From: a virus
Direction: 5' to 3' (one strand)
DNA: 44,440 nt
Virus record (IMG/VR): IMGVR_UViG_3300033064_002319
Span: 1-44,440 of that record
A program made the position numbers and the translations under genes. Below are positions 1 through 44,440 of the stretch, piece by piece; position 1 is the first letter of the stretch; each line of letters opens with the position of its first letter. Under the pieces are notes generated by a model. The model was not told the origin of the DNA. It ran no database searches and saw nothing but the letters and a program-made list of their open reading frames with translations.

Positions 1-201
1 ATCGGTATCTGCTCTACTAAGTGCAAGATATAAGTTATTAGCAACTACGGCTTCAACGAAACCACCACCTGCGTAAGAACTCTTATCACGTGTACACATA
101 ATAGAAACCATAATATCCAAAATGTGATTACTTACGTTTTCACAATTCCATTCTTTAGCGAATTGAATAGCTCGCTCTCTACATTGTTCTCTGATATCCA
201 T
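1..201 (-). CDS. Hypothetical protein, 3' part outside the window
   Basis: An open frame starts at the ATG at 201-199 and runs 67 codons to the left edge without a stop, so only the N-terminus is visible. It begins MDIREQCRERAIQFAKEW and continues as a mostly helical sequence. It lies 13 bases after the gene ending at 215, in the same direction, so it is probably the next gene of that operon. I recognise no family. Confidence 0.6.
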   Translation of the reverse strand, partial: MDIREQCRERAIQFAKEWNCENVSNHILDIMVSIMCTRDKSSYAGGGFVEAVVANNLYLALSRADTD

Positions 202-214
202 AACTATTTTTTTA

Positions 215-793
215 TTAAATTAATTCTAATGCTTTTTTAATTGTTGGTTCGGTTACTTTATAATCTCTAACCTTCTCAATAGCTTTCTCCAATGATACCG
301 GTCCCCAAACATATTCACCGGCCATCATACCTTTCAACATACGAACCACATCCGGCCAAGTTCCAAATGGAGCTTTGTTTTCAATGTGTAAATACTTTGT
401 ACCAAAATCTAACTTAGTACCATTATCCGATTTACCAGGCTCACCATATTCATATGATTCACTCCAACCATCATATCTACCACCACTCATTTGTCTAACG
501 AATGTATTAATTTCGTTCCATTCTTTAGAAGCCACATCCAAATCAGTACCATCGGCGTTACATACATAAACACTAGCTGAATTACCATTGGCAAACGTTT
601 CAGATGAACCCCACACTAATAAATGTGGATACTTAGCTTTCATAAATTGTTTAGCGATTGCGGGACACTCTTTACGTCCAATTGAGATATATGGGTTATC
701 TAAAGTTTTACCCCAATAATCGGTAGTTCTTAAACACTCAGCGGGTAGTTCAAAATTAACTCCACACCATACAAATTTCATTTTCTTTTTCAT
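215..793 (-). CDS. Hypothetical protein, 192 aa
   Basis: A complete ORF of ordinary phage composition with no signal peptide or membrane segment. Its middle (YVCNADGTDLDVASKEWNEI) is soluble in character. It is the first gene after the promoter at 816-846, and three copies of the repeated dyad lie just upstream (880-972). This arrangement matches that of the MoxR, VWA and RNA-repair genes, which suggests shared control. I cannot assign a function. Confidence 0.8.
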   Translation of the reverse strand: MKKKMKFVWCGVNFELPAECLRTTDYWGKTLDNPYISIGRKECPAIAKQFMKAKYPHLLVWGSSETFANGNSASVYVCNADGTDLDVASKEWNEINTFVRQMSGGRYDGWSESYEYGEPGKSDNGTKLDFGTKYLHIENKAPFGTWPDVVRMLKGMMAGEYVWGPVSLEKAIEKVRDYKVTEPTIKKALELI

Positions 794-815
794 ATCTCTT
801 ATTTTTTGTTACATA

Positions 816-846
816 TAAAACTACAAATATTATTTGATATAAACAA
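816..846 (-). promoter_or_regulatory. Bacteroidota-type promoter for the 215-793 gene
   Basis: On the minus strand TTG (844-846) is followed by exactly 20 bases and then TAGTTTTA (816-823), a TAnnTTT(G/A) -7 box. Transcription would start near 809, about 15 bases before the ATG at 793. Confidence 0.55.
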
Positions 847-879
847 GCCCTTTGGTAACTATTTTTACCCCCAAAAGCG

Positions 880-972
880 TAACTCATTGATACTCAATAA
901 AAAAGTTTTGGACAAAAAATAACCCATTGAAAATCAACAGGTTATGTAAGTTACTGAGTATCAATAAGTTAT
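880..972. repeat. Three copies of the repeated dyad (locus A)
   Basis: Three dyads lie in tandem: about 880-900 (ATTGA-TAC-TCAAT core), 920-943 (AACCCATTGA-aaa-TCAACAGGTT) and 949-971 (TTACTGA-gta-TCAATAA). The set begins 34 bp upstream of the -33 element at 844-846. Related dyads occur at 12.3, 30.5, 36.7 and 39.0 kb. An operator for a dimeric phage or host regulator is the simplest reading. Confidence 0.7.
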
Positions 973-977
973 GAAAA

Positions 978-1346
978 TTAGTAGGTTTGGTAGTAATATT
1001 TTCGTATTTCTTTACCCAATTCCATATCGTTTGAATATGTTTTAATGTAGTGTTTAGGTATTGATATATGCTCTCTACCTTCCGAGCTACCTTTCATATA
1101 ACATTCTCTACACAATTGCCCAGCTCCCTCAATATATCCGGTTCTGAAATCGATGTGTGTGGTTTTTAATGTGGTAGTTTCTACTCCACATAAAATACAT
1201 TGCTCATAAATACCCGCGTTTACAGGTGTGGGAAACAATTCTAATTGAACTGCTTCTTTTATTTCATAAGACCCGCCCATATCTTGTCCTACTTTTGTTA
1301 CATTATTGTTCTCATCAATTTGTAACGGTACGTGATGTTCTCCCAT
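978..1346 (-). CDS. Hypothetical protein with two CxxC pairs, 122 aa
   Basis: The protein has CILCGVE near residue 50 and CRECYMK near residue 80. Such spacing is typical of a small zinc ribbon of the kind found in HNH-like or recombination-associated phage proteins, but no catalytic HNH residues are clear. It lies downstream of the SET-domain gene, and its leader ends in AAAATTATG like most genes here. Function unknown. Confidence 0.75.
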   Translation of the reverse strand: MGEHHVPLQIDENNNVTKVGQDMGGSYEIKEAVQLELFPTPVNAGIYEQCILCGVETTTLKTTHIDFRTGYIEGAGQLCRECYMKGSSEGREHISIPKHYIKTYSNDMELGKEIRKYYYQTY

Positions 1347-1379
1347 AATTTTAAGTTTTAGTGTTTATATATACATATT

Positions 1380-1805
1380 TTAATTTTCCAAATTTAAGTT
1401 TCGAGTGTACCATTCCAATATTTCTTCGCCCGCTGATATATCTCTTAATGCAATACCCGTTATATCCACATTTGTATTTTCTTTGGATGGATACGCGGAA
1501 TTACAAAATGATGTTCCGTGAAATAAAAAATTCATTCCCTTAAATAATCTTATTATTTTAAATCCAAGATCATCGTTTATAAAATACATATCTAATAGTT
1601 CCAATACCGCATTTGGTATATCAGATAATCTGTCATTTGGTATTATGTACATAAAACTTTCACCTTCCCAAATTGGAAATACTTGCTCATCTTTTTTTAT
1701 ATCTTTTATTGCAAATACACCAATACCATCAATAGGTGATACACCTAACTTTGTTTTGATATTTGTTTTTAAGTGTTCTATTGCTTCGTTGTTAACATTC
1801 ATCAT
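1380..1805 (-). CDS. SET-domain protein, putative lysine methyltransferase
   Basis: At 141 aa this is a minimal SET fold. GIGVFAIKDIKKDEQVF (about 27-43) matches the opening G-x-G-hF-A motif, and ITGIALRDISAGEEILEWY (about 115-133) matches the closing A-x-r-x-I-x-x-GEE-hxxxY motif that forms the cofactor and lysine channel. The usual NHS/C motif is replaced by FCNSAYPSKENTNV, so activity is uncertain. Family members use S-adenosylmethionine to methylate lysine side chains. The ATG overlaps the TGA of the upstream halogenase (ATGA), implying coupled translation. Target unknown. Confidence 0.7.
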   Translation of the reverse strand: MMNVNNEAIEHLKTNIKTKLGVSPIDGIGVFAIKDIKKDEQVFPIWEGESFMYIIPNDRLSDIPNAVLELLDMYFINDDLGFKIIRLFKGMNFLFHGTSFCNSAYPSKENTNVDITGIALRDISAGEEILEWYTRNLNLEN

Positions 1806-3316
1806 TTACCTAATTTTTTGTTTAATAAAGTTTTCATAAAATCTTTGTTATTCATACATCTTATTGAATTTTTAAAATTTCTATTTTTTATACCATTAAA
1901 TGTATTTAAAATTTGTTCATCCGTATTATTATATGCCTTTAATGTATTTTTTGCAACCTCTTTTGTAAGATGACCTAACCCTATAAGTGTCCAACACCAA
2001 ACCCCCCAATTACCAGAACCATGATAGAAGTTAAAATCTAACATTGAAGGACTTCTATGTTTACATATATTTAATATATCTCTTACATTATCAGTACGTT
2101 TCATTTCATATTTACAATACTTCCAAAATGGGGTATCCTCTCTATCTGTCATATAATGTAACTGAATTAAATCTTTAATGTCATCGAAGAATCTACCAAC
2201 AAATTCATTATAACGATTGATATTAGAATCAAATATAGTACTTTCTTTTTCTAAACTAAAGTTTGTTGTATTGGTTAATAAAAAATCTAATTGTATAATT
2301 GTAGCGTGTATTGAGGTTGCCTCCAACGGTTCAACAAACCCCTGTGATAATCCAATTGCTACTACATTTTTAACCCAAGGAGTTTCAACTCTACCACAAT
2401 CAAATTTTATATTTCGTAATGGTTCTATTTTCCTACCAGTTATTTTTATTAATTCATCAACGGCATTATCATATGTAGTAAACTTATCCGAATACACATA
2501 TCCACATCCGTATCTTTCTTGTGTTGGTATCTGCCACATCCACCCATTTGGCATTGCCCAAGCTAAAGTTTCTAACTTTGGGGTTTCATTTGTTTCATAT
2601 TGGTGTATGTATGGTATTGCACTATTGGTTGGTAAATAATCAGAATAACTTTTCCATCCACCGCCCATAGGTCCAATTAATACTCTACTAAATCCACTAC
2701 AATCCACCCAAAAATCTGCTGATATATTTCCTATTGGAGTTTCAATACTATCTAATTCACCTGTAATTTTATTTTTATTTAGTGTAATAACTTCTGTATC
2801 TACACATTTAACTCCAGCTGCCATAGCGTATTCTTTAAAATACTCTCCAACTTTTTTAGCGTCAAAATGATATGAATGCCCCATTATTGTACTTCCAGAT
2901 TTACTATACGTTGATAAATCATTATTCATCAAATATCCAGAAGCTGAACTATCTGCATAATCTCCTAAAATATGGGATACCAATACGTGCGAATCTACAC
3001 TAGATATTGTTGTTTCAGTTGGTTGTACCGGACTTAAAAAATCTTTACCATCACCATTCCAATTTTTAAAACGAATACCCAATTTTAATGTTGAACTTGT
3101 TTTATTTAAAAAGTCAATTTCATCAATTCCAAATCTAGTAAAATGATTATTGACTATCTTAGTAAAAATACCAGTAGAACCTTCTCCCGCTCCTATTGTT
3201 GGTATTTTAGAACTTTCAATAACAACTATTTCATTTTTCAAATTTTGATTAAATCTTGCGAAATAACAAGCTGCTATCCAACCAGCAGTACCACCACCTA
3301 CTATAACAATTTTCAT
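1802..3316 (-). CDS. Flavin-dependent tryptophan halogenase, copy 1
   Basis: The family oxidises halide with FADH2 and O2 to form HOX, which a lysine delivers to an aromatic ring, classically tryptophan. The N-terminal GGGTAGW (7-13) binds FAD. Lys78 in TLKLGIRFKNW sits where the catalytic lysine of PrnA-type enzymes lies. GWMWQIP is the WxWxIP signature that separates halogenases from monooxygenases, and FVEPLEATSIH is the C-terminal flavin-contact motif. At 504 aa it is full length. I chose the ATG at 3316 because a longer start at 3364 would overlap the upstream gene and adds non-homologous residues. No flavin reductase is in the window, so FADH2 must come from elsewhere. It shares a 94-bp identical block with copy 2 (12394-13920). 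Confidence 0.92.
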   Translation of the reverse strand: MKIVIVGGGTAGWIAACYFARFNQNLKNEIVVIESSKIPTIGAGEGSTGIFTKIVNNHFTRFGIDEIDFLNKTSSTLKLGIRFKNWNGDGKDFLSPVQPTETTISSVDSHVLVSHILGDYADSSASGYLMNNDLSTYSKSGSTIMGHSYHFDAKKVGEYFKEYAMAAGVKCVDTEVITLNKNKITGELDSIETPIGNISADFWVDCSGFSRVLIGPMGGGWKSYSDYLPTNSAIPYIHQYETNETPKLETLAWAMPNGWMWQIPTQERYGCGYVYSDKFTTYDNAVDELIKITGRKIEPLRNIKFDCGRVETPWVKNVVAIGLSQGFVEPLEATSIHATIIQLDFLLTNTTNFSLEKESTIFDSNINRYNEFVGRFFDDIKDLIQLHYMTDREDTPFWKYCKYEMKRTDNVRDILNICKHRSPSMLDFNFYHGSGNWGVWCWTLIGLGHLTKEVAKNTLKAYNNTDEQILNTFNGIKNRNFKNSIRCMNNKDFMKTLLNKKLGK

Positions 3317-3321
3317 ATTTT

Positions 3322-3522
3322 TTAATTTGGTGATTTGTTTCCTACCAATTGATATGCATCCCACAATTGTCCTACTGCATATTCTATTTGAAACTTTATG
3401 TCTTTATCTGATTGTGCTAGTGGATGCTCTATACAATGGTCATTTAGTGTACATATTATAACATGCAATCTATCCATCAATTCTAAATAGTGTCCATCGT
3501 TTATTTCTATTTCGTTTTCCAT
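3322..3522 (-). CDS. Small hypothetical protein, 66 aa
   Basis: It starts MENEIEINDGHYLELMDRLHV and looks like one helical domain (LHVIICTLNDHCIEHPL...IEYAVGQLWDAYQLV). I prefer the ATG at 3522, which directly follows the TAA of the methyltransferase gene, over the 57-base longer start inside that gene. It ends five bases before the halogenase ATG, so it belongs to the same transcript. Its size and position would suit a small accessory subunit, but nothing proves that. Confidence 0.65.
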   Translation of the reverse strand: MENEIEINDGHYLELMDRLHVIICTLNDHCIEHPLAQSDKDIKFQIEYAVGQLWDAYQLVGNKSPN

Positions 3523-3523
3523 A

Positions 3524-4069
3524 TTATATTTGTTTTGCCCAACTAGCATCTTTAAATGTTGCATCAACTTTATCATCAAGTAATTCTACAATAGCCTTTC
3601 TAACACCATCCCATCCATAATCATGTCCACAAACAAATCCACCTGGCTTAATTAAAGTTTTGTAATGTTCTATATCATATGATACACCTTCGTATGTATG
3701 AAGCCCATCTATATAAACCATATCAAATTGCTGGTCTTTCAGTATATATAATGCGTTTTCAGATGTTTCTCTTATTGATTTTATATTAGGAATTGATAAT
3801 GTATTTGTTATAAATTGTTTATACACTTTATCAAATGGTGCGAAGCCGTTTGAAATAAAATCAAAATCAATATCATAATTAACAAAAGGGTCTACTGATA
3901 CTACTTCTTTAAATCTATCAGCAAATATCATAGTACTTTCACCAACATAACTACCTATTTCAATAATACGCATTTCTGATGTAGGTCTAATAGTATTTAT
4001 CCAATCAATCATATCAATCAATCCATCTGCGTAAAAGGGTGCTCTCATAATGTAAAACTCGTCTTTCAT
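3524..4069 (-). CDS. Class I SAM-dependent methyltransferase
   Basis: The Rossmann motif I is MRIIEIGSYVGEST (about 33-46), followed by an acidic residue after strand 2 (EVVSVDPF). FDMVYIDGLHTYEGV (about 115) matches the Methyltransf_24 family, often found in glycan or natural-product loci. The C-terminal LIKPGGFVCGHDYGWDGVRKAI is characteristic too. At 181 aa it is a minimal single domain. It lies between the nucleoside phosphorylase gene and the halogenase; the substrate cannot be inferred. Confidence 0.85.
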   Translation of the reverse strand: MKDEFYIMRAPFYADGLIDMIDWINTIRPTSEMRIIEIGSYVGESTMIFADRFKEVVSVDPFVNYDIDFDFISNGFAPFDKVYKQFITNTLSIPNIKSIRETSENALYILKDQQFDMVYIDGLHTYEGVSYDIEHYKTLIKPGGFVCGHDYGWDGVRKAIVELLDDKVDATFKDASWAKQI

Positions 4070-4074
4070 ATTTT

Positions 4075-4611
4075 TTATTTATCCAATGCTTTTAAAAATA
4101 ATTCAATCCCTTTATTATGATTTGTTTCCCAATCATCTGGGTTACCACTATCACTTATGTATTTATAAGCTGTAAAATCAAATCCATAAATTTTACATAC
4201 CTTTGCAATTGAATACGATTCCATATCATAAATAGATAATGGCTTCTTTTCAAATCTATCCTGTGTACAACAAGTTAATCCTTTACCAAATTCAATGGAT
4301 TCATTATTATCTAATTTGGGATATATTATATTATCAAAAGGCGTTACTGTTTCTTTGGTAAATGGTCTTGCATCCATATCTCTTTGAACAAATGTTTTAC
4401 ACTTAAATAAATGTCCAAGAAATGCGTCAGGTCCCCCCGCACTCCCATAGTTAATAATAATAGTATTCTTTGAGTCTAAATCTTTAAGAGTTTCGGTTGC
4501 TTTTATAGCGGCATTTACTTTACCAACGCCAGTATAAACCACATCAATTCCGTTTGGAACTAATTCTTTTGGTAATTCGGATGGTAATGCTACAAATAAT
4601 ATAACTTTCAT
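4075..4611 (-). CDS. Nucleoside phosphorylase / nucleosidase family protein
   Basis: The fold of the PNP/UDP (MTAN, futalosine hydrolase) family is visible: MKVILFVALPSELP at the start, the phosphate or ribose loop IINYGSAGGPDA (about 75), YDMESYSIAKVCKIYG (about 133), where the ME pair normally binds ribose, and YISDSGNPDDW, where an Asp normally protonates the purine. At 178 aa it is short for the family. The likely reaction is cleavage of a nucleoside or of methylthio/adenosyl-homocysteine. I set the start at 4611, because the longer frame runs into the tRNA-like gene at 4626. Confidence 0.82.
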   Translation of the reverse strand: MKVILFVALPSELPKELVPNGIDVVYTGVGKVNAAIKATETLKDLDSKNTIIINYGSAGGPDAFLGHLFKCKTFVQRDMDARPFTKETVTPFDNIIYPKLDNNESIEFGKGLTCCTQDRFEKKPLSIYDMESYSIAKVCKIYGFDFTAYKYISDSGNPDDWETNHNKGIELFLKALDK

Positions 4612-4625
4612 ACTTTTAAATTTTG

Positions 4626-4797
4626 CTGTGGTAACAGGATTCGAACCATGTAAGTGGAGATTCAATTAGTAACAAAGCGCTTGCAAGCCGGTGGTCTACC
4701 CCGATATTACTAATCTATTTCTTTATCCACGTCCGGGAGACAACCGGATGCGTTTGCCAAGGCCATAACAGAGACAGCCAATTTTCGCCATACCACA
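4626..4797 (-). tRNA. Interrupted tRNA-like gene, 172 nt
   Basis: The ends form a perfect 7-bp acceptor stem (TGTGGTA/TACCACA, G73), and a T arm with loop TTCGAAT precedes the 3' strand. The 5' part TATGGCGAAAATTGGC resembles a tRNA-Leu D arm. Between them are about 90 extra bases, including a 5-bp stem with 7-nt loop TTGTCTC (GUC in the anticodon place) and a second domain closed by TTAGTAA/TTACTAA with the loop CTTGCAA. This could be a tRNA with an intron, one tRNA inserted in another, or decay. The identity is not assigned. Confidence 0.45.
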
Positions 4798-4799
4798 AT

Positions 4800-5441
4800 T
4801 TATAGGAATTTAATTTCCTTTTCTTTAATACATTTATTTTTTAATGTTCCATATTTCTTAATTCCATAATGATTCATAGCTTCTAACATAGTATCAAATA
4901 TCTGACCTGTTTTCATATCTATTATTTTTTTAGCCATACCATTATTTTTGGAAAGATTTTTTCTTTTTATTTCAGAAAGTTCTTCACCATATATTTGTTC
5001 ATAGGTTTTTCCTTTGGTTGATGTATTACTACATTTTAATGAGTGCTCTTTTTTAGCATCATCGCCTAAAGAATTCCACCATTTTTTATATCCAATATGA
5101 GTCTTTGACATTCTGATATTTCGTTCTTCATCAGTTTCAACATACCCAATATGTGAACTATTTGTTTTATTATAATACTCCGGATTATTAGCTACATCTA
5201 TAAATCTTTGTATTTGGCTTTCAATCTTTCGTAATAAAGTATTTGATATATCTTCTTTAAATTCACATAATATTCTTTTTTCAAAATATTGCTTTCCCAA
5301 AGTTTTTATATCTTTTAATAATAATTTACTACTTCCTAAATATTCAGGCTTATTGTGTTGGTCACTTCCCAAATATTTGTAAGGTAATATATTATTTTCT
5401 TTATTATAAAGATTTATGGTTTCATAAATTATAGCACTCAT
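4800..5441 (-). CDS. GIY-YIG-type homing endonuclease, Seg-like
   Basis: The N-terminus (KYLGSDQHNKPEYLGSSKLLL, then FEKRILCEF) fits the divergent GIY-YIG domain of T4 Seg-like free-standing endonucleases. KGKTYEQIYGEE...IKRKNLS (about 145-170) is a NUMOD-like DNA-binding motif. KIIDMKTGQIFDTMLEAMNHYGIKK near the end is a NUMOD1-type helix-turn-helix. The stop is two bases before the 5' end of the interrupted tRNA-like gene, and the C-terminus looks slightly clipped. An 11-bp inverted repeat covers the region just upstream of the ATG. It probably promotes its own spread at the tRNA locus. Confidence 0.8.
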   Translation of the reverse strand: MSAIIYETINLYNKENNILPYKYLGSDQHNKPEYLGSSKLLLKDIKTLGKQYFEKRILCEFKEDISNTLLRKIESQIQRFIDVANNPEYYNKTNSSHIGYVETDEERNIRMSKTHIGYKKWWNSLGDDAKKEHSLKCSNTSTKGKTYEQIYGEELSEIKRKNLSKNNGMAKKIIDMKTGQIFDTMLEAMNHYGIKKYGTLKNKCIKEKEIKFL

Positions 5442-5484
5442 ACCCTTTTGTTTATTATAAATATATACTTTTTACAAAAGGGTA
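5441..5484 (-). promoter_or_regulatory. 11-bp inverted repeat over the endonuclease start
   Basis: On the minus strand TACCCTTTTGT (5474-5484) pairs perfectly with ACAAAAGGGTA (5441-5451) across a 22-nt AT-rich loop. The 3' arm holds AAAAGGG, the only ribosome-binding-like sequence, and its last base is the A of the ATG. In RNA this hairpin would hide the translation start, as known for some T4 homing endonuclease mRNAs. Confidence 0.55.
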
Positions 5485-5503
5485 CGTTTACTCATATTTT
5501 TTG

Positions 5504-5590
5504 CAGAGAGTTAGGGATTCGAACCCACGATACGCTTTCACGTATGCCGCATTTCAAGTACGGTCTCGTCAACCGCTTGAGTACGCTTCC
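5504..5590 (-). tRNA. tRNA-Ser(UGA), chimeric or degenerate
   Basis: The D arm (CTCAAGCGGTTGACGAG), anticodon loop CTTGAAA (UGA), long variable arm (ATACG/CGTAT) and T loop TTCGAAT are all of serine type. The acceptor strands GGAAGCG and ACTCTCT do not pair, and the two outer T-stem pairs are lost. The 3' end therefore seems to come from another tRNA joined at the conserved T loop. It may not be functional. Confidence 0.6.
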
Positions 5591-5599
5591 TTTATTCTA

Positions 5600-5863
5600 C
5601 TAATATATATGAGTTTCTTCATTTCTGAAAGTTTCCTTATCTAAGAAGGGAGCGGCTGCCTGTCTCCTTCTAGCTTCCTCTCCTTCTTTAACCATTCTAA
5701 TCCAAGTTAAAGATACATCAATCGGTGCTAATATCCAAGCCATAACCAATACCATAATGGCATCTAATTCAGGAGAACTATATTCAACTCCTCTTTGTTT
5801 GTATTTAACATTCAATTGGTAGAAACAATAGATAATACAAATTACATAATACGCAACTAACAT
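5600..5863 (-). CDS. Small membrane protein, 87 aa
   Basis: Two hydrophobic segments (about 2-18, YYVICIIYCFYQLNV, and about 35-53, AIMVLVMAWILAPIDVSL) flank a short polar loop. A charged tail with KEGEEARRRQAAA follows. It has its own promoter at 5885-5915 and lies between tRNA genes. It resembles no family I know; an inner-membrane phage protein is likely. Confidence 0.75.
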   Translation of the reverse strand: MLVAYYVICIIYCFYQLNVKYKQRGVEYSSPELDAIMVLVMAWILAPIDVSLTWIRMVKEGEEARRRQAAAPFLDKETFRNEETHIY

Positions 5864-5884
5864 AACTTTTATTTTTAATTTAAG

Positions 5885-5915
5885 TAAAGATACAATAATT
5901 ATTTCACATTACCAA
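5885..5915 (-). promoter_or_regulatory. Bacteroidota-type promoter for the 5600-5863 gene
   Basis: TTTGG with TTG at 5913-5915, 20 bases, then TATCTTTA (5885-5892). Start expected near 5878. Confidence 0.75.
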
Positions 5916-5923
5916 ATCTTTTG

Positions 5924-5994
5924 ATGCCATTCTAAGATTCGAACTTAAAATAACTCCGTCAAAGGGAGTTGTGTTACCGTTACACTAAATGGCA
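5924..5994 (-). tRNA. tRNA-Gln(UUG)
   Basis: Acceptor TGCCATT/AATGGCA pairs fully, the anticodon stem ACTCC/GGAGT encloses loop CTTTGAC (UUG), and the T loop is TTCGAAT. Confidence 0.9.
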
Positions 5995-5999
5995 ATAAT

Positions 6000-6070
6000 C
6001 TCAAGCATTCTGGCTCTCGCAACAGAGCTTCCATCTTATTTAACCCTACTGTGCGATACGGGTACTTGAG
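6000..6070 (-). other. tRNA-sized inverted-repeat element in the tRNA array
   Basis: This 71-nt block is closed by seven pairs (CTCAAGT with GCTTGAG, one G-U) and sits 5 bases from the tRNA-Gln 5' end, where a tRNA would be expected. I find no T loop and no convincing anticodon arm. It may be a decayed or very divergent tRNA. Confidence 0.35.
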
Positions 6071-6127
6071 TATTTGTGAATGAAAAACATCTATTCTTCT
6101 TGCGGCCTGTTCACAATGGCCCACTAG

Positions 6128-6199
6128 AGCGAGTAGCCGTAATCGAAACGGCGTATCCTACTTGGAAGGAAGGCATAATAACCACTATACTATACTCGC
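6128..6199 (-). tRNA. tRNA-Gly(UCC)
   Basis: Acceptor GCGAGTA/TACTCGC, anticodon loop CTTCCAA (UCC), T stem GCCGT/ACGGC with loop TTCGATT. Confidence 0.9.
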
Positions 6200-6209
6200 A
6201 TTTTTGTTT

Positions 6210-6285
6210 TGGTGGACCAGGTAGGACTCGAACCTACAATCTACTGATTATGAGTCAGGTGCTTCAACCATTAAGCTACAAGTCC
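6210..6285 (-). tRNA. tRNA with CAU anticodon (elongator Met or Ile-CAU), CCA encoded
   Basis: Acceptor GGACTTG/CTGGTCC has one mismatch; the anticodon loop is CTCATAA (CAU) and the T loop TTCGAGT. The 3' ACCA is encoded (6210-6213), which most tRNAs here lack. It could be Met or lysidine-modified Ile; sequence alone does not decide. Confidence 0.85.
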
Positions 6286-6288
6286 ATT

Positions 6289-6349
6289 TTGGAAAACCGA
6301 TATAGGCAACTTTAAGTGCGATGATGCACACCTAATCATTGCTTTCCAA
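6289..6349 (-). other. Armless tRNA-like element, 61 nt
   Basis: A perfect 7-bp closing stem (TTGGAAA/TTTCCAA) and an inner stem-loop (GTGC-ATCATC-GCAC) fill the slot between the CAU tRNA and the tRNA-Leu-like gene. There is no TTCGA T loop. It has tRNA spacing but not a full cloverleaf. Confidence 0.3.
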
Positions 6350-6355
6350 ATAAGG

Positions 6356-6471
6356 TGCCGGAGGAAGTATTGATTAACTTCACGGGGTCCTTTTCGGTCA
6401 CCCCACCACTTCGAATTAGGCACGTCTCAATGTGATTCGTCAATCTACATTGTTTATTCCGCCACTCCGGC
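6356..6471 (-). tRNA. tRNA-Leu-like gene with a hairpin inserted in the D loop, 116 nt
   Basis: Acceptor GCCGGAG/CTCCGGC pairs perfectly with A73. TGGCGGAAT starts a leucine-type D arm and a long variable arm (GGGGT...ACCCC) is present. The D loop carries about 26 extra bases that form a hairpin (AATGT/ACATT and GATT/AATC around GACG). The T stem GAAGT/ACTTC has an unusual 8-nt loop, and the anticodon is unclear (TCG is the best-placed triplet). Function doubtful. Confidence 0.5.
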
Positions 6472-6479
6472 ATATTTCT

Positions 6480-6653
6480 TTAATCTTTTAATTCATTAAT
6501 AAGACTATCTATCATATCATCACCTAAAGAAATTTGGTGTAGTTTTTTTACTTTTAGATAGTTTTCTAAATACATTGATGCAGTTACTACCTTGTCACCT
6601 TTTTGTATCTCTATTTTAATGATACCACTTTCATTTGTTAATTCATTTTCCAT
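6480..6653 (-). CDS. Small hypothetical protein, 57 aa
   Basis: It starts MENELTNESGIIKIEIQKGDKV and ends in a charged helix (DDMIDSLINELKD). The same frame is open up to an ATG at 6752. I chose 6653 because it has the A-rich AAATAGTTATG leader usual for this genome, and because the DNA before it repeats the spacer that follows the next tRNA (6898-6958), so it is probably not coding. Function unknown. Confidence 0.55.
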   Translation of the reverse strand: MENELTNESGIIKIEIQKGDKVVTASMYLENYLKVKKLHQISLGDDMIDSLINELKD

Positions 6654-6771
6654 AACTATTTGTTTTTTTAATAAGGTTGTAATGTCTGTACGGTTTGTGT
6701 CCGGGCTTGCCCAAGTTTCCATTTCATTCTTAGCGTCTGTTCCGTCATTCATTTCTGAATCATTACAATTG

Positions 6772-6843
6772 TGGAGGATACCGGATTCGAACCGATGTAT
6801 CTTACGTGCAAGGCAAGTGCTAAACCAACTCAGCTAATCCCCC
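6772..6843 (-). tRNA. tRNA-Ala(UGC)
   Basis: Acceptor GGGGGAT/ATCCTCC (one G-U), A73, anticodon loop CTTGCAC (UGC), T loop TTCGAAT. Confidence 0.92.
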
Positions 6844-6958
6844 AAAAATAATGTAACGGCTGTACTGTTAAACTGTCTTTTCACTACCTTTATCGTAGTG
6901 TTTCGTTTTCTTCATACTTAGCGTCTGTCCAGTCATTTGTTTCCAAATCGTTACACCG

Positions 6959-7042
6959 TACCAAAGATGGGACTCGAACCCACACAAGCTTTCAGCTTAC
7001 AGCATTTTAAGTGCTGCGTGTCTACCATTCCACCACTTCGGC
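6959..7042 (-). tRNA. tRNA-Leu(UAA)
   Basis: Acceptor GCCGAAG/CTTTGGT pairs with G-U wobbles. The anticodon stem CAGCA/TGCTG holds CTTAAAA (UAA). A type II variable arm and T loop TTCGAGT are present. The promoter at 7054-7084 would start transcription just before its 5' end. Confidence 0.9.
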
Positions 7043-7053
7043 ATTTAACTATA

Positions 7054-7084
7054 CAAATATACGAAAAGTTTTTATCTTATCCTA
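7054..7084 (-). promoter_or_regulatory. Promoter for the tRNA-Leu(UAA) block
   Basis: TTAGG variant of the -33 element (TAG at 7082-7084), 20 bases, TATATTTG (7054-7061). Start expected near 7047, five bases before the tRNA. Confidence 0.7.
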
Positions 7085-7508
7085 ATTTGTTTTTCTTTTC
7101 TACTCTAAACATTTTTATCTTTCTAAGTTTTGTATGCTTATCTGATGGATTAATAAGAATGTCAATTTTATTTTTCCAACGATGATGCATCAAATCTCTA
7201 ATTGTGTAAATACCATTGTACTTACCAGCTCCTTCTATTCTAACCTTCTGTCCAAATTTGTACTTACGTTTCAAATCTCTACTAACTGCTATGATACGAT
7301 GTCCTCTAGGGTTATTAGGATTAATCTTAAACCCACTTGCGGTTATCAATGGAGTTGAATCCGTTTGGGCTTCAGTTACCGAATACGTTGTTACAGTTAC
7401 AATATCAGGCTCAATACCTTTAATCTCCATTTCGATTTCCTTCTCCATCATATTAATTTCCATTGGTAGGATAAATAATATGAAAGATAAAATTACATTT
7501 GCATTCAT
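7077..7508 (-). CDS. Secreted 3D-domain (double-psi beta-barrel) protein
   Basis: The first 18 residues (MNANVILSFILFILPMEI) look like a signal peptide or anchor. The C-terminal half has the 3D-domain pattern known from MltA/RpfB-type cell-wall enzymes: TASGFKINP, RIIAVSRDL, KFGQKVRIEGAGKYNGIYTIRDLMHHRWKNKIDIL. The D of TIRDLM and the later D of KIDIL are two of the conserved aspartates. A role in peptidoglycan cutting or lysis is likely but unproven. It lies between tRNA genes and ends against the promoter at 7054-7084. Confidence 0.75.
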   Translation of the reverse strand: MNANVILSFILFILPMEINMMEKEIEMEIKGIEPDIVTVTTYSVTEAQTDSTPLITASGFKINPNNPRGHRIIAVSRDLKRKYKFGQKVRIEGAGKYNGIYTIRDLMHHRWKNKIDILINPSDKHTKLRKIKMFRVEKKNKLG

Positions 7509-7534
7509 AACATTTTGTTTTAAAGTTTTTAATG

Positions 7535-7608
7535 TGATTCGGATTGGATTCGAACCAATGACCCCAAACTTAGAAGGTTTGTGCTCTATCCAGCTGAGCT
7601 ACCGAACC
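7535..7608 (-). tRNA. tRNA-Arg(UCU)
   Basis: Acceptor GGTTCGG/CCGAATC, anticodon loop CTTCTAA (UCU), T loop TTCGAAT, A73. Confidence 0.93.
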
Positions 7609-7612
7609 ATTG

Positions 7613-7686
7613 CGGAATGTATGGGACTCGAACCCATGACCTCATCCGTGACAGGGATGCATTCTAACCAACTGAACTAACACTCC
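7613..7686 (-). tRNA. tRNA-Asp(GUC)
   Basis: Acceptor GGAGTGT/ACATTCC, anticodon stem CATCC/GGATG with loop CTGTCAC (GUC), G73, T loop TTCGAGT. Confidence 0.93.
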
Positions 7687-7691
7687 AACTG

Positions 7692-7764
7692 AGCCTCCTG
7701 TCGGATTCGAACCAACGACCTACGCTTTACAAAAGCGTTGCTCTACCAGTTGAGCTAAGGAGGC
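7692..7764 (-). tRNA. tRNA-Thr(UGU), overlapped by a homing endonuclease ORF
   Basis: Acceptor GCCTCCT/AGGAGGC, anticodon stem ACGCT/AGCGT with loop TTTGTAA (UGU), T loop TTCGAAT. The last 14 codons of the endonuclease ORF (stop at 7720) lie in its 5' half. Confidence 0.93.
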
Positions 7765-8508
7765 GTATTTTAATTTACTATTTCTATTGTTACCAATTCC
7801 GGCACATTTTCTAGAACAATAAACACTTTTTTCTTTACAACTATTTCCACATAATTTACATTTGCCTGTAAGTTGTTTATATGGGTTTCCTTCATATAGT
7901 TTAATAAAATCCTTTCCGTATTTATTTTCAACATACTCAAATTCTATATTCAAATCTTGTCTAAAAAGTATCTTAAGATTTGGTACGGATTGTAGTTTAG
8001 CCTTAACTTGCCCATCAACATATCCTTTTATTTCAATTATATCACCATATTTGATAAAATCCGGTATGTATTCTCTAATAACACCTTTCCATTCATACGA
8101 AAACCTTTGCTTATTTCGTTCAAATGGAATATTATGGTCGAACTGATATATAACCCAAGCTAATTCATAGCTACTATCACACCATATACCATTATACCAC
8201 CCACTCTTACCAATACCAGCTCCTCTACGATATCCACCAGATGCCTTTAGCCAACATTCGGAATGGTATTGTTTTGGTTGAGTTTTTCTATGTTTAATAT
8301 CACCACTACAATATTGGCATTTACTAACTACCCAATCCACAGTAGTATATTGTTTACCTTTATTCCAAGATGTATTTCCTTTATTTGCTAAACTCTTTTT
8401 AAGTTTAGTTTCATCTGAAAATACTCTACTATTTGCACATGCTCTACTACAATACTTACCACTTCCAAAAGAGCCATCATGCTCATTATTACATTTTATA
8501 CATTTCAT
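7720..8508 (-). CDS. Homing endonuclease with PD-(D/E)XK-like nuclease domain
   Basis: A CxxC...C zinc finger (CIKCNNEHDG...YCSRAC) opens the protein, then a NUMOD3-like segment. The nuclease core is DSSYELAWVIYQFDHNIPFERN...REYIPDFIKYGDIIEIKGY (about 105-155), the E...PDF...EIKG pattern of PD-(D/E)XK/Vsr-like phage homing enzymes. A second zinc finger follows (CKLCGNSC...YCSRKC). The final SLAQLVEQRFCKA is tRNA-Thr read as protein, so the ORF ends inside that tRNA. This suggests the element inserted at the tRNA 5' end. Confidence 0.82.
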   Translation of the reverse strand: MKCIKCNNEHDGSFGSGKYCSRACANSRVFSDETKLKKSLANKGNTSWNKGKQYTTVDWVVSKCQYCSGDIKHRKTQPKQYHSECWLKASGGYRRGAGIGKSGWYNGIWCDSSYELAWVIYQFDHNIPFERNKQRFSYEWKGVIREYIPDFIKYGDIIEIKGYVDGQVKAKLQSVPNLKILFRQDLNIEFEYVENKYGKDFIKLYEGNPYKQLTGKCKLCGNSCKEKSVYCSRKCAGIGNNRNSKLKYASLAQLVEQRFCKA

Positions 8509-8565
8509 ACATATAAGTATAATCGAACTTATTTTTTAATCGTGTTTTATACAATTATTTTTGGT

Positions 8566-8637
8566 ATTCCGGACGGGCCACGATCCCGCAATCTCCACTG
8601 TGAAAGAGTGGCGACTTAACCAATTTGTCCACCGGAA
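8566..8637 (-). tRNA. tRNA-Glu(UUC) with unusual T loop
   Basis: Acceptor TTCCGGT/TCCGGAA-type pairing (six pairs), anticodon stem CCACT/AGTGG with CTTTCAC (UUC). The T loop is ATCGTGG rather than TTCGAAT, which is odd. Confidence 0.82.
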
Positions 8638-8670
8638 CATCTATGTTATCCATTATTTCAAAGAACATAT

Positions 8671-8701
8671 CAAATATACGAAAAATTTCTCATATTTCCA
8701 A
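8671..8701 (-). promoter_or_regulatory. Promoter for the tRNA-Glu block
   Basis: TTTGG (TTG at 8699-8701), 20 bases, TATATTTG (8671-8678). Confidence 0.75.
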
Positions 8702-8711
8702 ATCATTTTTG

Positions 8712-8800
8712 CGGAGAATGTTGGATTCGAACCAACGGTACAACTTTCATCGTACAACGGTTTAGCAAACCGGCCCCATCGTCCACTCGGGCAATTCTCC
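8712..8800 (-). tRNA. tRNA-Ser(GCU)
   Basis: Acceptor GGAGAAT/ATTCTCC, G73, loop TTGCTAA (GCU), long variable arm (GTAC...GTAC), T loop TTCGAAT. Confidence 0.92.
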
Positions 8801-8804
8801 TTTT

Positions 8805-8877
8805 GGGTGTAAGGACGGTATCGAACCGTCTTATCTAGCTCCACAAACTAGCGCTTCACCTTAAAGCTTCAAACACC
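8805..8877 (-). tRNA. tRNA-His(GUG)
   Basis: Anticodon stem CTAGT/GCTAG with loop TTGTGGA (GUG), C73, T stem GACGG/CCGTC with loop TTCGATA. The acceptor has mismatches near its base. Confidence 0.88.
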
Positions 8878-8889
8878 ATATCAACATTA

Positions 8890-8920
8890 CAAATATACAA
8901 AAAAATTATTAATAATCCTA
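8890..8920 (-). promoter_or_regulatory. Promoter for the tRNA-His/Ser block
   Basis: TTAGG variant (TAG at 8918-8920), 20 bases, TATATTTG (8890-8897), six bases before the expected start. Confidence 0.7.
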
Positions 8921-8927
8921 ATACTTT

Positions 8928-9383
8928 TTATCCTTTCACTAAGTGGTCAGCTGCATATGTTGCAATTGGACCTAATGATTTATATCTTACTTCATATCCC
9001 ATTCCCTCTACCATACCAACTGCTTGTCTGAATACTTCATTTGATTTATATCTTGGGTCAGGGTTCAAATCAATATCAATCCACTTTGGTTTTTTAATAC
9101 CAGCTTCTCTCATAAATTCTGCAGTTTCAACAGCGTACCATACTTCATTTAATAAACGGATTGAACGAGTGAATTCTCTTTCAGTTTTCCATTTACGATA
9201 TAGAACGTGTGCCCCTTTACCTGGTTTGTATAAGGCAACTACAATAGCGTATGTAGTTTTTTCTCCCTGATTTTGTGAGTCACATCCAATTAGTATTTCA
9301 ACCTCATTATTAAGGTCCATATACTCTTTGATATACTCATTTAAGTCAACTTCAATGCCTGAATACAATTTCTTATAAACCAT
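8928..9383 (-). CDS. DUF458 (YkuK-like) RNase H-fold protein
   Basis: The first strand motif EILIGCDSQNQGEKTTYAIVVALYKPGKG (about 30-58) and the later IDIDLNPDPRYKSNEVFRQAVGMV (about 105) match the DUF458 family, which has an RNase H-like fold with candidate metal-binding aspartates (GCDSQ, DLNPD). At 151 aa it is full length for the family. Biochemical activity is unknown. Its position inside a tRNA array would fit a nucleic-acid role, which is inference. Confidence 0.8.
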   Translation of the reverse strand: MVYKKLYSGIEVDLNEYIKEYMDLNNEVEILIGCDSQNQGEKTTYAIVVALYKPGKGAHVLYRKWKTEREFTRSIRLLNEVWYAVETAEFMREAGIKKPKWIDIDLNPDPRYKSNEVFRQAVGMVEGMGYEVRYKSLGPIATYAADHLVKG

Positions 9384-9406
9384 AATTTTGTTTTTAATTG
9401 TTAATG

Positions 9407-9479
9407 TACCCGTAATAGGAGTCGAACCTATAAATTTCAGTTTCTAAAACTGCTGCCTATCCCATTCGGCTATACGGGT
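9407..9479 (-). tRNA. tRNA-Leu(UAG) with short variable loop
   Basis: Acceptor ACCCGTA/TACGGGT, D stem GCC/GGC, loop TTTAGAA (UAG), a 5-nt variable loop, and T stem ATAGG/CCTAT with TTCGACT. Bacterial tRNA-Leu normally has a long variable arm, so this class I form is unusual. The stop of the HNH ORF lies in its acceptor stem. Confidence 0.82.
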
Positions 9480-9910
9480 GTTTTTTTATGATGATTTGGT
9501 ATTAGTGAATGACAATTTGGACAAAGTATTTTTAAATTTGATAAATCGTTATTATAATGATTACAGTCTATATGATGTAGTTCCAATACAATTTTTTTAC
9601 CCATCCATTCACTAGTTCCACAATCCTCACATTCATCTTTTTTTATACCATCTTCTATCAATTTTTTCCTAAGTCTTGGATTACTTATATGTTTATCCGA
9701 ATTCAAATATTCAATTGCTGTTTTTCTAACTTTTGATTTTTTGTATCCCCTTTCACCCTGATTACCTACATATATAATATTCCATTTTTTTAGATAAGAA
9801 TTTAATGTATCTATTTTACACACCAATTGTGTAGCTATCCAATTTTTTGTTCTATTTTCACTAATCCATTTTTCAATTTCAGATTTTCTAGTTGTTATAT
9901 CAGTTCTCAT
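9470..9910 (-). CDS. HNH homing endonuclease
   Basis: The N-terminal 60 residues look like a helix-turn-helix targeting domain (ISENRTKNWIATQLVCKIDTL). The C-terminus has a zinc HNH: CEDCGTSEW, LELHHIDCNHYNNDLSNLKILCPNCH. Both CxxC pairs and the HH and N of HNH are present. The stop is inside tRNA-Leu(UAG). A cut-off tRNA-Leu 5' half lies upstream at 9953-9986, so the gene seems to have interrupted a tRNA locus. Confidence 0.88.
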   Translation of the reverse strand: MRTDITTRKSEIEKWISENRTKNWIATQLVCKIDTLNSYLKKWNIIYVGNQGERGYKKSKVRKTAIEYLNSDKHISNPRLRKKLIEDGIKKDECEDCGTSEWMGKKIVLELHHIDCNHYNNDLSNLKILCPNCHSLIPNHHKKTPV

Positions 9911-9952
9911 AATAATGTATGTTTTATATAAATATCATACACATTGAAAAAA

Positions 9953-9986
9953 CGATAATAGTGTCTACCAATTCCACCATTCGGGT
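9953..9986 (-). pseudogene. Truncated tRNA-Leu 5' half
   Basis: The sequence ACCCGAATGGTGG then AATTGGTAGACAC is the acceptor and D arm of a type II tRNA-Leu. It stops at TATTATCG and runs into T-rich DNA before the HNH gene. No matching 3' half (TTCGGGT) is nearby, so this is a remnant. Confidence 0.6.
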
Positions 9987-9991
9987 ATTTG

Positions 9992-10063
9992 TTGCGTAAG
10001 ATAGAATCGAACTATCACTCTTTGGTTTATGAATCCAATGCTTTACCATTAAGCTACTACGCA
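9992..10063 (-). tRNA. tRNA-Met(CAU)
   Basis: Acceptor TGCGTAG/TTACGCA, loop TTCATAA (CAU) on stem TTGG/CCAA, T loop TTCGATT. It is the second of three CAU tRNAs; Ile-CAU is possible. Confidence 0.88.
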
Positions 10064-10068
10064 GTTTG

Positions 10069-10139
10069 AGGTCAGTATTGGATTTGAACCAATGTGAATG
10101 GTTTTGCAGACCATCTCCTCGCCTCTCGGACAACTGACC
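10069..10139 (-). tRNA. tRNA-Cys(GCA)
   Basis: Acceptor GGTCAGT/ACTGACC, U73 as expected for Cys, anticodon stem ATGGT/ACCAT with CTGCAAA (GCA). Confidence 0.93.
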
Positions 10140-10145
10140 ATATTG

Positions 10146-10217
10146 TAGTCCCTAAAGGATTCGAACCTTTACTTCTTCATCCGTAGTGAAGGGTGCTATC
10201 CGTTACACCAAAGAACC
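10146..10217 (-). tRNA. tRNA-Arg(ACG)
   Basis: Acceptor GGTTCTT/AGGGACT with several wobbles, anticodon stem CTTCA/TGAAG with CTACGGA (ACG), T loop TTCGAAT. A34 would need host TadA to become inosine. Confidence 0.88.
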
Positions 10218-10223
10218 AATTTG

Positions 10224-10294
10224 CACGCAGTGAAGGAATCGAACCCTCTCGTAAAGATTTGGAGTCTTTTTAGCTGCCATAGCCTACCACGCGT
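10224..10294 (-). tRNA. tRNA-Trp(CCA)
   Basis: Anticodon stem AAAGA/TCTTT with CTCCAAA (CCA), T loop TTCGATT, G73. The acceptor ACGCGTG/ACTGCGT has two mismatches at its base. Confidence 0.85.
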
Positions 10295-10298
10295 TTGT

Positions 10299-10370
10299 TG
10301 GAATATGTGGATTCGAACCACAGACATTTGACGTATCAGGTCAACGCTCTAACCAGCTGAGCTATATTCC
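10299..10370 (-). tRNA. tRNA-Ile(GAU)
   Basis: Acceptor GGAATAT/ATATTCC, anticodon stem TTGAC/GTCAA with CTGATAC (GAU), A73. Confidence 0.94.
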
Positions 10371-10376
10371 AATAAG

Positions 10377-10417
10377 TGGTGGATGTATGCTCATCACATA
10401 CTATTGGGTTTCCACCA
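10377..10417 (-). other. Armless tRNA-like hairpin, 41 nt
   Basis: TGGTGGA/TCCACCA (7 bp, ending CCA) encloses a 5-bp stem with a 7-nt loop (GTATG-TGATGAG-CATAC). It fills the slot between tRNA-Ile and tRNA-Pro with tRNA-like spacing. It lacks D and T arms, and the loop lacks U33. Confidence 0.35.
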
Positions 10418-10426
10418 AACCCCTAG

Positions 10427-10501
10427 TAGGGTAAGAAGGACTCGAACCTTCACGATGTCTTGCTCCCAAAGCAAGCGGCCTAGCCATTGGCCCATTACCC
10501 T
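10427..10501 (-). tRNA. tRNA-Pro(UGG)
   Basis: Acceptor AGGGTAA/TTACCCT, anticodon stem CTTGC/GCAAG with TTTGGGA (UGG), T loop TTCGAGT. Confidence 0.93.
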
Positions 10502-10507
10502 ATATTG

Positions 10508-10588
10508 TGGGAGTGGAGGGATTCGAACCCCCAATGTTGTAAAACCACAGATTTACAGTCTGCTAAGCAACCGTTGCTCAACACTCCC
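10508..10588 (-). tRNA. tRNA-Tyr(GUA)
   Basis: Acceptor GGGAGTG/CACTCCC, anticodon loop CTGTAAA (GUA), type II variable arm, T loop TTCGAAT, A73. Confidence 0.94.
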
Positions 10589-10621
10589 AAATTTTCCACA
10601 ATGTCAAAGAACCCCAAAAAC

Positions 10622-10652
10622 AAAAAACCCCTAACTTTTTGAGTTAGAGGTC
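10622..10652 (-). terminator. Rho-independent terminator
   Basis: On the minus strand CCTCTAAC/GTTAGGGG forms an 8-bp stem around TCAAAAA, followed by TTTTTTG. It ends the transcript of the 52-aa gene, so the tRNA-Tyr side must be read by readthrough or a weak promoter. Confidence 0.8.
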
Positions 10653-10679
10653 TTTCTATGATGATGAGTAAAAATATAT

Positions 10680-10838
10680 TTACCAACCTGAAGCTTCCTC
10701 TAACCCTGTACTAATATAATCCACCTTGCCTAAATTTGCCTGTGCCGGATTACTAAACGTACTGAACATACGAATCCCACACCATTCATTTCTCAATGTA
10801 GGTTGCGAACAATTTGTATGTAGTGTTAAAGTTTTCAT
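10680..10838 (-). CDS. Small hypothetical protein, 52 aa
   Basis: The ORF starts MKTLTLHTNCSQPTLRNEWC and ends LEEASGW, with ATG at 10838 and TAA at 10680. Its codons look like real coding DNA. It lies between the long non-coding RNA region and a terminator 28 bases downstream, and its leader carries a TACTTATTATAA motif. Two cysteines may pair or bind metal. No family recognised. Confidence 0.6.
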   Translation of the reverse strand: MKTLTLHTNCSQPTLRNEWCGIRMFSTFSNPAQANLGKVDYISTGLEEASGW

Positions 10839-10904
10839 CTTTGTTGTTATAATAAGTATATAATAATTTTATTTTCCGAATCTTTGTTAGTTTTTATCAG
10901 GCTT

Positions 10905-11945
10905 AAATCGGGGATGTCAGAGTGACACCCCCTTTTCAAGTTGTAATAAAAATTAAGATATGAAAACAATCTTTCGATTGAAATCGCTTTCTCTATTGGA
11001 ATCGAACCAACACTAACCATTGAGAAAATAAGATAAGGATGAGAATACTCCATATTGTGAACCAGCTTTAGAAAGATTATTTGTTTCCTTTCGTTTCCAC
11101 TTCCTTTTGAGAAGTACCGATTCAATGTGGGTTGATATAGTCAACCAATCTTAGAGTTACAAACTACTCTCTTTTTACTTATTTTCTTCTACCCTGCCGA
11201 GCAGATTAGCACCTCGCGATGTTAGAAACCTTTCGAAAGAATCACCATTCCTTTGAGGGGTTTGGTGGCAGGGAACAGCTCCCTACTATGTACACACCTT
11301 TCATTTGCAACTGATGAACACTTTTTCAGATTTTTAATTGTAGTTTTTACACCAAAGTAAAAATGAGTTTTGGTTCGTAGATGGATTCAGGTAGTGGTTC
11401 ATCACCAGCTTCGTTATCTTTTGAACAACGAAATACTATACTACCCGATGCGTTATCTCAACGCCATATTTCAAGTCATCTTCAATAGAAGGGATTGGTG
11501 TCCCATTCTAAAGGATAGTAACGCCACCACGCGTACACAGTCTTAACTTACGTCCTTTCGGATAGCTTGTTTATCAAGACCACTTTAATATTGAATCACG
11601 CAATAGTAAAAAGGGATTAGCTTTCTATATCTTACATAAATTCTATGAGTTATTCTTATCGTTGTTCCCAACTCAACTGAACAATCTACATTTGCTCAGC
11701 CATCCCAACTCTTCTGCTACAGTGTTACCCTCACATACAAAGCCAGAACGATATCTCACTTGCCTACTCAAGCTCATAACCTTACAGGGTTGTGAACCGC
11801 AAAACATTTAACCAAATGTTTCACTTTATCCTACTTTCGTAGTTTATTTGACGACCATAGGCGGCCATTGTACACTATGTAACACGAGGTTACTTTGTGT
11901 AATAATTTCAATAATTTAAAGAACTTTTCAGAACTTGCTTCTGAT
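10905..11945 (-). ncRNA. Giant structured non-coding RNA, GOLLD/ROOL-like candidate
   Basis: About 1 kb without a credible ORF follows the promoter at 11951-11981. On the minus strand it is full of local stems: four GNRA hairpins (CTAC-GAAA-GTAG, ATCC-GAAA-GGAC region, CATC-GCGA-GGTG, CAATC-GAAA-GATTG), AAACATTT-GGTT-AAATGTTT, GTCTTGA...TTAAGAC, a long-range CCCTGCC...GGCAGGG, and a T-arm-like domain (10987-11029, loop TTCGATT). A 10-bp hairpin at 10910-10932 closes the 3' side. It looks richer in G and C than nearby coding DNA. Giant RNAs of this type (GOLLD, ROOL) are known from phages beside tRNA genes. The family assignment is inference; the ends are approximate. Confidence 0.6.
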
Positions 11946-11950
11946 TTTTA

Positions 11951-11981
11951 TAAAGATACGAAACTTTTTTCATTATTCCAA
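11951..11981 (-). promoter_or_regulatory. Promoter of the giant ncRNA
   Basis: TTTGG (TTG at 11979-11981), 20 bases, TATCTTTA (11951-11958). The start would be near 11945, with no ORF downstream for about 1.1 kb. Confidence 0.75.
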
Positions 11982-11999
11982 ATCTTTTTACAAATATTT

Positions 12000-12098
12000 T
12001 TTAAAAATGTTATTAAGGTGTCCGGCTTTTCCTCCACCTTCCTAATAGGGAAGGTCACACAATCGGTTTTATTAGTTGTTGGCTTCAACCTTAATAAC
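12000..12098 (-). ncRNA. Hairpin small RNA with its own promoter
   Basis: GTTATTAAGGT (12088-12098) pairs perfectly with ACCTTAATAAC (12009-12019), enclosing ACCTTCC/GGAAGGT (7 bp, 6-nt loop). The 3' end runs into ATTTTTAA. The promoter at 12103-12133 would start it at about 12097, the first base of the stem. No ORF lies inside. It fits a stable RNA of about 90-100 nt. Confidence 0.55.
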
Positions 12099-12102
12099 TT
12101 TA

Positions 12103-12133
12103 TAAAGATACGAAATGTTTTTCAATATTCCTA
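12103..12133 (-). promoter_or_regulatory. Promoter of the hairpin RNA
   Basis: TTAGG variant (TAG at 12131-12133), 20 bases, TATCTTTA (12103-12110). Confidence 0.65.
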
Positions 12134-12158
12134 ATATTTTTTACAAATATTTTTTTTG

Positions 12159-12230
12159 TAGCGGATGATAGATTCGAACTACCGACCTTATGGTTATGAG
12201 CCACACGAGCTACCACTGCTCTAATCCGCG
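12159..12230 (-). tRNA. tRNA-fMet(CAU), initiator
   Basis: Acceptor CGCGGAT/ATCCGCT leaves C1 and U72 unpaired, the initiator hallmark. The D arm AGAGCAGTGGTAGCTC is initiator-like, the anticodon loop is CTCATAA, the T loop TTCGAAT and A73. It has its own promoter (12272-12302) and a dyad element upstream. Confidence 0.88.
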
Positions 12231-12271
12231 ATATAATTTTAAAGAACTATCTTATTAATTTCTTAACTTTA

Positions 12272-12302
12272 TAAAGATACAAAAATAATTTCAATCCGCC
12301 AA
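12272..12302 (-). promoter_or_regulatory. Promoter of tRNA-fMet, head of the RNA region
   Basis: TTTGG (TTG at 12300-12302), 20 bases, TATCTTTA (12272-12279). Confidence 0.75.
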
Positions 12303-12320
12303 ATCTTTTTTAATAAATGT

Positions 12321-12360
12321 GGATAACTTTTTTAAGTCATTGAAAATCAATGAGTTATCC
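12321..12360. repeat. Repeated dyad (locus B)
   Basis: AAGTCATTGA-aaa-TCAATGAGTT (12334-12356) is nested in an outer repeat GGATAACT (12321-12328) / AGTTATCC (12353-12360). It starts 19 bp upstream of the -33 element of the tRNA-fMet promoter. Confidence 0.7.
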
Positions 12361-12393
12361 GTATTAGACATTTAATTCTTTGATAAATAGAGA

Positions 12394-13920
12394 TTATTTA
12401 TTTTTTTCCGTTTTAATAAATTTTATAAATTCATTATGAGTTATAAAATTCTTAGTATGTTTATAATAGTGATGCATCATCTTATCAAAATTTTGCTCAG
12501 AATCATTGTGTAAATCATTACCCCACAATGTATTACACGCAATTCTTTTTTGTAAAATTCCTAATCCACTTACAACATTTGACCAAGTACCCCATCCAGC
12601 CGCTCCAATAATATTATCAAAATCGAATGGTGATGGGCATTTATATTTACATATTTCAATTATTTCTTTAACTTTATCAGTTTTAGGCATTTCGTTATTA
12701 ACCCATTTCCAAAAATCACTATCTTCTCTTTTTGTTATATAATGTATTTGAATCAAATCCCTATAACTATCAAATATTTTTGAGAATGCTAAATTGTATT
12801 TATTAATATTTGTTTCAAAGATTGTTTCATACGAATCAATACCTAAATACATAGTTGTAAATATTTCCAATTGCATTATAGTTGAATGTATCGATGTTGC
12901 TTCCATTGGTTCTAAAAAATTTGAAGATAACCCAACAGCCATTACATTATTAATCCAAACTCTTTCTTGTCTACCGGGATCAAAACTTATTATTCTAACT
13001 GGTTCTATTTTTCTACCTGTTATCCTTTGTACTTCCTCTAACGCTTGTTCATCTGTTATAAACTTATCCGAATACACATATCCACATCCGTATCTTTCTT
13101 GTGTTGGTATCTGCCACATCCACCCATTTGGCATTGCCCAAGCTAAAGTTTCCGGTTTTATAGTTTCATTTTCTTCATACTCATACAAATACGGCATTGC
13201 TTTGTTACATGGCAGATAGTCAGAATAACTTTTCCACTTACCACCAACCGAATTTATTAAAGTTTTATTAAACCCAGTACAATCAAACCACATATCAGAT
13301 AATATTGTATTCCCATTATCTAAAGTTAGTGCTACCAAATTCCCACTCTCATCAACATCAGTTTCAACTACGTCAGCTTGAATACATTCTACACCATTTT
13401 GTAATGCCACTTCTTTGAAATATTCTCCAACTTTATGTGCATCAAAATGATAACCATATCCACCAGAAATATCATTAAAACTTGCCGAATGAAATGGTAC
13501 AGTATTTACATCCCAAGGTATTCCCATTGGTGATGATAAATAAGATGATTCATGTGCAGTTGCCAAAATATAATCAAAATCTATCGCAGTTAGTGTACTT
13601 GTACTTGATGGTTGTAGTGGTACTTTAAATTCAGTACCATCTCCATTCCAATCTTTACAATTCAATCCCAATTTAATTGTTGCGTTGGTTTTTTTAAAAA
13701 ATTCAGTTTGATTTAATCCTTTTAGATTTTTTAAATTCTTTTTAAGCATGGAATATAACGATGCGGTAGAACCTTCACCTGCTCCAATAATTGGAATATT
13801 CTTGCTTTCTATTACAGTTATTTGATATGGGGTTTGCCCATCCTTTCTTATATTCTTATTAGCAAGGTACATAGCGGATATCCATCCAGCAGTACCTGCT
13901 CCAACTATAACAATTTTCAT
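12394..13920 (-). CDS. Flavin-dependent tryptophan halogenase, copy 2
   Basis: Full length (508 aa). FAD motif GAGTAGW (7-13), Lys83 in TIKLGLNCKDW at the catalytic lysine position, GWMWQIP signature, WFDCTGFNKTL and FLEPMEATSIHSTIMQL in the C-terminal half. It is a paralogue of the 1802-3316 enzyme, clearly diverged over most of its length but identical in DNA for 94 bp around the signature (13059-13152). The gene upstream on the same strand encodes a Tyr/Trp/Gly-rich virion-like protein. It is the last gene before the RNA region. Confidence 0.93.
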   Translation of the reverse strand: MKIVIVGAGTAGWISAMYLANKNIRKDGQTPYQITVIESKNIPIIGAGEGSTASLYSMLKKNLKNLKGLNQTEFFKKTNATIKLGLNCKDWNGDGTEFKVPLQPSSTSTLTAIDFDYILATAHESSYLSSPMGIPWDVNTVPFHSASFNDISGGYGYHFDAHKVGEYFKEVALQNGVECIQADVVETDVDESGNLVALTLDNGNTILSDMWFDCTGFNKTLINSVGGKWKSYSDYLPCNKAMPYLYEYEENETIKPETLAWAMPNGWMWQIPTQERYGCGYVYSDKFITDEQALEEVQRITGRKIEPVRIISFDPGRQERVWINNVMAVGLSSNFLEPMEATSIHSTIMQLEIFTTMYLGIDSYETIFETNINKYNLAFSKIFDSYRDLIQIHYITKREDSDFWKWVNNEMPKTDKVKEIIEICKYKCPSPFDFDNIIGAAGWGTWSNVVSGLGILQKRIACNTLWGNDLHNDSEQNFDKMMHHYYKHTKNFITHNEFIKFIKTEKNK

Positions 13921-13934
13921 AATTTATTTGTATA

Positions 13935-14207
13935 TTATACTAGTTTATTCAATTCAGTTAATACAATATTCTTTGCGTTATTAAAAGCAGTTTCATTGCT
14001 TTCGGCAAATCCTGGTAAATTACCATTTTCCGAATCCGAACTTATTGAAGTGGTTATCATAGTGGTAATAGAATCGTGAACCATACGGTCTCTTGTTACC
14101 ACAAGTGAATAGTTTTCAGTTCCACTAGAATTGGTAACGGTAGTCAATGAATAATCCGAATCATCGAATCTCATATAGCTATCTCTTTGTACAAAATACT
14201 TTATCAT
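13935..14207 (-). CDS. Hypothetical protein, 90 aa
   Basis: MIKYFVQRDSYMRFDDSDYSLTTVT is followed by a Ser/Thr-rich middle (VHDSITTMITTSISSDSENG) and a short C-terminal helix (AFNNAKNIVLTELNKLV). It lies between the virion-like gene and the halogenase, about 15 bases from each. A small virion accessory protein is possible; no family recognised. Confidence 0.75.
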   Translation of the reverse strand: MIKYFVQRDSYMRFDDSDYSLTTVTNSSGTENYSLVVTRDRMVHDSITTMITTSISSDSENGNLPGFAESNETAFNNAKNIVLTELNKLV

Positions 14208-14226
14208 AATATTATTTATTTTTTAA

Positions 14227-14784
14227 TTAACAGTAATAATCAACTCCATAGCAGTACCAAATTTCACCAGAGAGTATGCTATTTTGATACGCGTAATCAT
14301 ATCCACCCGGAGTACAACCTTGATAATATATGTTTCCACGTTGAGGACTATATATAGCTACATATATGTTTTTATAATAGTTTCCCCAACCAAACCAATG
14401 CCAATATACATTAATAGTATCACCCACTCTCAACGTCACACCCCAATTATCTGCTACTTCTGTCCAAGGTCCTGTGCCACCAAAGAACCATGCTTCACTT
14501 AGATAATTCCCACCATATACATTATAAAAATAGAATCGCATATTAACATCCACCTGAGATTCTTGTAGAAAACAATAAACATATGGTCTTGATGCATATC
14601 CGTTATATCCTCTCCAATCTGAATATGCGTATCCACTCTGTCCATTTGCGGTAGGCCTGTATCCACTTCTATCGTTTATACCACCATAGTATCCATTACG
14701 AGCTTCATAAATACCCATTTGACCACCTCTGCCAAATTCGGCGTTAATATCAGATGCTGCAACTTGTCCAAATCCGATTGTCAT
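14227..14784 (-). CDS. Tyr/Trp/Gly-rich virion-like protein
   Basis: The start MTIGFGQVAASDINAEFGR matches the opening found in many phage tail or fibre proteins (SDIxxEFG). The remaining 165 aa are very rich in Tyr, Gly and Trp (GYYGGINDRSGYRP, YWHWFGWGNYYKNIYVAIYSP), with several cysteines and a YYC end. A beta-rich surface domain is likely. Its place directly before halogenase copy 2 makes its aromatic residues possible substrates; that is inference only. Confidence 0.72.
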   Translation of the reverse strand: MTIGFGQVAASDINAEFGRGGQMGIYEARNGYYGGINDRSGYRPTANGQSGYAYSDWRGYNGYASRPYVYCFLQESQVDVNMRFYFYNVYGGNYLSEAWFFGGTGPWTEVADNWGVTLRVGDTINVYWHWFGWGNYYKNIYVAIYSPQRGNIYYQGCTPGGYDYAYQNSILSGEIWYCYGVDYYC

Positions 14785-14786
14785 AA

Positions 14787-15509
14787 TTATTTTTTATTCA
14801 TCATTTGTACCAATGACATTGCATTCTTTTTAACAGGTGCACCATCTTGGTATTTTAATGCGGATTGTACTTTTATATCTCTACCGGTTTCAGGATTTCT
14901 TACGGTTTTATTTAGAATATCTTTTGGTAACATTTTAATTAATTTATCATCTCTTTCAGCAGATGATCCTGATAGATTTGGTAAATTTCTTTGTGTACCT
15001 GTTTTTCTCTGAAATGCGAATACTTTTCCAGTATTTCTCATCTTAGAATATGCTTGTTGCATATTATCAGGATGCATATCTCCCACATTTTCTACTCTAC
15101 CATTTTTATAAACAAGAACTCCTTTTCCTTTTGTATCTTCACCACCATATAAAACTGAATCCTGTTCAAATTGTTTTCCTAATTTATGAATTTGTTTAAT
15201 TCCTATATTTGGAACAAACAATGATATTTCAGTTGAATCTACTAATTTATCTTTTGGACAATCAAAGTAATTTACTCTCTTATCTTGACACTCTTGCCAA
15301 TGTCCTTCCATTTCAAAAAACCCCAACTTTTCGGCTCTTATTTTGTCTGCTAAGTTTTTATTTGCTAATTTATTTTCCGCAGGTGTGTTACCATATCTGT
15401 AAGCAGTTACAACTCCCCAACTTTTTACATTCTTTTTTCCTTGAATATGTTGGAGAACCCTTCCTAAAGAAGCTTCTGTTAATTTTACTACTCTACACTC
15501 TTTTTCCAT
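14787..15509 (-). CDS. Conserved phage hypothetical protein, 240 aa
   Basis: The N-terminal half has VVTAYRYGNTPAENKLANKNLADKIRAEKLGFFEMEGHWQEC, which resembles DUF3293-like phage proteins, followed by ISLFVPNIG and DSVLYGGED. The C-terminus is basic (RDIKVQSALKYQDGAPVKKNAM). It overlaps the 15488-15721 gene by 22 bases. A metabolic or anti-defence role is equally open. Confidence 0.75.
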   Translation of the reverse strand: MEKECRVVKLTEASLGRVLQHIQGKKNVKSWGVVTAYRYGNTPAENKLANKNLADKIRAEKLGFFEMEGHWQECQDKRVNYFDCPKDKLVDSTEISLFVPNIGIKQIHKLGKQFEQDSVLYGGEDTKGKGVLVYKNGRVENVGDMHPDNMQQAYSKMRNTGKVFAFQRKTGTQRNLPNLSGSSAERDDKLIKMLPKDILNKTVRNPETGRDIKVQSALKYQDGAPVKKNAMSLVQMMNKK

Positions 15510-15721
15510 TCTTTGTATATTTCATTAGATAAATATATAGAATCGTGGAAATTGATTTTCTCCTGAACTTTAGCTAATCTTTCGGAAATACGGTCTATTG
15601 CAGTTTGACGAGACCATTTACCCATATTGTTTACAGGTGGATACGCTTCGTAATACGCCAATTGTTCCTTTAATTCGGCTTCTCTAACTTTAAGTTCTAA
15701 TACCTTTTCATTAATTTCCAT
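15488..15721 (-). CDS. Coiled-coil hypothetical protein with a strong Shine-Dalgarno
   Basis: The 77-aa product (MEINEKVLELKVREAELKEQLAYYEAYPP...RISERLAKVQEKI) is mostly alpha-helical and probably a coiled coil. I chose the ATG at 15721, not the 24-base longer frame, because AAGGAGG (15727-15733) stands five bases upstream. It is the only start I found here with such a complete Shine-Dalgarno. Promoter at 15743-15773. Confidence 0.75.
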   Translation of the reverse strand: MEINEKVLELKVREAELKEQLAYYEAYPPVNNMGKWSRQTAIDRISERLAKVQEKINFHDSIYLSNEIYKEWKKSVE

Positions 15722-15726
15722 ACTAA

Positions 15727-15733
15727 CCTCCTT
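15727..15733 (-). promoter_or_regulatory. Shine-Dalgarno AAGGAGG
   Basis: A perfect anti-SD match five bases before the ATG at 15721. Bacteroidota seldom use such sites, and the other starts here lack them. Confidence 0.7.
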
Positions 15734-15742
15734 TTTGTAATA

Positions 15743-15773
15743 CAAATATACGAAATTTATTCCATATTACCAA
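15743..15773 (-). promoter_or_regulatory. Promoter for the 15488-15721 gene
   Basis: TTTGG (TTG at 15771-15773), 20 bases, TATATTTG (15743-15750). Confidence 0.78.
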
Positions 15774-15954
15774 ATCTATTTAAACGCTTCGTAAGCCATA
15801 TATAAACTCCAAAGAATAACCCCGCTATACAATACAAAACGAAGTTCGCCTTCCATAAACTTCCTGTCAGTAATATTAGGGAATATTGTACGGCATCGAA
15901 CCCAAACGGATTGAAGAATAGTGCCAGCATTAACGCCATATCTTTGAATAGCAT
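15757..15954 (-). CDS. Small membrane protein, 65 aa
   Basis: Two hydrophobic helices (ALMLALFFNPFGFDAVQYSLILL and FVLYCIAGLFFGVYIWLTKRL) surround LTGSLWKAN, a pattern I associate with small membrane proteins of tailed phages. I start at the ATG at 15954; the frame is open to a GTG at 16002. A second open frame (15776-16012, MGEGDSKNNQQAEKQ) overlaps it almost fully. I judged the membrane frame to be real. Its 3' end overlaps the promoter at 15743. Confidence 0.6.
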   Translation of the reverse strand: MLFKDMALMLALFFNPFGFDAVQYSLILLTGSLWKANFVLYCIAGLFFGVYIWLTKRLNRFGNME

Positions 15955-16039
15955 TATTCTGTTTTCCTTGCTTTTCAGCTTGTTGATTGTTTTTACTATC
16001 ACCCTCGCCCATGTGTGTTTAGTTTAGTGAAAGTTGTAA

Positions 16040-16390
16040 CTATTTTGATTTTATAATTAATTCACCCAATACTTCTATTAGACCAACTAATTCTTGAAAA
16101 TGAATTTGTTCCATATCAACTGATAGGGTACACAACTCATCTAAATATTTTTTAAGTTCTATTTGCGCATCAGCTTGTTTAAAGTTACCTTCCGCTGCTT
16201 TTTTATAATGTGGAAGTTTTACAACAAAGTGATGGTGTGTTAGTAATGCAGCCCCACCCTTTTCTTTTGAATCATTTGAAATTTTAGTTGCACCTTCTAA
16301 TCTTTTTTGTGCAAAGTCTTCAAATGATAAATCTTCAGGATATCCTGCTTCATTCAATTCTTCCGATAATATGTCTTTTAATCGTATCAT
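16040..16390 (-). CDS. Hypothetical protein, 116 aa
   Basis: It starts MIRLKDILSEELNEAG, a start seen in many phage head-associated or assembly proteins, and is then helical (HHHFVVKLPHYKKAAEGNFKQADAQIELKKYLDELC). A TATTTATA motif lies three bases upstream of the ATG, so the mRNA may be leaderless. No function assigned. Confidence 0.75.
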   Translation of the reverse strand: MIRLKDILSEELNEAGYPEDLSFEDFAQKRLEGATKISNDSKEKGGAALLTHHHFVVKLPHYKKAAEGNFKQADAQIELKKYLDELCTLSVDMEQIHFQELVGLIEVLGELIIKSK

Positions 16391-16413
16391 GTCTATAAAT
16401 ATTACCTATTTGA

Positions 16414-17067
16414 TTAAGATATATAATCCCAATTTGTTTCAGAAGGTCTCCACTTACCATAATCCTCACATTTCCAAACTTTAGTTGAATATCGGAAATA
16501 AGGTATTTTTGTTATATCGTCAGTTCTGCTTGGTTGATACCAACGAGTCCTATTGTTAGGTTGTGCGCAAAATTGTCCATTATCCAATTTAGATATGTTA
16601 TAACATTTATGTTCATTTGGTGTTTCACTCCATCCACAATCTATTTCGTTTGGTTCTGAATGCGTAGTATCAATTGTAAAAAGATACTCACCCTCAGCAA
16701 CACTATGGTCCTTCATTGTTGTGAAAGTTTTCGTTCCCCTTAGTACCCTTTTTTCAATAACTGATATGTTGTATGATAAACAATCCCAAAGTTGTAAGAA
16801 ATCCAAAGGAAAGGTCTTATCAGTTACTTCTAATGGTCTCCAACGAAATGCATGTATAGGTAACTTGTCATATACTGCCCCAAATGCGTCAATATAAGTT
16901 TCAAATAATAATGCTCGATTTGCGATTGATTTAACGCTTACCCAATGTCCTTTTTCCCATTCACCATCTCCTAAATAATTACCCTTTTCATCTTTTTGAA
17001 AATCGTATAAAAATCTTTTATCGATTAAGACTTCGATTGATGGAATATTGGCTACCAAATAACTCAT
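16414..17067 (-). CDS. Conserved phage hypothetical protein, 217 aa
   Basis: An aromatic-rich soluble protein (FRWRPLEVTDKTFPLDFLQLWDCLSYN) with a beta-rich C-terminus (NRTRWYQPSRTDDITKIPYFRYSTKVWKCEDYGKW). Its ATG overlaps the TAA of the SpeD-like gene by one codon, so the two are cotranslated. I recognise no enzyme motif. Confidence 0.8.
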   Translation of the reverse strand: MSYLVANIPSIEVLIDKRFLYDFQKDEKGNYLGDGEWEKGHWVSVKSIANRALLFETYIDAFGAVYDKLPIHAFRWRPLEVTDKTFPLDFLQLWDCLSYNISVIEKRVLRGTKTFTTMKDHSVAEGEYLFTIDTTHSEPNEIDCGWSETPNEHKCYNISKLDNGQFCAQPNNRTRWYQPSRTDDITKIPYFRYSTKVWKCEDYGKWRPSETNWDYIS

Positions 17068-17471
17068 AAGGTTTTTTTCTTCTTAAAATTACCAGAATCT
17101 ATTATTTTAAAGTCATTACCGTTTCTATCTATCATTTGATAATGTGCTTCTAATAACCCAAACCAATCATCTATGTGCTTTAATACTACTTTAGGTAAAA
17201 ATTCACAACAACTGTATAAATCAAATTGGAACATTGGTGGTTTATCATTATCCCAAACGTGGATACTAGCATGCGATGTTGCTAATGTTACCGTTCCCGT
17301 TATCCCTTTGTTGCCCGGTTCATTGATATAAACCGATGTGGGACCTGCAACAACTTTCATTCCTACGTTATCAACTAATTGTGTAAACCATATGTTTAAC
17401 ACTTTTTCCGTTTGTGGTGGGGATTTTAAGTATCCCTTTACCAATAGATGCAAATGATTTGGTACGAACAT
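17064..17471 (-). CDS. SpeD-like AdoMet decarboxylase family protein
   Basis: SpeD makes decarboxylated S-adenosylmethionine for spermidine synthesis and self-cleaves to form a pyruvoyl group. GITGTVTLATSHASIHVWDNDKPPMFQFDLYSC (about 55-87) matches its core: the Ser of TSH at the cleavage position, the His of IHVW and the Cys of YSC, which correspond to the catalytic Ser, His and Cys. The Glu normally before the Ser is Thr here. At 135 aa it is near bacterial SpeD length. No spermidine synthase is in the window. It could be a non-processing homologue with another role. Confidence 0.65.
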   Translation of the reverse strand: MFVPNHLHLLVKGYLKSPPQTEKVLNIWFTQLVDNVGMKVVAGPTSVYINEPGNKGITGTVTLATSHASIHVWDNDKPPMFQFDLYSCCEFLPKVVLKHIDDWFGLLEAHYQMIDRNGNDFKIIDSGNFKKKKTL

Positions 17472-17512
17472 TACTACTTAAATTTTATTTATTATAAGTA
17501 TATAAATATTCG

Positions 17513-17887
17513 TTAAACCTCTTTGCGTTTTCTCCTTACAATTTTTTTAGGTTTCGGAGTATCTTTTTGATTTTGCATCTTTACTATTTCGGCACATTTT
17601 TCATATTCCTCAATCTCAACATAATAATCAAGTACTTTTTTTATTGTTAAATCAATATCATCTTTTGAAATTATAAAATCCACATTCATCGGAGGTTCGA
17701 TATCTCTTTGTATTCTACTTCTTTGAATCATAGTTGGTATGACTTGAAGTACCACCCTATCATCTTCTTCTGATTCTATAAATTCGGATAGATTATAATA
17801 TATTGAATCCATTATTAATCCTCTATTTTCGTCTGCCCATCTTTCAATTGGAGTTCCTAGTTCTACTTGAATTTTTTTTGGTTTCAT
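17513..17887 (-). CDS. Hypothetical protein, 124 aa
   Basis: It begins MKPKKIQVELGTPIERWADENRGLIMDSIYYNL, is rich in acidic residues in the middle and ends in a basic tail (PKPKKIVRRKRKEV). Its ATG overlaps the TGA of the leftover bilin-reductase tail (17884-17886), so before the endonuclease arrived it was probably translated right after the bilin reductase. Confidence 0.75.
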   Translation of the reverse strand: MKPKKIQVELGTPIERWADENRGLIMDSIYYNLSEFIESEEDDRVVLQVIPTMIQRSRIQRDIEPPMNVDFIISKDDIDLTIKKVLDYYVEIEEYEKCAEIVKMQNQKDTPKPKKIVRRKRKEV

Positions 17888-17973
17888 ATTTTTGGGAATA
17901 AAATGTTTTCCATAAAATAACGGGCCTTCTCCTCACCTATCAAAGCTTTTAGTGCTGAATAAGTTCGAGGGTT
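17884..17973 (-). pseudogene. Displaced C-terminal fragment of the bilin reductase gene
   Basis: Reading minus from 17973, the DNA encodes NPRTYSALKALIGEEKARY then FMENILFPKI and a stop. This is nearly the same protein tail as the bilin reductase at 18584 (NPRTYSALKALIGEVEAKF...) but differs at many silent sites. It has no start codon and begins where the endonuclease ORF stops. It is probably the original 3' end, cut off when the endonuclease brought a replacement tail. Confidence 0.75.
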
Positions 17974-18568
17974 AGGCTTCATTTTTAAGCTGCTTAATAA
18001 GTCTTTTTTGTAATTCTCTTTTAATACTAGCCTCTTTCATTTTAATTTTAGTTTCTTCAGAAAATGGTTTTCTTTTTTTACCCAATTTAGATAATGATAT
18101 GTTTAATTTATGTTCTTCTGTATATTTTTTACCTATTTTAGAATTGGTTAGTTTTTGTAAATGCTCTGGTGATAATCTATACTCCCTAGTTCTATTATAT
18201 TTACGAATTGCTTCCTTTGCTTCTTCTGTTATTATTTTACCTTTATTTGCTTTGGATATTTTTAATCTAGTTTCTAAAGATGGGTTCATATGACCATCCC
18301 CACCATCAGTTTTATTAACCAAACAACCATTTCCCAAATCAGTCCTACCATATTGTAATATTAGATTAATTTCTTTCATACAAGCAGTTTGCCAATCTAT
18401 ACCATCTTCTATTATCTCAACATAATATCCAACTTTATTAGTAAGTTTCTTCCAATGGTCATTTCTACCTCTCTTAGAATGTGCTCTTTTATATGATGAA
18501 TCGCTTCCAATTCCGATATAAAAAACCTCATTTGTATCTTTTCTAATATGTTTATAGATATATGCCAT
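17972..18568 (-). CDS. GIY-YIG homing endonuclease with NUMOD3 repeats
   Basis: YIYKHIRKDTNEVFYIGIGSD is the GIY-YIG start (YIY...YIGIG), and CMKEINLILQYGR holds the catalytic Glu region. GGDGHMNPSLETRLKISKANKGK, LSPEHLQKLTNSKIGKK and EEHKLNISLSKLGKK are three NUMOD3-type DNA-binding segments. The stop (TAA) overlaps the leftover bilin-reductase tail by two bases. It is free-standing, with TATTTATA at 18576-18583 before its ATG, and marks a recent-looking invasion of the bilin operon. Confidence 0.9.
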   Translation of the reverse strand: MAYIYKHIRKDTNEVFYIGIGSDSSYKRAHSKRGRNDHWKKLTNKVGYYVEIIEDGIDWQTACMKEINLILQYGRTDLGNGCLVNKTDGGDGHMNPSLETRLKISKANKGKIITEEAKEAIRKYNRTREYRLSPEHLQKLTNSKIGKKYTEEHKLNISLSKLGKKRKPFSEETKIKMKEASIKRELQKRLIKQLKNEA

Positions 18569-18583
18569 AATCTATTATAAATA

Positions 18584-19213
18584 TTAAATTTTGGGGAATA
18601 AAATGTTCTCCATAAAGAATTTTGCTTCTACTTCTCCTATTAGCGCCTTAAGAGCTGAGTATGTTCTTGGATTTGATGCTTGGACTTCACAGTATTTATT
18701 CTGCTTTTCTACTACACATTCAATATCATCAGTTTTTTTCTCTAACCAAAGTAATGAATTAAGATACCAATCGTATTTGTCCACCACCCAATCACAAAAA
18801 CGAATAAACTCCTCATCAGATTCGGGTTTAATCATTATAAACCTGTCAGAGAACACAGTAGCCCACTCAGGAATAGGTTTTCTCCCTCCGATATCCATTC
18901 CTTCATCAAAAGGATAGGTGTTCAGGATAGGGCTTAAATCCATATATGCACCGGTTACAATTTTACCCGTACATATTACATCAAAACCAAATATCGGTTC
19001 GGGAGACCACTTATGTGGAAAGGTAGTGAAGTGTAATACTTCAATCTTACCATCGGCATATCTTTCAACGTGAGCTAAACGAAAATGTTTAGATTCGTAT
19101 CTGTGATTTTCCCACCCATAATCATCAGTATGTAATGGTTGACAATTAGGCGCTTTCTCCACCATCAACTTCAGTCTCACTGCTAGCTGATTCAGATACT
19201 CTTTGTAATTCAT
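18584..19213 (-). CDS. Ferredoxin-dependent bilin reductase (PcyA/PcyX/PebS family)
   Basis: The family uses ferredoxin to reduce biliverdin to phycobilins. HFRLAHVERYADGKIEVLHFTTFP (about 43-66) matches the substrate pocket; the His of VLHF corresponds to PcyA His88. PIFGFDVICTGKIVTGAYMDLSPI follows, with the Asp of MDLSP at the PcyA Asp105 position. WATVFSDRFIMIKP and NPRTYSALKALIGEVEAKFFMENILF are the family's C-terminal motifs. It overlaps the heme oxygenase gene by 68 bases (the ATG at 19165 would overlap by 20). Whether it does two- or four-electron chemistry cannot be read. A ferredoxin gene lies at 31739. Confidence 0.88.
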   Translation of the reverse strand: MNYKEYLNQLAVRLKLMVEKAPNCQPLHTDDYGWENHRYESKHFRLAHVERYADGKIEVLHFTTFPHKWSPEPIFGFDVICTGKIVTGAYMDLSPILNTYPFDEGMDIGGRKPIPEWATVFSDRFIMIKPESDEEFIRFCDWVVDKYDWYLNSLLWLEKKTDDIECVVEKQNKYCEVQASNPRTYSALKALIGEVEAKFFMENILFPKI

Positions 19214-19709
19214 CTAATATGTTTATGTTGTAATCCAATGCTTTATTTGCTTCATCAGCCCACTCATCTTTTTGCACGGCTCTAATCGTTCCGGCAATTT
19301 CTCTCATATCACCATCGAACTCATACATCCTACCACTACCAGGAACTTTTGATTTCATCATCTGTCCACCAAACATAATAGCTAAGTAATTTAGATATAC
19401 GTGCGGTAAAAGTTGTTCTTTGGTTAATGTATTGAGGTATTTACGGTATTCATTGGTTGATACCAATGGTGTAATTTGAATCTGCCCGTCACCTACTAAC
19501 TCTTTAATATCTTCAAATACCTTACCAGCTCTATCCAATGATGGGTGTGGTAGTTCGTGTATTTCAATTGCATCAAATATTGCTAATTGTTGTGAAAGAT
19601 ACAAAATGTATTCTTCGTTAGATAATTCTCCCCTAAACATTCTTTGATTAAACGGCAATTTCTCTGCCAACGAATGTTTCTCTGCTATGGCGTCTTTTAA
19701 TGGTAACAT
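19146..19709 (-). CDS. Heme oxygenase
   Basis: It opens heme to biliverdin, CO and iron. KDAIAEKHSLAEKLPFNQRMFRG (about 5-27) matches the N-terminus of bacterial and cyanobacterial heme oxygenases, with His12 as the probable proximal ligand. LLPHVYLNYLAIMFGGQMMKS (about 115) is the distal-helix motif, HxYxxYLxxxxGGQ. NKALDYNINILDEL matches the C-terminal helix. At 187 aa it is slightly short, as in phage forms. It is followed by the bilin reductase, so biliverdin would pass straight on. Confidence 0.88.
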   Translation of the reverse strand: MLPLKDAIAEKHSLAEKLPFNQRMFRGELSNEEYILYLSQQLAIFDAIEIHELPHPSLDRAGKVFEDIKELVGDGQIQITPLVSTNEYRKYLNTLTKEQLLPHVYLNYLAIMFGGQMMKSKVPGSGRMYEFDGDMREIAGTIRAVQKDEWADEANKALDYNINILDELQRVSESASSETEVDGGESA

Positions 19710-19785
19710 ATTTTTATAATTTAATTTTTAGATAATAGTGTGCCTGGCTATGCGTACATAACTTAAATAATAGGATTAGGTATTT

Positions 19786-19998
19786 CTACCAAATATCCCC
19801 CTCTGAATGTATTTTGTTGTCATCCCAACCATCACGTCCTGCCGTTTTAGTTACATCACTATCGGAATGCAAATCATCATCGAATAAATCCTCACCCTTA
19901 TAATCAGGATGATTCTTCATCATGTAATCTATTCCTTTAACCCACCGCCAACTTACTAATGCTGTTGAAGCAACAATTAATCCAATAACCAAGCCCAT
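19786..19998 (-). CDS. Small membrane-anchored acidic protein, 70 aa
   Basis: One N-terminal membrane segment (GLVIGLIVASTALVSW) is followed by an acidic, Asp-rich tail (YKGEDLFDDDLHSDSDVTKTAGRDGWDD). It lies alone between the heme oxygenase and the 20036 gene. No known family; the tail probably faces the cytoplasm or periplasm, direction unknown. Confidence 0.65.
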   Translation of the reverse strand: MGLVIGLIVASTALVSWRWVKGIDYMMKNHPDYKGEDLFDDDLHSDSDVTKTAGRDGWDDNKIHSEGDIW

Positions 19999-20035
19999 TT
20001 TTATATTTGTTTTATTTGTTTTACTTCTTATCGGG

Positions 20036-20611
20036 TCAATCCCACCAACCTCTTAAATCACTACCATCGTATTTTTCCCAAGTAGTAAATTTCTTTCCTT
20101 TGTAGATATCCCACAATTCCTTCCACTCCACATCTTCTATAACTCTTGCTCTCTTATATACTTTCCTTGCGTGCTTCTTTTCAGCCGGTGTATCGGTATC
20201 TACTAGTCTATAACTATCACTACCTTCTATTGGTTCAAATTCAATTGATTTATGTGTTAGCTCACCTAACTCCAATTCGGCTCTCTGGATATAATCATCA
20301 TCCAATTTATGTTTAAGTAACTCCAATGCTCTACGCATTTTTTGTACTTTAACATCTCTGGTTTCGGTTACCTCTATTCCTTTCTCACTCATTCCCTTCT
20401 CCATAATACTCAAAGAGCGATATATCATTTCTAAATGGAAACGATAATCCCACCATTGGTGATTATATAACTCCTTTCTGAATCTCCATACATTCTTAAA
20501 GAACAATGGAATATCATATCTTATAGCAGACCAAACTTTCCATAAGTTCGTATCATACCATACCAATTTCTCTAAACTCTCAAAGAATGAATCTTTAAAT
20601 TCTACTTTCAT
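20036..20611 (-). CDS. Conserved phage hypothetical protein, 191 aa
   Basis: Its N-terminal half is rich in Trp and aromatic residues (IPLFFKNVWRFRKELYNHQWWDYRFHLEMIYRSL), which I associate with a conserved phage protein. The middle is helical and charged and the end basic. It overlaps none of its neighbours, and its leader is AAAGTAGTTATG. Function unknown. Confidence 0.78.
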   Translation of the reverse strand: MKVEFKDSFFESLEKLVWYDTNLWKVWSAIRYDIPLFFKNVWRFRKELYNHQWWDYRFHLEMIYRSLSIMEKGMSEKGIEVTETRDVKVQKMRRALELLKHKLDDDYIQRAELELGELTHKSIEFEPIEGSDSYRLVDTDTPAEKKHARKVYKRARVIEDVEWKELWDIYKGKKFTTWEKYDGSDLRGWWD

Positions 20612-20613
20612 AA

Positions 20614-20775
20614 CTACTTTTTTTTCTTAAATAAGTCTGATAATTTCTTAGCAGGTCTTATTGTTTTAAAACTACCATCCGATTGTTCCTCCAGCATAGG
20701 TGCTCTCCACATTTCAAAGGCGATGAATAATGAATTTAGTATCATACAAATTCCTATAATCTCAAATGTACTCAT
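20614..20775 (-). CDS. Small membrane protein, 53 aa
   Basis: MSTFEIIGICMILNSLFIAFEMWRAP is a single membrane helix, followed by a basic tail ending LSDLFKKKK. ATG at 20775, TAG at 20614, two bases before the next gene. Typical of small phage membrane proteins. Confidence 0.6.
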   Translation of the reverse strand: MSTFEIIGICMILNSLFIAFEMWRAPMLEEQSDGSFKTIRPAKKLSDLFKKKK

Positions 20776-20789
20776 ATATATATTATATT

Positions 20790-21638
20790 TTATAAATTAT
20801 CAATGTATTGTTTTAGAACATCTTTTGGCTGCCATCCTAAACGAATAATAGCATCATCATTAACTCTTTTCGTTTCTCTATAATTTCCTTTTTGTTCAGT
20901 CATATAAACTTTTACCGCACTAAACTTTTGGATAAACATTTCAGCTACTTGATTTAAAGAATAATTAAAACCAGTTCCCAACTCCCAAGCATCTTCATGC
21001 GTTTCAGTTCCAAATCCTATCTTAATCAATCCATCGATAATATCATCAACATGCGTAAAATCTCTCCTTTGTTTACCATCCCCAATAATTGTAATAGGAT
21101 GGTTCTTTTCAACTTGCCCTCTCCACTTACCAATCACAGCTGCCCATTCTCCTTCGGTAATTTCATGTGGACCGTAAACATTATAAAAACGAGCTATCTC
21201 AATGTTAGTACCAAATACTTTCTTATACATCTTACATACATCTTCGCCCAACTTCTTATACATTGCGTAGGGTGATTGAAATGGGTCATGCCATTGTGAA
21301 GATGAACCACTATATACAATTTTTACATTCCATTTTCTAGCCCACTCACATATAGCTTCAGTACCACCTGTATTAACTCTAAAGAATTCAGATGGAGCTT
21401 CAAATGATGGTTGTATTCTGCTTAATGCAGCTAAATGAAAACACAAATCAACTTCATCGCCTCTTATGTATTCTATCTGTTCTACATTCATTGGTAGGTA
21501 TCTCACACCTTCTATTTGGTTTTCTATTTTACCAATTGAATAATCATCTATTACAATAATTTTATGCCCATCTTCTAAAAGACGTTTGGTTAAGTTGATT
21601 CCAATAAATCCCAAACCACCTGTAATTACTATATTCAT
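20790..21638 (-). CDS. NAD-dependent epimerase/dehydratase
   Basis: GGLGFIG (7-13) is the Rossmann NAD loop, VIDDYS ends strand 2, and YSGSSSQWHDPFQSPYAMYKKLGED contains the catalytic Ser and the YxxxK pair of extended short-chain dehydrogenases. RRDFTHVDDIIDGLIK is characteristic of GalE-like nucleotide-sugar enzymes. At 282 aa it is nearly full length. The substrate is probably a nucleotide sugar, fitting the glycosyltransferases at 24030 and 42973. It is coupled to the upstream 21635 gene by overlap. Confidence 0.9.
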   Translation of the reverse strand: MNIVITGGLGFIGINLTKRLLEDGHKIIVIDDYSIGKIENQIEGVRYLPMNVEQIEYIRGDEVDLCFHLAALSRIQPSFEAPSEFFRVNTGGTEAICEWARKWNVKIVYSGSSSQWHDPFQSPYAMYKKLGEDVCKMYKKVFGTNIEIARFYNVYGPHEITEGEWAAVIGKWRGQVEKNHPITIIGDGKQRRDFTHVDDIIDGLIKIGFGTETHEDAWELGTGFNYSLNQVAEMFIQKFSAVKVYMTEQKGNYRETKRVNDDAIIRLGWQPKDVLKQYIDNL

Positions 21639-21874
21639 TTTTTATCTATTTTAATTGTTATACCAGCCTTTCCAGTTGATATATCATAAGTGTTTCTTCT
21701 ATTATCATTTATAAATCCATAATCTTTGAATCTAAATATAATTATATCCTTATCTTCAAAGATTGCCCAAATTGCGTTATCAGAATAATCAATAGATGGT
21801 TGTGTTATCCACCCCATCTTCCAACTGTTTATAAATTCCGGCTCTAACTCATCCGGTAAAATATTAATTATCAT
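21635..21874 (-). CDS. Small hypothetical protein, 79 aa
   Basis: Starts MIINILPDELEPEF and is beta-rich with an acid stretch (NAIWAIFEDKDIIIFRFKDYG). I chose the ATG at 21874, whose bases overlap the TGA of the membrane protein upstream (ATGA). The longer frame to 21922 would overlap it by 52 bases. Unknown function. Confidence 0.65.
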   Translation of the reverse strand: MIINILPDELEPEFINSWKMGWITQPSIDYSDNAIWAIFEDKDIIIFRFKDYGFINDNRRNTYDISTGKAGITIKIDKK

Positions 21875-22209
21875 TTCCAAAGTATTTGAATCAGTATTAT
21901 CAAAACACTCAATCCCAAACAAACTAATGTTTTTGCATTAAGTGGTTCTTTAAATAAATAGTAGCTCATCAAAGTAAATATCACAACTCCAATTCCATAT
22001 CCTATCAAACGAGATGGCCATATTTCCCCACCAAATGCAGTAACAAAATGTTGTACCGATTTTAGAAATAACCAACCGGATGGTATGGATGCCAAAATTA
22101 CTATGACTGGATATTTTTCATACCACCCATATTTGATACTACCTTGTAATTGATAGAAGGTCAATACTTGCGCAACCAATCCATAAAGAAATCCTATTAA
22201 TAAATTCAT
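21871..22209 (-). CDS. Four-helix small membrane protein, SMR/EamA-like
   Basis: Four hydrophobic segments can be seen (LIGFLYGLVAQVLTFYQLQG, VIVILASIPSGWLFLKSV, IGYGIGVVIFTLMSYYLFKEP, LVCLGLSVLIILIQIL). The YYLFKEPLNAKTLVCLGL stretch resembles small multidrug-resistance or EamA half-transporters. At 112 aa it matches SMR length, but the conserved SMR glutamate in helix 1 is not evident. A -7 box ends only four bases before the ATG, so the transcript may be leaderless. Confidence 0.7.
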   Translation of the reverse strand: MNLLIGFLYGLVAQVLTFYQLQGSIKYGWYEKYPVIVILASIPSGWLFLKSVQHFVTAFGGEIWPSRLIGYGIGVVIFTLMSYYLFKEPLNAKTLVCLGLSVLIILIQILWK

Positions 22210-22213
22210 TTTT

Positions 22214-22244
22214 CAAAGATACGAAATTTATTCCACATTACCAA
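22214..22244 (-). promoter_or_regulatory. Promoter abutting the 22209 start
   Basis: TTTGG (TTG at 22242-22244), 20 bases, TATCTTTG (22214-22221). The ATG at 22209 begins four bases downstream, inside the expected start zone. Its -33 overlaps the end of the upstream gene. Confidence 0.75.
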
Positions 22245-22777
22245 AGATTATTTCCACTACTTCCACTTAGACCGGATGATGATGAAGCACCCCCACTCTT
22301 AAATCTAACACTATCTTGCTCTCTACTAACATATGATAGGATATCTCTTGTTATCGTATCACTTAATAGTGCCTCCGCAATAGTTTGTATAAAGATAGAT
22401 GGGTTAGATATGTGATGTTTTGTTATAGTACTAGTCAAATCATATGGTGTCATATTACTATTATACTTAGCCGGCGGAAGTACCTTAACTTGCATATCCA
22501 TACTATCCGAAAATAAAGTAACTCTAGTGAAGGGTTCACCACTATCCAATGGATGTACCCAAGCCGTATATACATTACTAACATCGCTAGTATTGTGTAT
22601 AAAAAAACTAGCTCCCATAACATCAAACTCATTACCGGTCAACTTATTCCAATTATGTATTTCTATTTTTTTATTATCACTTTGCATAACACATACTAAA
22701 TGGTTAGTTCCTACTAAATAATCATAATCTACATCGGATGTATTCTTACCACAATATGCACAAATCCAATTAATCAT
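22238..22777 (-). CDS. Hypothetical protein with an N-terminal CxxC, 179 aa
   Basis: MINWICAYCGKNTSDVDYDYLVGTNHLVCVM suggests a small zinc motif. The middle is beta-rich, and the end is a Ser/Gly-rich low-complexity tail (KSGGASSSSGLSGSSGNN). It overlaps the thioesterase stop by ATGA. Function unknown; the tail is typical of disordered linkers. Confidence 0.75.
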   Translation of the reverse strand: MINWICAYCGKNTSDVDYDYLVGTNHLVCVMQSDNKKIEIHNWNKLTGNEFDVMGASFFIHNTSDVSNVYTAWVHPLDSGEPFTRVTLFSDSMDMQVKVLPPAKYNSNMTPYDLTSTITKHHISNPSIFIQTIAEALLSDTITRDILSYVSREQDSVRFKSGGASSSSGLSGSSGNNLW

Positions 22778-23133
22778 TTTATGATACCATGTGGCTTTGG
22801 TCTTCCGTTTTCATCTACTGCTACAAATACAATTTTATCTATTCTGATGATAGTTTTCTTTGTATCTTTATTTCGTACTTCGCATGCTATTGTTATAGAT
22901 GTATTACCAAATTGGATTAATTCACATCCCATTTCTATAACATCACCTAACTTAGCGGATGATACAAAATTCACCTCACTCATTGCTTTAGTAACTATAC
23001 CTCTAGTATTCAATTGACAAATGCAAAATATAGATGCTTCTTCATCAATCCATTTTAATACCTGCCCGCCAAAGAGTGTACCTCTAGCATTTAAATCTTC
23101 GTACTTAATTAACTTACGTGTTTTAAAATTCAT
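22774..23133 (-). CDS. Acyl-CoA thioesterase, hotdog fold (YciA-like)
   Basis: LNARGTLFGGQVLKWIDEEASIFC (about 14-37) is the hotdog active-site helix, with the GG-x-hhxWhDE motif of YciA-type thioesterases and its acidic residue. EVNFVSSAKLGDVIEMGCELIQFGNTSITI is the CoA-contact strand region. At 119 aa it is one domain. It would hydrolyse acyl-CoA; its use to the phage is not obvious. The gene is coupled to its neighbours by short overlaps. Confidence 0.85.
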   Translation of the reverse strand: MNFKTRKLIKYEDLNARGTLFGGQVLKWIDEEASIFCICQLNTRGIVTKAMSEVNFVSSAKLGDVIEMGCELIQFGNTSITIACEVRNKDTKKTIIRIDKIVFVAVDENGRPKPHGIIK

Positions 23134-23368
23134 TGTTTAATCTTTTTATATCTACACAATCATCTTTACCAATATCATCAAATGATTTCCAAGCCCCAAA
23201 CTTCCTATTTGTTCTTGGAAGGGAATGGTGCTCCCTATGCCCACACCATTTACATTCTCTAACAATAATTCGAATAACACCCCTACTATGTGGATGTCCT
23301 TTGCATTCGTGCTTTTCTTTTCGATACTCCCAATTATGGGCTCCGATATAGCAAAATGGGGTAATCAT
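23123..23368 (-). CDS. Small zinc-ribbon-like protein, 81 aa
   Basis: Cys and His residues occur as HECKGHPHSRG and CKWCGHREHHS, enough for one zinc site. The sequence is basic and compact. It lies between TerC and the thioesterase and overlaps the latter by 11 bases. Likely a small structural or regulatory zinc protein. Confidence 0.7.
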   Translation of the reverse strand: MITPFCYIGAHNWEYRKEKHECKGHPHSRGVIRIIVRECKWCGHREHHSLPRTNRKFGAWKSFDDIGKDDCVDIKRLNNEF

Positions 23369-23371
23369 AAT

Positions 23372-24019
23372 TTATTTCTTTTTTATTATTAATGGAATTA
23401 CAAATGCCAATAGAGTTAAGATTGAGAATACTACATCAATCGCTTCCGTATTCAAATCATGTAACCAATAAGATGATACTAACTTTAATCCCAATGCCCC
23501 AATTACCCAATATGCTACTTTCTCCAATATAGGATTCTTCTCTAATACTTTCACAAACTTTGTTGTTGCAAATCTCATAGCTAAGATACCAATGAATACC
23601 CCACCACATATCAACCATAAGTTAGGTGTGAATGCTACTGCAGCAAAAACATTATCAATACTGAATACTAAATCCATAATCTCAATTGCTACGATGGTAG
23701 ACCATAATGGTGATAACCAACCTATCTTTACATTTATACCACTATCACCACTTTCCGATTTTCCAAATAGGGCTTTGTATGCCAAATATATTAGGTATAA
23801 TCCACCCACTACTTTTAACCATACCAATTGAACCAATATAGATGCGAACACTAATGCCAATCCTCTAAATACATATGCCCCTGCGATACCATAGGTTAGG
23901 GCTTTCTTTTGTTGGTCCTTTGGTAATTCTTTTACCATCGCTGCTAATACTGCCGCGTTATCAATACTCAATACTATTTCTAGTATCATTATATTTAAAA
24001 AAATTAATACTTCTGTCAT
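23372..24019 (-). CDS. TerC family integral membrane protein
   Basis: Seven or so membrane helices include IMILEIVLSIDNAAVLAAMV near residue 12 and IEIMDLVFSIDNVFAAVAF near residue 112. These are the two inverted-repeat TerC motifs, each with the SIDN signature that lines the ion path. At 215 aa it is normal for TerC-like proteins, linked in bacteria to metal (manganese, tellurite) export. The phage benefit may be metal balance. Confidence 0.9.
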   Translation of the reverse strand: MTEVLIFLNIMILEIVLSIDNAAVLAAMVKELPKDQQKKALTYGIAGAYVFRGLALVFASILVQLVWLKVVGGLYLIYLAYKALFGKSESGDSGINVKIGWLSPLWSTIVAIEIMDLVFSIDNVFAAVAFTPNLWLICGGVFIGILAMRFATTKFVKVLEKNPILEKVAYWVIGALGLKLVSSYWLHDLNTEAIDVVFSILTLLAFVIPLIIKKK

Positions 24020-24029
24020 TGTTTATATT

Positions 24030-24782
24030 TTAATCATTTCGGTATCCTAAACTTACCATTGATTCTTCCATATGCCCATTCAGATAATGTTGAATAGCTA
24101 AATGTGAATGCGTGTCTCCTATGTATGGTAATCCTATATTATAAGGGTCTTGCGCTAATGGATTGTGCTTTGATTCGAATAGTACCCTACTATCATGTGT
24201 TAGTGGGACTTGATTTTCCCACATCGCTCTACCCAATACCCAATCATCTATTTCATAATCAATATCCTCATCGATTCTCATTTTTTCTTTAGCTACTTTC
24301 ATAGCAGCTCTTGATACCATATACCCACATCCACTTGCAATTGTTCTTTCCTTACAAACCACATACTTAAAACTTTCATATGGATTAGTTGATGCGGCTG
24401 GGTGCGCACATCCCATATAATGCGGAATCCCATTACTTAAATTTTCAGTTATCATCCAATCAAATCTACTAGGATGTACAAATGAATCCGAATCAATTCT
24501 GAAATAGTATTCATAATCAGTTTCACTAAGTATCCAATCAATTGGTAATCTAATTGATTTATCGTACAATCCTCTTTTAGTATCCTCTGCCTTAAACCAA
24601 ATCATATCACCATCAATTTTCCATTCGGTTTCTAAATCAGGATTTCCAATTGCAACCATAACATTATATCCGAATTTTTCAATTTCAGGTATCCAAGTTG
24701 ATTTACACTCTTTCCAATTTTGTGCCCAAGGCTCTATCGTAGTACCGGTTACCAATATAATTAATTTACTTTTATCAAACAT
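24030..24782 (-). CDS. Glycosyltransferase, fringe/beta-3-GT-like
   Basis: ILVTGTTIEPWAQNWKECKSTWIPEIEKFGYNVMVAIG (about 9-46) resembles the start of galactosyl/fringe-type transferases. YEYYFRIDSDSFVHPSRFDWM holds the metal-binding DxD. TIASGCGYMVSRAAMK is the acceptor-loop region and DIDYEIDDWVLGRAM the ED-x-x-hG-like motif. It would move a sugar from a nucleotide donor, probably to a virion or cell-surface glycan. The epimerase at 20790 could supply the donor. Confidence 0.85.
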   Translation of the reverse strand: MFDKSKLIILVTGTTIEPWAQNWKECKSTWIPEIEKFGYNVMVAIGNPDLETEWKIDGDMIWFKAEDTKRGLYDKSIRLPIDWILSETDYEYYFRIDSDSFVHPSRFDWMITENLSNGIPHYMGCAHPAASTNPYESFKYVVCKERTIASGCGYMVSRAAMKVAKEKMRIDEDIDYEIDDWVLGRAMWENQVPLTHDSRVLFESKHNPLAQDPYNIGLPYIGDTHSHLAIQHYLNGHMEESMVSLGYRND

Positions 24783-24791
24783 AATTAAAAA

Positions 24792-26081
24792 TTAATATCT
24801 ATTATTGAATCCGATTGGTGAATATTTGTCTTCCGATTTGTATTCGGTTTCTTCCAAATTATATATTTCAGTTAAGGTCATTGGTTTGGTTGCCACATAG
24901 TTTTTACCTAAATGTTTAATTAGATTATTAGCATCTTCAATAGGTAGTGCATCAAACTTATGTTCTGCAATCAATCTACCCTTTCTTAATAGAGCCGAAT
25001 CAATCTTAGCTTTATCCATATTGAATGTTGCTACAATCTGAATCTTTAGAATATCACTAAGGATACCATCGGTGATGTTAAGGATGTTTGATACACCATT
25101 AGCACCTCCACTATTTCTATCCGTAATTACTCTCTCCGCATCTTCAATGAATAGAATTGAATTACTATTTTGAATTAAGAATGGAGTCATCTCCGGTGAT
25201 GTGATGAAATCTGCTAAGTAAGGTGGTATAAATAATACCCTCTTATCTTTAACTTTACTTGCAATATACTTTAAGTAGTGAGTCTTTCCAGTACCCGGCG
25301 TACCATGCAATAGAACCAACCCTTTACCATTTTTTTGGTTAAGCGTGTTAATAATCTTTTCGTGGATAGGTTTGAATCCTTTACCATATCCTAATTCAAT
25401 ATCTAACTTTTGGTCAGGTAATTCAAAAGAAGTTGTATCATACCCTCTTGGAGTTTGGATTACTAATGCAATGTTATTACTTTCATGCTTTCTTCTCTTA
25501 CCTAATTCGATAATCTTCTCAACTAATTCGGTATATATTTCTGATTCATCATTCGAATATACCTGAACATCTACTCCAATGCCATCTTTAAATGCTTTCT
25601 TAACCTTATCATTCCACTTACGAATTACATTTGAGACACTGATTAAAGTGGTTGCTATACCATTTCTTTTTTCCCACACTTCACTAGCACCATAGTTATT
25701 ATGTCCATAGAATTCTCTAACATAGATTCTACTAAACCCCATCTCTTTAATTACCGCAAAAAACGGTGCCTGTTTAATCTGATAATCATCGCTAATTCGG
25801 AAATGCTTTGTAATAAGTTTTCCGGTTTGGTTTTGAATGTATGTACCGTATGGAAAATCATCCGAATCACTCAAACGATATGGTTGTCCCGTTGTTGTTT
25901 GACTTGTAGAATCACCGCTACCACTACTAACAGTGGGGTCATCATACGCTTCTCTAATCGCCTCAAGTAAATCTTCAGGTGTATCTTCATCTATATGTAA
26001 ATTTAAATCATCAAAGGCCATATCCTTTAACTTTTCAATAAGTCTTTTCTCATTATCCAATACTGCTTTTCTTCTGCTCAT
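24792..26081 (-). CDS. AAA+ ATPase, BCS1-like
   Basis: The AAA domain lies in the C-terminal half: Walker A GTPGTGKT (about 259), Walker B NSILFIEDAE, sensor 1 QIVATFNMD and arginine-finger region LLRKGRLIAEHKF. The N-terminal 200 residues have no recognised domain. This layout resembles BCS1-type or phage-encoded unfoldases. It precedes the RNA-repair operon and points the same way. Substrate unknown. Confidence 0.87.
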   Translation of the reverse strand: MSRRKAVLDNEKRLIEKLKDMAFDDLNLHIDEDTPEDLLEAIREAYDDPTVSSGSGDSTSQTTTGQPYRLSDSDDFPYGTYIQNQTGKLITKHFRISDDYQIKQAPFFAVIKEMGFSRIYVREFYGHNNYGASEVWEKRNGIATTLISVSNVIRKWNDKVKKAFKDGIGVDVQVYSNDESEIYTELVEKIIELGKRRKHESNNIALVIQTPRGYDTTSFELPDQKLDIELGYGKGFKPIHEKIINTLNQKNGKGLVLLHGTPGTGKTHYLKYIASKVKDKRVLFIPPYLADFITSPEMTPFLIQNSNSILFIEDAERVITDRNSGGANGVSNILNITDGILSDILKIQIVATFNMDKAKIDSALLRKGRLIAEHKFDALPIEDANNLIKHLGKNYVATKPMTLTEIYNLEETEYKSEDKYSPIGFNNRY

Positions 26082-26083
26082 TT

Positions 26084-26608
26084 TTATCGGTTTAGTTTAT
26101 TAATACATTCTTCTACTTTGTCTCTTAACCTACCACCATTGCCAAAATCACCATCAACTTGAATATGCCTCCACATTGGTATTTTTGGCGTCATCCATTT
26201 ATATTGCTCATTCAATCTCATATCATCAATTGAAATCCAATTACTCACTTTATTATCCTTAACCCACTTACAAATTTCAGCTGCTCTTTCCCATTCTGCG
26301 GATGGTCTACTCATCTTCATCCATAGGTCCTGATGTGTGGTTATATCAATCAATCGGGTAGTAATACCATAATGCCTAAAGATTCGTTTAAGCTGATTAA
26401 ATGTGAAATGTTTTTTCCAATCTGAACTAACTACCAGCTCAGCATTTGTTTCATCACATATCTTTTGCAATGCCTCACAATCTTCTTTAACCCAAGGGTA
26501 TGGTATTTGGAAATCCTCTACTCCCATATCGATAGTAACCTTACCATCGGTCCAAGTTGCCCACGCTAAAGGACCATCTACATCTATGAATATAATTTTA
26601 CGTCTCAT
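26084..26608 (-). CDS. HAD phosphatase of RNA-repair type
   Basis: FIDVDGPLAWATW holds the HAD nucleophile Asp and acid (DxD), ELVVSSDWKKHF the SSxW-like motif II, and NWISIDDMRLN the acidic motif IV. The pattern matches the HAD domains found in multi-enzyme 'Swiss Army knife' RNA-repair proteins, which act as 3' phosphatases. The gene follows an RNA ligase and has its own promoter (26620-26650). A 3'-phosphatase role in the cassette is likely. Confidence 0.8.
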   Translation of the reverse strand: MRRKIIFIDVDGPLAWATWTDGKVTIDMGVEDFQIPYPWVKEDCEALQKICDETNAELVVSSDWKKHFTFNQLKRIFRHYGITTRLIDITTHQDLWMKMSRPSAEWERAAEICKWVKDNKVSNWISIDDMRLNEQYKWMTPKIPMWRHIQVDGDFGNGGRLRDKVEECINKLNR

Positions 26609-26619
26609 AATTTAGTTTA

Positions 26620-26650
26620 CAAATATACAACAATTTTATTAATTATCCAA
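26620..26650 (-). promoter_or_regulatory. Internal promoter before the HAD gene
   Basis: TTTGG (TTG at 26648-26650), 20 bases, TATATTTG (26620-26627). It overlaps the end of the Rnl1 gene. Confidence 0.75.
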
Positions 26651-27862
26651 ATCCTTTTTAAAGGGCTTACTCCACTTAGGTCTGATAAGTTTCCAAATGA
26701 TATCATCGAATGGCTTCTTATCCCACATAGAGAACATTACAGGTCTCAATATGTCTTGTTGCTTCATCACAAATTCAGCGAACTCTTTCTTAGTTGGTTC
26801 CGGGTCTACATCTCCATACTTACCATATCTAAACCCATCGTGCAACTTACCAGCTCTTTCGGAAATTTGGAAAAATGCATACTTCAATTCCGATATTGTG
26901 CTCTTTACCCACTTATCAAATTCATCCGGCACTCTTTCTAAGAATTCATCCATATTACCTTTAGTCATTAACAACTCCCAAATATCAGTAGTTGAAAAGT
27001 TAGTTAAGATTTTATGCAATCGAACATACTCATCACCTTTAATTTTCATTCTCATTCCACCTTTGAAACGGATAACGTAACCTTCTTTTGAATTTGATAT
27101 CTCTCTTTTCAATGTATCAAATCCTTCACCAAAAGTATTGTATCGCATTACAATATTAAACCCAATATTCTTTACGATATTTTGAATACGAACATCTTCG
27201 GTATCACTATGAAGATTGACTTCATTTCCTGTTTTTGTATTTACGATACCCAACAAAACAACATCTTCAAAATCATAATCACATACGATTCGATTCTCCT
27301 TATAAATTATTTCAAACATATATGTGTAATCAGTATGTAGTTTTTCAAAGTTATATTTTCCTAATAGTTCTTTACCTTTCACCGATTGTTCTGAAGTGAA
27401 TGAACCTCTTGTTGCCATATGCCACTCACCTCTCTTTGTTGGCGTTGGGTGATAATATGGGTCATCAAAATTAGGAACTATATCTTCACAATATTCCATC
27501 CCGGTTTCATAATTACCATTAAACCATAACTTATACCTTTCGCTGTAAGTTAATTCTCTCTCATAATAAAAGCATATACCTAAACTACCATCCATCTTTT
27601 CATACACATCAAAGTACTCATTTGGAATTTCATCCGTAGTGTGTTCTTCGTAATTAAAGAATTTAGGGAATGGTTTAGCTATCACATTACCTTCGTTATC
27701 TAATACCAATCCTCTGCAATTTAGGGTAATATCATCCCACAATCCACCATATTGACAAGTGCGAGAATAGTTGTATATTGATAAAGGCAAAGTTGGATGA
27801 ACTTGCTTTATTACCAATCCTCTTTCTATGTAATCATTCAATATGTTTAAATCGTATTTCAT
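26639..27862 (-). CDS. T4 Rnl1-family RNA ligase
   Basis: T4 Rnl1 reseals tRNA cut in the anticodon loop. Here Lys89 in YEKMDGSLG is the adenylated lysine (KxDG motif I). NCRGLVLDNEGNVIAKPFPKFFNYEE (about 48-73) is the region before it and matches Rnl1. FEIIYKENRIVC and EGYVIRFKGGMRMKIKG are motifs III-V. At 407 aa it is slightly longer than T4 Rnl1. It lies in a run with a second ligase, kinase and phosphatases. Confidence 0.92.
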   Translation of the reverse strand: MKYDLNILNDYIERGLVIKQVHPTLPLSIYNYSRTCQYGGLWDDITLNCRGLVLDNEGNVIAKPFPKFFNYEEHTTDEIPNEYFDVYEKMDGSLGICFYYERELTYSERYKLWFNGNYETGMEYCEDIVPNFDDPYYHPTPTKRGEWHMATRGSFTSEQSVKGKELLGKYNFEKLHTDYTYMFEIIYKENRIVCDYDFEDVVLLGIVNTKTGNEVNLHSDTEDVRIQNIVKNIGFNIVMRYNTFGEGFDTLKREISNSKEGYVIRFKGGMRMKIKGDEYVRLHKILTNFSTTDIWELLMTKGNMDEFLERVPDEFDKWVKSTISELKYAFFQISERAGKLHDGFRYGKYGDVDPEPTKKEFAEFVMKQQDILRPVMFSMWDKKPFDDIIWKLIRPKWSKPFKKDLDN

Positions 27863-27869
27863 AACTTTC

Positions 27870-28181
27870 TTAATATAAATCTTCAGAATATAATTCCTTA
27901 AATGTTGTATCTGATATAATTTGGTTTGCTTCTTTTGCTATTTTCATTCCTTCGTATCTGTCCACAAATCTATGGGTATTTGTAACAAACCCCTGAACCG
28001 AAGTTCCAGCGCAATCTTCACCATTAGTACAAGTCCGCTTACCCAATAAATTCACCATAGTACGGATGATATCAGCGTGTCTATGTCCTTCCACAACTAA
28101 ACCCGTTTCAATGTTTATAGGTTTGTATTTGGGTGTTGGTATATCCTTATACCAAATTGCTGCACAATATATTCTTTCCAT
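27870..28181 (-). CDS. Conserved phage hypothetical protein, 103 aa
   Basis: The strings AAIWYKDIPTP, VVEGHRHADIIRTMV and GFVTNTHRFVDRYEGMKIAKEANQI form a pattern I associate with small conserved phage proteins of unknown function. His and Asp residues in GHRH and HRFVDR could bind metal. It sits between the two RNA ligases in the RNA-repair operon, which hints at RNA work. Confidence 0.75.
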   Translation of the reverse strand: MERIYCAAIWYKDIPTPKYKPINIETGLVVEGHRHADIIRTMVNLLGKRTCTNGEDCAGTSVQGFVTNTHRFVDRYEGMKIAKEANQIISDTTFKELYSEDLY

Positions 28182-28184
28182 ATT

Positions 28185-29204
28185 TTATTTTTCGTTCAAT
28201 AAGAATTTGTTACTAATTACTTTAAATGAAATAGTTCTATCCAAACTACGAATTACTACACCCTCTCTATCAAAGTTAGGATTAAGTTCTGATTTAGCAT
28301 CAGCGTAAGTTAATAGTTCATCAACACTATCATATAACTTAAAGTGTTTATCCAAAACAGGAACAGTTTCTAACCCAAATTGATTTTTAACTATTGCCTC
28401 AAACATTGACAAGTTGTGGTATTGTTGTAAATCAATATCAAATAAGTTAAAGAACCTAACGGTCTGTCCTTTGATTTTATATGGATTACCCTGAATTCCT
28501 TCTCCAATCAACTCACCTTGTAAAGAAATATTAATTCCAAATTCTCTTATTTTGTTTTCCAAATCCAATTCTCTCGCTACTCTCCAAAATGAATTTCCTT
28601 CGGTTTCCAACAATTCCAAATTTCTACTACATACTCCAAATACACCATCATTGAAATAGAATGTTGCTGAACTACCATCTAACTTTTCAGTTACATAGAA
28701 CGTTTTATCTTTCCATCTCTCATATTCGTTTGTAAGATTTTGAACCCTTTCTTCATCAGTTTTTGGAATAAATGATGGAAATCTACCTTTTACTTTGCCT
28801 GCTAATTCAGCTGGAATTGGTGGTTCATATTTTACAATACCCAACACACCACTCACATCCAATCCTTCATATACATCATCAGCAGATACTCCATATTTTA
28901 GAAGTTCATTCAATGGTATAATCAAACCTTGTGAAACCTGTCCTCTCAATTTAATAGTTCTCAATCGAAATCCTTCGCCATCACCCATTTTTTTGTATGA
29001 GCTTTTACGCAAGAATTCAAACTCATCTCTAATAGGTAAGAATGAGTCTACCTCACAATAGATTGCCATATCGTTTACTTTATGTCCAGCATTTTTGGCA
29101 ACTACCACTTTCCAACCACCTACGATTGCTAACTCAATTGCATCAGCTCCTTCAATTGGAAGAATTTCTGATATCTTTCTAACACTTGCTAATTTTCTTT
29201 CCAT
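28185..29204 (-). CDS. Rnl5-family (DraRnl-like) RNA ligase
   Basis: The N-terminal 130 residues look like the OB-like domain of Deinococcus RNA ligase (IELAIVGGWKVVVAKNAGHKVNDMAIYCEVDSFLPI). TEKLDGSSATFYF (Lys175) is motif I, FGVCSRNLEL motif Ia/III, LQGELIGEGIQGNPYKIKG motif III-IIIa, and EGVVIRSLDRTISFKVISN motifs IV-V. At 339 aa it has the length of that family, which seals 3'-OH/5'-P ends in duplexes. Together with Rnl1 this gives two ligases with different substrate preference. Confidence 0.9.
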   Translation of the reverse strand: MERKLASVRKISEILPIEGADAIELAIVGGWKVVVAKNAGHKVNDMAIYCEVDSFLPIRDEFEFLRKSSYKKMGDGEGFRLRTIKLRGQVSQGLIIPLNELLKYGVSADDVYEGLDVSGVLGIVKYEPPIPAELAGKVKGRFPSFIPKTDEERVQNLTNEYERWKDKTFYVTEKLDGSSATFYFNDGVFGVCSRNLELLETEGNSFWRVARELDLENKIREFGINISLQGELIGEGIQGNPYKIKGQTVRFFNLFDIDLQQYHNLSMFEAIVKNQFGLETVPVLDKHFKLYDSVDELLTYADAKSELNPNFDREGVVIRSLDRTISFKVISNKFLLNEK

Positions 29205-29242
29205 CTTTTATAACTTTACTTCGAATCTATTTTCCATATCTT

Positions 29243-29407
29243 CTATTTTTTATCTTCCATTAACCAATTATGTAACTTAACATATAACATCATCGCTTCA
29301 GTTTTTGATAGATGTTTCTTTTCTGCCTCAAATTTACCACACCCATTAATAGTGAATGTATCTTTTGTGGTCTTTGTTGACAAGTAAATGTATTCTTTAT
29401 TTTCCAT
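29243..29407 (-). CDS. Small hypothetical protein, 54 aa
   Basis: Starts MENKEYIYLSTKTTKDTF and ends in an amphipathic helix (TEAMMLYVKLHNWLMEDKK). The ATG at 29407 is preferred because it follows the kinase stop; the longer frame would overlap it. Unknown function in the RNA-repair operon. Confidence 0.6.
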   Translation of the reverse strand: MENKEYIYLSTKTTKDTFTINGCGKFEAEKKHLSKTEAMMLYVKLHNWLMEDKK

Positions 29408-29411
29408 CTTC

Positions 29412-29810
29412 TTATAATTTAATCTCAAATCTATTTTTCATTTGTTCTAACTTTTCAGCAGGTACTCCGTGCTGATTTACTCCACCATGTCTATTCTCAA
29501 CAATCAAAGAGTAAACTCTATAATCATATCTTTCCGCCAAATCAAAGTAAGGTTTCATTTCCCACTCTTGTGTGAATGTGTTTGATACTATAATCCTCTC
29601 TGCGGTATCTTTACTACTATGAATGTACATATAAGATTTAGTTCGTGTAAAGCAATAGTTATGTGCATCCTTTAATTTACTAGCATCAAATCTATATTCA
29701 CCATCTACCGTAAAGAATTGGTCAGCTTCTATATGAATACCATCCAATGATTTGGCTAATGTACTCTTACCACTTCCGGGTAATCCTCTTAATAAAAATA
29801 ACTCTTTCAT
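29412..29810 (-). CDS. P-loop polynucleotide kinase-like protein
   Basis: LRGLPGSGKSTLAKSL (about 7-22) is the Walker A of PNK-type AAA/P-loop kinases. DRxG-like ERYDYRVYSLIVEN and RHGGVNQHGVPAEKLEQMKNRFE carry the lid arginines typical of 5'-OH kinases and phage kinases acting on RNA ends. At 132 aa it is kinase only, without the T4 PNK phosphatase domain, which a separate HAD gene may supply. I set the start at the ATG directly after the phosphoesterase stop. Confidence 0.82.
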   Translation of the reverse strand: MKELFLLRGLPGSGKSTLAKSLDGIHIEADQFFTVDGEYRFDASKLKDAHNYCFTRTKSYMYIHSSKDTAERIIVSNTFTQEWEMKPYFDLAERYDYRVYSLIVENRHGGVNQHGVPAEKLEQMKNRFEIKL

Positions 29811-29811
29811 A

Positions 29812-30465
29812 TTATCTATAATTTTCAACTATTTCGTGATGGTCAAATGTAAACATACTTTTGATTGGTTGGTTTCTCATTAATTTCAATACCTCACTCA
29901 TTTCAATTGGGTATAATTCGTTTCCATCTACACCCACATCCATCAACTTACCCATACCAATTCTCTTATCAGCCTCAAAGTGAACGTGTCCATGCAAATG
30001 AATCGCTCCTCTAGCCATATTATCCCAACTTGCTATTGGAAAGTGCATTAGAGCGAATCTTTGTTCTCCCATCAAAGGAGTCCCTACATTCCACTTAACA
30101 ACTAAGTTTAAGTATTTGTTTACGGAACTGAATAACTTTTGACAACCTTCTTTATCATTTTCGATATGATGGTCGTGGTTACCGGTAATGATGTGAACAT
30201 TTTTACAAAAAATACTATCTCTGAATTTTTGTATTTGTTCAAACCCTCCAAAACTCCAATCACCTAAGTGGAATAGAATATCATCCTGTTCAACCTTTTC
30301 GTTGATGTTAGCAATAAGGTGTGAGTTCATTTGTTCTAATGATATAAATTCTCTACAAGTCACTGGGTCTATCCATTTTGTTGTAGCAGTACAAATATTT
30401 CCGTGATTGTAGTGCGTATCCGATGTGAACCACAATCTCTGTCCTTTGTTTAAATTTAGCTTCAT
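29812..30465 (-). CDS. Calcineurin-like metallophosphoesterase
   Basis: Metal-ligand motifs are in order: FTSDTHYNHG (DxH), FHLGDWSFGG (GDxx), ITGNHDHH (GNHD), ALMHFPI and HLHGHVHFE (GHxH). At 217 aa it is a single domain, as in many phage enzymes that open 2',3'-cyclic phosphate or act on nucleotides. First gene of the RNA-repair operon, after the promoter at 30488 and a double dyad. It may heal 2',3'-cyclic phosphate ends. Confidence 0.9.
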   Translation of the reverse strand: MKLNLNKGQRLWFTSDTHYNHGNICTATTKWIDPVTCREFISLEQMNSHLIANINEKVEQDDILFHLGDWSFGGFEQIQKFRDSIFCKNVHIITGNHDHHIENDKEGCQKLFSSVNKYLNLVVKWNVGTPLMGEQRFALMHFPIASWDNMARGAIHLHGHVHFEADKRIGMGKLMDVGVDGNELYPIEMSEVLKLMRNQPIKSMFTFDHHEIVENYR

Positions 30466-30487
30466 ATAATAGATTTTTATTACCCTA

Positions 30488-30518
30488 TAAAGATACGATT
30501 AATACCCGAATTTTCCAA
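30488..30518 (-). promoter_or_regulatory. Promoter of the RNA-repair operon
   Basis: TTG (30516-30518) in a TTTGG-like context, 20 bases, TATCTTTA (30488-30495). The start would be near 30481, about 15 bases before the ATG. Confidence 0.72.
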
Positions 30519-30534
30519 ATAAAATGACATAAAT

Positions 30535-30582
30535 AACCCATTGACTTTCAATGACTTATAATCGATTGATTTTCAATGGGTT
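30535..30582. repeat. Two repeated dyads (locus C)
   Basis: AACCCATTGA-ctt-TCAATGACTTA (30535-30558) and AATCGATTGA-ttt-TCAATGGGTT (30560-30582) lie side by side, beginning 17 bp upstream of the -33 element of the RNA-repair promoter. Confidence 0.72.
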
Positions 30583-30645
30583 GCGAATGTTTTATAATCC
30601 CACCAGAACGATTTTTAGGTGGTTTTTAGGATAGCAGTAAATTAA

Positions 30646-30819
30646 TTAATACTTTCCCTTACCATTACGTTTTCCTCCTATAAATCCCCTTCTTTTTATG
30701 TCTGTAATGATGGAATCCGTAATCAAATACCCATTCCAAATAATAGATATCCCTAGTCCAATAAATACAATCGGAATCATAATTATAACCGCCAATATTT
30801 TAGGAATCCACTTTATCAT
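30646..30819 (-). CDS. Small membrane protein, 57 aa
   Basis: One membrane helix (PKILAVIIMIPIVFIGLGISII) and a basic Gly/Lys-rich tail ending GGKRNGKGKY. ATG at 30819, overlapping the end of the 30800-30922 gene. Function unknown. Confidence 0.6.
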   Translation of the reverse strand: MIKWIPKILAVIIMIPIVFIGLGISIIWNGYLITDSIITDIKRRGFIGGKRNGKGKY

Positions 30820-30922
30820 CACTTAACCAATCATTTATTTTAATAGCTACATACATAATACCACTTATAATCCCAGCTATGATTAACAATCCGGATATTA
30901 AATAGAATATTTGTTTTATCAT
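30800..30922 (-). CDS. Small membrane protein, 40 aa
   Basis: A single helix (IFYLISGLLIIAGIISGIMYVAI) and a short acidic tail. Its ATG overlaps the TGA of the A-type carrier gene (ATGA), so it is probably translated. Confidence 0.55.
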   Translation of the reverse strand: MIKQIFYLISGLLIIAGIISGIMYVAIKINDWLSDDKVDS

Positions 30923-31242
30923 AAAGAGAATGATTCACCACATCCACAAGTTCGGGATGCGTTAGGATTTACAAATTGAAACCCTTTACCATTTAATCCA
31001 CCACTAAATTCTAATTCAGTTCCGTAGAGGTATAATAGAGATTTCATATCTACCAGTATTTTTACACCCTTATCTTCCGCTAGTGTATCGGTTGGATGCT
31101 GGTCGGTATCAAACGAAAGGTCATATGATAAGCCACTACACCCACCACCTTTAACAGCAACTCTAACAAATGGAGTAATACACCCACTTTCTTCAATAAG
31201 AGATGTTAGTTGTTTTGCTGCCGTTTCCGATACCGTAATCAT
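30919..31242 (-). CDS. A-type Fe-S carrier (IscA/ErpA-like)
   Basis: The three conserved cysteines are in VKGGGCSGLSYDL and TCGCGESFSL. VNPNASRTCGCG is the family's C-terminal signature, and ITVSETAAKQLTSLI the start. At 107 aa it is full length. It would carry [2Fe-2S] or [4Fe-4S] clusters made on IscU (32066) to client proteins such as the phage ferredoxin. Confidence 0.94.
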   Translation of the reverse strand: MITVSETAAKQLTSLIEESGCITPFVRVAVKGGGCSGLSYDLSFDTDQHPTDTLAEDKGVKILVDMKSLLYLYGTELEFSGGLNGKGFQFVNPNASRTCGCGESFSL

Positions 31243-31244
31243 AA

Positions 31245-31544
31245 TTATTCAGTTTCATGTTCCATAAACTCCGTAAACATTTTCCCAGCTTTAGGATTAA
31301 CTTCATATAGATGCTCCAAACTTAATTCGTATCTTCCGTTTTGAGTTTGTAGAATGAATAATTCATCATGCAAACTATCCTTTAAATTGATTAGAGAATC
31401 TACATTATGAGGAACGTTATAAACTTTGATTTGCTCCCCTCTTAACTTACTTAATTCCTTTTGTTGAAAGTAACATACTATTAAAACTGCTACTGCGCCA
31501 GTTCCTACGATTGCTTTCTGATATTTTGCTATCCACTCTTTCAT
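31245..31544 (-). CDS. Membrane-anchored hypothetical protein, 99 aa
   Basis: One N-terminal helix (AIVGTGAVAVLIVCYFQQ) is followed by a soluble helical tail (NVDSLINLKDSLHDELFILQTQNGRYELSLEHLY). It lies between the bS21 and A-type carrier genes. The form recalls small spanin-like or inner-membrane phage proteins, but I cannot assign it. Confidence 0.7.
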   Translation of the reverse strand: MKEWIAKYQKAIVGTGAVAVLIVCYFQQKELSKLRGEQIKVYNVPHNVDSLINLKDSLHDELFILQTQNGRYELSLEHLYEVNPKAGKMFTEFMEHETE

Positions 31545-31550
31545 AACTTA

Positions 31551-31739
31551 TTAATTATTGTTAAACTTTTTTTCTATATACACCGCCTTCTTTACTTCCG
31601 CTCTACGTTTTACCGATGGTTTAACGAATACTTGTCTATCTCTTAACTCTCTAACAGTTCCTATTTTATTGTGTTTGTTCTTATACACCTTAAGAGCCTG
31701 TTCAATTGAGCTGAACTTTGTTACATCAATTATTATCAT
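31551..31739 (-). CDS. rpsU: Ribosomal protein bS21
   Basis: MIIIDVTKFSSIEQALKVYKNKHNKIGTVRELRDRQVFVKPSVKRRAEVKKAVYI matches bS21 along its length, with ELRxRxxFxKPSVxRR as the signature. At 62 aa it matches Bacteroidota bS21. In Bacteroidota, bS21 with bS18 and bS6 holds the 16S anti-SD tail. A phage copy could replace host bS21 and alter initiation. It is joined to the ferredoxin stop by TAATG, with no SD of its own. Confidence 0.9.
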   Translation of the reverse strand: MIIIDVTKFSSIEQALKVYKNKHNKIGTVRELRDRQVFVKPSVKRRAEVKKAVYIEKKFNNN

Positions 31740-32047
31740 TATGCGTATTTTAGTCCAAAGAAACCATAGTTCTTATGTACCGATTCCTCATCTCCAGCTT
31801 TGATAGCCAAATCCTCATCTTCATATATCGCAGAAACAGGACACTCCGGTACACATGCTCCACAATTTATACAAGTATCAGGATTGATATACATCTGCCC
31901 ACCGGGAAATGCAGCTCTACCATCTCTTTCAATTTCACCACCTGAACCTTCTACATCGATAGGTCCGTGAATACAATCTACCGGGCATGCACTAGCACAC
32001 GCAGTATCCATACAATCAACACAACTCTTACCAATAATAAAACTCAT
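31739..32047 (-). CDS. Bacterial-type ferredoxin, two cluster sites
   Basis: CVDCMDTACASACPVDCI (about 9-26) and CINCGACVPECPVSAI (about 58-73) are two cluster motifs. The extra spacing in the first suggests a 7Fe [3Fe-4S]/[4Fe-4S] type. At 102 aa it carries a C-terminal extension. It lies after iscU in the same operon. It could be the electron donor for the bilin reductase at 18584, although FDBRs classically use [2Fe-2S] ferredoxins. Confidence 0.9.
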   Translation of the reverse strand: MSFIIGKSCVDCMDTACASACPVDCIHGPIDVEGSGGEIERDGRAAFPGGQMYINPDTCINCGACVPECPVSAIYEDEDLAIKAGDEESVHKNYGFFGLKYA

Positions 32048-32065
32048 AATTTACTTTTTACTTTT

Positions 32066-32476
32066 TTATACATGCGAAGCATCAAATACAATTGCTTCCA
32101 ATCCGTTCTTCACACGGTAATCATTGATAGCCGATTTAATAGCATCTTCTGCTAAAACCGAACAATGGATTTTAACCGGTGGGAGGGCTAACTCCTCAAC
32201 CAAATCCATATTATCAATCGTCATAGCCTCCTCCAAACTCTTACCTTTCAACCATTCAGTTGCTACCGAAGATGATGCGATTGCCGAACCACATCCAAAG
32301 GTTTTGAATTTAGCATCAACTATAATGTTATCCACTACTTCAATTTGTAATCTCATTACATCACCACATTCGGGTGCACCTACCAATCCAGTACCCACAT
32401 TAGATTTACTTTTATCAAGCGTACCTACATTCTTTGGGTTCTCATAATGGTCTAAAACTTTATCACTATATGCCAT
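32066..32476 (-). CDS. iscU: IscU-type Fe-S scaffold protein
   Basis: MAYSDKVLDHYENPKNVGTLD is the IscU start. The three cluster cysteines are in GAPECGDVMRLQ, FKTFGCGSAIASSS and KIHCSVLAEDAI, with the Asp after the first Cys. LPPVKIHCS corresponds to the LPPVKxHCS motif bound by HscA. Full length at 136 aa. No cysteine desulfurase is visible, so it must use host IscS/SufS. Confidence 0.94.
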   Translation of the reverse strand: MAYSDKVLDHYENPKNVGTLDKSKSNVGTGLVGAPECGDVMRLQIEVVDNIIVDAKFKTFGCGSAIASSSVATEWLKGKSLEEAMTIDNMDLVEELALPPVKIHCSVLAEDAIKSAINDYRVKNGLEAIVFDASHV

Positions 32477-32489
32477 AATTTATTTATTT

Positions 32490-32582
32490 TTAGTATGGTT
32501 TATTTCCACTTTTATAACATTCGTATATCCCAATACCAAACGATAGGATGATAGCTTGTATTTTTAATATTAGTATTTTCAT
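32490..32582 (-). CDS. Possible 30-aa membrane peptide
   Basis: MKILILKIQAIILSFGIGIYECYKSGN is hydrophobic. A TATTTATA motif (32586-32593) ends three bases before its ATG, as at the 16390 gene. Short, so uncertain. Confidence 0.35.
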   Translation of the reverse strand: MKILILKIQAIILSFGIGIYECYKSGNKPY

Positions 32583-32641
32583 ACCTATAAATATCCACTA
32601 TCAAAATTTTTTACTCACCGACTCCCCCAAAGGGGTTCGTT

Positions 32642-32833
32642 CTATTCGAAGATATTCACTGCTGCCATCTTTACACCACCTTTACCATTATCAACAAATA
32701 GTTGCAATTCACCTGTTTTAGGGTTGAACATCTTTTGATTAAGTAGCTTTCTATCTTGCGGCTGAAGTGATTGAGAAACTAAAGCGTTGTTTAATCTCCC
32801 AACCTCTTGTCTTTGTAATTCTTCAAATGTCAT
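32642..32833 (-). CDS. Small hypothetical protein, 63 aa
   Basis: Starts MTFEELQRQEVGRLNNALVS and has a beta C-terminus (KTGELQLFVDNGKGGVKMAAVNIF). I use the ATG in the TAATG junction with the upstream gene (A at 32833). A short GC-rich stem (CCCC/GGGG, 32623-32633) follows its stop but lacks a U tract. Unknown function. Confidence 0.68.
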   Translation of the reverse strand: MTFEELQRQEVGRLNNALVSQSLQPQDRKLLNQKMFNPKTGELQLFVDNGKGGVKMAAVNIFE

Positions 32834-33111
32834 TATCTCCAAATTGGTTCAATATGAAGATTCACTTCATATAAGTCTTTGTAACCACTTTCACGTGGTT
32901 CAATGTAGTTGATTCTCCACTGCATTTTCTCAAATTGGATTTTACCTCCTAATGAATAACAAGGACCTCCCTCAAAATCAAACATATTAATGTCACCATT
33001 TTTGTTTGTTGATTTACGGATGAATTGTGATTCACCTAATACTCTTACTAAGTTCAAATTGATTCTTTCAATTGAACGGTCTACTCCAAATCTGCTCTTT
33101 ACGATTTCCAT
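32833..33111 (-). CDS. Hypothetical protein, 92 aa
   Basis: A beta-rich small protein (RINLNLVRVLGESQFIRK, FDFEGGPCYSLGGKIQF, YEVNLHIEPIW) with one cysteine. Its stop overlaps the next ATG, so it belongs to a cotranslated run. No family recognised. Confidence 0.7.
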   Translation of the reverse strand: MEIVKSRFGVDRSIERINLNLVRVLGESQFIRKSTNKNGDINMFDFEGGPCYSLGGKIQFEKMQWRINYIEPRESGYKDLYEVNLHIEPIWR

Positions 33112-33120
33112 AACTGTTAG

Positions 33121-33312
33121 TTATTTGTTTTTGTTTATAATAATTGAAATTTGTTCTTTATCATCTGCCGAAAGGTTTTGAAACCAATCCGGATTAATAT
33201 CTTCATATAATTTTACATCTTCTATATTTGGAGTCCCATCTTCATTTGGTCGATAAACACCTGTCTCATCTACCCAAACATTTAGGGAATTTAGTTTTAT
33301 TAAGTTATTCAT
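33121..33312 (-). CDS. Small hypothetical protein, 63 aa
   Basis: MNNLIKLNSLNVWVDETGVYRPNEDGTPNIEDV is an acidic soluble start; the rest (WFQNLSADDKEQISIIINKN) is helical. It is close to its neighbours, in the same direction. Unknown. Confidence 0.62.
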   Translation of the reverse strand: MNNLIKLNSLNVWVDETGVYRPNEDGTPNIEDVKLYEDINPDWFQNLSADDKEQISIIINKNK

Positions 33313-33342
33313 AATGCCATACCGTTTATTAAGATAAATATC

Positions 33343-33834
33343 TCAAAAGAGATATTCCAACCCTTTGGTATTTGCTCTTTGATACTTAATATCAAATTCA
33401 GAATTTGTAGTTCCCTGCTTAACTTGCTTTTTATACCACATATACAAATCCTCCAAAGTACCTTTTCCTCTTTGTCTTTCCATTGCTTTATCCCACAAAT
33501 CCTTTTCGAATTCCTTCTTCAATTCCATTCGCAATTTCCATAGAATCATATTCTCATCTTTGCCGGCTTCCAATTCTAACTTAATAGCTTTTATTCTTTT
33601 CATTTGTGATGCTTCCAAAGCGGCCTGTTCTCTATTCTTTTGGTCAGTACCACCGTAATTCCTATATGTTTCTTCATAAACTTTTTGAGATGTATTTCTC
33701 ATCTCTTTCGCCTCATTAAACATATACGAATAATCAAAGTCACCATTTCTTATCTTTAACAATAAAGGTGCTTCTGCTTTAAGTGGTTTGGTAGGTCTAC
33801 CTTTAGTCCACCATCTAAACGGATTATATCCCAT
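33343..33834 (-). CDS. Hypothetical helical protein, 163 aa
   Basis: A highly charged, mostly helical protein (KNREQAALEASQMKRIKAIKLELEAGKDENMILWKLRMELKKEFEKDLW) with a Trp-rich start (NPFRWWTKGRP). It looks like a coiled-coil structural or scaffold-type protein. No enzyme motif. Confidence 0.75.
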   Translation of the reverse strand: MGYNPFRWWTKGRPTKPLKAEAPLLLKIRNGDFDYSYMFNEAKEMRNTSQKVYEETYRNYGGTDQKNREQAALEASQMKRIKAIKLELEAGKDENMILWKLRMELKKEFEKDLWDKAMERQRGKGTLEDLYMWYKKQVKQGTTNSEFDIKYQRANTKGLEYLF

Positions 33835-33835
33835 A

Positions 33836-34099
33836 TTATAGTTGTTGAATTTTGGCCATCACATCAGTTACATCTTCCGGTCTTAGATAACCCATCACAT
33901 CATTGGTAATTGGAGTGGCGTATGTTATTTCACCATCTTTGAAAATGGCCAATTCATACAATCCTTTATCACCACCATAAGTGTAAGGACTTTTTACTAC
34001 GGATACTTCATACCCATTATCAAATTGAGTTCTACTTACAATTCCAAAATCATCACCCATAGGGTTTGTTTTGAATACTATGTCTTTAAATGTTTTCAT
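33836..34099 (-). CDS. Hypothetical protein, 87 aa
   Basis: MKTFKDIVFKTNPMGDDFGIVSRTQFDNGYEVSVVKSP is a beta-rich small domain and DVMAKIQQL a short end helix. It directly follows the promoter at 34117-34147, whose -7 box is about 15 bases upstream. Unknown. Confidence 0.72.
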   Translation of the reverse strand: MKTFKDIVFKTNPMGDDFGIVSRTQFDNGYEVSVVKSPYTYGGDKGLYELAIFKDGEITYATPITNDVMGYLRPEDVTDVMAKIQQL

Positions 34100-34116
34100 A
34101 ACTAATTCTCTTTTAA

Positions 34117-34147
34117 CAAATATACGAAATTATTTCTTCTTTACCAA
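34117..34147 (-). promoter_or_regulatory. Promoter for the 33836-34099 gene
   Basis: TTTGG (TTG at 34145-34147), 20 bases, TATATTTG (34117-34124). It lies inside the end of the 34130-34291 gene. Confidence 0.78.
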
Positions 34148-34291
34148 ATCTTTTTTATCGCTCTCCATAATGATACGAAGCTGGGATTCTTTTAATAGGG
34201 ATACTTTTTCTTTGTTTTCTTTAGGTTGTTCTTCTGGTAACTTATAGTTTTTTGCTAAACGTTCCATCCAATCATTTGTTTGGTCATTCAT
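34130..34291 (-). CDS. Small hypothetical protein, 53 aa
   Basis: MNDQTNDWMERLAKNYKLPEEQPKENKEKVSLL and a basic end (DLVKKK). ATG at 34291, four bases after the GTP cyclohydrolase stop. The last codons double as the -33 region of the next promoter. Confidence 0.58.
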   Translation of the reverse strand: MNDQTNDWMERLAKNYKLPEEQPKENKEKVSLLKESQLRIIMESDKKDLVKKK

Positions 34292-34295
34292 ATTT

Positions 34296-34961
34296 CTAGT
34301 TTAAATTGTTCATCTTAATCGCGTGTAAGAATTCTTCCCTTACTAAATTATCTTTCTCTACAAATGCTCCACTAAATTTGTTGGTGGTCATTATTGAATC
34401 AGGATGTTGTACTCCTCTCATACCACAGCAAAGGTGATGTCCGCTAACTGATACTGCCACATCCTTACAATCCAATTTATCGGTTAGGAAGTTATGTATC
34501 TGAGCCGTTAGGGATTCCTGCATTTGAGGTCTCCTACTGAACCATTCTACAATTCTATTCAACTTACTCAATCCAATAACTCTATTTTTAGGAATATAAG
34601 CCACAGCTGCGTATCCATAGAAAGGTAAGTTATGATGAGCACACATTGAATTAACTTTGATACCCGTTTGAATAACTATACCATTATAATGCTCCTCATT
34701 TGGGAACATAGTGATATCAGGTTCCTTTGTTATACTACCTTTAATCAAGTCATCCAACCAAGCTTTAGCTACTCTCTTTGGGGTATCTATTGTTTGTGGG
34801 TCAGCTTCATAATCAAATCCCAATGACTCTAAAAACAGGCCGTAATACTTAGCTGCTGATTCCAATCGTTTATTCTTTTCGAACTTATCTATTACTTCGT
34901 TTCCGTTTGCTTTCTTTAACATCTTCGTATGCTTTTGGAGAAGGTAATCCACTATATTCAC
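34296..34961 (-). CDS. folE: GTP cyclohydrolase I
   Basis: FolE turns GTP into dihydroneopterin triphosphate, the entry to folate and to 7-deazaguanine (queuosine/archaeosine) synthesis. TPKRVAKAWLDDL is the start signature. VNSMCAHHNLPFYG and VSGHHLCCGMRGVQ carry the zinc ligands (Cys, His, Cys) and catalytic His. IGLSKLNRIVEWFSRRPQMQE is the substrate-binding helix. Full length at 221 aa. No queC, queD or queE is in the window, so the pathway is unclear. Confidence 0.93.
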   Translation of the reverse strand: MNIVDYLLQKHTKMLKKANGNEVIDKFEKNKRLESAAKYYGLFLESLGFDYEADPQTIDTPKRVAKAWLDDLIKGSITKEPDITMFPNEEHYNGIVIQTGIKVNSMCAHHNLPFYGYAAVAYIPKNRVIGLSKLNRIVEWFSRRPQMQESLTAQIHNFLTDKLDCKDVAVSVSGHHLCCGMRGVQHPDSIMTTNKFSGAFVEKDNLVREEFLHAIKMNNLN

Positions 34962-35100
34962 AATGCATTTCCTCTCTTTGTTTTTCTAATTCATCTTTTT
35001 TTTCTTTGTTTCTACTTATTAACTCTTTTACTATCCATATCATTGCTGTCAATACACATATTGCTTCTACTATCAATGCTATCGTTACTATTGTTTTCAT
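34885..35100 (-). CDS. Membrane-anchored small protein, 71 aa
   Basis: An N-terminal helix (IVTIALIVEAICVLTAMIWIV) is followed by a charged coiled coil (SRNKEKKDELEKQREEM) and a basic tail. It overlaps the start of folE by 77 bases, or by 38 if folE begins at the internal ATG at 34922. Function unknown. Confidence 0.65.
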   Translation of the reverse strand: MKTIVTIALIVEAICVLTAMIWIVKELISRNKEKKDELEKQREEMHCEYSGLPSPKAYEDVKESKRKRSNR

Positions 35101-35103
35101 TTT

Positions 35104-35280
35104 TTAATTTCTATCTATTAATGCTTCTATCAATACCCAACCAAAGAACATAATACCAATTGGTAGATTAACCGAATACCATAGTCCAACTGCAATACCC
35201 AATCCAATAATTGTTTTACATGCCTTCAATCCATCTTTGATAAATCGTTTATACCAATAGTTAAAATAATTTTCTTTCAT
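35104..35280 (-). CDS. Small membrane protein, 58 aa
   Basis: MKENYFNYWYKRFIKDG, then one or two helices (ACKTIIGLGIAVGLWYSV and IGIMFFGWVLIEALI). ATG at 35280, TAA at 35104. It begins about 20 bases after a strong terminator, so its promoter is unclear. Confidence 0.6.
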   Translation of the reverse strand: MKENYFNYWYKRFIKDGLKACKTIIGLGIAVGLWYSVNLPIGIMFFGWVLIEALIDRN

Positions 35281-35300
35281 AATTTAAATTTTATAGGGTT

Positions 35301-35332
35301 AAAAAAATGGTGAGTGACCGAAGCCACCCACC
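35301..35332 (-). terminator. Strong rho-independent terminator with UUCG loop
   Basis: GGTGGGTGGC pairs with GTCACTCACC around TTCG (35309-35332), followed by ATTTTTTT (35301-35308). It ends the MoxR transcript. Confidence 0.9.
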
Positions 35333-35356
35333 TATGTTTGGGTTTAACCCCTTAAA

Positions 35357-36562
35357 TTACCAAACAATTTTTTCACTATCATCTTCGGTTGGTTCGGTGA
35401 ACAAAGCCTCGTCAGCTTTCTCATCCTTAATATACTTTTGAACCAACTGCTTCACATACGTTCTTTCAGAATCCACCCCACCATCGTTGGAGAAGAATGG
35501 AAACATACTAATCTCAGCCGCTTCGAACAAAGTGAAACCATCGTACAACAACCCAGCGGTTTCTACACTAGCACGAGTTGAAACTCCGGTTGAAAGTTTA
35601 CCATCACCTGTCTTAGCGATATCACGAGTGTGAGTAGATATTTCAGCTACTGCTTTCAAATCTTCCTCATTCACATTAGGATACATATATTTCAATAATC
35701 CAAATTCTTGCTCATCATTTAACACATCCATTTCAATTGTAGTGAAACGGTCTAAGATAGCCCTATCCAATACTCTAGTGGAAGTATATTCACCCCCAAT
35801 ATTCGCGGTAGCGATAAAGGTAACACCTTCAGCCACATTCACAATTGGAGAACCTTCAGCCTCATCCAAACGTAAGTAACGTTGTCCTAAGTCCAACACA
35901 CTCATAAGGATATTCCAAGCATCAGGGTGTGCTCTACTCAACTCATCTAATAAGATAACTGCGTTTGGAGTACTGATTGCTTTTACGAAAGCAGATTCAG
36001 CAAAGAAAGTACCTTTCTTAGAATCAAAGTGAGTATTACCAATTAAGGTTGCTCTAGCATCTTGCGTTGCTCCTAAGTTGAAATAGAAATCGGGTCTCTT
36101 TAATCCTTTGGTAAGTGCCTTAGCGGCTAATGTCTTACCACAACCCGCAGGTCCGGTCATCATAATGTTCTTAGCTCTAACAGCTGAACGAATTAGATAC
36201 TTCCACTTAAGGTCTGAAATAACCAAACCATCCGGCTTTAGTTTAACAGATTCGTTGTGGATGAAATCGGTAATCTCTTTATGATTATCCAACTTCTCAA
36301 CATTAACTTCGGCGTTACTCTTTAGTGGAGCAACTAAGTTATCAAATTCAATCATATCGGTTAAGCGATATTGAATTTTACCACCACTACCAACTACTTT
36401 ACGAAGTGCTTTACCAGTTTCGAAAGCTTTTTTACGAGTAGGAGTGCCAATTCCTTGCGTACCTAAAATTTTACCAGCAGTATTTGCTAGTTTGAAATGT
36501 GAGCCAATCTTTACAACTTTAAAGATTTGTTTACTCATTTTGTCTACGTTAGACTTTACCAT
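35357..36562 (-). CDS. MoxR/CobS-like AAA+ ATPase
   Basis: Walker A GPAGCGKT (about 138), Walker B NAVILLDELSRAH, sensor FIATANIGGEYTSTR and arginine region LDRAILDRFTTIEMD are of the MoxR/CobS type. An N-terminal 100-residue segment (IFKVVKIGSHFKLANTAGKILGTQG) precedes it. MoxR ATPases work with VWA proteins to assemble or remodel complexes or insert metals, and the gene upstream (36735) encodes such a partner. It has its own promoter and dyads. Confidence 0.92.
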   Translation of the reverse strand: MVKSNVDKMSKQIFKVVKIGSHFKLANTAGKILGTQGIGTPTRKKAFETGKALRKVVGSGGKIQYRLTDMIEFDNLVAPLKSNAEVNVEKLDNHKEITDFIHNESVKLKPDGLVISDLKWKYLIRSAVRAKNIMMTGPAGCGKTLAAKALTKGLKRPDFYFNLGATQDARATLIGNTHFDSKKGTFFAESAFVKAISTPNAVILLDELSRAHPDAWNILMSVLDLGQRYLRLDEAEGSPIVNVAEGVTFIATANIGGEYTSTRVLDRAILDRFTTIEMDVLNDEQEFGLLKYMYPNVNEEDLKAVAEISTHTRDIAKTGDGKLSTGVSTRASVETAGLLYDGFTLFEAAEISMFPFFSNDGGVDSERTYVKQLVQKYIKDEKADEALFTEPTEDDSEKIVW

Positions 36563-36615
36563 AACTAAGGGGTTTTAAATATAAATAATAATTTGTGTTT
36601 CTTAATCTTACTCCA

Positions 36616-36646
36616 TAAAGATAAGTAAAATACCTGAAATAACCAA
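36616..36646 (-). promoter_or_regulatory. Promoter of the MoxR gene
   Basis: TTG (36644-36646) in CTTGG, 20 bases, TATCTTTA (36616-36623). It gives a leader of about 45 bases. Confidence 0.72.
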
Positions 36647-36674
36647 GCTTTTTTACAATTATTTTTTTGGGTTA

Positions 36675-36737
36675 TAATTGGTTGAAAATCAACGAGTTAG
36701 GTGTATTTTTCCCAACTCATTGATAATCAATCAGTTA
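36675..36737. repeat. Two repeated dyads (locus D)
   Basis: AATTGGTTGA-aaa-TCAACGAGTTA (about 36676-36699) and AACTCATTGA-taa-TCAATCAGTT (36714-36736). The first starts about 30 bp upstream of the MoxR promoter -33. The second reaches the stop of the VWA gene. Confidence 0.72.
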
Positions 36738-38939
36738 TGAATTTTGTGGTTTGCTCATAAATAATCGGTTCATTGTACGAGCTACCTCATTAACGTTTGT
36801 TACATTAATATAACTAGCGGCTGGTCCATAACACTCTTTGAATATCTTAGCCGAACTACTACTATGTTCATCTACTTCATAATTGGTATCAGTCACATAG
36901 TAACTCATTACTTTGATACCAATACCCTCAATAGATTTCATCATCTTACGGGTGTGTTTAGCTGCACTACTACCTTGATAACTCATACCTTTTCCGTGGA
37001 AGTAAGGTTCACCATCTGATATGTTTAGGAAGTATGAATCAACATCGGAATTGCTTCCAACCATTTGTTTCATAATCGCTTCGAAACATAACCCTTCGGG
37101 TGTAGTACCACTAGGGTACAAATAACCAAACAATTGCTTAACCTTTATAAACTTATCTACTCTACTATCATATGCTAATACAATGTAAGGTAATTCTCCG
37201 GTTGTTGTACGGAAACTGATTTGGATATTAAGGTTAGGAATCATATCCACCGCCTTAGCCATAGCTACTACGTTAATCATAGTTTTTCTCCATTTATCAC
37301 CACCCATCGAACCACTAGCATCTACTGAAATATGTAGGTTAGCTTTTTTGAAACTATCAATTTCTCTAGTAAAGAATACGTGCTCATTACCATATCCCAA
37401 TGAAGATACCATTCGTTTATCCATCTTACCTACAAGCTGACGATTAAAGATAGTTTCTCTACTCTCACCTCTTACTTGCATTTTCTTACCTAACAATGTA
37501 CCGATACGAATACCTTCCGCAACTTCTTTAGAATATTGGTCATATAGTGTATCTTCGTTACCACTTCTATATCTCTTAGAAGTAAGTGGGAAACTCTCTT
37601 GCTCCATTAAGTTACGGGTCATCTTCTTAACCACCACACACTCAATACCTTTGAATGAACCACCATTACCATAATAATCTTGTGCTACTACTTTCATCTC
37701 TGCACCAGCTTCTTCAATTGATTGAAGTTGCTTAGATTCGGTTTGTGATACTTTACTTTTCTTAATATTACCACGTAAGAACTCTTTTTGTTTCTCAATC
37801 TTCTTACGAATGATATCCATCTGTCTTTGTGATAATCTACCATCAGCGGGTTTATCGGTTGGTTTACCATTCTTACCTACCTTAACAGTAATCTTACCAC
37901 TCATACCCTTACCATCTTCGGCAGGTTCGTTACCATCACCACTCATATCCGAACCACCATCTGAATCACCATCGCCCTCATCATCACCGCTATCATCAAT
38001 CTGAACATCAATATCATCTTCTCCGGCTTCATTTTCACCCTCACCACCACCTTGTCCCTGTCCCTTTCCATTTTGTTGTGGTTGGGTAAGTGGGTCAATT
38101 GCTTCAATAAGAATTGCGTAAACTTCGATTGCCACTTTAAGAGCATCTTCGGTAGTTCTCAATCTACTGATTTCGTTAAGTTTGATTACTCTAGCGATTT
38201 CAGGCATACGTTTTAATATATTAGGTCTGCTGAACTTAGAATGTAAGTTAATCAAACGAAACATATATGCCTCAAAAGTTTCTTCAGCAAATTCATCACT
38301 CTGCATACCCTTATCAATTGCGGGGTCATTGAAGTACTTATCGTACATTGAACGATAGTAATCTCTATATCCAGGTGCCGATTTGTAGATGAAGTTATCA
38401 ATCCTTCTATCCTCTACATAGTTAAGTAGGTCTTTCACAACACCTATAAAGTATGTAACACCTTTAGTTTTGGAAACCTCATCCAATCGTTTGTATTCTT
38501 CAGCACCAACGATACGATGAATTGCAATATCCAAATCTCTCAATAGGTCAAAGTTGGATAACTTAATGTGTGAACCTTCGTGCAATGCCAAACCTACAGC
38601 AGGGTCAAACTCTTTCGGTTCAGCAATGTTTGCCGAAATAGTTACTACCTTACCATCAGTATAAGAATCACCTTTAGTTGAAAATTTAACAGGAATAGAT
38701 TGACCTGTTACAATAGATACGAAGTTAGCAATCGCTCTACGATGTGCTGCCAACTTGTATAAGTTCTTAGTGGCTAATTCTTTTGTTGAATAGGCTGAAT
38801 ATACGGGAGATGAATAATCATCCCAATCATCCATCCACCAAGAGGATTTACCATAAGATTTGTATGAACTACTTTTTTTGGATTTGCCACTAACTAGGTG
38901 GTCTTTTGTACCTGTCTTAAAATCTGTGTACCAACTCAT
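36735..38939 (-). CDS. VWA-domain protein with HExxH, CobT-like
   Basis: Residues 119-124 (LHEGSH) form an HExxH-like zinc site in an N-terminal metallopeptidase-like region. An acidic Gly/Asp linker (about 300-350, GEGENEAGEDDIDVQIDDSGDDEGDGDSDGG) follows, as in CobT. The C-terminal VWA domain has the MIDAS motif ISVDASGSMGG (about 540) and ISDGEPY. At 734 aa it is the largest gene here. It should be the partner of the MoxR ATPase downstream. In cobalamin synthesis CobS/CobT insert cobalt; in phages the client is unknown. Confidence 0.9.
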   Translation of the reverse strand: MSWYTDFKTGTKDHLVSGKSKKSSSYKSYGKSSWWMDDWDDYSSPVYSAYSTKELATKNLYKLAAHRRAIANFVSIVTGQSIPVKFSTKGDSYTDGKVVTISANIAEPKEFDPAVGLALHEGSHIKLSNFDLLRDLDIAIHRIVGAEEYKRLDEVSKTKGVTYFIGVVKDLLNYVEDRRIDNFIYKSAPGYRDYYRSMYDKYFNDPAIDKGMQSDEFAEETFEAYMFRLINLHSKFSRPNILKRMPEIARVIKLNEISRLRTTEDALKVAIEVYAILIEAIDPLTQPQQNGKGQGQGGGEGENEAGEDDIDVQIDDSGDDEGDGDSDGGSDMSGDGNEPAEDGKGMSGKITVKVGKNGKPTDKPADGRLSQRQMDIIRKKIEKQKEFLRGNIKKSKVSQTESKQLQSIEEAGAEMKVVAQDYYGNGGSFKGIECVVVKKMTRNLMEQESFPLTSKRYRSGNEDTLYDQYSKEVAEGIRIGTLLGKKMQVRGESRETIFNRQLVGKMDKRMVSSLGYGNEHVFFTREIDSFKKANLHISVDASGSMGGDKWRKTMINVVAMAKAVDMIPNLNIQISFRTTTGELPYIVLAYDSRVDKFIKVKQLFGYLYPSGTTPEGLCFEAIMKQMVGSNSDVDSYFLNISDGEPYFHGKGMSYQGSSAAKHTRKMMKSIEGIGIKVMSYYVTDTNYEVDEHSSSSAKIFKECYGPAASYINVTNVNEVARTMNRLFMSKPQNS

Positions 38940-38978
38940 ATAAAAGGGGTTTTAATTGATTATCTAATTGATTGAACT

Positions 38979-39009
38979 CAAATATACGAATAATATCTGA
39001 GACCAACAA
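38979..39009 (-). promoter_or_regulatory. Promoter of the VWA gene
   Basis: TTG (39007-39009) in GGGCTTG, 20 bases, TATATTTG (38979-38986). The same GGGCTTG context occurs at the 816-846 promoter. Confidence 0.76.
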
Positions 39010-39041
39010 GCCCTTTTGAATATATTTTTTAATAAAGTTTT

Positions 39042-39066
39042 AAGATATTGAAAATCAATGAGTTAG
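39042..39066. repeat. Repeated dyad (locus E)
   Basis: AAGATATTGA-aaa-TCAATGAGTTA, beginning 33 bp upstream of the VWA-gene -33 element. Confidence 0.7.
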
Positions 39067-39091
39067 ATATATATTCTAATTAATATATGTA

Positions 39092-39259
39092 CTAATCCGC
39101 ATCGTTTTCATCCCACGAATCCAACGGAAATGTAGATTGAATTTCTTCGAATAAGAATGTTAATTCTTTTTGTGCATTTTCTACCAATTTCCAATCTTCA
39201 AAGGAGATAGCATCTTCCAATACATCTATGATATCTTTAATTTTGTTTTCTACGTTCAT
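39092..39259 (-). CDS. Small acidic hypothetical protein, 55 aa
   Basis: MNVENKIKDIIDVLEDAISFEDWKLVENAQKELTFLFEEIQ is a clear helical hairpin, with an acidic end (DSWDENDAD). ATG at 39259, TAG at 39092. Phages carry many such acidic helical proteins, some of them inhibitors, but no specific match is evident. Confidence 0.65.
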   Translation of the reverse strand: MNVENKIKDIIDVLEDAISFEDWKLVENAQKELTFLFEEIQSTFPLDSWDENDAD

Positions 39260-39322
39260 AATGTTTTATATTTTTATTAAATATAACATTAATGAATTAA
39301 ACGTTAAAATCACATCATAGTA

Positions 39323-39730
39323 TTACTTGAACCAACCGATTTTCTTACCAGCGGTTACTCTCCTATCATATTCCTCAACTGAACCAGGAAATCTAAATGC
39401 CCATACGGCAATTAAAATAAATGTAAATGCGGCATATCCAACAATTCTAAGTGGAAGTGTAAAATACATTGAAATAAGTGAAATACCCATTACACCTACC
39501 ATCATAATTCTACCTCTAGTTGGGTACACTCTTTTGGTTTCCCAATTGGTTAGGTATTTTCCAAATAGTTTATGTTCATGCAACCACTTATGTAATTTGG
39601 GAGATGATTTTGAGAATGCCCATGCGGCTAAAAGTGCGAAGAAAGTTGTAGGTATACCTGGCGTAATAACACCAATATATGCACATCCTACGAAAAACAG
39701 GCCTAAAGCCCTCCATAACCAAATTTTCAT
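39323..39730 (-). CDS. DUF454 (YbaN-like) inner membrane protein
   Basis: GCAYIGVITPGIPTTFFALLAAWAFSKSSPKLHKWLHEHKLFGKYLTNWE (about 15-64) is the DUF454 signature (GxxLPxxPTxPFxLLAxxxFxxSSP). Two to three further helices follow. Full length at 135 aa. Its function is unknown in bacteria and unusual in a phage. Confidence 0.88.
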   Translation of the reverse strand: MKIWLWRALGLFFVGCAYIGVITPGIPTTFFALLAAWAFSKSSPKLHKWLHEHKLFGKYLTNWETKRVYPTRGRIMMVGVMGISLISMYFTLPLRIVGYAAFTFILIAVWAFRFPGSVEEYDRRVTAGKKIGWFK

Positions 39731-39742
39731 AACTATATATTT

Positions 39743-39904
39743 TTAATCCCAACTACCCAAAACATTCTTTTTACCCCTTTGTGGTTTAGAATCTTTCGCC
39801 TTTGGTTTGTTTATTTTAGGTTTTACTTTTCCTTTGATGTATGGTTGAGCTTCATCTAACTCATTATACATCAACTTTTTTAAATAAGCCTTTTCATTTT
39901 TCAT
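39743..39904 (-). CDS. Small basic hypothetical protein, 53 aa
   Basis: MKNEKAYLKKLMYNELDEAQPYIKGKVKPKINKP and a Lys/Gly-rich tail ending VLGSWD. ATG at 39904. Strong positive charge suggests nucleic-acid binding; not confirmed. Confidence 0.55.
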   Translation of the reverse strand: MKNEKAYLKKLMYNELDEAQPYIKGKVKPKINKPKAKDSKPQRGKKNVLGSWD

Positions 39905-39912
39905 AACCCATA

Positions 39913-40035
39913 TTATCTTCCCTGTCCCTTATATCTTTTTGGTTTTTGCTCTTTAGGACCATATCCTTTTTTTGCTTTACCCGTTGTTTTTTTACCAAAA
40001 GATAATTTGGTAGCCGAACCTACTGACTTTGCCAT
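39913..40035 (-). CDS. Very small basic protein, 40 aa
   Basis: MAKSVGSATKLSFGKKTTGKAKKGYGPKEQKP, extremely rich in Lys and Gly. It is next to another basic gene. Probably binds nucleic acid or ribosomes; inference only. Confidence 0.5.
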   Translation of the reverse strand: MAKSVGSATKLSFGKKTTGKAKKGYGPKEQKPKRYKGQGR

Positions 40036-40084
40036 TTGTTGTTACATTTTAATTGTAAAGTGTAACGTAACGTATTGGTATAAC

Positions 40085-40945
40085 CTATTTTATAATATTA
40101 GCGTTCTTAAGCATCTTAGCAGTTTCTATCCATTTCTTTCCAATTTGGTTATAGATAGTCTTTCTTAAAAATGAATCAATTGCTTTTTGAATATTTTGAG
40201 CGATATTAGTATCAACGATTTTTATTTCGCCTGATTTTCTATCCCTAAATTTAGATTGATATTTTTTATATTCGGTATTATCCACAATGATAAAGTTTCC
40301 ACTAAACATAGATTGAAATGCTCCCAAATTGTTTTGACAAGCTTTCCATATTTGTGTTACTCTCTCTGCTGATAAAGTTCTATCTCTGGATGCGTTTCTT
40401 TCTTGTGCAACTTCTAAAGATGTGTTTACGAATATCATATAACAATCATATCCAAGATTTTCAGCGTGAGCTTTTTTCTCCTTAATCTTTGTTACTTCAT
40501 CACCAGTACCATCGATAATCAATCCCAATCTACCCGCTTCATAAAAAGCTTGTTGTTGTTTTGTGATTTTCTTAGCTTGATTACGAATTGAATTTGGATT
40601 ATCTTCTCCAGCAATGAAGTCCCACATTTTTGGGTTTTCTTTTTCAAACCTTCCCAAATCTTTAGGATTGATACCATTATCTTTTAGGGCTTTTTCAAAT
40701 GCCATGTCTGAATTTACCAATTTTAATCCACCAGCCGATACTGAACTAATTGCGGTTTTACCAACCCCAAATATTTCTTTAGCAGTATATGATTTACCAC
40801 TACCAGGACCTCCAGCTAAGAATATACATTTAAGTATACCAGGATCATCAACTCCTTCGGTAATCATTTCTACAAATAACTGCTTCTTAAGTTGTTTTAA
40901 CTCCGTTTCTAATTGCTTTAGTTCTTCGGATAGTAGTTTGCTCAT
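40085..40945 (-). CDS. Zeta-toxin/PNK-like P-loop kinase
   Basis: CIFLAGGPGSGKSYTAKEIFG (about 42-62) is the Walker A of zeta-toxin-like kinases. LKLVNSDMAFEKALKDNG follows, with the Asp that normally activates the target hydroxyl. LGLIIDGTGDEVTKI is the second acidic motif, and ERNASRDRTLSAERV carries the lid arginines. At 286 aa it has an N-terminal coiled coil. Phage relatives are often labelled zeta toxin; the substrate is unknown. Confidence 0.82.
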   Translation of the reverse strand: MSKLLSEELKQLETELKQLKKQLFVEMITEGVDDPGILKCIFLAGGPGSGKSYTAKEIFGVGKTAISSVSAGGLKLVNSDMAFEKALKDNGINPKDLGRFEKENPKMWDFIAGEDNPNSIRNQAKKITKQQQAFYEAGRLGLIIDGTGDEVTKIKEKKAHAENLGYDCYMIFVNTSLEVAQERNASRDRTLSAERVTQIWKACQNNLGAFQSMFSGNFIIVDNTEYKKYQSKFRDRKSGEIKIVDTNIAQNIQKAIDSFLRKTIYNQIGKKWIETAKMLKNANIIK

Positions 40946-40947
40946 AG

Positions 40948-41199
40948 TTACTTAGTCTTTTTAGGTGCTGCTTTCGATGTAGCCTTCTTTTCAACTACAA
41001 CTGTTTTTGCAACCTTAGTTACTTTTTCAGCAACTGCTTTTACTTTTTTAGCAACTTCTTTAACTTCCTCTACCTTTTCTTCGATAGCATCAGGAATGTT
41101 GTTGTTGTTTGCATCTTTAACCTTACCGGTTTTCATAGCGATAAACGTAGCGATACCTGCAACAGCTAATACCAATACTACAATAGCGAATGTACTCAT
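40948..41199 (-). CDS. Membrane-anchored Lys/Ala-rich protein, 83 aa
   Basis: One helix (AIVVLVLAVAGIATFIAM), a short NNNNIPD calcium-loop-like stretch, and a long basic coil (EEVKEVAKKVKAVAEKVTKVAKTVVVEKK) with an AAPKKTK tail. Such H1-like tails bind DNA or pack proteins. It lies three bases after the 41252 side of the run, next to the kinase, with TATTTATA at 41221-41228. Confidence 0.7.
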   Translation of the reverse strand: MSTFAIVVLVLAVAGIATFIAMKTGKVKDANNNNIPDAIEEKVEEVKEVAKKVKAVAEKVTKVAKTVVVEKKATSKAAPKKTK

Positions 41200-41251
41200 A
41201 ATTTTTGTTTTTAGATTTTATATAAATATATAGTTTTTTTATAAACAATCG

Positions 41252-41509
41252 TTATTCTTCGCCATAAAGAGAGTACTTAGTAATAGGTTTTTCTACTTTT
41301 ACTTCCTCTTTATAGATTACTTCTACCGTCCCCTTACGAGCTGATAGGAAGAATTCCGTTTGTCCAGTTTTTTGAAAATGATACTCCAACCCATCGGTTA
41401 GAGATTCTAAAAGCGTAGAAGGAGAATCTACCGGTTGCCATCTGTCACCCGGTGGAAGTCTCCTTAATATCACTTCTTTAGTTTCTTCTATCTTAGTTTC
41501 AAATGCCAT
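41252..41509 (-). CDS. Hypothetical protein, 85 aa
   Basis: A soluble, beta-rich small protein (VILRRLPPGDRWQPVDSP, TEFFLSARKGTVEVIYKEEV). Its ATG shares a base with the stop of the DUF4494-like gene, so they are cotranslated. Unknown. Confidence 0.7.
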   Translation of the reverse strand: MAFETKIEETKEVILRRLPPGDRWQPVDSPSTLLESLTDGLEYHFQKTGQTEFFLSARKGTVEVIYKEEVKVEKPITKYSLYGEE

Positions 41510-41730
41510 TACGCAATAACTTGTAAGATTTTAGATTCTCTCGCAGCCGATACTTCATAATCCAATTGAATACCTGCTTTTTCGAATTCACCCACTACCC
41601 TAGCTTCTGCTTCAGTAACGGTCATAGCATCTACTAAATACGATTCTCTTACTTTTTTAATTTTTGTACCACCTTTACCACCATCCACTTCGTGTTGAAC
41701 GGTCACTGTAACTTCAAAATACTTTGCCAT
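41509..41730 (-). CDS. DUF4494-like protein, 73 aa
   Basis: KIKKVRESYLVDAMTVTEAEARVVGEFEKAG and ESKILQVIA match DUF4494, a family I know mainly from Bacteroidota genomes and their phages (YLVDAxxxTEAEARV). This supports a Bacteroidota host. Function unknown. It has a promoter at 41759. Confidence 0.78.
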   Translation of the reverse strand: MAKYFEVTVTVQHEVDGGKGGTKIKKVRESYLVDAMTVTEAEARVVGEFEKAGIQLDYEVSAARESKILQVIA

Positions 41731-41758
41731 AATTTATTTTTTAAATTGTTTAATATAT

Positions 41759-41789
41759 CAAATATACGATAATTTTCCCAAACTACCAA
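41759..41789 (-). promoter_or_regulatory. Promoter of the DUF4494-like gene
   Basis: TTTGG (TTG at 41787-41789), 20 bases, TATATTTG (41759-41766). Confidence 0.78.
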
Positions 41790-41790
41790 A

Positions 41791-42354
41791 TTAATACTCG
41801 TATTCTTTTCGGGGTCCGGTCAAATTGCCATTGATTAGGAACGAACAGTTGAAACATAACATACGCAAATTATCGTATGTATGATTTTTTTTATTAGCAT
41901 CCAAAAAATCCAATACCAATGGAACTCTGTGGTCTGTTACCCTTCTTTCGCAAAACCCACAATTATTACATTTTTCTTCCATATAGGAATTAAGTAATAA
42001 CCTTCTTTTTAATTTCCATATTGGATAGTTTGGGTGCTTACCACCTAAAATATCATCTAATGGATGAAAGCCGGAATGAGTATTTGTACCCTTTCGGATA
42101 CCCAACCCAAATGGATTTTTAAGGTCCTCAAATATACCATATTGTTTGGCATATTTTTTGTATGTATTATATGATACTCCGAGTAATTTAGCCGCTTCCG
42201 CCGCTGAGCGTGCTTTCTTTTGTATTCCCTTTATTTCAGATTCTAATAAAGGTCTGGCACCCAATCCTCTCTTTGTTCTTCTTTGTGGTGCTAATGATAG
42301 GTCTTTAGTAGGGTCAAAGTTTGAAAATTCCCTATATTCTTTTTCTTCTTCCAT
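41791..42354 (-). CDS. HNH-like endonuclease with HTH domain
   Basis: SAAEAAKLLGVSYNTYKKYAKQYGI (about 55-79) is a helix-turn-helix, and KNPFGLGIRKG a linker as in phage homing proteins. CNNCGFCERRVTDHRVPLVLDFLDANKKNHTYDNLRMLCFNCS has two CxxC pairs and the DH...N...N arrangement of zinc HNH nucleases, though the catalytic H is in RVTDHRV. It is probably a free-standing homing endonuclease. TACTTATA lies at 42386-42393 upstream. Confidence 0.78.
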   Translation of the reverse strand: MEEEKEYREFSNFDPTKDLSLAPQRRTKRGLGARPLLESEIKGIQKKARSAAEAAKLLGVSYNTYKKYAKQYGIFEDLKNPFGLGIRKGTNTHSGFHPLDDILGGKHPNYPIWKLKRRLLLNSYMEEKCNNCGFCERRVTDHRVPLVLDFLDANKKNHTYDNLRMLCFNCSFLINGNLTGPRKEYEY

Positions 42355-42409
42355 AACAATTTTGATACACTTTTATGTTTCTTTATATAAGTATATCAAT
42401 TTTATTTTT

Positions 42410-42850
42410 TCATAATTTGTCAACTTTTCCTAAATGGTGTATCAACTTTGTAAATGACTGGGTTGGGTTATCTGATGTGGTATCTATATCAAAGAAATTT
42501 TCGGTAGGTGCTTCATATCCAGTCACTTTTGTCAATTCTTTACTTTTTTTACGATTACTATGAACATATAATTCAATAATCCTATCATTAATTAGTGCTT
42601 TAAATTCATCTCTATGCTGCTTGGATACATCGGTTATTGCCACTACAACATCACAATTATTTTCTAATAAAAAAGTTGAAATAATCTGAGCCTCTCCTAA
42701 TTGAGAATGATGTTCGGAATCAATAAGAAATACATCTTTACGCCAATTTCTTTTTTGTGTTTGTAAAAAATCTTTAAGTTTATTTGCCAATACCGTTTTA
42801 CCTACCCCTCTTTGTCCTGTGAACCAATATATTGTACCTTTTTTATGCAT
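42410..42850 (-). CDS. P-loop kinase, APS-kinase-like
   Basis: IYWFTGQRGVGKTVLANKLKDFLQ (about 8-31) is a Walker A like that of adenylylsulfate kinases. VFLIDSEHHSQLG fits the FLIDGD-like motif II, and ERxxxx-type NDRIIELYVHSNRKKSKEL the lid. At 146 aa it is shorter than CysC (about 200), so the true substrate may be another small molecule or nucleotide end. It lies between an HNH gene and a glycosyltransferase. Confidence 0.72.
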   Translation of the reverse strand: MHKKGTIYWFTGQRGVGKTVLANKLKDFLQTQKRNWRKDVFLIDSEHHSQLGEAQIISTFLLENNCDVVVAITDVSKQHRDEFKALINDRIIELYVHSNRKKSKELTKVTGYEAPTENFFDIDTTSDNPTQSFTKLIHHLGKVDKL

Positions 42851-42972
42851 AACTGTATCTTTTTTAATAAGTATTTATTTTTTATTTATTCAAAAATTGC
42901 AGAAGCGCATCCTCTACATATAGTCTAATTGCATTTGGTGGATTTTGTAAGTTTCGAATTGTTCTTTTACTG

Positions 42973-43917
42973 TCATATCAATACTGATTTTTTTGCTGTG
43001 TTTTGTATTAGTTTCCAATATTCATAAGATGTAGTTCCTTCTTTAATATCTAATATTTCATTATATGGTAATTTGTTCATATACTCCGCTTTATAAAATA
43101 ATCCACTTGTTGAATTTACCGCACCAGCATTATGAAATATATTGCAAGTGTTCCATAGATTTTCAGATGATGTTGCCCAACTAAATTCCATATTTGTATG
43201 ACATATTGTTTTCTTTCCTAACTTCCATCCATTCCACAATACAGCCCACATATCCGCACACCATATTTGTAATTCGTGATAAGTGGGTTCTTTCTCTTTT
43301 TTAATTCTATTTAGTTCCGTAATATTAACAAATAACTTTTCTGATTCTAATTCAACATTATGCCAAAATTCATAATTAATTCCTTTCATTATGTATTGTG
43401 CTCCGATTCCATTCAATTCATTTTCTTCAATTATAGATTCATCAATTTCCATTAATGAGCACATAGCTTTTAGGATATCTTCTCCTTTTGATTTTATATA
43501 CGAATGAGATATATACCATCTACAATCCGAACCATACCAATTATCATCATTTATCATTTCTTGTGTTATCCATTCACTAATTGGTTTTGTGAAAGCAATA
43601 TCACAATCATGATAGAAAATAGTATCATTGTGTATTTCAGGTCTAGCTGCCCAATGTTGTTTTAATATGTTTGGTCTTATTGAAGATGTATATCCTTTAT
43701 TTAGTCTTGTATCACTATAAAAGAAAAATCTAACATAATTGTATCTTTCTGCTAACTTAGTCCATTGTTCGGGAATAATTCCATTTTCAGCATAACAAAT
43801 CACATCCATATTATTTGGATTAACACCCATTTCAATAAAATTGTGTATCATTACTTCAACCTGCCAAGTGTAATATGGAATTGCGGGTTGGGCACATATA
43901 AATCTTAAATTTTTCAT
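42973..43917 (-). CDS. Glycosyltransferase-like protein, 314 aa
   Basis: LRFICAQPAIPYYTWQVEVMIHNFIEMGVNPNNMDVICYAENG is the donor-fold start of a GT-A-type enzyme. DTIFYHDCDIAFTKPISEW holds the DxD-like metal motif, and YGSDCRWYISHSYI and NGIGAQYIMKG follow. It lies next to a Thr-rich virion protein (43940-44440), which makes that protein a possible acceptor. This link is inference. Confidence 0.75.
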   Translation of the reverse strand: MKNLRFICAQPAIPYYTWQVEVMIHNFIEMGVNPNNMDVICYAENGIIPEQWTKLAERYNYVRFFFYSDTRLNKGYTSSIRPNILKQHWAARPEIHNDTIFYHDCDIAFTKPISEWITQEMINDDNWYGSDCRWYISHSYIKSKGEDILKAMCSLMEIDESIIEENELNGIGAQYIMKGINYEFWHNVELESEKLFVNITELNRIKKEKEPTYHELQIWCADMWAVLWNGWKLGKKTICHTNMEFSWATSSENLWNTCNIFHNAGAVNSTSGLFYKAEYMNKLPYNEILDIKEGTTSYEYWKLIQNTAKKSVLI

Positions 43918-43939
43918 AACCTTTATTATATATAATGTT

Positions 43940-44440
43940 CTAAGGATTTATAGATGAATTCAACCCTAGTGCTACATAGTTAGCACCAGCTACCATATAC
44001 GCAGTTGTGAATGTTGTACTACTTCCAGTAGCAGATGGGCAAGATGCCGAATCATCTCCAGCCATTACACAACCCAAATTAGTACTAAATGTTACGGTAT
44101 CGCCCGGAGCCAACGTAGCAATGAATGTATAAATTAATCCACAAACACCACTTAAACTACCGTCAAGTGCTTCATCCCAAATATCAGCACCAGCACCGCC
44201 ATTAACTCCCGCATACAAAATAAGCTGACTAGCACCGGAATCATATGCGTAAACATATAGTGTAGATGTTGGTGGTGCAGTAGTTGTGGTTGTAGTTGTT
44301 GTGGTTGTTGGTGCTGCAGTTGTAGTAGTTGTAGTTGTTGGTGCTGCAGTTGTAGTGGTTGTAGTTGTTGGTGCTGCAGTTGTAGTTGTTGTAGTTGTGG
44401 TTGTTGTAGCTGCAGTAGTTGTTGTTGTAGTTGTTGGTGC
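43940..44440 (-). CDS. Thr-rich virion-like protein, C-terminal part
   Basis: The frame is open from the right edge (44440) to the stop at 43940, so the protein starts outside the window. It begins with about 55 residues of (A)APTTTTTT repeats (44262-44440), then a beta-rich domain starting STLYVYAYDSGASQLILYAGVNGGAGADIWDEA, with two or three cysteines (SGVCGLIYTF, LGCVMAG, ASCPSATG). Such Thr/Pro linkers and small C-terminal domains occur in phage fibre and head-decoration proteins of Bacteroidota phages. Confidence 0.8.
   Translation of the reverse strand, partial: APTTTTTTTAATTTTTTTTTTAAPTTTTTTTAAPTTTTTTTAAPTTTTTTTTTTAPPTSTLYVYAYDSGASQLILYAGVNGGAGADIWDEALDGSLSGVCGLIYTFIATLAPGDTVTFSTNLGCVMAGDDSASCPSATGSSTTFTTAYMVAGANYVALGLNSSINP
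44262..44440 (-). repeat. Tandem repeats coding for Thr/Ala/Pro linker
   Basis: Units of about 30 bp built on GCAGCACCAACAACTACAAC recur several times with small changes. They code for AAPTTTTTT. The array reaches the edge, so its length is unknown. Confidence 0.85.

What the first reader, a model, noticed from the sequence alone, without database searches (positions are those of the whole stretch)
10905..11945. About 1 kb of dense RNA structure without genes beside the tRNA array: a possible GOLLD/ROOL-type giant RNA
A Bacteroidota-type promoter at 11951-11981 is followed by about 1.1 kb with no credible ORF. The minus strand shows four GNRA-tetraloop hairpins, several 6-10 bp stems, a long-range 7-bp pairing (CCCTGCC/GGCAGGG) and a T-arm-like domain with TTCGATT. 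GOLLD and ROOL are known giant RNAs that lie beside phage tRNA genes. I cannot tell whether this is a divergent member or a new class; a giant RNA in this phage group would be notable either way.
Basis: partly seen in the sequence, partly recalled or inferred. Interest (0 to 1): 0.85.

Follow-up and report, generated by a model that had tools for sequence, protein, structure and literature searches.

The report
Phage GOLLD RNA with tRNA-like tail
The gene-free kilobase encodes GOLLD, a known giant cage-forming phage RNA, and it ends in a stripped-down tRNA mimic that probably marks where the RNA is cut; similar unannotated mimics lie between the genes of many unrelated phages.

Summary
Rfam's GOLLD model covers 11448-11036 (minus strand) end to end at 288.5 bits (cut-off 150, E 1.4e-81). 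In 28 relatives the whole ~870-nt RNA, including the 5' domain outside the Rfam model, has 257 consensus pairs. Of these, 138 carry compensatory changes, against 38-51 in slid controls. The proposed long-range CCCTGCC/GGCAGGG pairing is not supported.

The 'T-arm-like domain' is the new part. It is a 40-nt tRNA mimic without an anticodon arm (11027-10988), 9-14 nt after the GOLLD 3' end. In 30 of 32 clade members this spot holds a tRNA, a pseudo-tRNA or this mimic; most other GOLLDs have terminator-like hairpins there. Its acceptor stem covaries. The same element occurs in unrelated phages between genes, for example ten copies in Mycobacterium phage Cuke, mostly 7-9 nt after a stop codon. It has no Rfam match, and I found no description of it in the papers searched. 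Inferred role: an RNase P site that cuts the GOLLD 3' end and phage mRNAs.

Upstream (12098-12009) lies a second covarying RNA, also absent from Rfam and also intercistronic elsewhere. Transcription, cleavage and caging are untested.

The parts
11951..11982 (-). Bacteroidota-type promoter of GOLLD (TTTG-N20-TATCTTTA)
   Evidence: promoter-like sites just upstream of GOLLD in relatives
11028..11943 (-). GOLLD RNA, inferred transcript from promoter to tRNA-like element
   Evidence: the ends are inferred, not measured
11449..11943 (-). GOLLD 5' (cap) domain, outside the Rfam model
   Evidence: covarying helices, e.g. 11824-11813/11810-11799 (7 compensatory pairs) and 11700-11692/11684-11676 (7 compensatory pairs)
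11036..11448 (-). GOLLD conserved 3' domain (Rfam RF02032, model 1-416)
   Evidence: 288.5 bits, E 1.4e-81
10988..11027 (-). tRNA-like element without anticodon arm: 6-bp acceptor stem TTTCTC/GAGAAA, linker with ATGGTT, 5-bp T stem, TTCGATT loop
10963..10980 (-). GNRA hairpin CAATC-GAAA-GATTG followed by TTTT; possible weak terminator
   Evidence: direct reading; fold
10910..10932 (-). strong hairpin GGGGGTGTCA-CTC-TGACATCCCC; possible transcript end
   Evidence: direct reading; fold
12009..12098 (-). second structured RNA ('TAAT-ACCG' motif), about 90 nt, between tRNA-Met and GOLLD
   Evidence: no Rfam match
12158..12230 (-). tRNA-Met that begins the RNA island
5503..10588 (-). tRNA array (20 further tRNA genes) downstream of GOLLD

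Best explanation
The region encodes a GOLLD RNA of a large phage, probably of Bacteroidota. It is transcribed towards the tRNA array from its own promoter at about 11951 and folds into a covarying 5' domain and the conserved GOLLD 3' domain; by homology it should assemble into the 14-subunit RNA cage. Instead of ending at a terminator, as most GOLLDs do, the transcript runs into a tRNA-like element made only of an acceptor stem, a GG-bearing linker and a T arm. RNase P most likely cuts just before this element (about 11028/11027) and so sets the GOLLD 3' end, the job that a real tRNA does in sister phages. The same element lies between genes in other phages and would cut their multi-gene messages in the same way. 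Shown: GOLLD identity and fold, the covarying tRNA-like element, its fixed position after GOLLD, and its intercistronic position elsewhere. Inferred: promoter activity, RNase P cleavage, cage assembly, host.
For: Rfam GOLLD 288.5 bits over the full model. Covariation along the whole RNA in 28 relatives. tRNA-like element: 14 clade sequences 100% paired, 4 acceptor pairs with compensatory changes, 18 such cells versus 4.9 shuffled. Of 127 viral sites found by loop and T-arm letters only, 50 also have a 6-bp acceptor stem; shuffled mean 1.5, maximum 5. After GOLLD: 12 mimics, 10 pseudo-tRNAs, 5 tRNAs and 3 tRNA-Gly with an inserted D loop among 32 clade members, against 34 of 48 terminator-like in other GOLLDs (three of the four rows printed as 'other' were assigned by eye). 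In phage Cuke 8 of 10 copies start 7-9 nt after an annotated stop, and 8 of 10 end 42-50 nt before the next CDS. [quoted passage not shown]
Against: No transcript or cleavage data. No CCA is encoded. In a 101-nt fold the mimic competes with a downstream hairpin and is not the minimum-energy structure, although such folds ignore the D-loop/T-loop contact. Several pseudo-tRNAs at the same spot have lost the TTC T loop, so strict RNase P recognition is not proven there. One clade member (L434) has none of these elements. RNase P action on the intercistronic copies is argued from shape only.
Confidence: 0.7

Rival explanations
1. Plain GOLLD followed by a decaying tRNA gene: the T-arm-like piece is a remnant of the tRNA-Gly that follows GOLLD in sister phages and has no function.
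For: It sits exactly where sister phages have tRNA-Gly or pseudo-tRNA-Gly, and tRNA genes in phage arrays are gained and lost often.
Against: Its acceptor stem keeps pairing through compensatory changes. Near-identical elements sit between genes in phages where no tRNA was found nearby and recur with fixed spacing in phage Cuke. Decay would not conserve ATGGTT, the T arm and six paired acceptor bases together.
Confidence: 0.12
2. The tRNA-like element is cargo or a handle, not a processing site: it stays attached to GOLLD and is displayed by the RNA cage, or binds EF-Tu, the CCA-adding enzyme or another tRNA-binding protein.
For: GOLLD linkers sometimes carry tRNAs, and cargo in the cage has been suggested (PMC12286853). 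Acceptor-T-arm halves bind several tRNA enzymes (established knowledge).
Against: The element is outside the 3' domain, not in the interior linker, and the same element lies in ordinary intercistronic gaps of phages with no GOLLD in the held region. A shared processing role explains both settings.
Confidence: 0.15
3. It is not GOLLD but a new giant RNA class or ROOL.
For: The 5' domain lies outside the Rfam model, so a hybrid was conceivable.
Against: Full-length Rfam GOLLD match and no ROOL match. The pan-GOLLD 5' homology begins at the same base (about 11867) in many distant GOLLD loci.
Confidence: 0.01
4. Protein-coding region.
For: A 92-aa TTG-start frame exists at 10847-11125.
Against: No Pfam match; that frame covers the 3' end and the tRNA-like element, which covary as RNA.
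Confidence: 0.01

Closest known systems
GOLLD RNA (Rfam RF02032; env-38 cryo-EM cage, PMC12286853)
   Same: Full 3' domain, covarying 5' domain, tRNA-island setting, phage genome; tRNA-Met upstream, as reported for env-38.
   Different: The 3' end abuts an anticodon-less tRNA mimic; in most other GOLLDs examined here a terminator-like hairpin follows.
Minimal RNase P substrates (acceptor stem + T stem + T loop model hairpins, reviewed in PMC11143913)
   Same: Same parts: acceptor helix stacked on a T arm with a TTC loop.
   Different: Natural and genome-encoded, with a D-loop-like GG linker and one unpaired position; no CCA; cleavage untested.
mascRNA / MALAT1 tRNA-like 3' end (human)
   Same: A large non-coding RNA whose 3' end is thought to be set by a downstream tRNA-like fold (known from general knowledge; not examined in detail here).
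   Different: Eukaryotic and unrelated in sequence; mascRNA is a longer tRNA-like fold than this 40-nt element.
tRNA-like domain of tmRNA
   Same: Acceptor stem, D loop without a stem, T arm, no anticodon.
   Different: No mRNA domain, no tag peptide, no P2 helix; Rfam gives no tmRNA match in the window.
tRNA punctuation of mitochondrial transcripts
   Same: tRNA folds between genes used as cut sites.
   Different: Here the elements are not functional tRNAs and lie in phage operons.

Membership tests
GOLLD RNA | Scores above the Rfam RF02032 cut-off over the full model | tested here: met
   288.5 vs 150 bits, model 1-416
GOLLD RNA | Separate, structured 5' domain, total length over 800 nt | tested here: met
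   About 916 nt from promoter to tRNA-like element; covarying helices from 11900 to 11450. The transcript itself was not measured.
GOLLD RNA | Phage or prophage location beside a tRNA island | tested here: met
   21 tRNAs on the same strand; virus record
GOLLD RNA | Homo-14-mer cage | not testable with these tools
   Needs cryo-EM or mass photometry
GOLLD RNA | Expression rises at lysis | not testable with these tools
   No transcriptome
ROOL RNA | Rfam ROOL match | tested here: not met
   No hit at gathering level in the window; none at E<=1 for 10600-12400
tRNA (for the 10988-11027 element) | Anticodon arm and recognition by ARAGORN or Rfam tRNA | tested here: not met
   No anticodon arm; no call by ARAGORN or Rfam at E<=10
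RNase P substrate (for the same element) | About 12-bp stacked acceptor/T helix with T loop | tested here: met
   6 + 1 unpaired + 5 positions, TTCGATT loop
RNase P substrate (for the same element) | 3' RCCA that aids bacterial RNase P | tested here: not met
   GCGATT follows; no CCA encoded
RNase P substrate (for the same element) | Actual cleavage | not testable with these tools
   Needs in vitro assay or 5'/3' RACE
tmRNA | tRNA-like domain plus mRNA-like domain | tested here: not met
   No tmRNA hit in the window

The most novel reading that the evidence does not exclude
The 40-nt element after GOLLD belongs to an undescribed, widespread family of anticodon-less tRNA mimics that phages place between genes as RNase P cut sites. 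They would turn multi-gene messages into single-gene ones and, in this clade, release the giant GOLLD RNA. A second new intercistronic RNA motif sits just upstream of GOLLD.
Probability: 0.55. Interest if true: 0.82.

Novelty: new variant of a known kind. Interest (0 to 1): 0.6.

Why it matters
GOLLD cages are known in structure but not in how the RNA is made or what it does. A conserved tRNA or tRNA mimic directly at the 3' end gives a testable maturation route and a precise end to build constructs on. The wider result may matter more: a tRNA mimic of this shape, absent from Rfam and from the annotation of an isolated phage (Cuke), sits between genes with fixed spacing in unrelated phages. 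If RNase P cuts there, phages have a tRNA-punctuation system like that of mitochondria, testable in M. smegmatis. A second structured RNA with 53 diverse members and strong covariation also lacks an Rfam family.

Tried and rejected
ROOL, OLE and tmRNA: no Rfam hits. Long-range CCCTGCC/GGCAGGG pairing: replaced by two local covarying hairpins. Coding: no. Gene-specific riboswitch for the upstream 90-nt RNA: rejected as the main idea because downstream genes are diverse (uvsX/RecA-like in many, radical SAM-like, helicase-like and others; these names are my reading of the sequences). Chance or selection bias for the tRNA-like element: its discovery pattern fixed only loop and T-arm letters, and the acceptor stem was tested against shuffled partners; reversed sequences gave 0 hits against 97. 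The statistics on alignment A3 are circular, because its rows were chosen for pairing, and are not used as proof. The same pattern in bacterial and archaeal genomes is mostly not this element (10 of 114), so it is enriched in viruses. Literature: ten searches of the open PMC set found no description of phage intercistronic tRNA mimics; most subscription papers and bioRxiv preprints were not searchable, so prior description cannot be excluded. Naming the phage: whole-genome relatives are uncultured; one protein is closest to Chryseobacterium phage MA9V-3 (34%).

Full report
1. The observation. The minus strand of 10905-11945 holds no credible gene and a dense RNA fold. A Bacteroidota-type promoter, TTTG-N20-TATCTTTA, lies at 11982-11951. 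The bare pattern occurs 14 times in the window (7.2 expected), but 10 of the 14 are on the coding strand, and relatives have a promoter-like site just upstream of GOLLD.

2. What it is. Rfam's GOLLD model (RF02032) matches 11448-11036 end to end with 288.5 bits against a cut-off of 150. Nothing else in 10600-12400 reaches E 0.01 except the tRNA-Met at 12159-12230. Rfam models only the conserved 3' domain. The 5' domain, 11943-11449, was tested by aligning 28 full-length sequences of the clade (the window and 27 relatives of 71-85% identity): 257 consensus pairs, 96.4% of cells paired, 138 pairs with changes on both sides. Sliding the partners by 1-3 columns gives 38-51 such pairs and 39-47% pairing. 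So the whole RNA is under selection for structure.

3. How GOLLD is thought to work. Cryo-EM of GOLLD env-38 shows a 14-subunit hollow RNA cage with the 5' domains as caps and the 3' domains as rings (PMC12286853). Function is unknown; expression rises during phage lysis. The window GOLLD should form such a cage by homology. This was not testable here.

4. The 3' end. It is a complete small element, 11027-10988: acceptor stem TTTCTC/GAGAAA, one unpaired A-A, a linker with ATGGTT (like the GG of a D loop), and a 5-bp T stem with the loop TTCGATT. There is no anticodon arm. ARAGORN and Rfam do not see it. It starts 9-14 nt after the last conserved GOLLD bases (TCTCA) in every clade member that has it. 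Acceptor sequences in the clade are TTTCTC/GAGAAA, TTTCTC/GAGAGA, TATCAT/ATGATA, TATCTA/TAGATA and TTTTAC/GTAAAA: all pair, four pairs have compensatory changes, and 100% of cells are paired against 34-58% when slid. These rows were located by the GOLLD 3' end and the AATGGTT/TTCGA letters, not by pairing.

5. The same spot in relatives. Of 32 close GOLLDs, 12 carry this element, 10 a pseudo-tRNA (AGCGG...CCGCT ends, in several cases with a lost TTC loop), 5 a tRNA that ARAGORN accepts, and 3 (scored 'other' by the script and assigned by eye) a tRNA-Gly with a D-loop insert; one has none and one a terminator-like hairpin. Of 48 other GOLLDs, 34 have terminator-like hairpins, 4 a tRNA-Met, 8 none of these, and 2 are short clade fragments with the element. 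A tRNA fold is therefore nearly always kept after GOLLD in this clade while the ability to decode is lost. That argues for a role in processing rather than translation.

6. The element beyond GOLLD. Of 127 sites, 50 have a 6-bp acceptor stem; pairing 5' and 3' flanks from different sites gives 1.5 on average and at most 5. In bacterial and archaeal genomes it is 10 of 114. Reversed sequences give none. In the loci held, these elements sit between genes: of 45 with a same-strand upstream ORF, 21 lie within 18 nt of its stop. One contig is the isolate Mycobacterium phage Cuke: ten copies in a gene row, 8 of 10 starting 7-9 nt after an annotated stop and 8 of 10 ending 42-50 nt before the next CDS, none annotated. 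Two fall inside annotated CDS starts (gp043, gp044), which may be mis-set.

7. Mechanism. [quoted passage not shown] The element has just these parts plus the D-loop GG. The simplest reading is that RNase P cuts before it, giving the GOLLD 3' end here and separating messages elsewhere. Weak points: no CCA is encoded, local folding in the window competes with a downstream hairpin, and some pseudo-tRNAs lack the T loop.

8. A second RNA. Between tRNA-Met and GOLLD, at 12098-12009, lies a 90-nt RNA with invariant letters TAATAAAACCGA and AAGCCGGA inside covarying stems. Over 53 diverse sequences, 12 pairs are 97.4% paired with a covariation score of 0.815, against 0.08-0.14 when slid. The two invariant strings were part of the search pattern, so their invariance is by selection; the stems were not. 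It has no Rfam match up to E 10 that is better than chance. It occurs once in each of the 16 GOLLD-clade records tested; four further records picked up by an unspecific DNA pattern lack it. In many marine phages it too is intercistronic, about 10 nt after a stop and about 18 nt before the next start, with diverse downstream genes. Function unknown; a processing or message-protecting element, possibly a ribozyme, is more likely than a riboswitch.

9. Verdict. A true GOLLD (known kind), with a tRNA-mimic 3' end that I have not found described. Identity is near certain; the processing role is inferred.

Noticed in passing
window 12009-12098 (-); 53 loci in alignment A1: New structured RNA ('TAAT-ACCG' motif): two covarying stems around TAATAAAACCGA and AAGCCGGA; no Rfam match; one copy in each of 16 GOLLD-clade phage records, and intercistronic (often before uvsX/RecA-like genes) in marine phages.
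   Followed up: yes
L546, L548 (Mycobacterium phage Cuke NC_048696, 30010-37391): Ten unannotated anticodon-less tRNA-like elements in one gene row, most starting 7-9 nt after stop codons and ending 42-50 nt before the next CDS.
   Followed up: yes
L007, L013, L056, L107, L113, L264 and others, between tRNA-Met and GOLLD: Further short promoter-driven RNAs in relatives, e.g. with the core AACTTATAGGTGATGAAAGATACTCGGTATTC; they look like a modular island of small RNAs.
   Followed up: partly
L013, L070, L084, L113, L241, L291, L302 right after GOLLD: Pseudo-tRNA-Gly with intact acceptor stem but altered T loop and odd anticodon loop.
   Followed up: partly
L225, about 2500-13000 (-): About 15 tRNA-like copies, many sharing a similar acceptor stem (TGGCACG/AGTGCCA), in one 180-kb phage record that also has a HEARO RNA; perhaps a repeat family.
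   Followed up: no
L007, L056, L303 etc., downstream of the tRNA-like element: Conserved non-coding stretches (GTAATTTATCGAGGCTTGTATTAACCGGAGCATGACTTGACGTGGCG; TTCGTAGTGGTTT...) before the tRNA array; may be further RNAs.
   Followed up: no
window 10680-10838 (-): Small ORF (MKTLTLHTNCSQPT...) just downstream of GOLLD; DNA similar to this stretch occurs in several relatives; no Pfam match.
   Followed up: partly
window 12394-13920 and 1802-3364 (-): Two tryptophan halogenase genes in one phage fragment.
   Followed up: no
window 14787-15509 (-): S-adenosylmethionine lyase-family protein (Pfam PF23780), a possible anti-restriction gene.
   Followed up: no
L003, L010, L013, L015, L188: tmRNA genes close to GOLLD in other phages.
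   Followed up: no
L352 (contig labelled Candidatus Bathyarchaeota): Three of the tRNA-like elements within 500 nt on a contig binned as archaeal; possibly an archaeal virus or a binning error.
   Followed up: no
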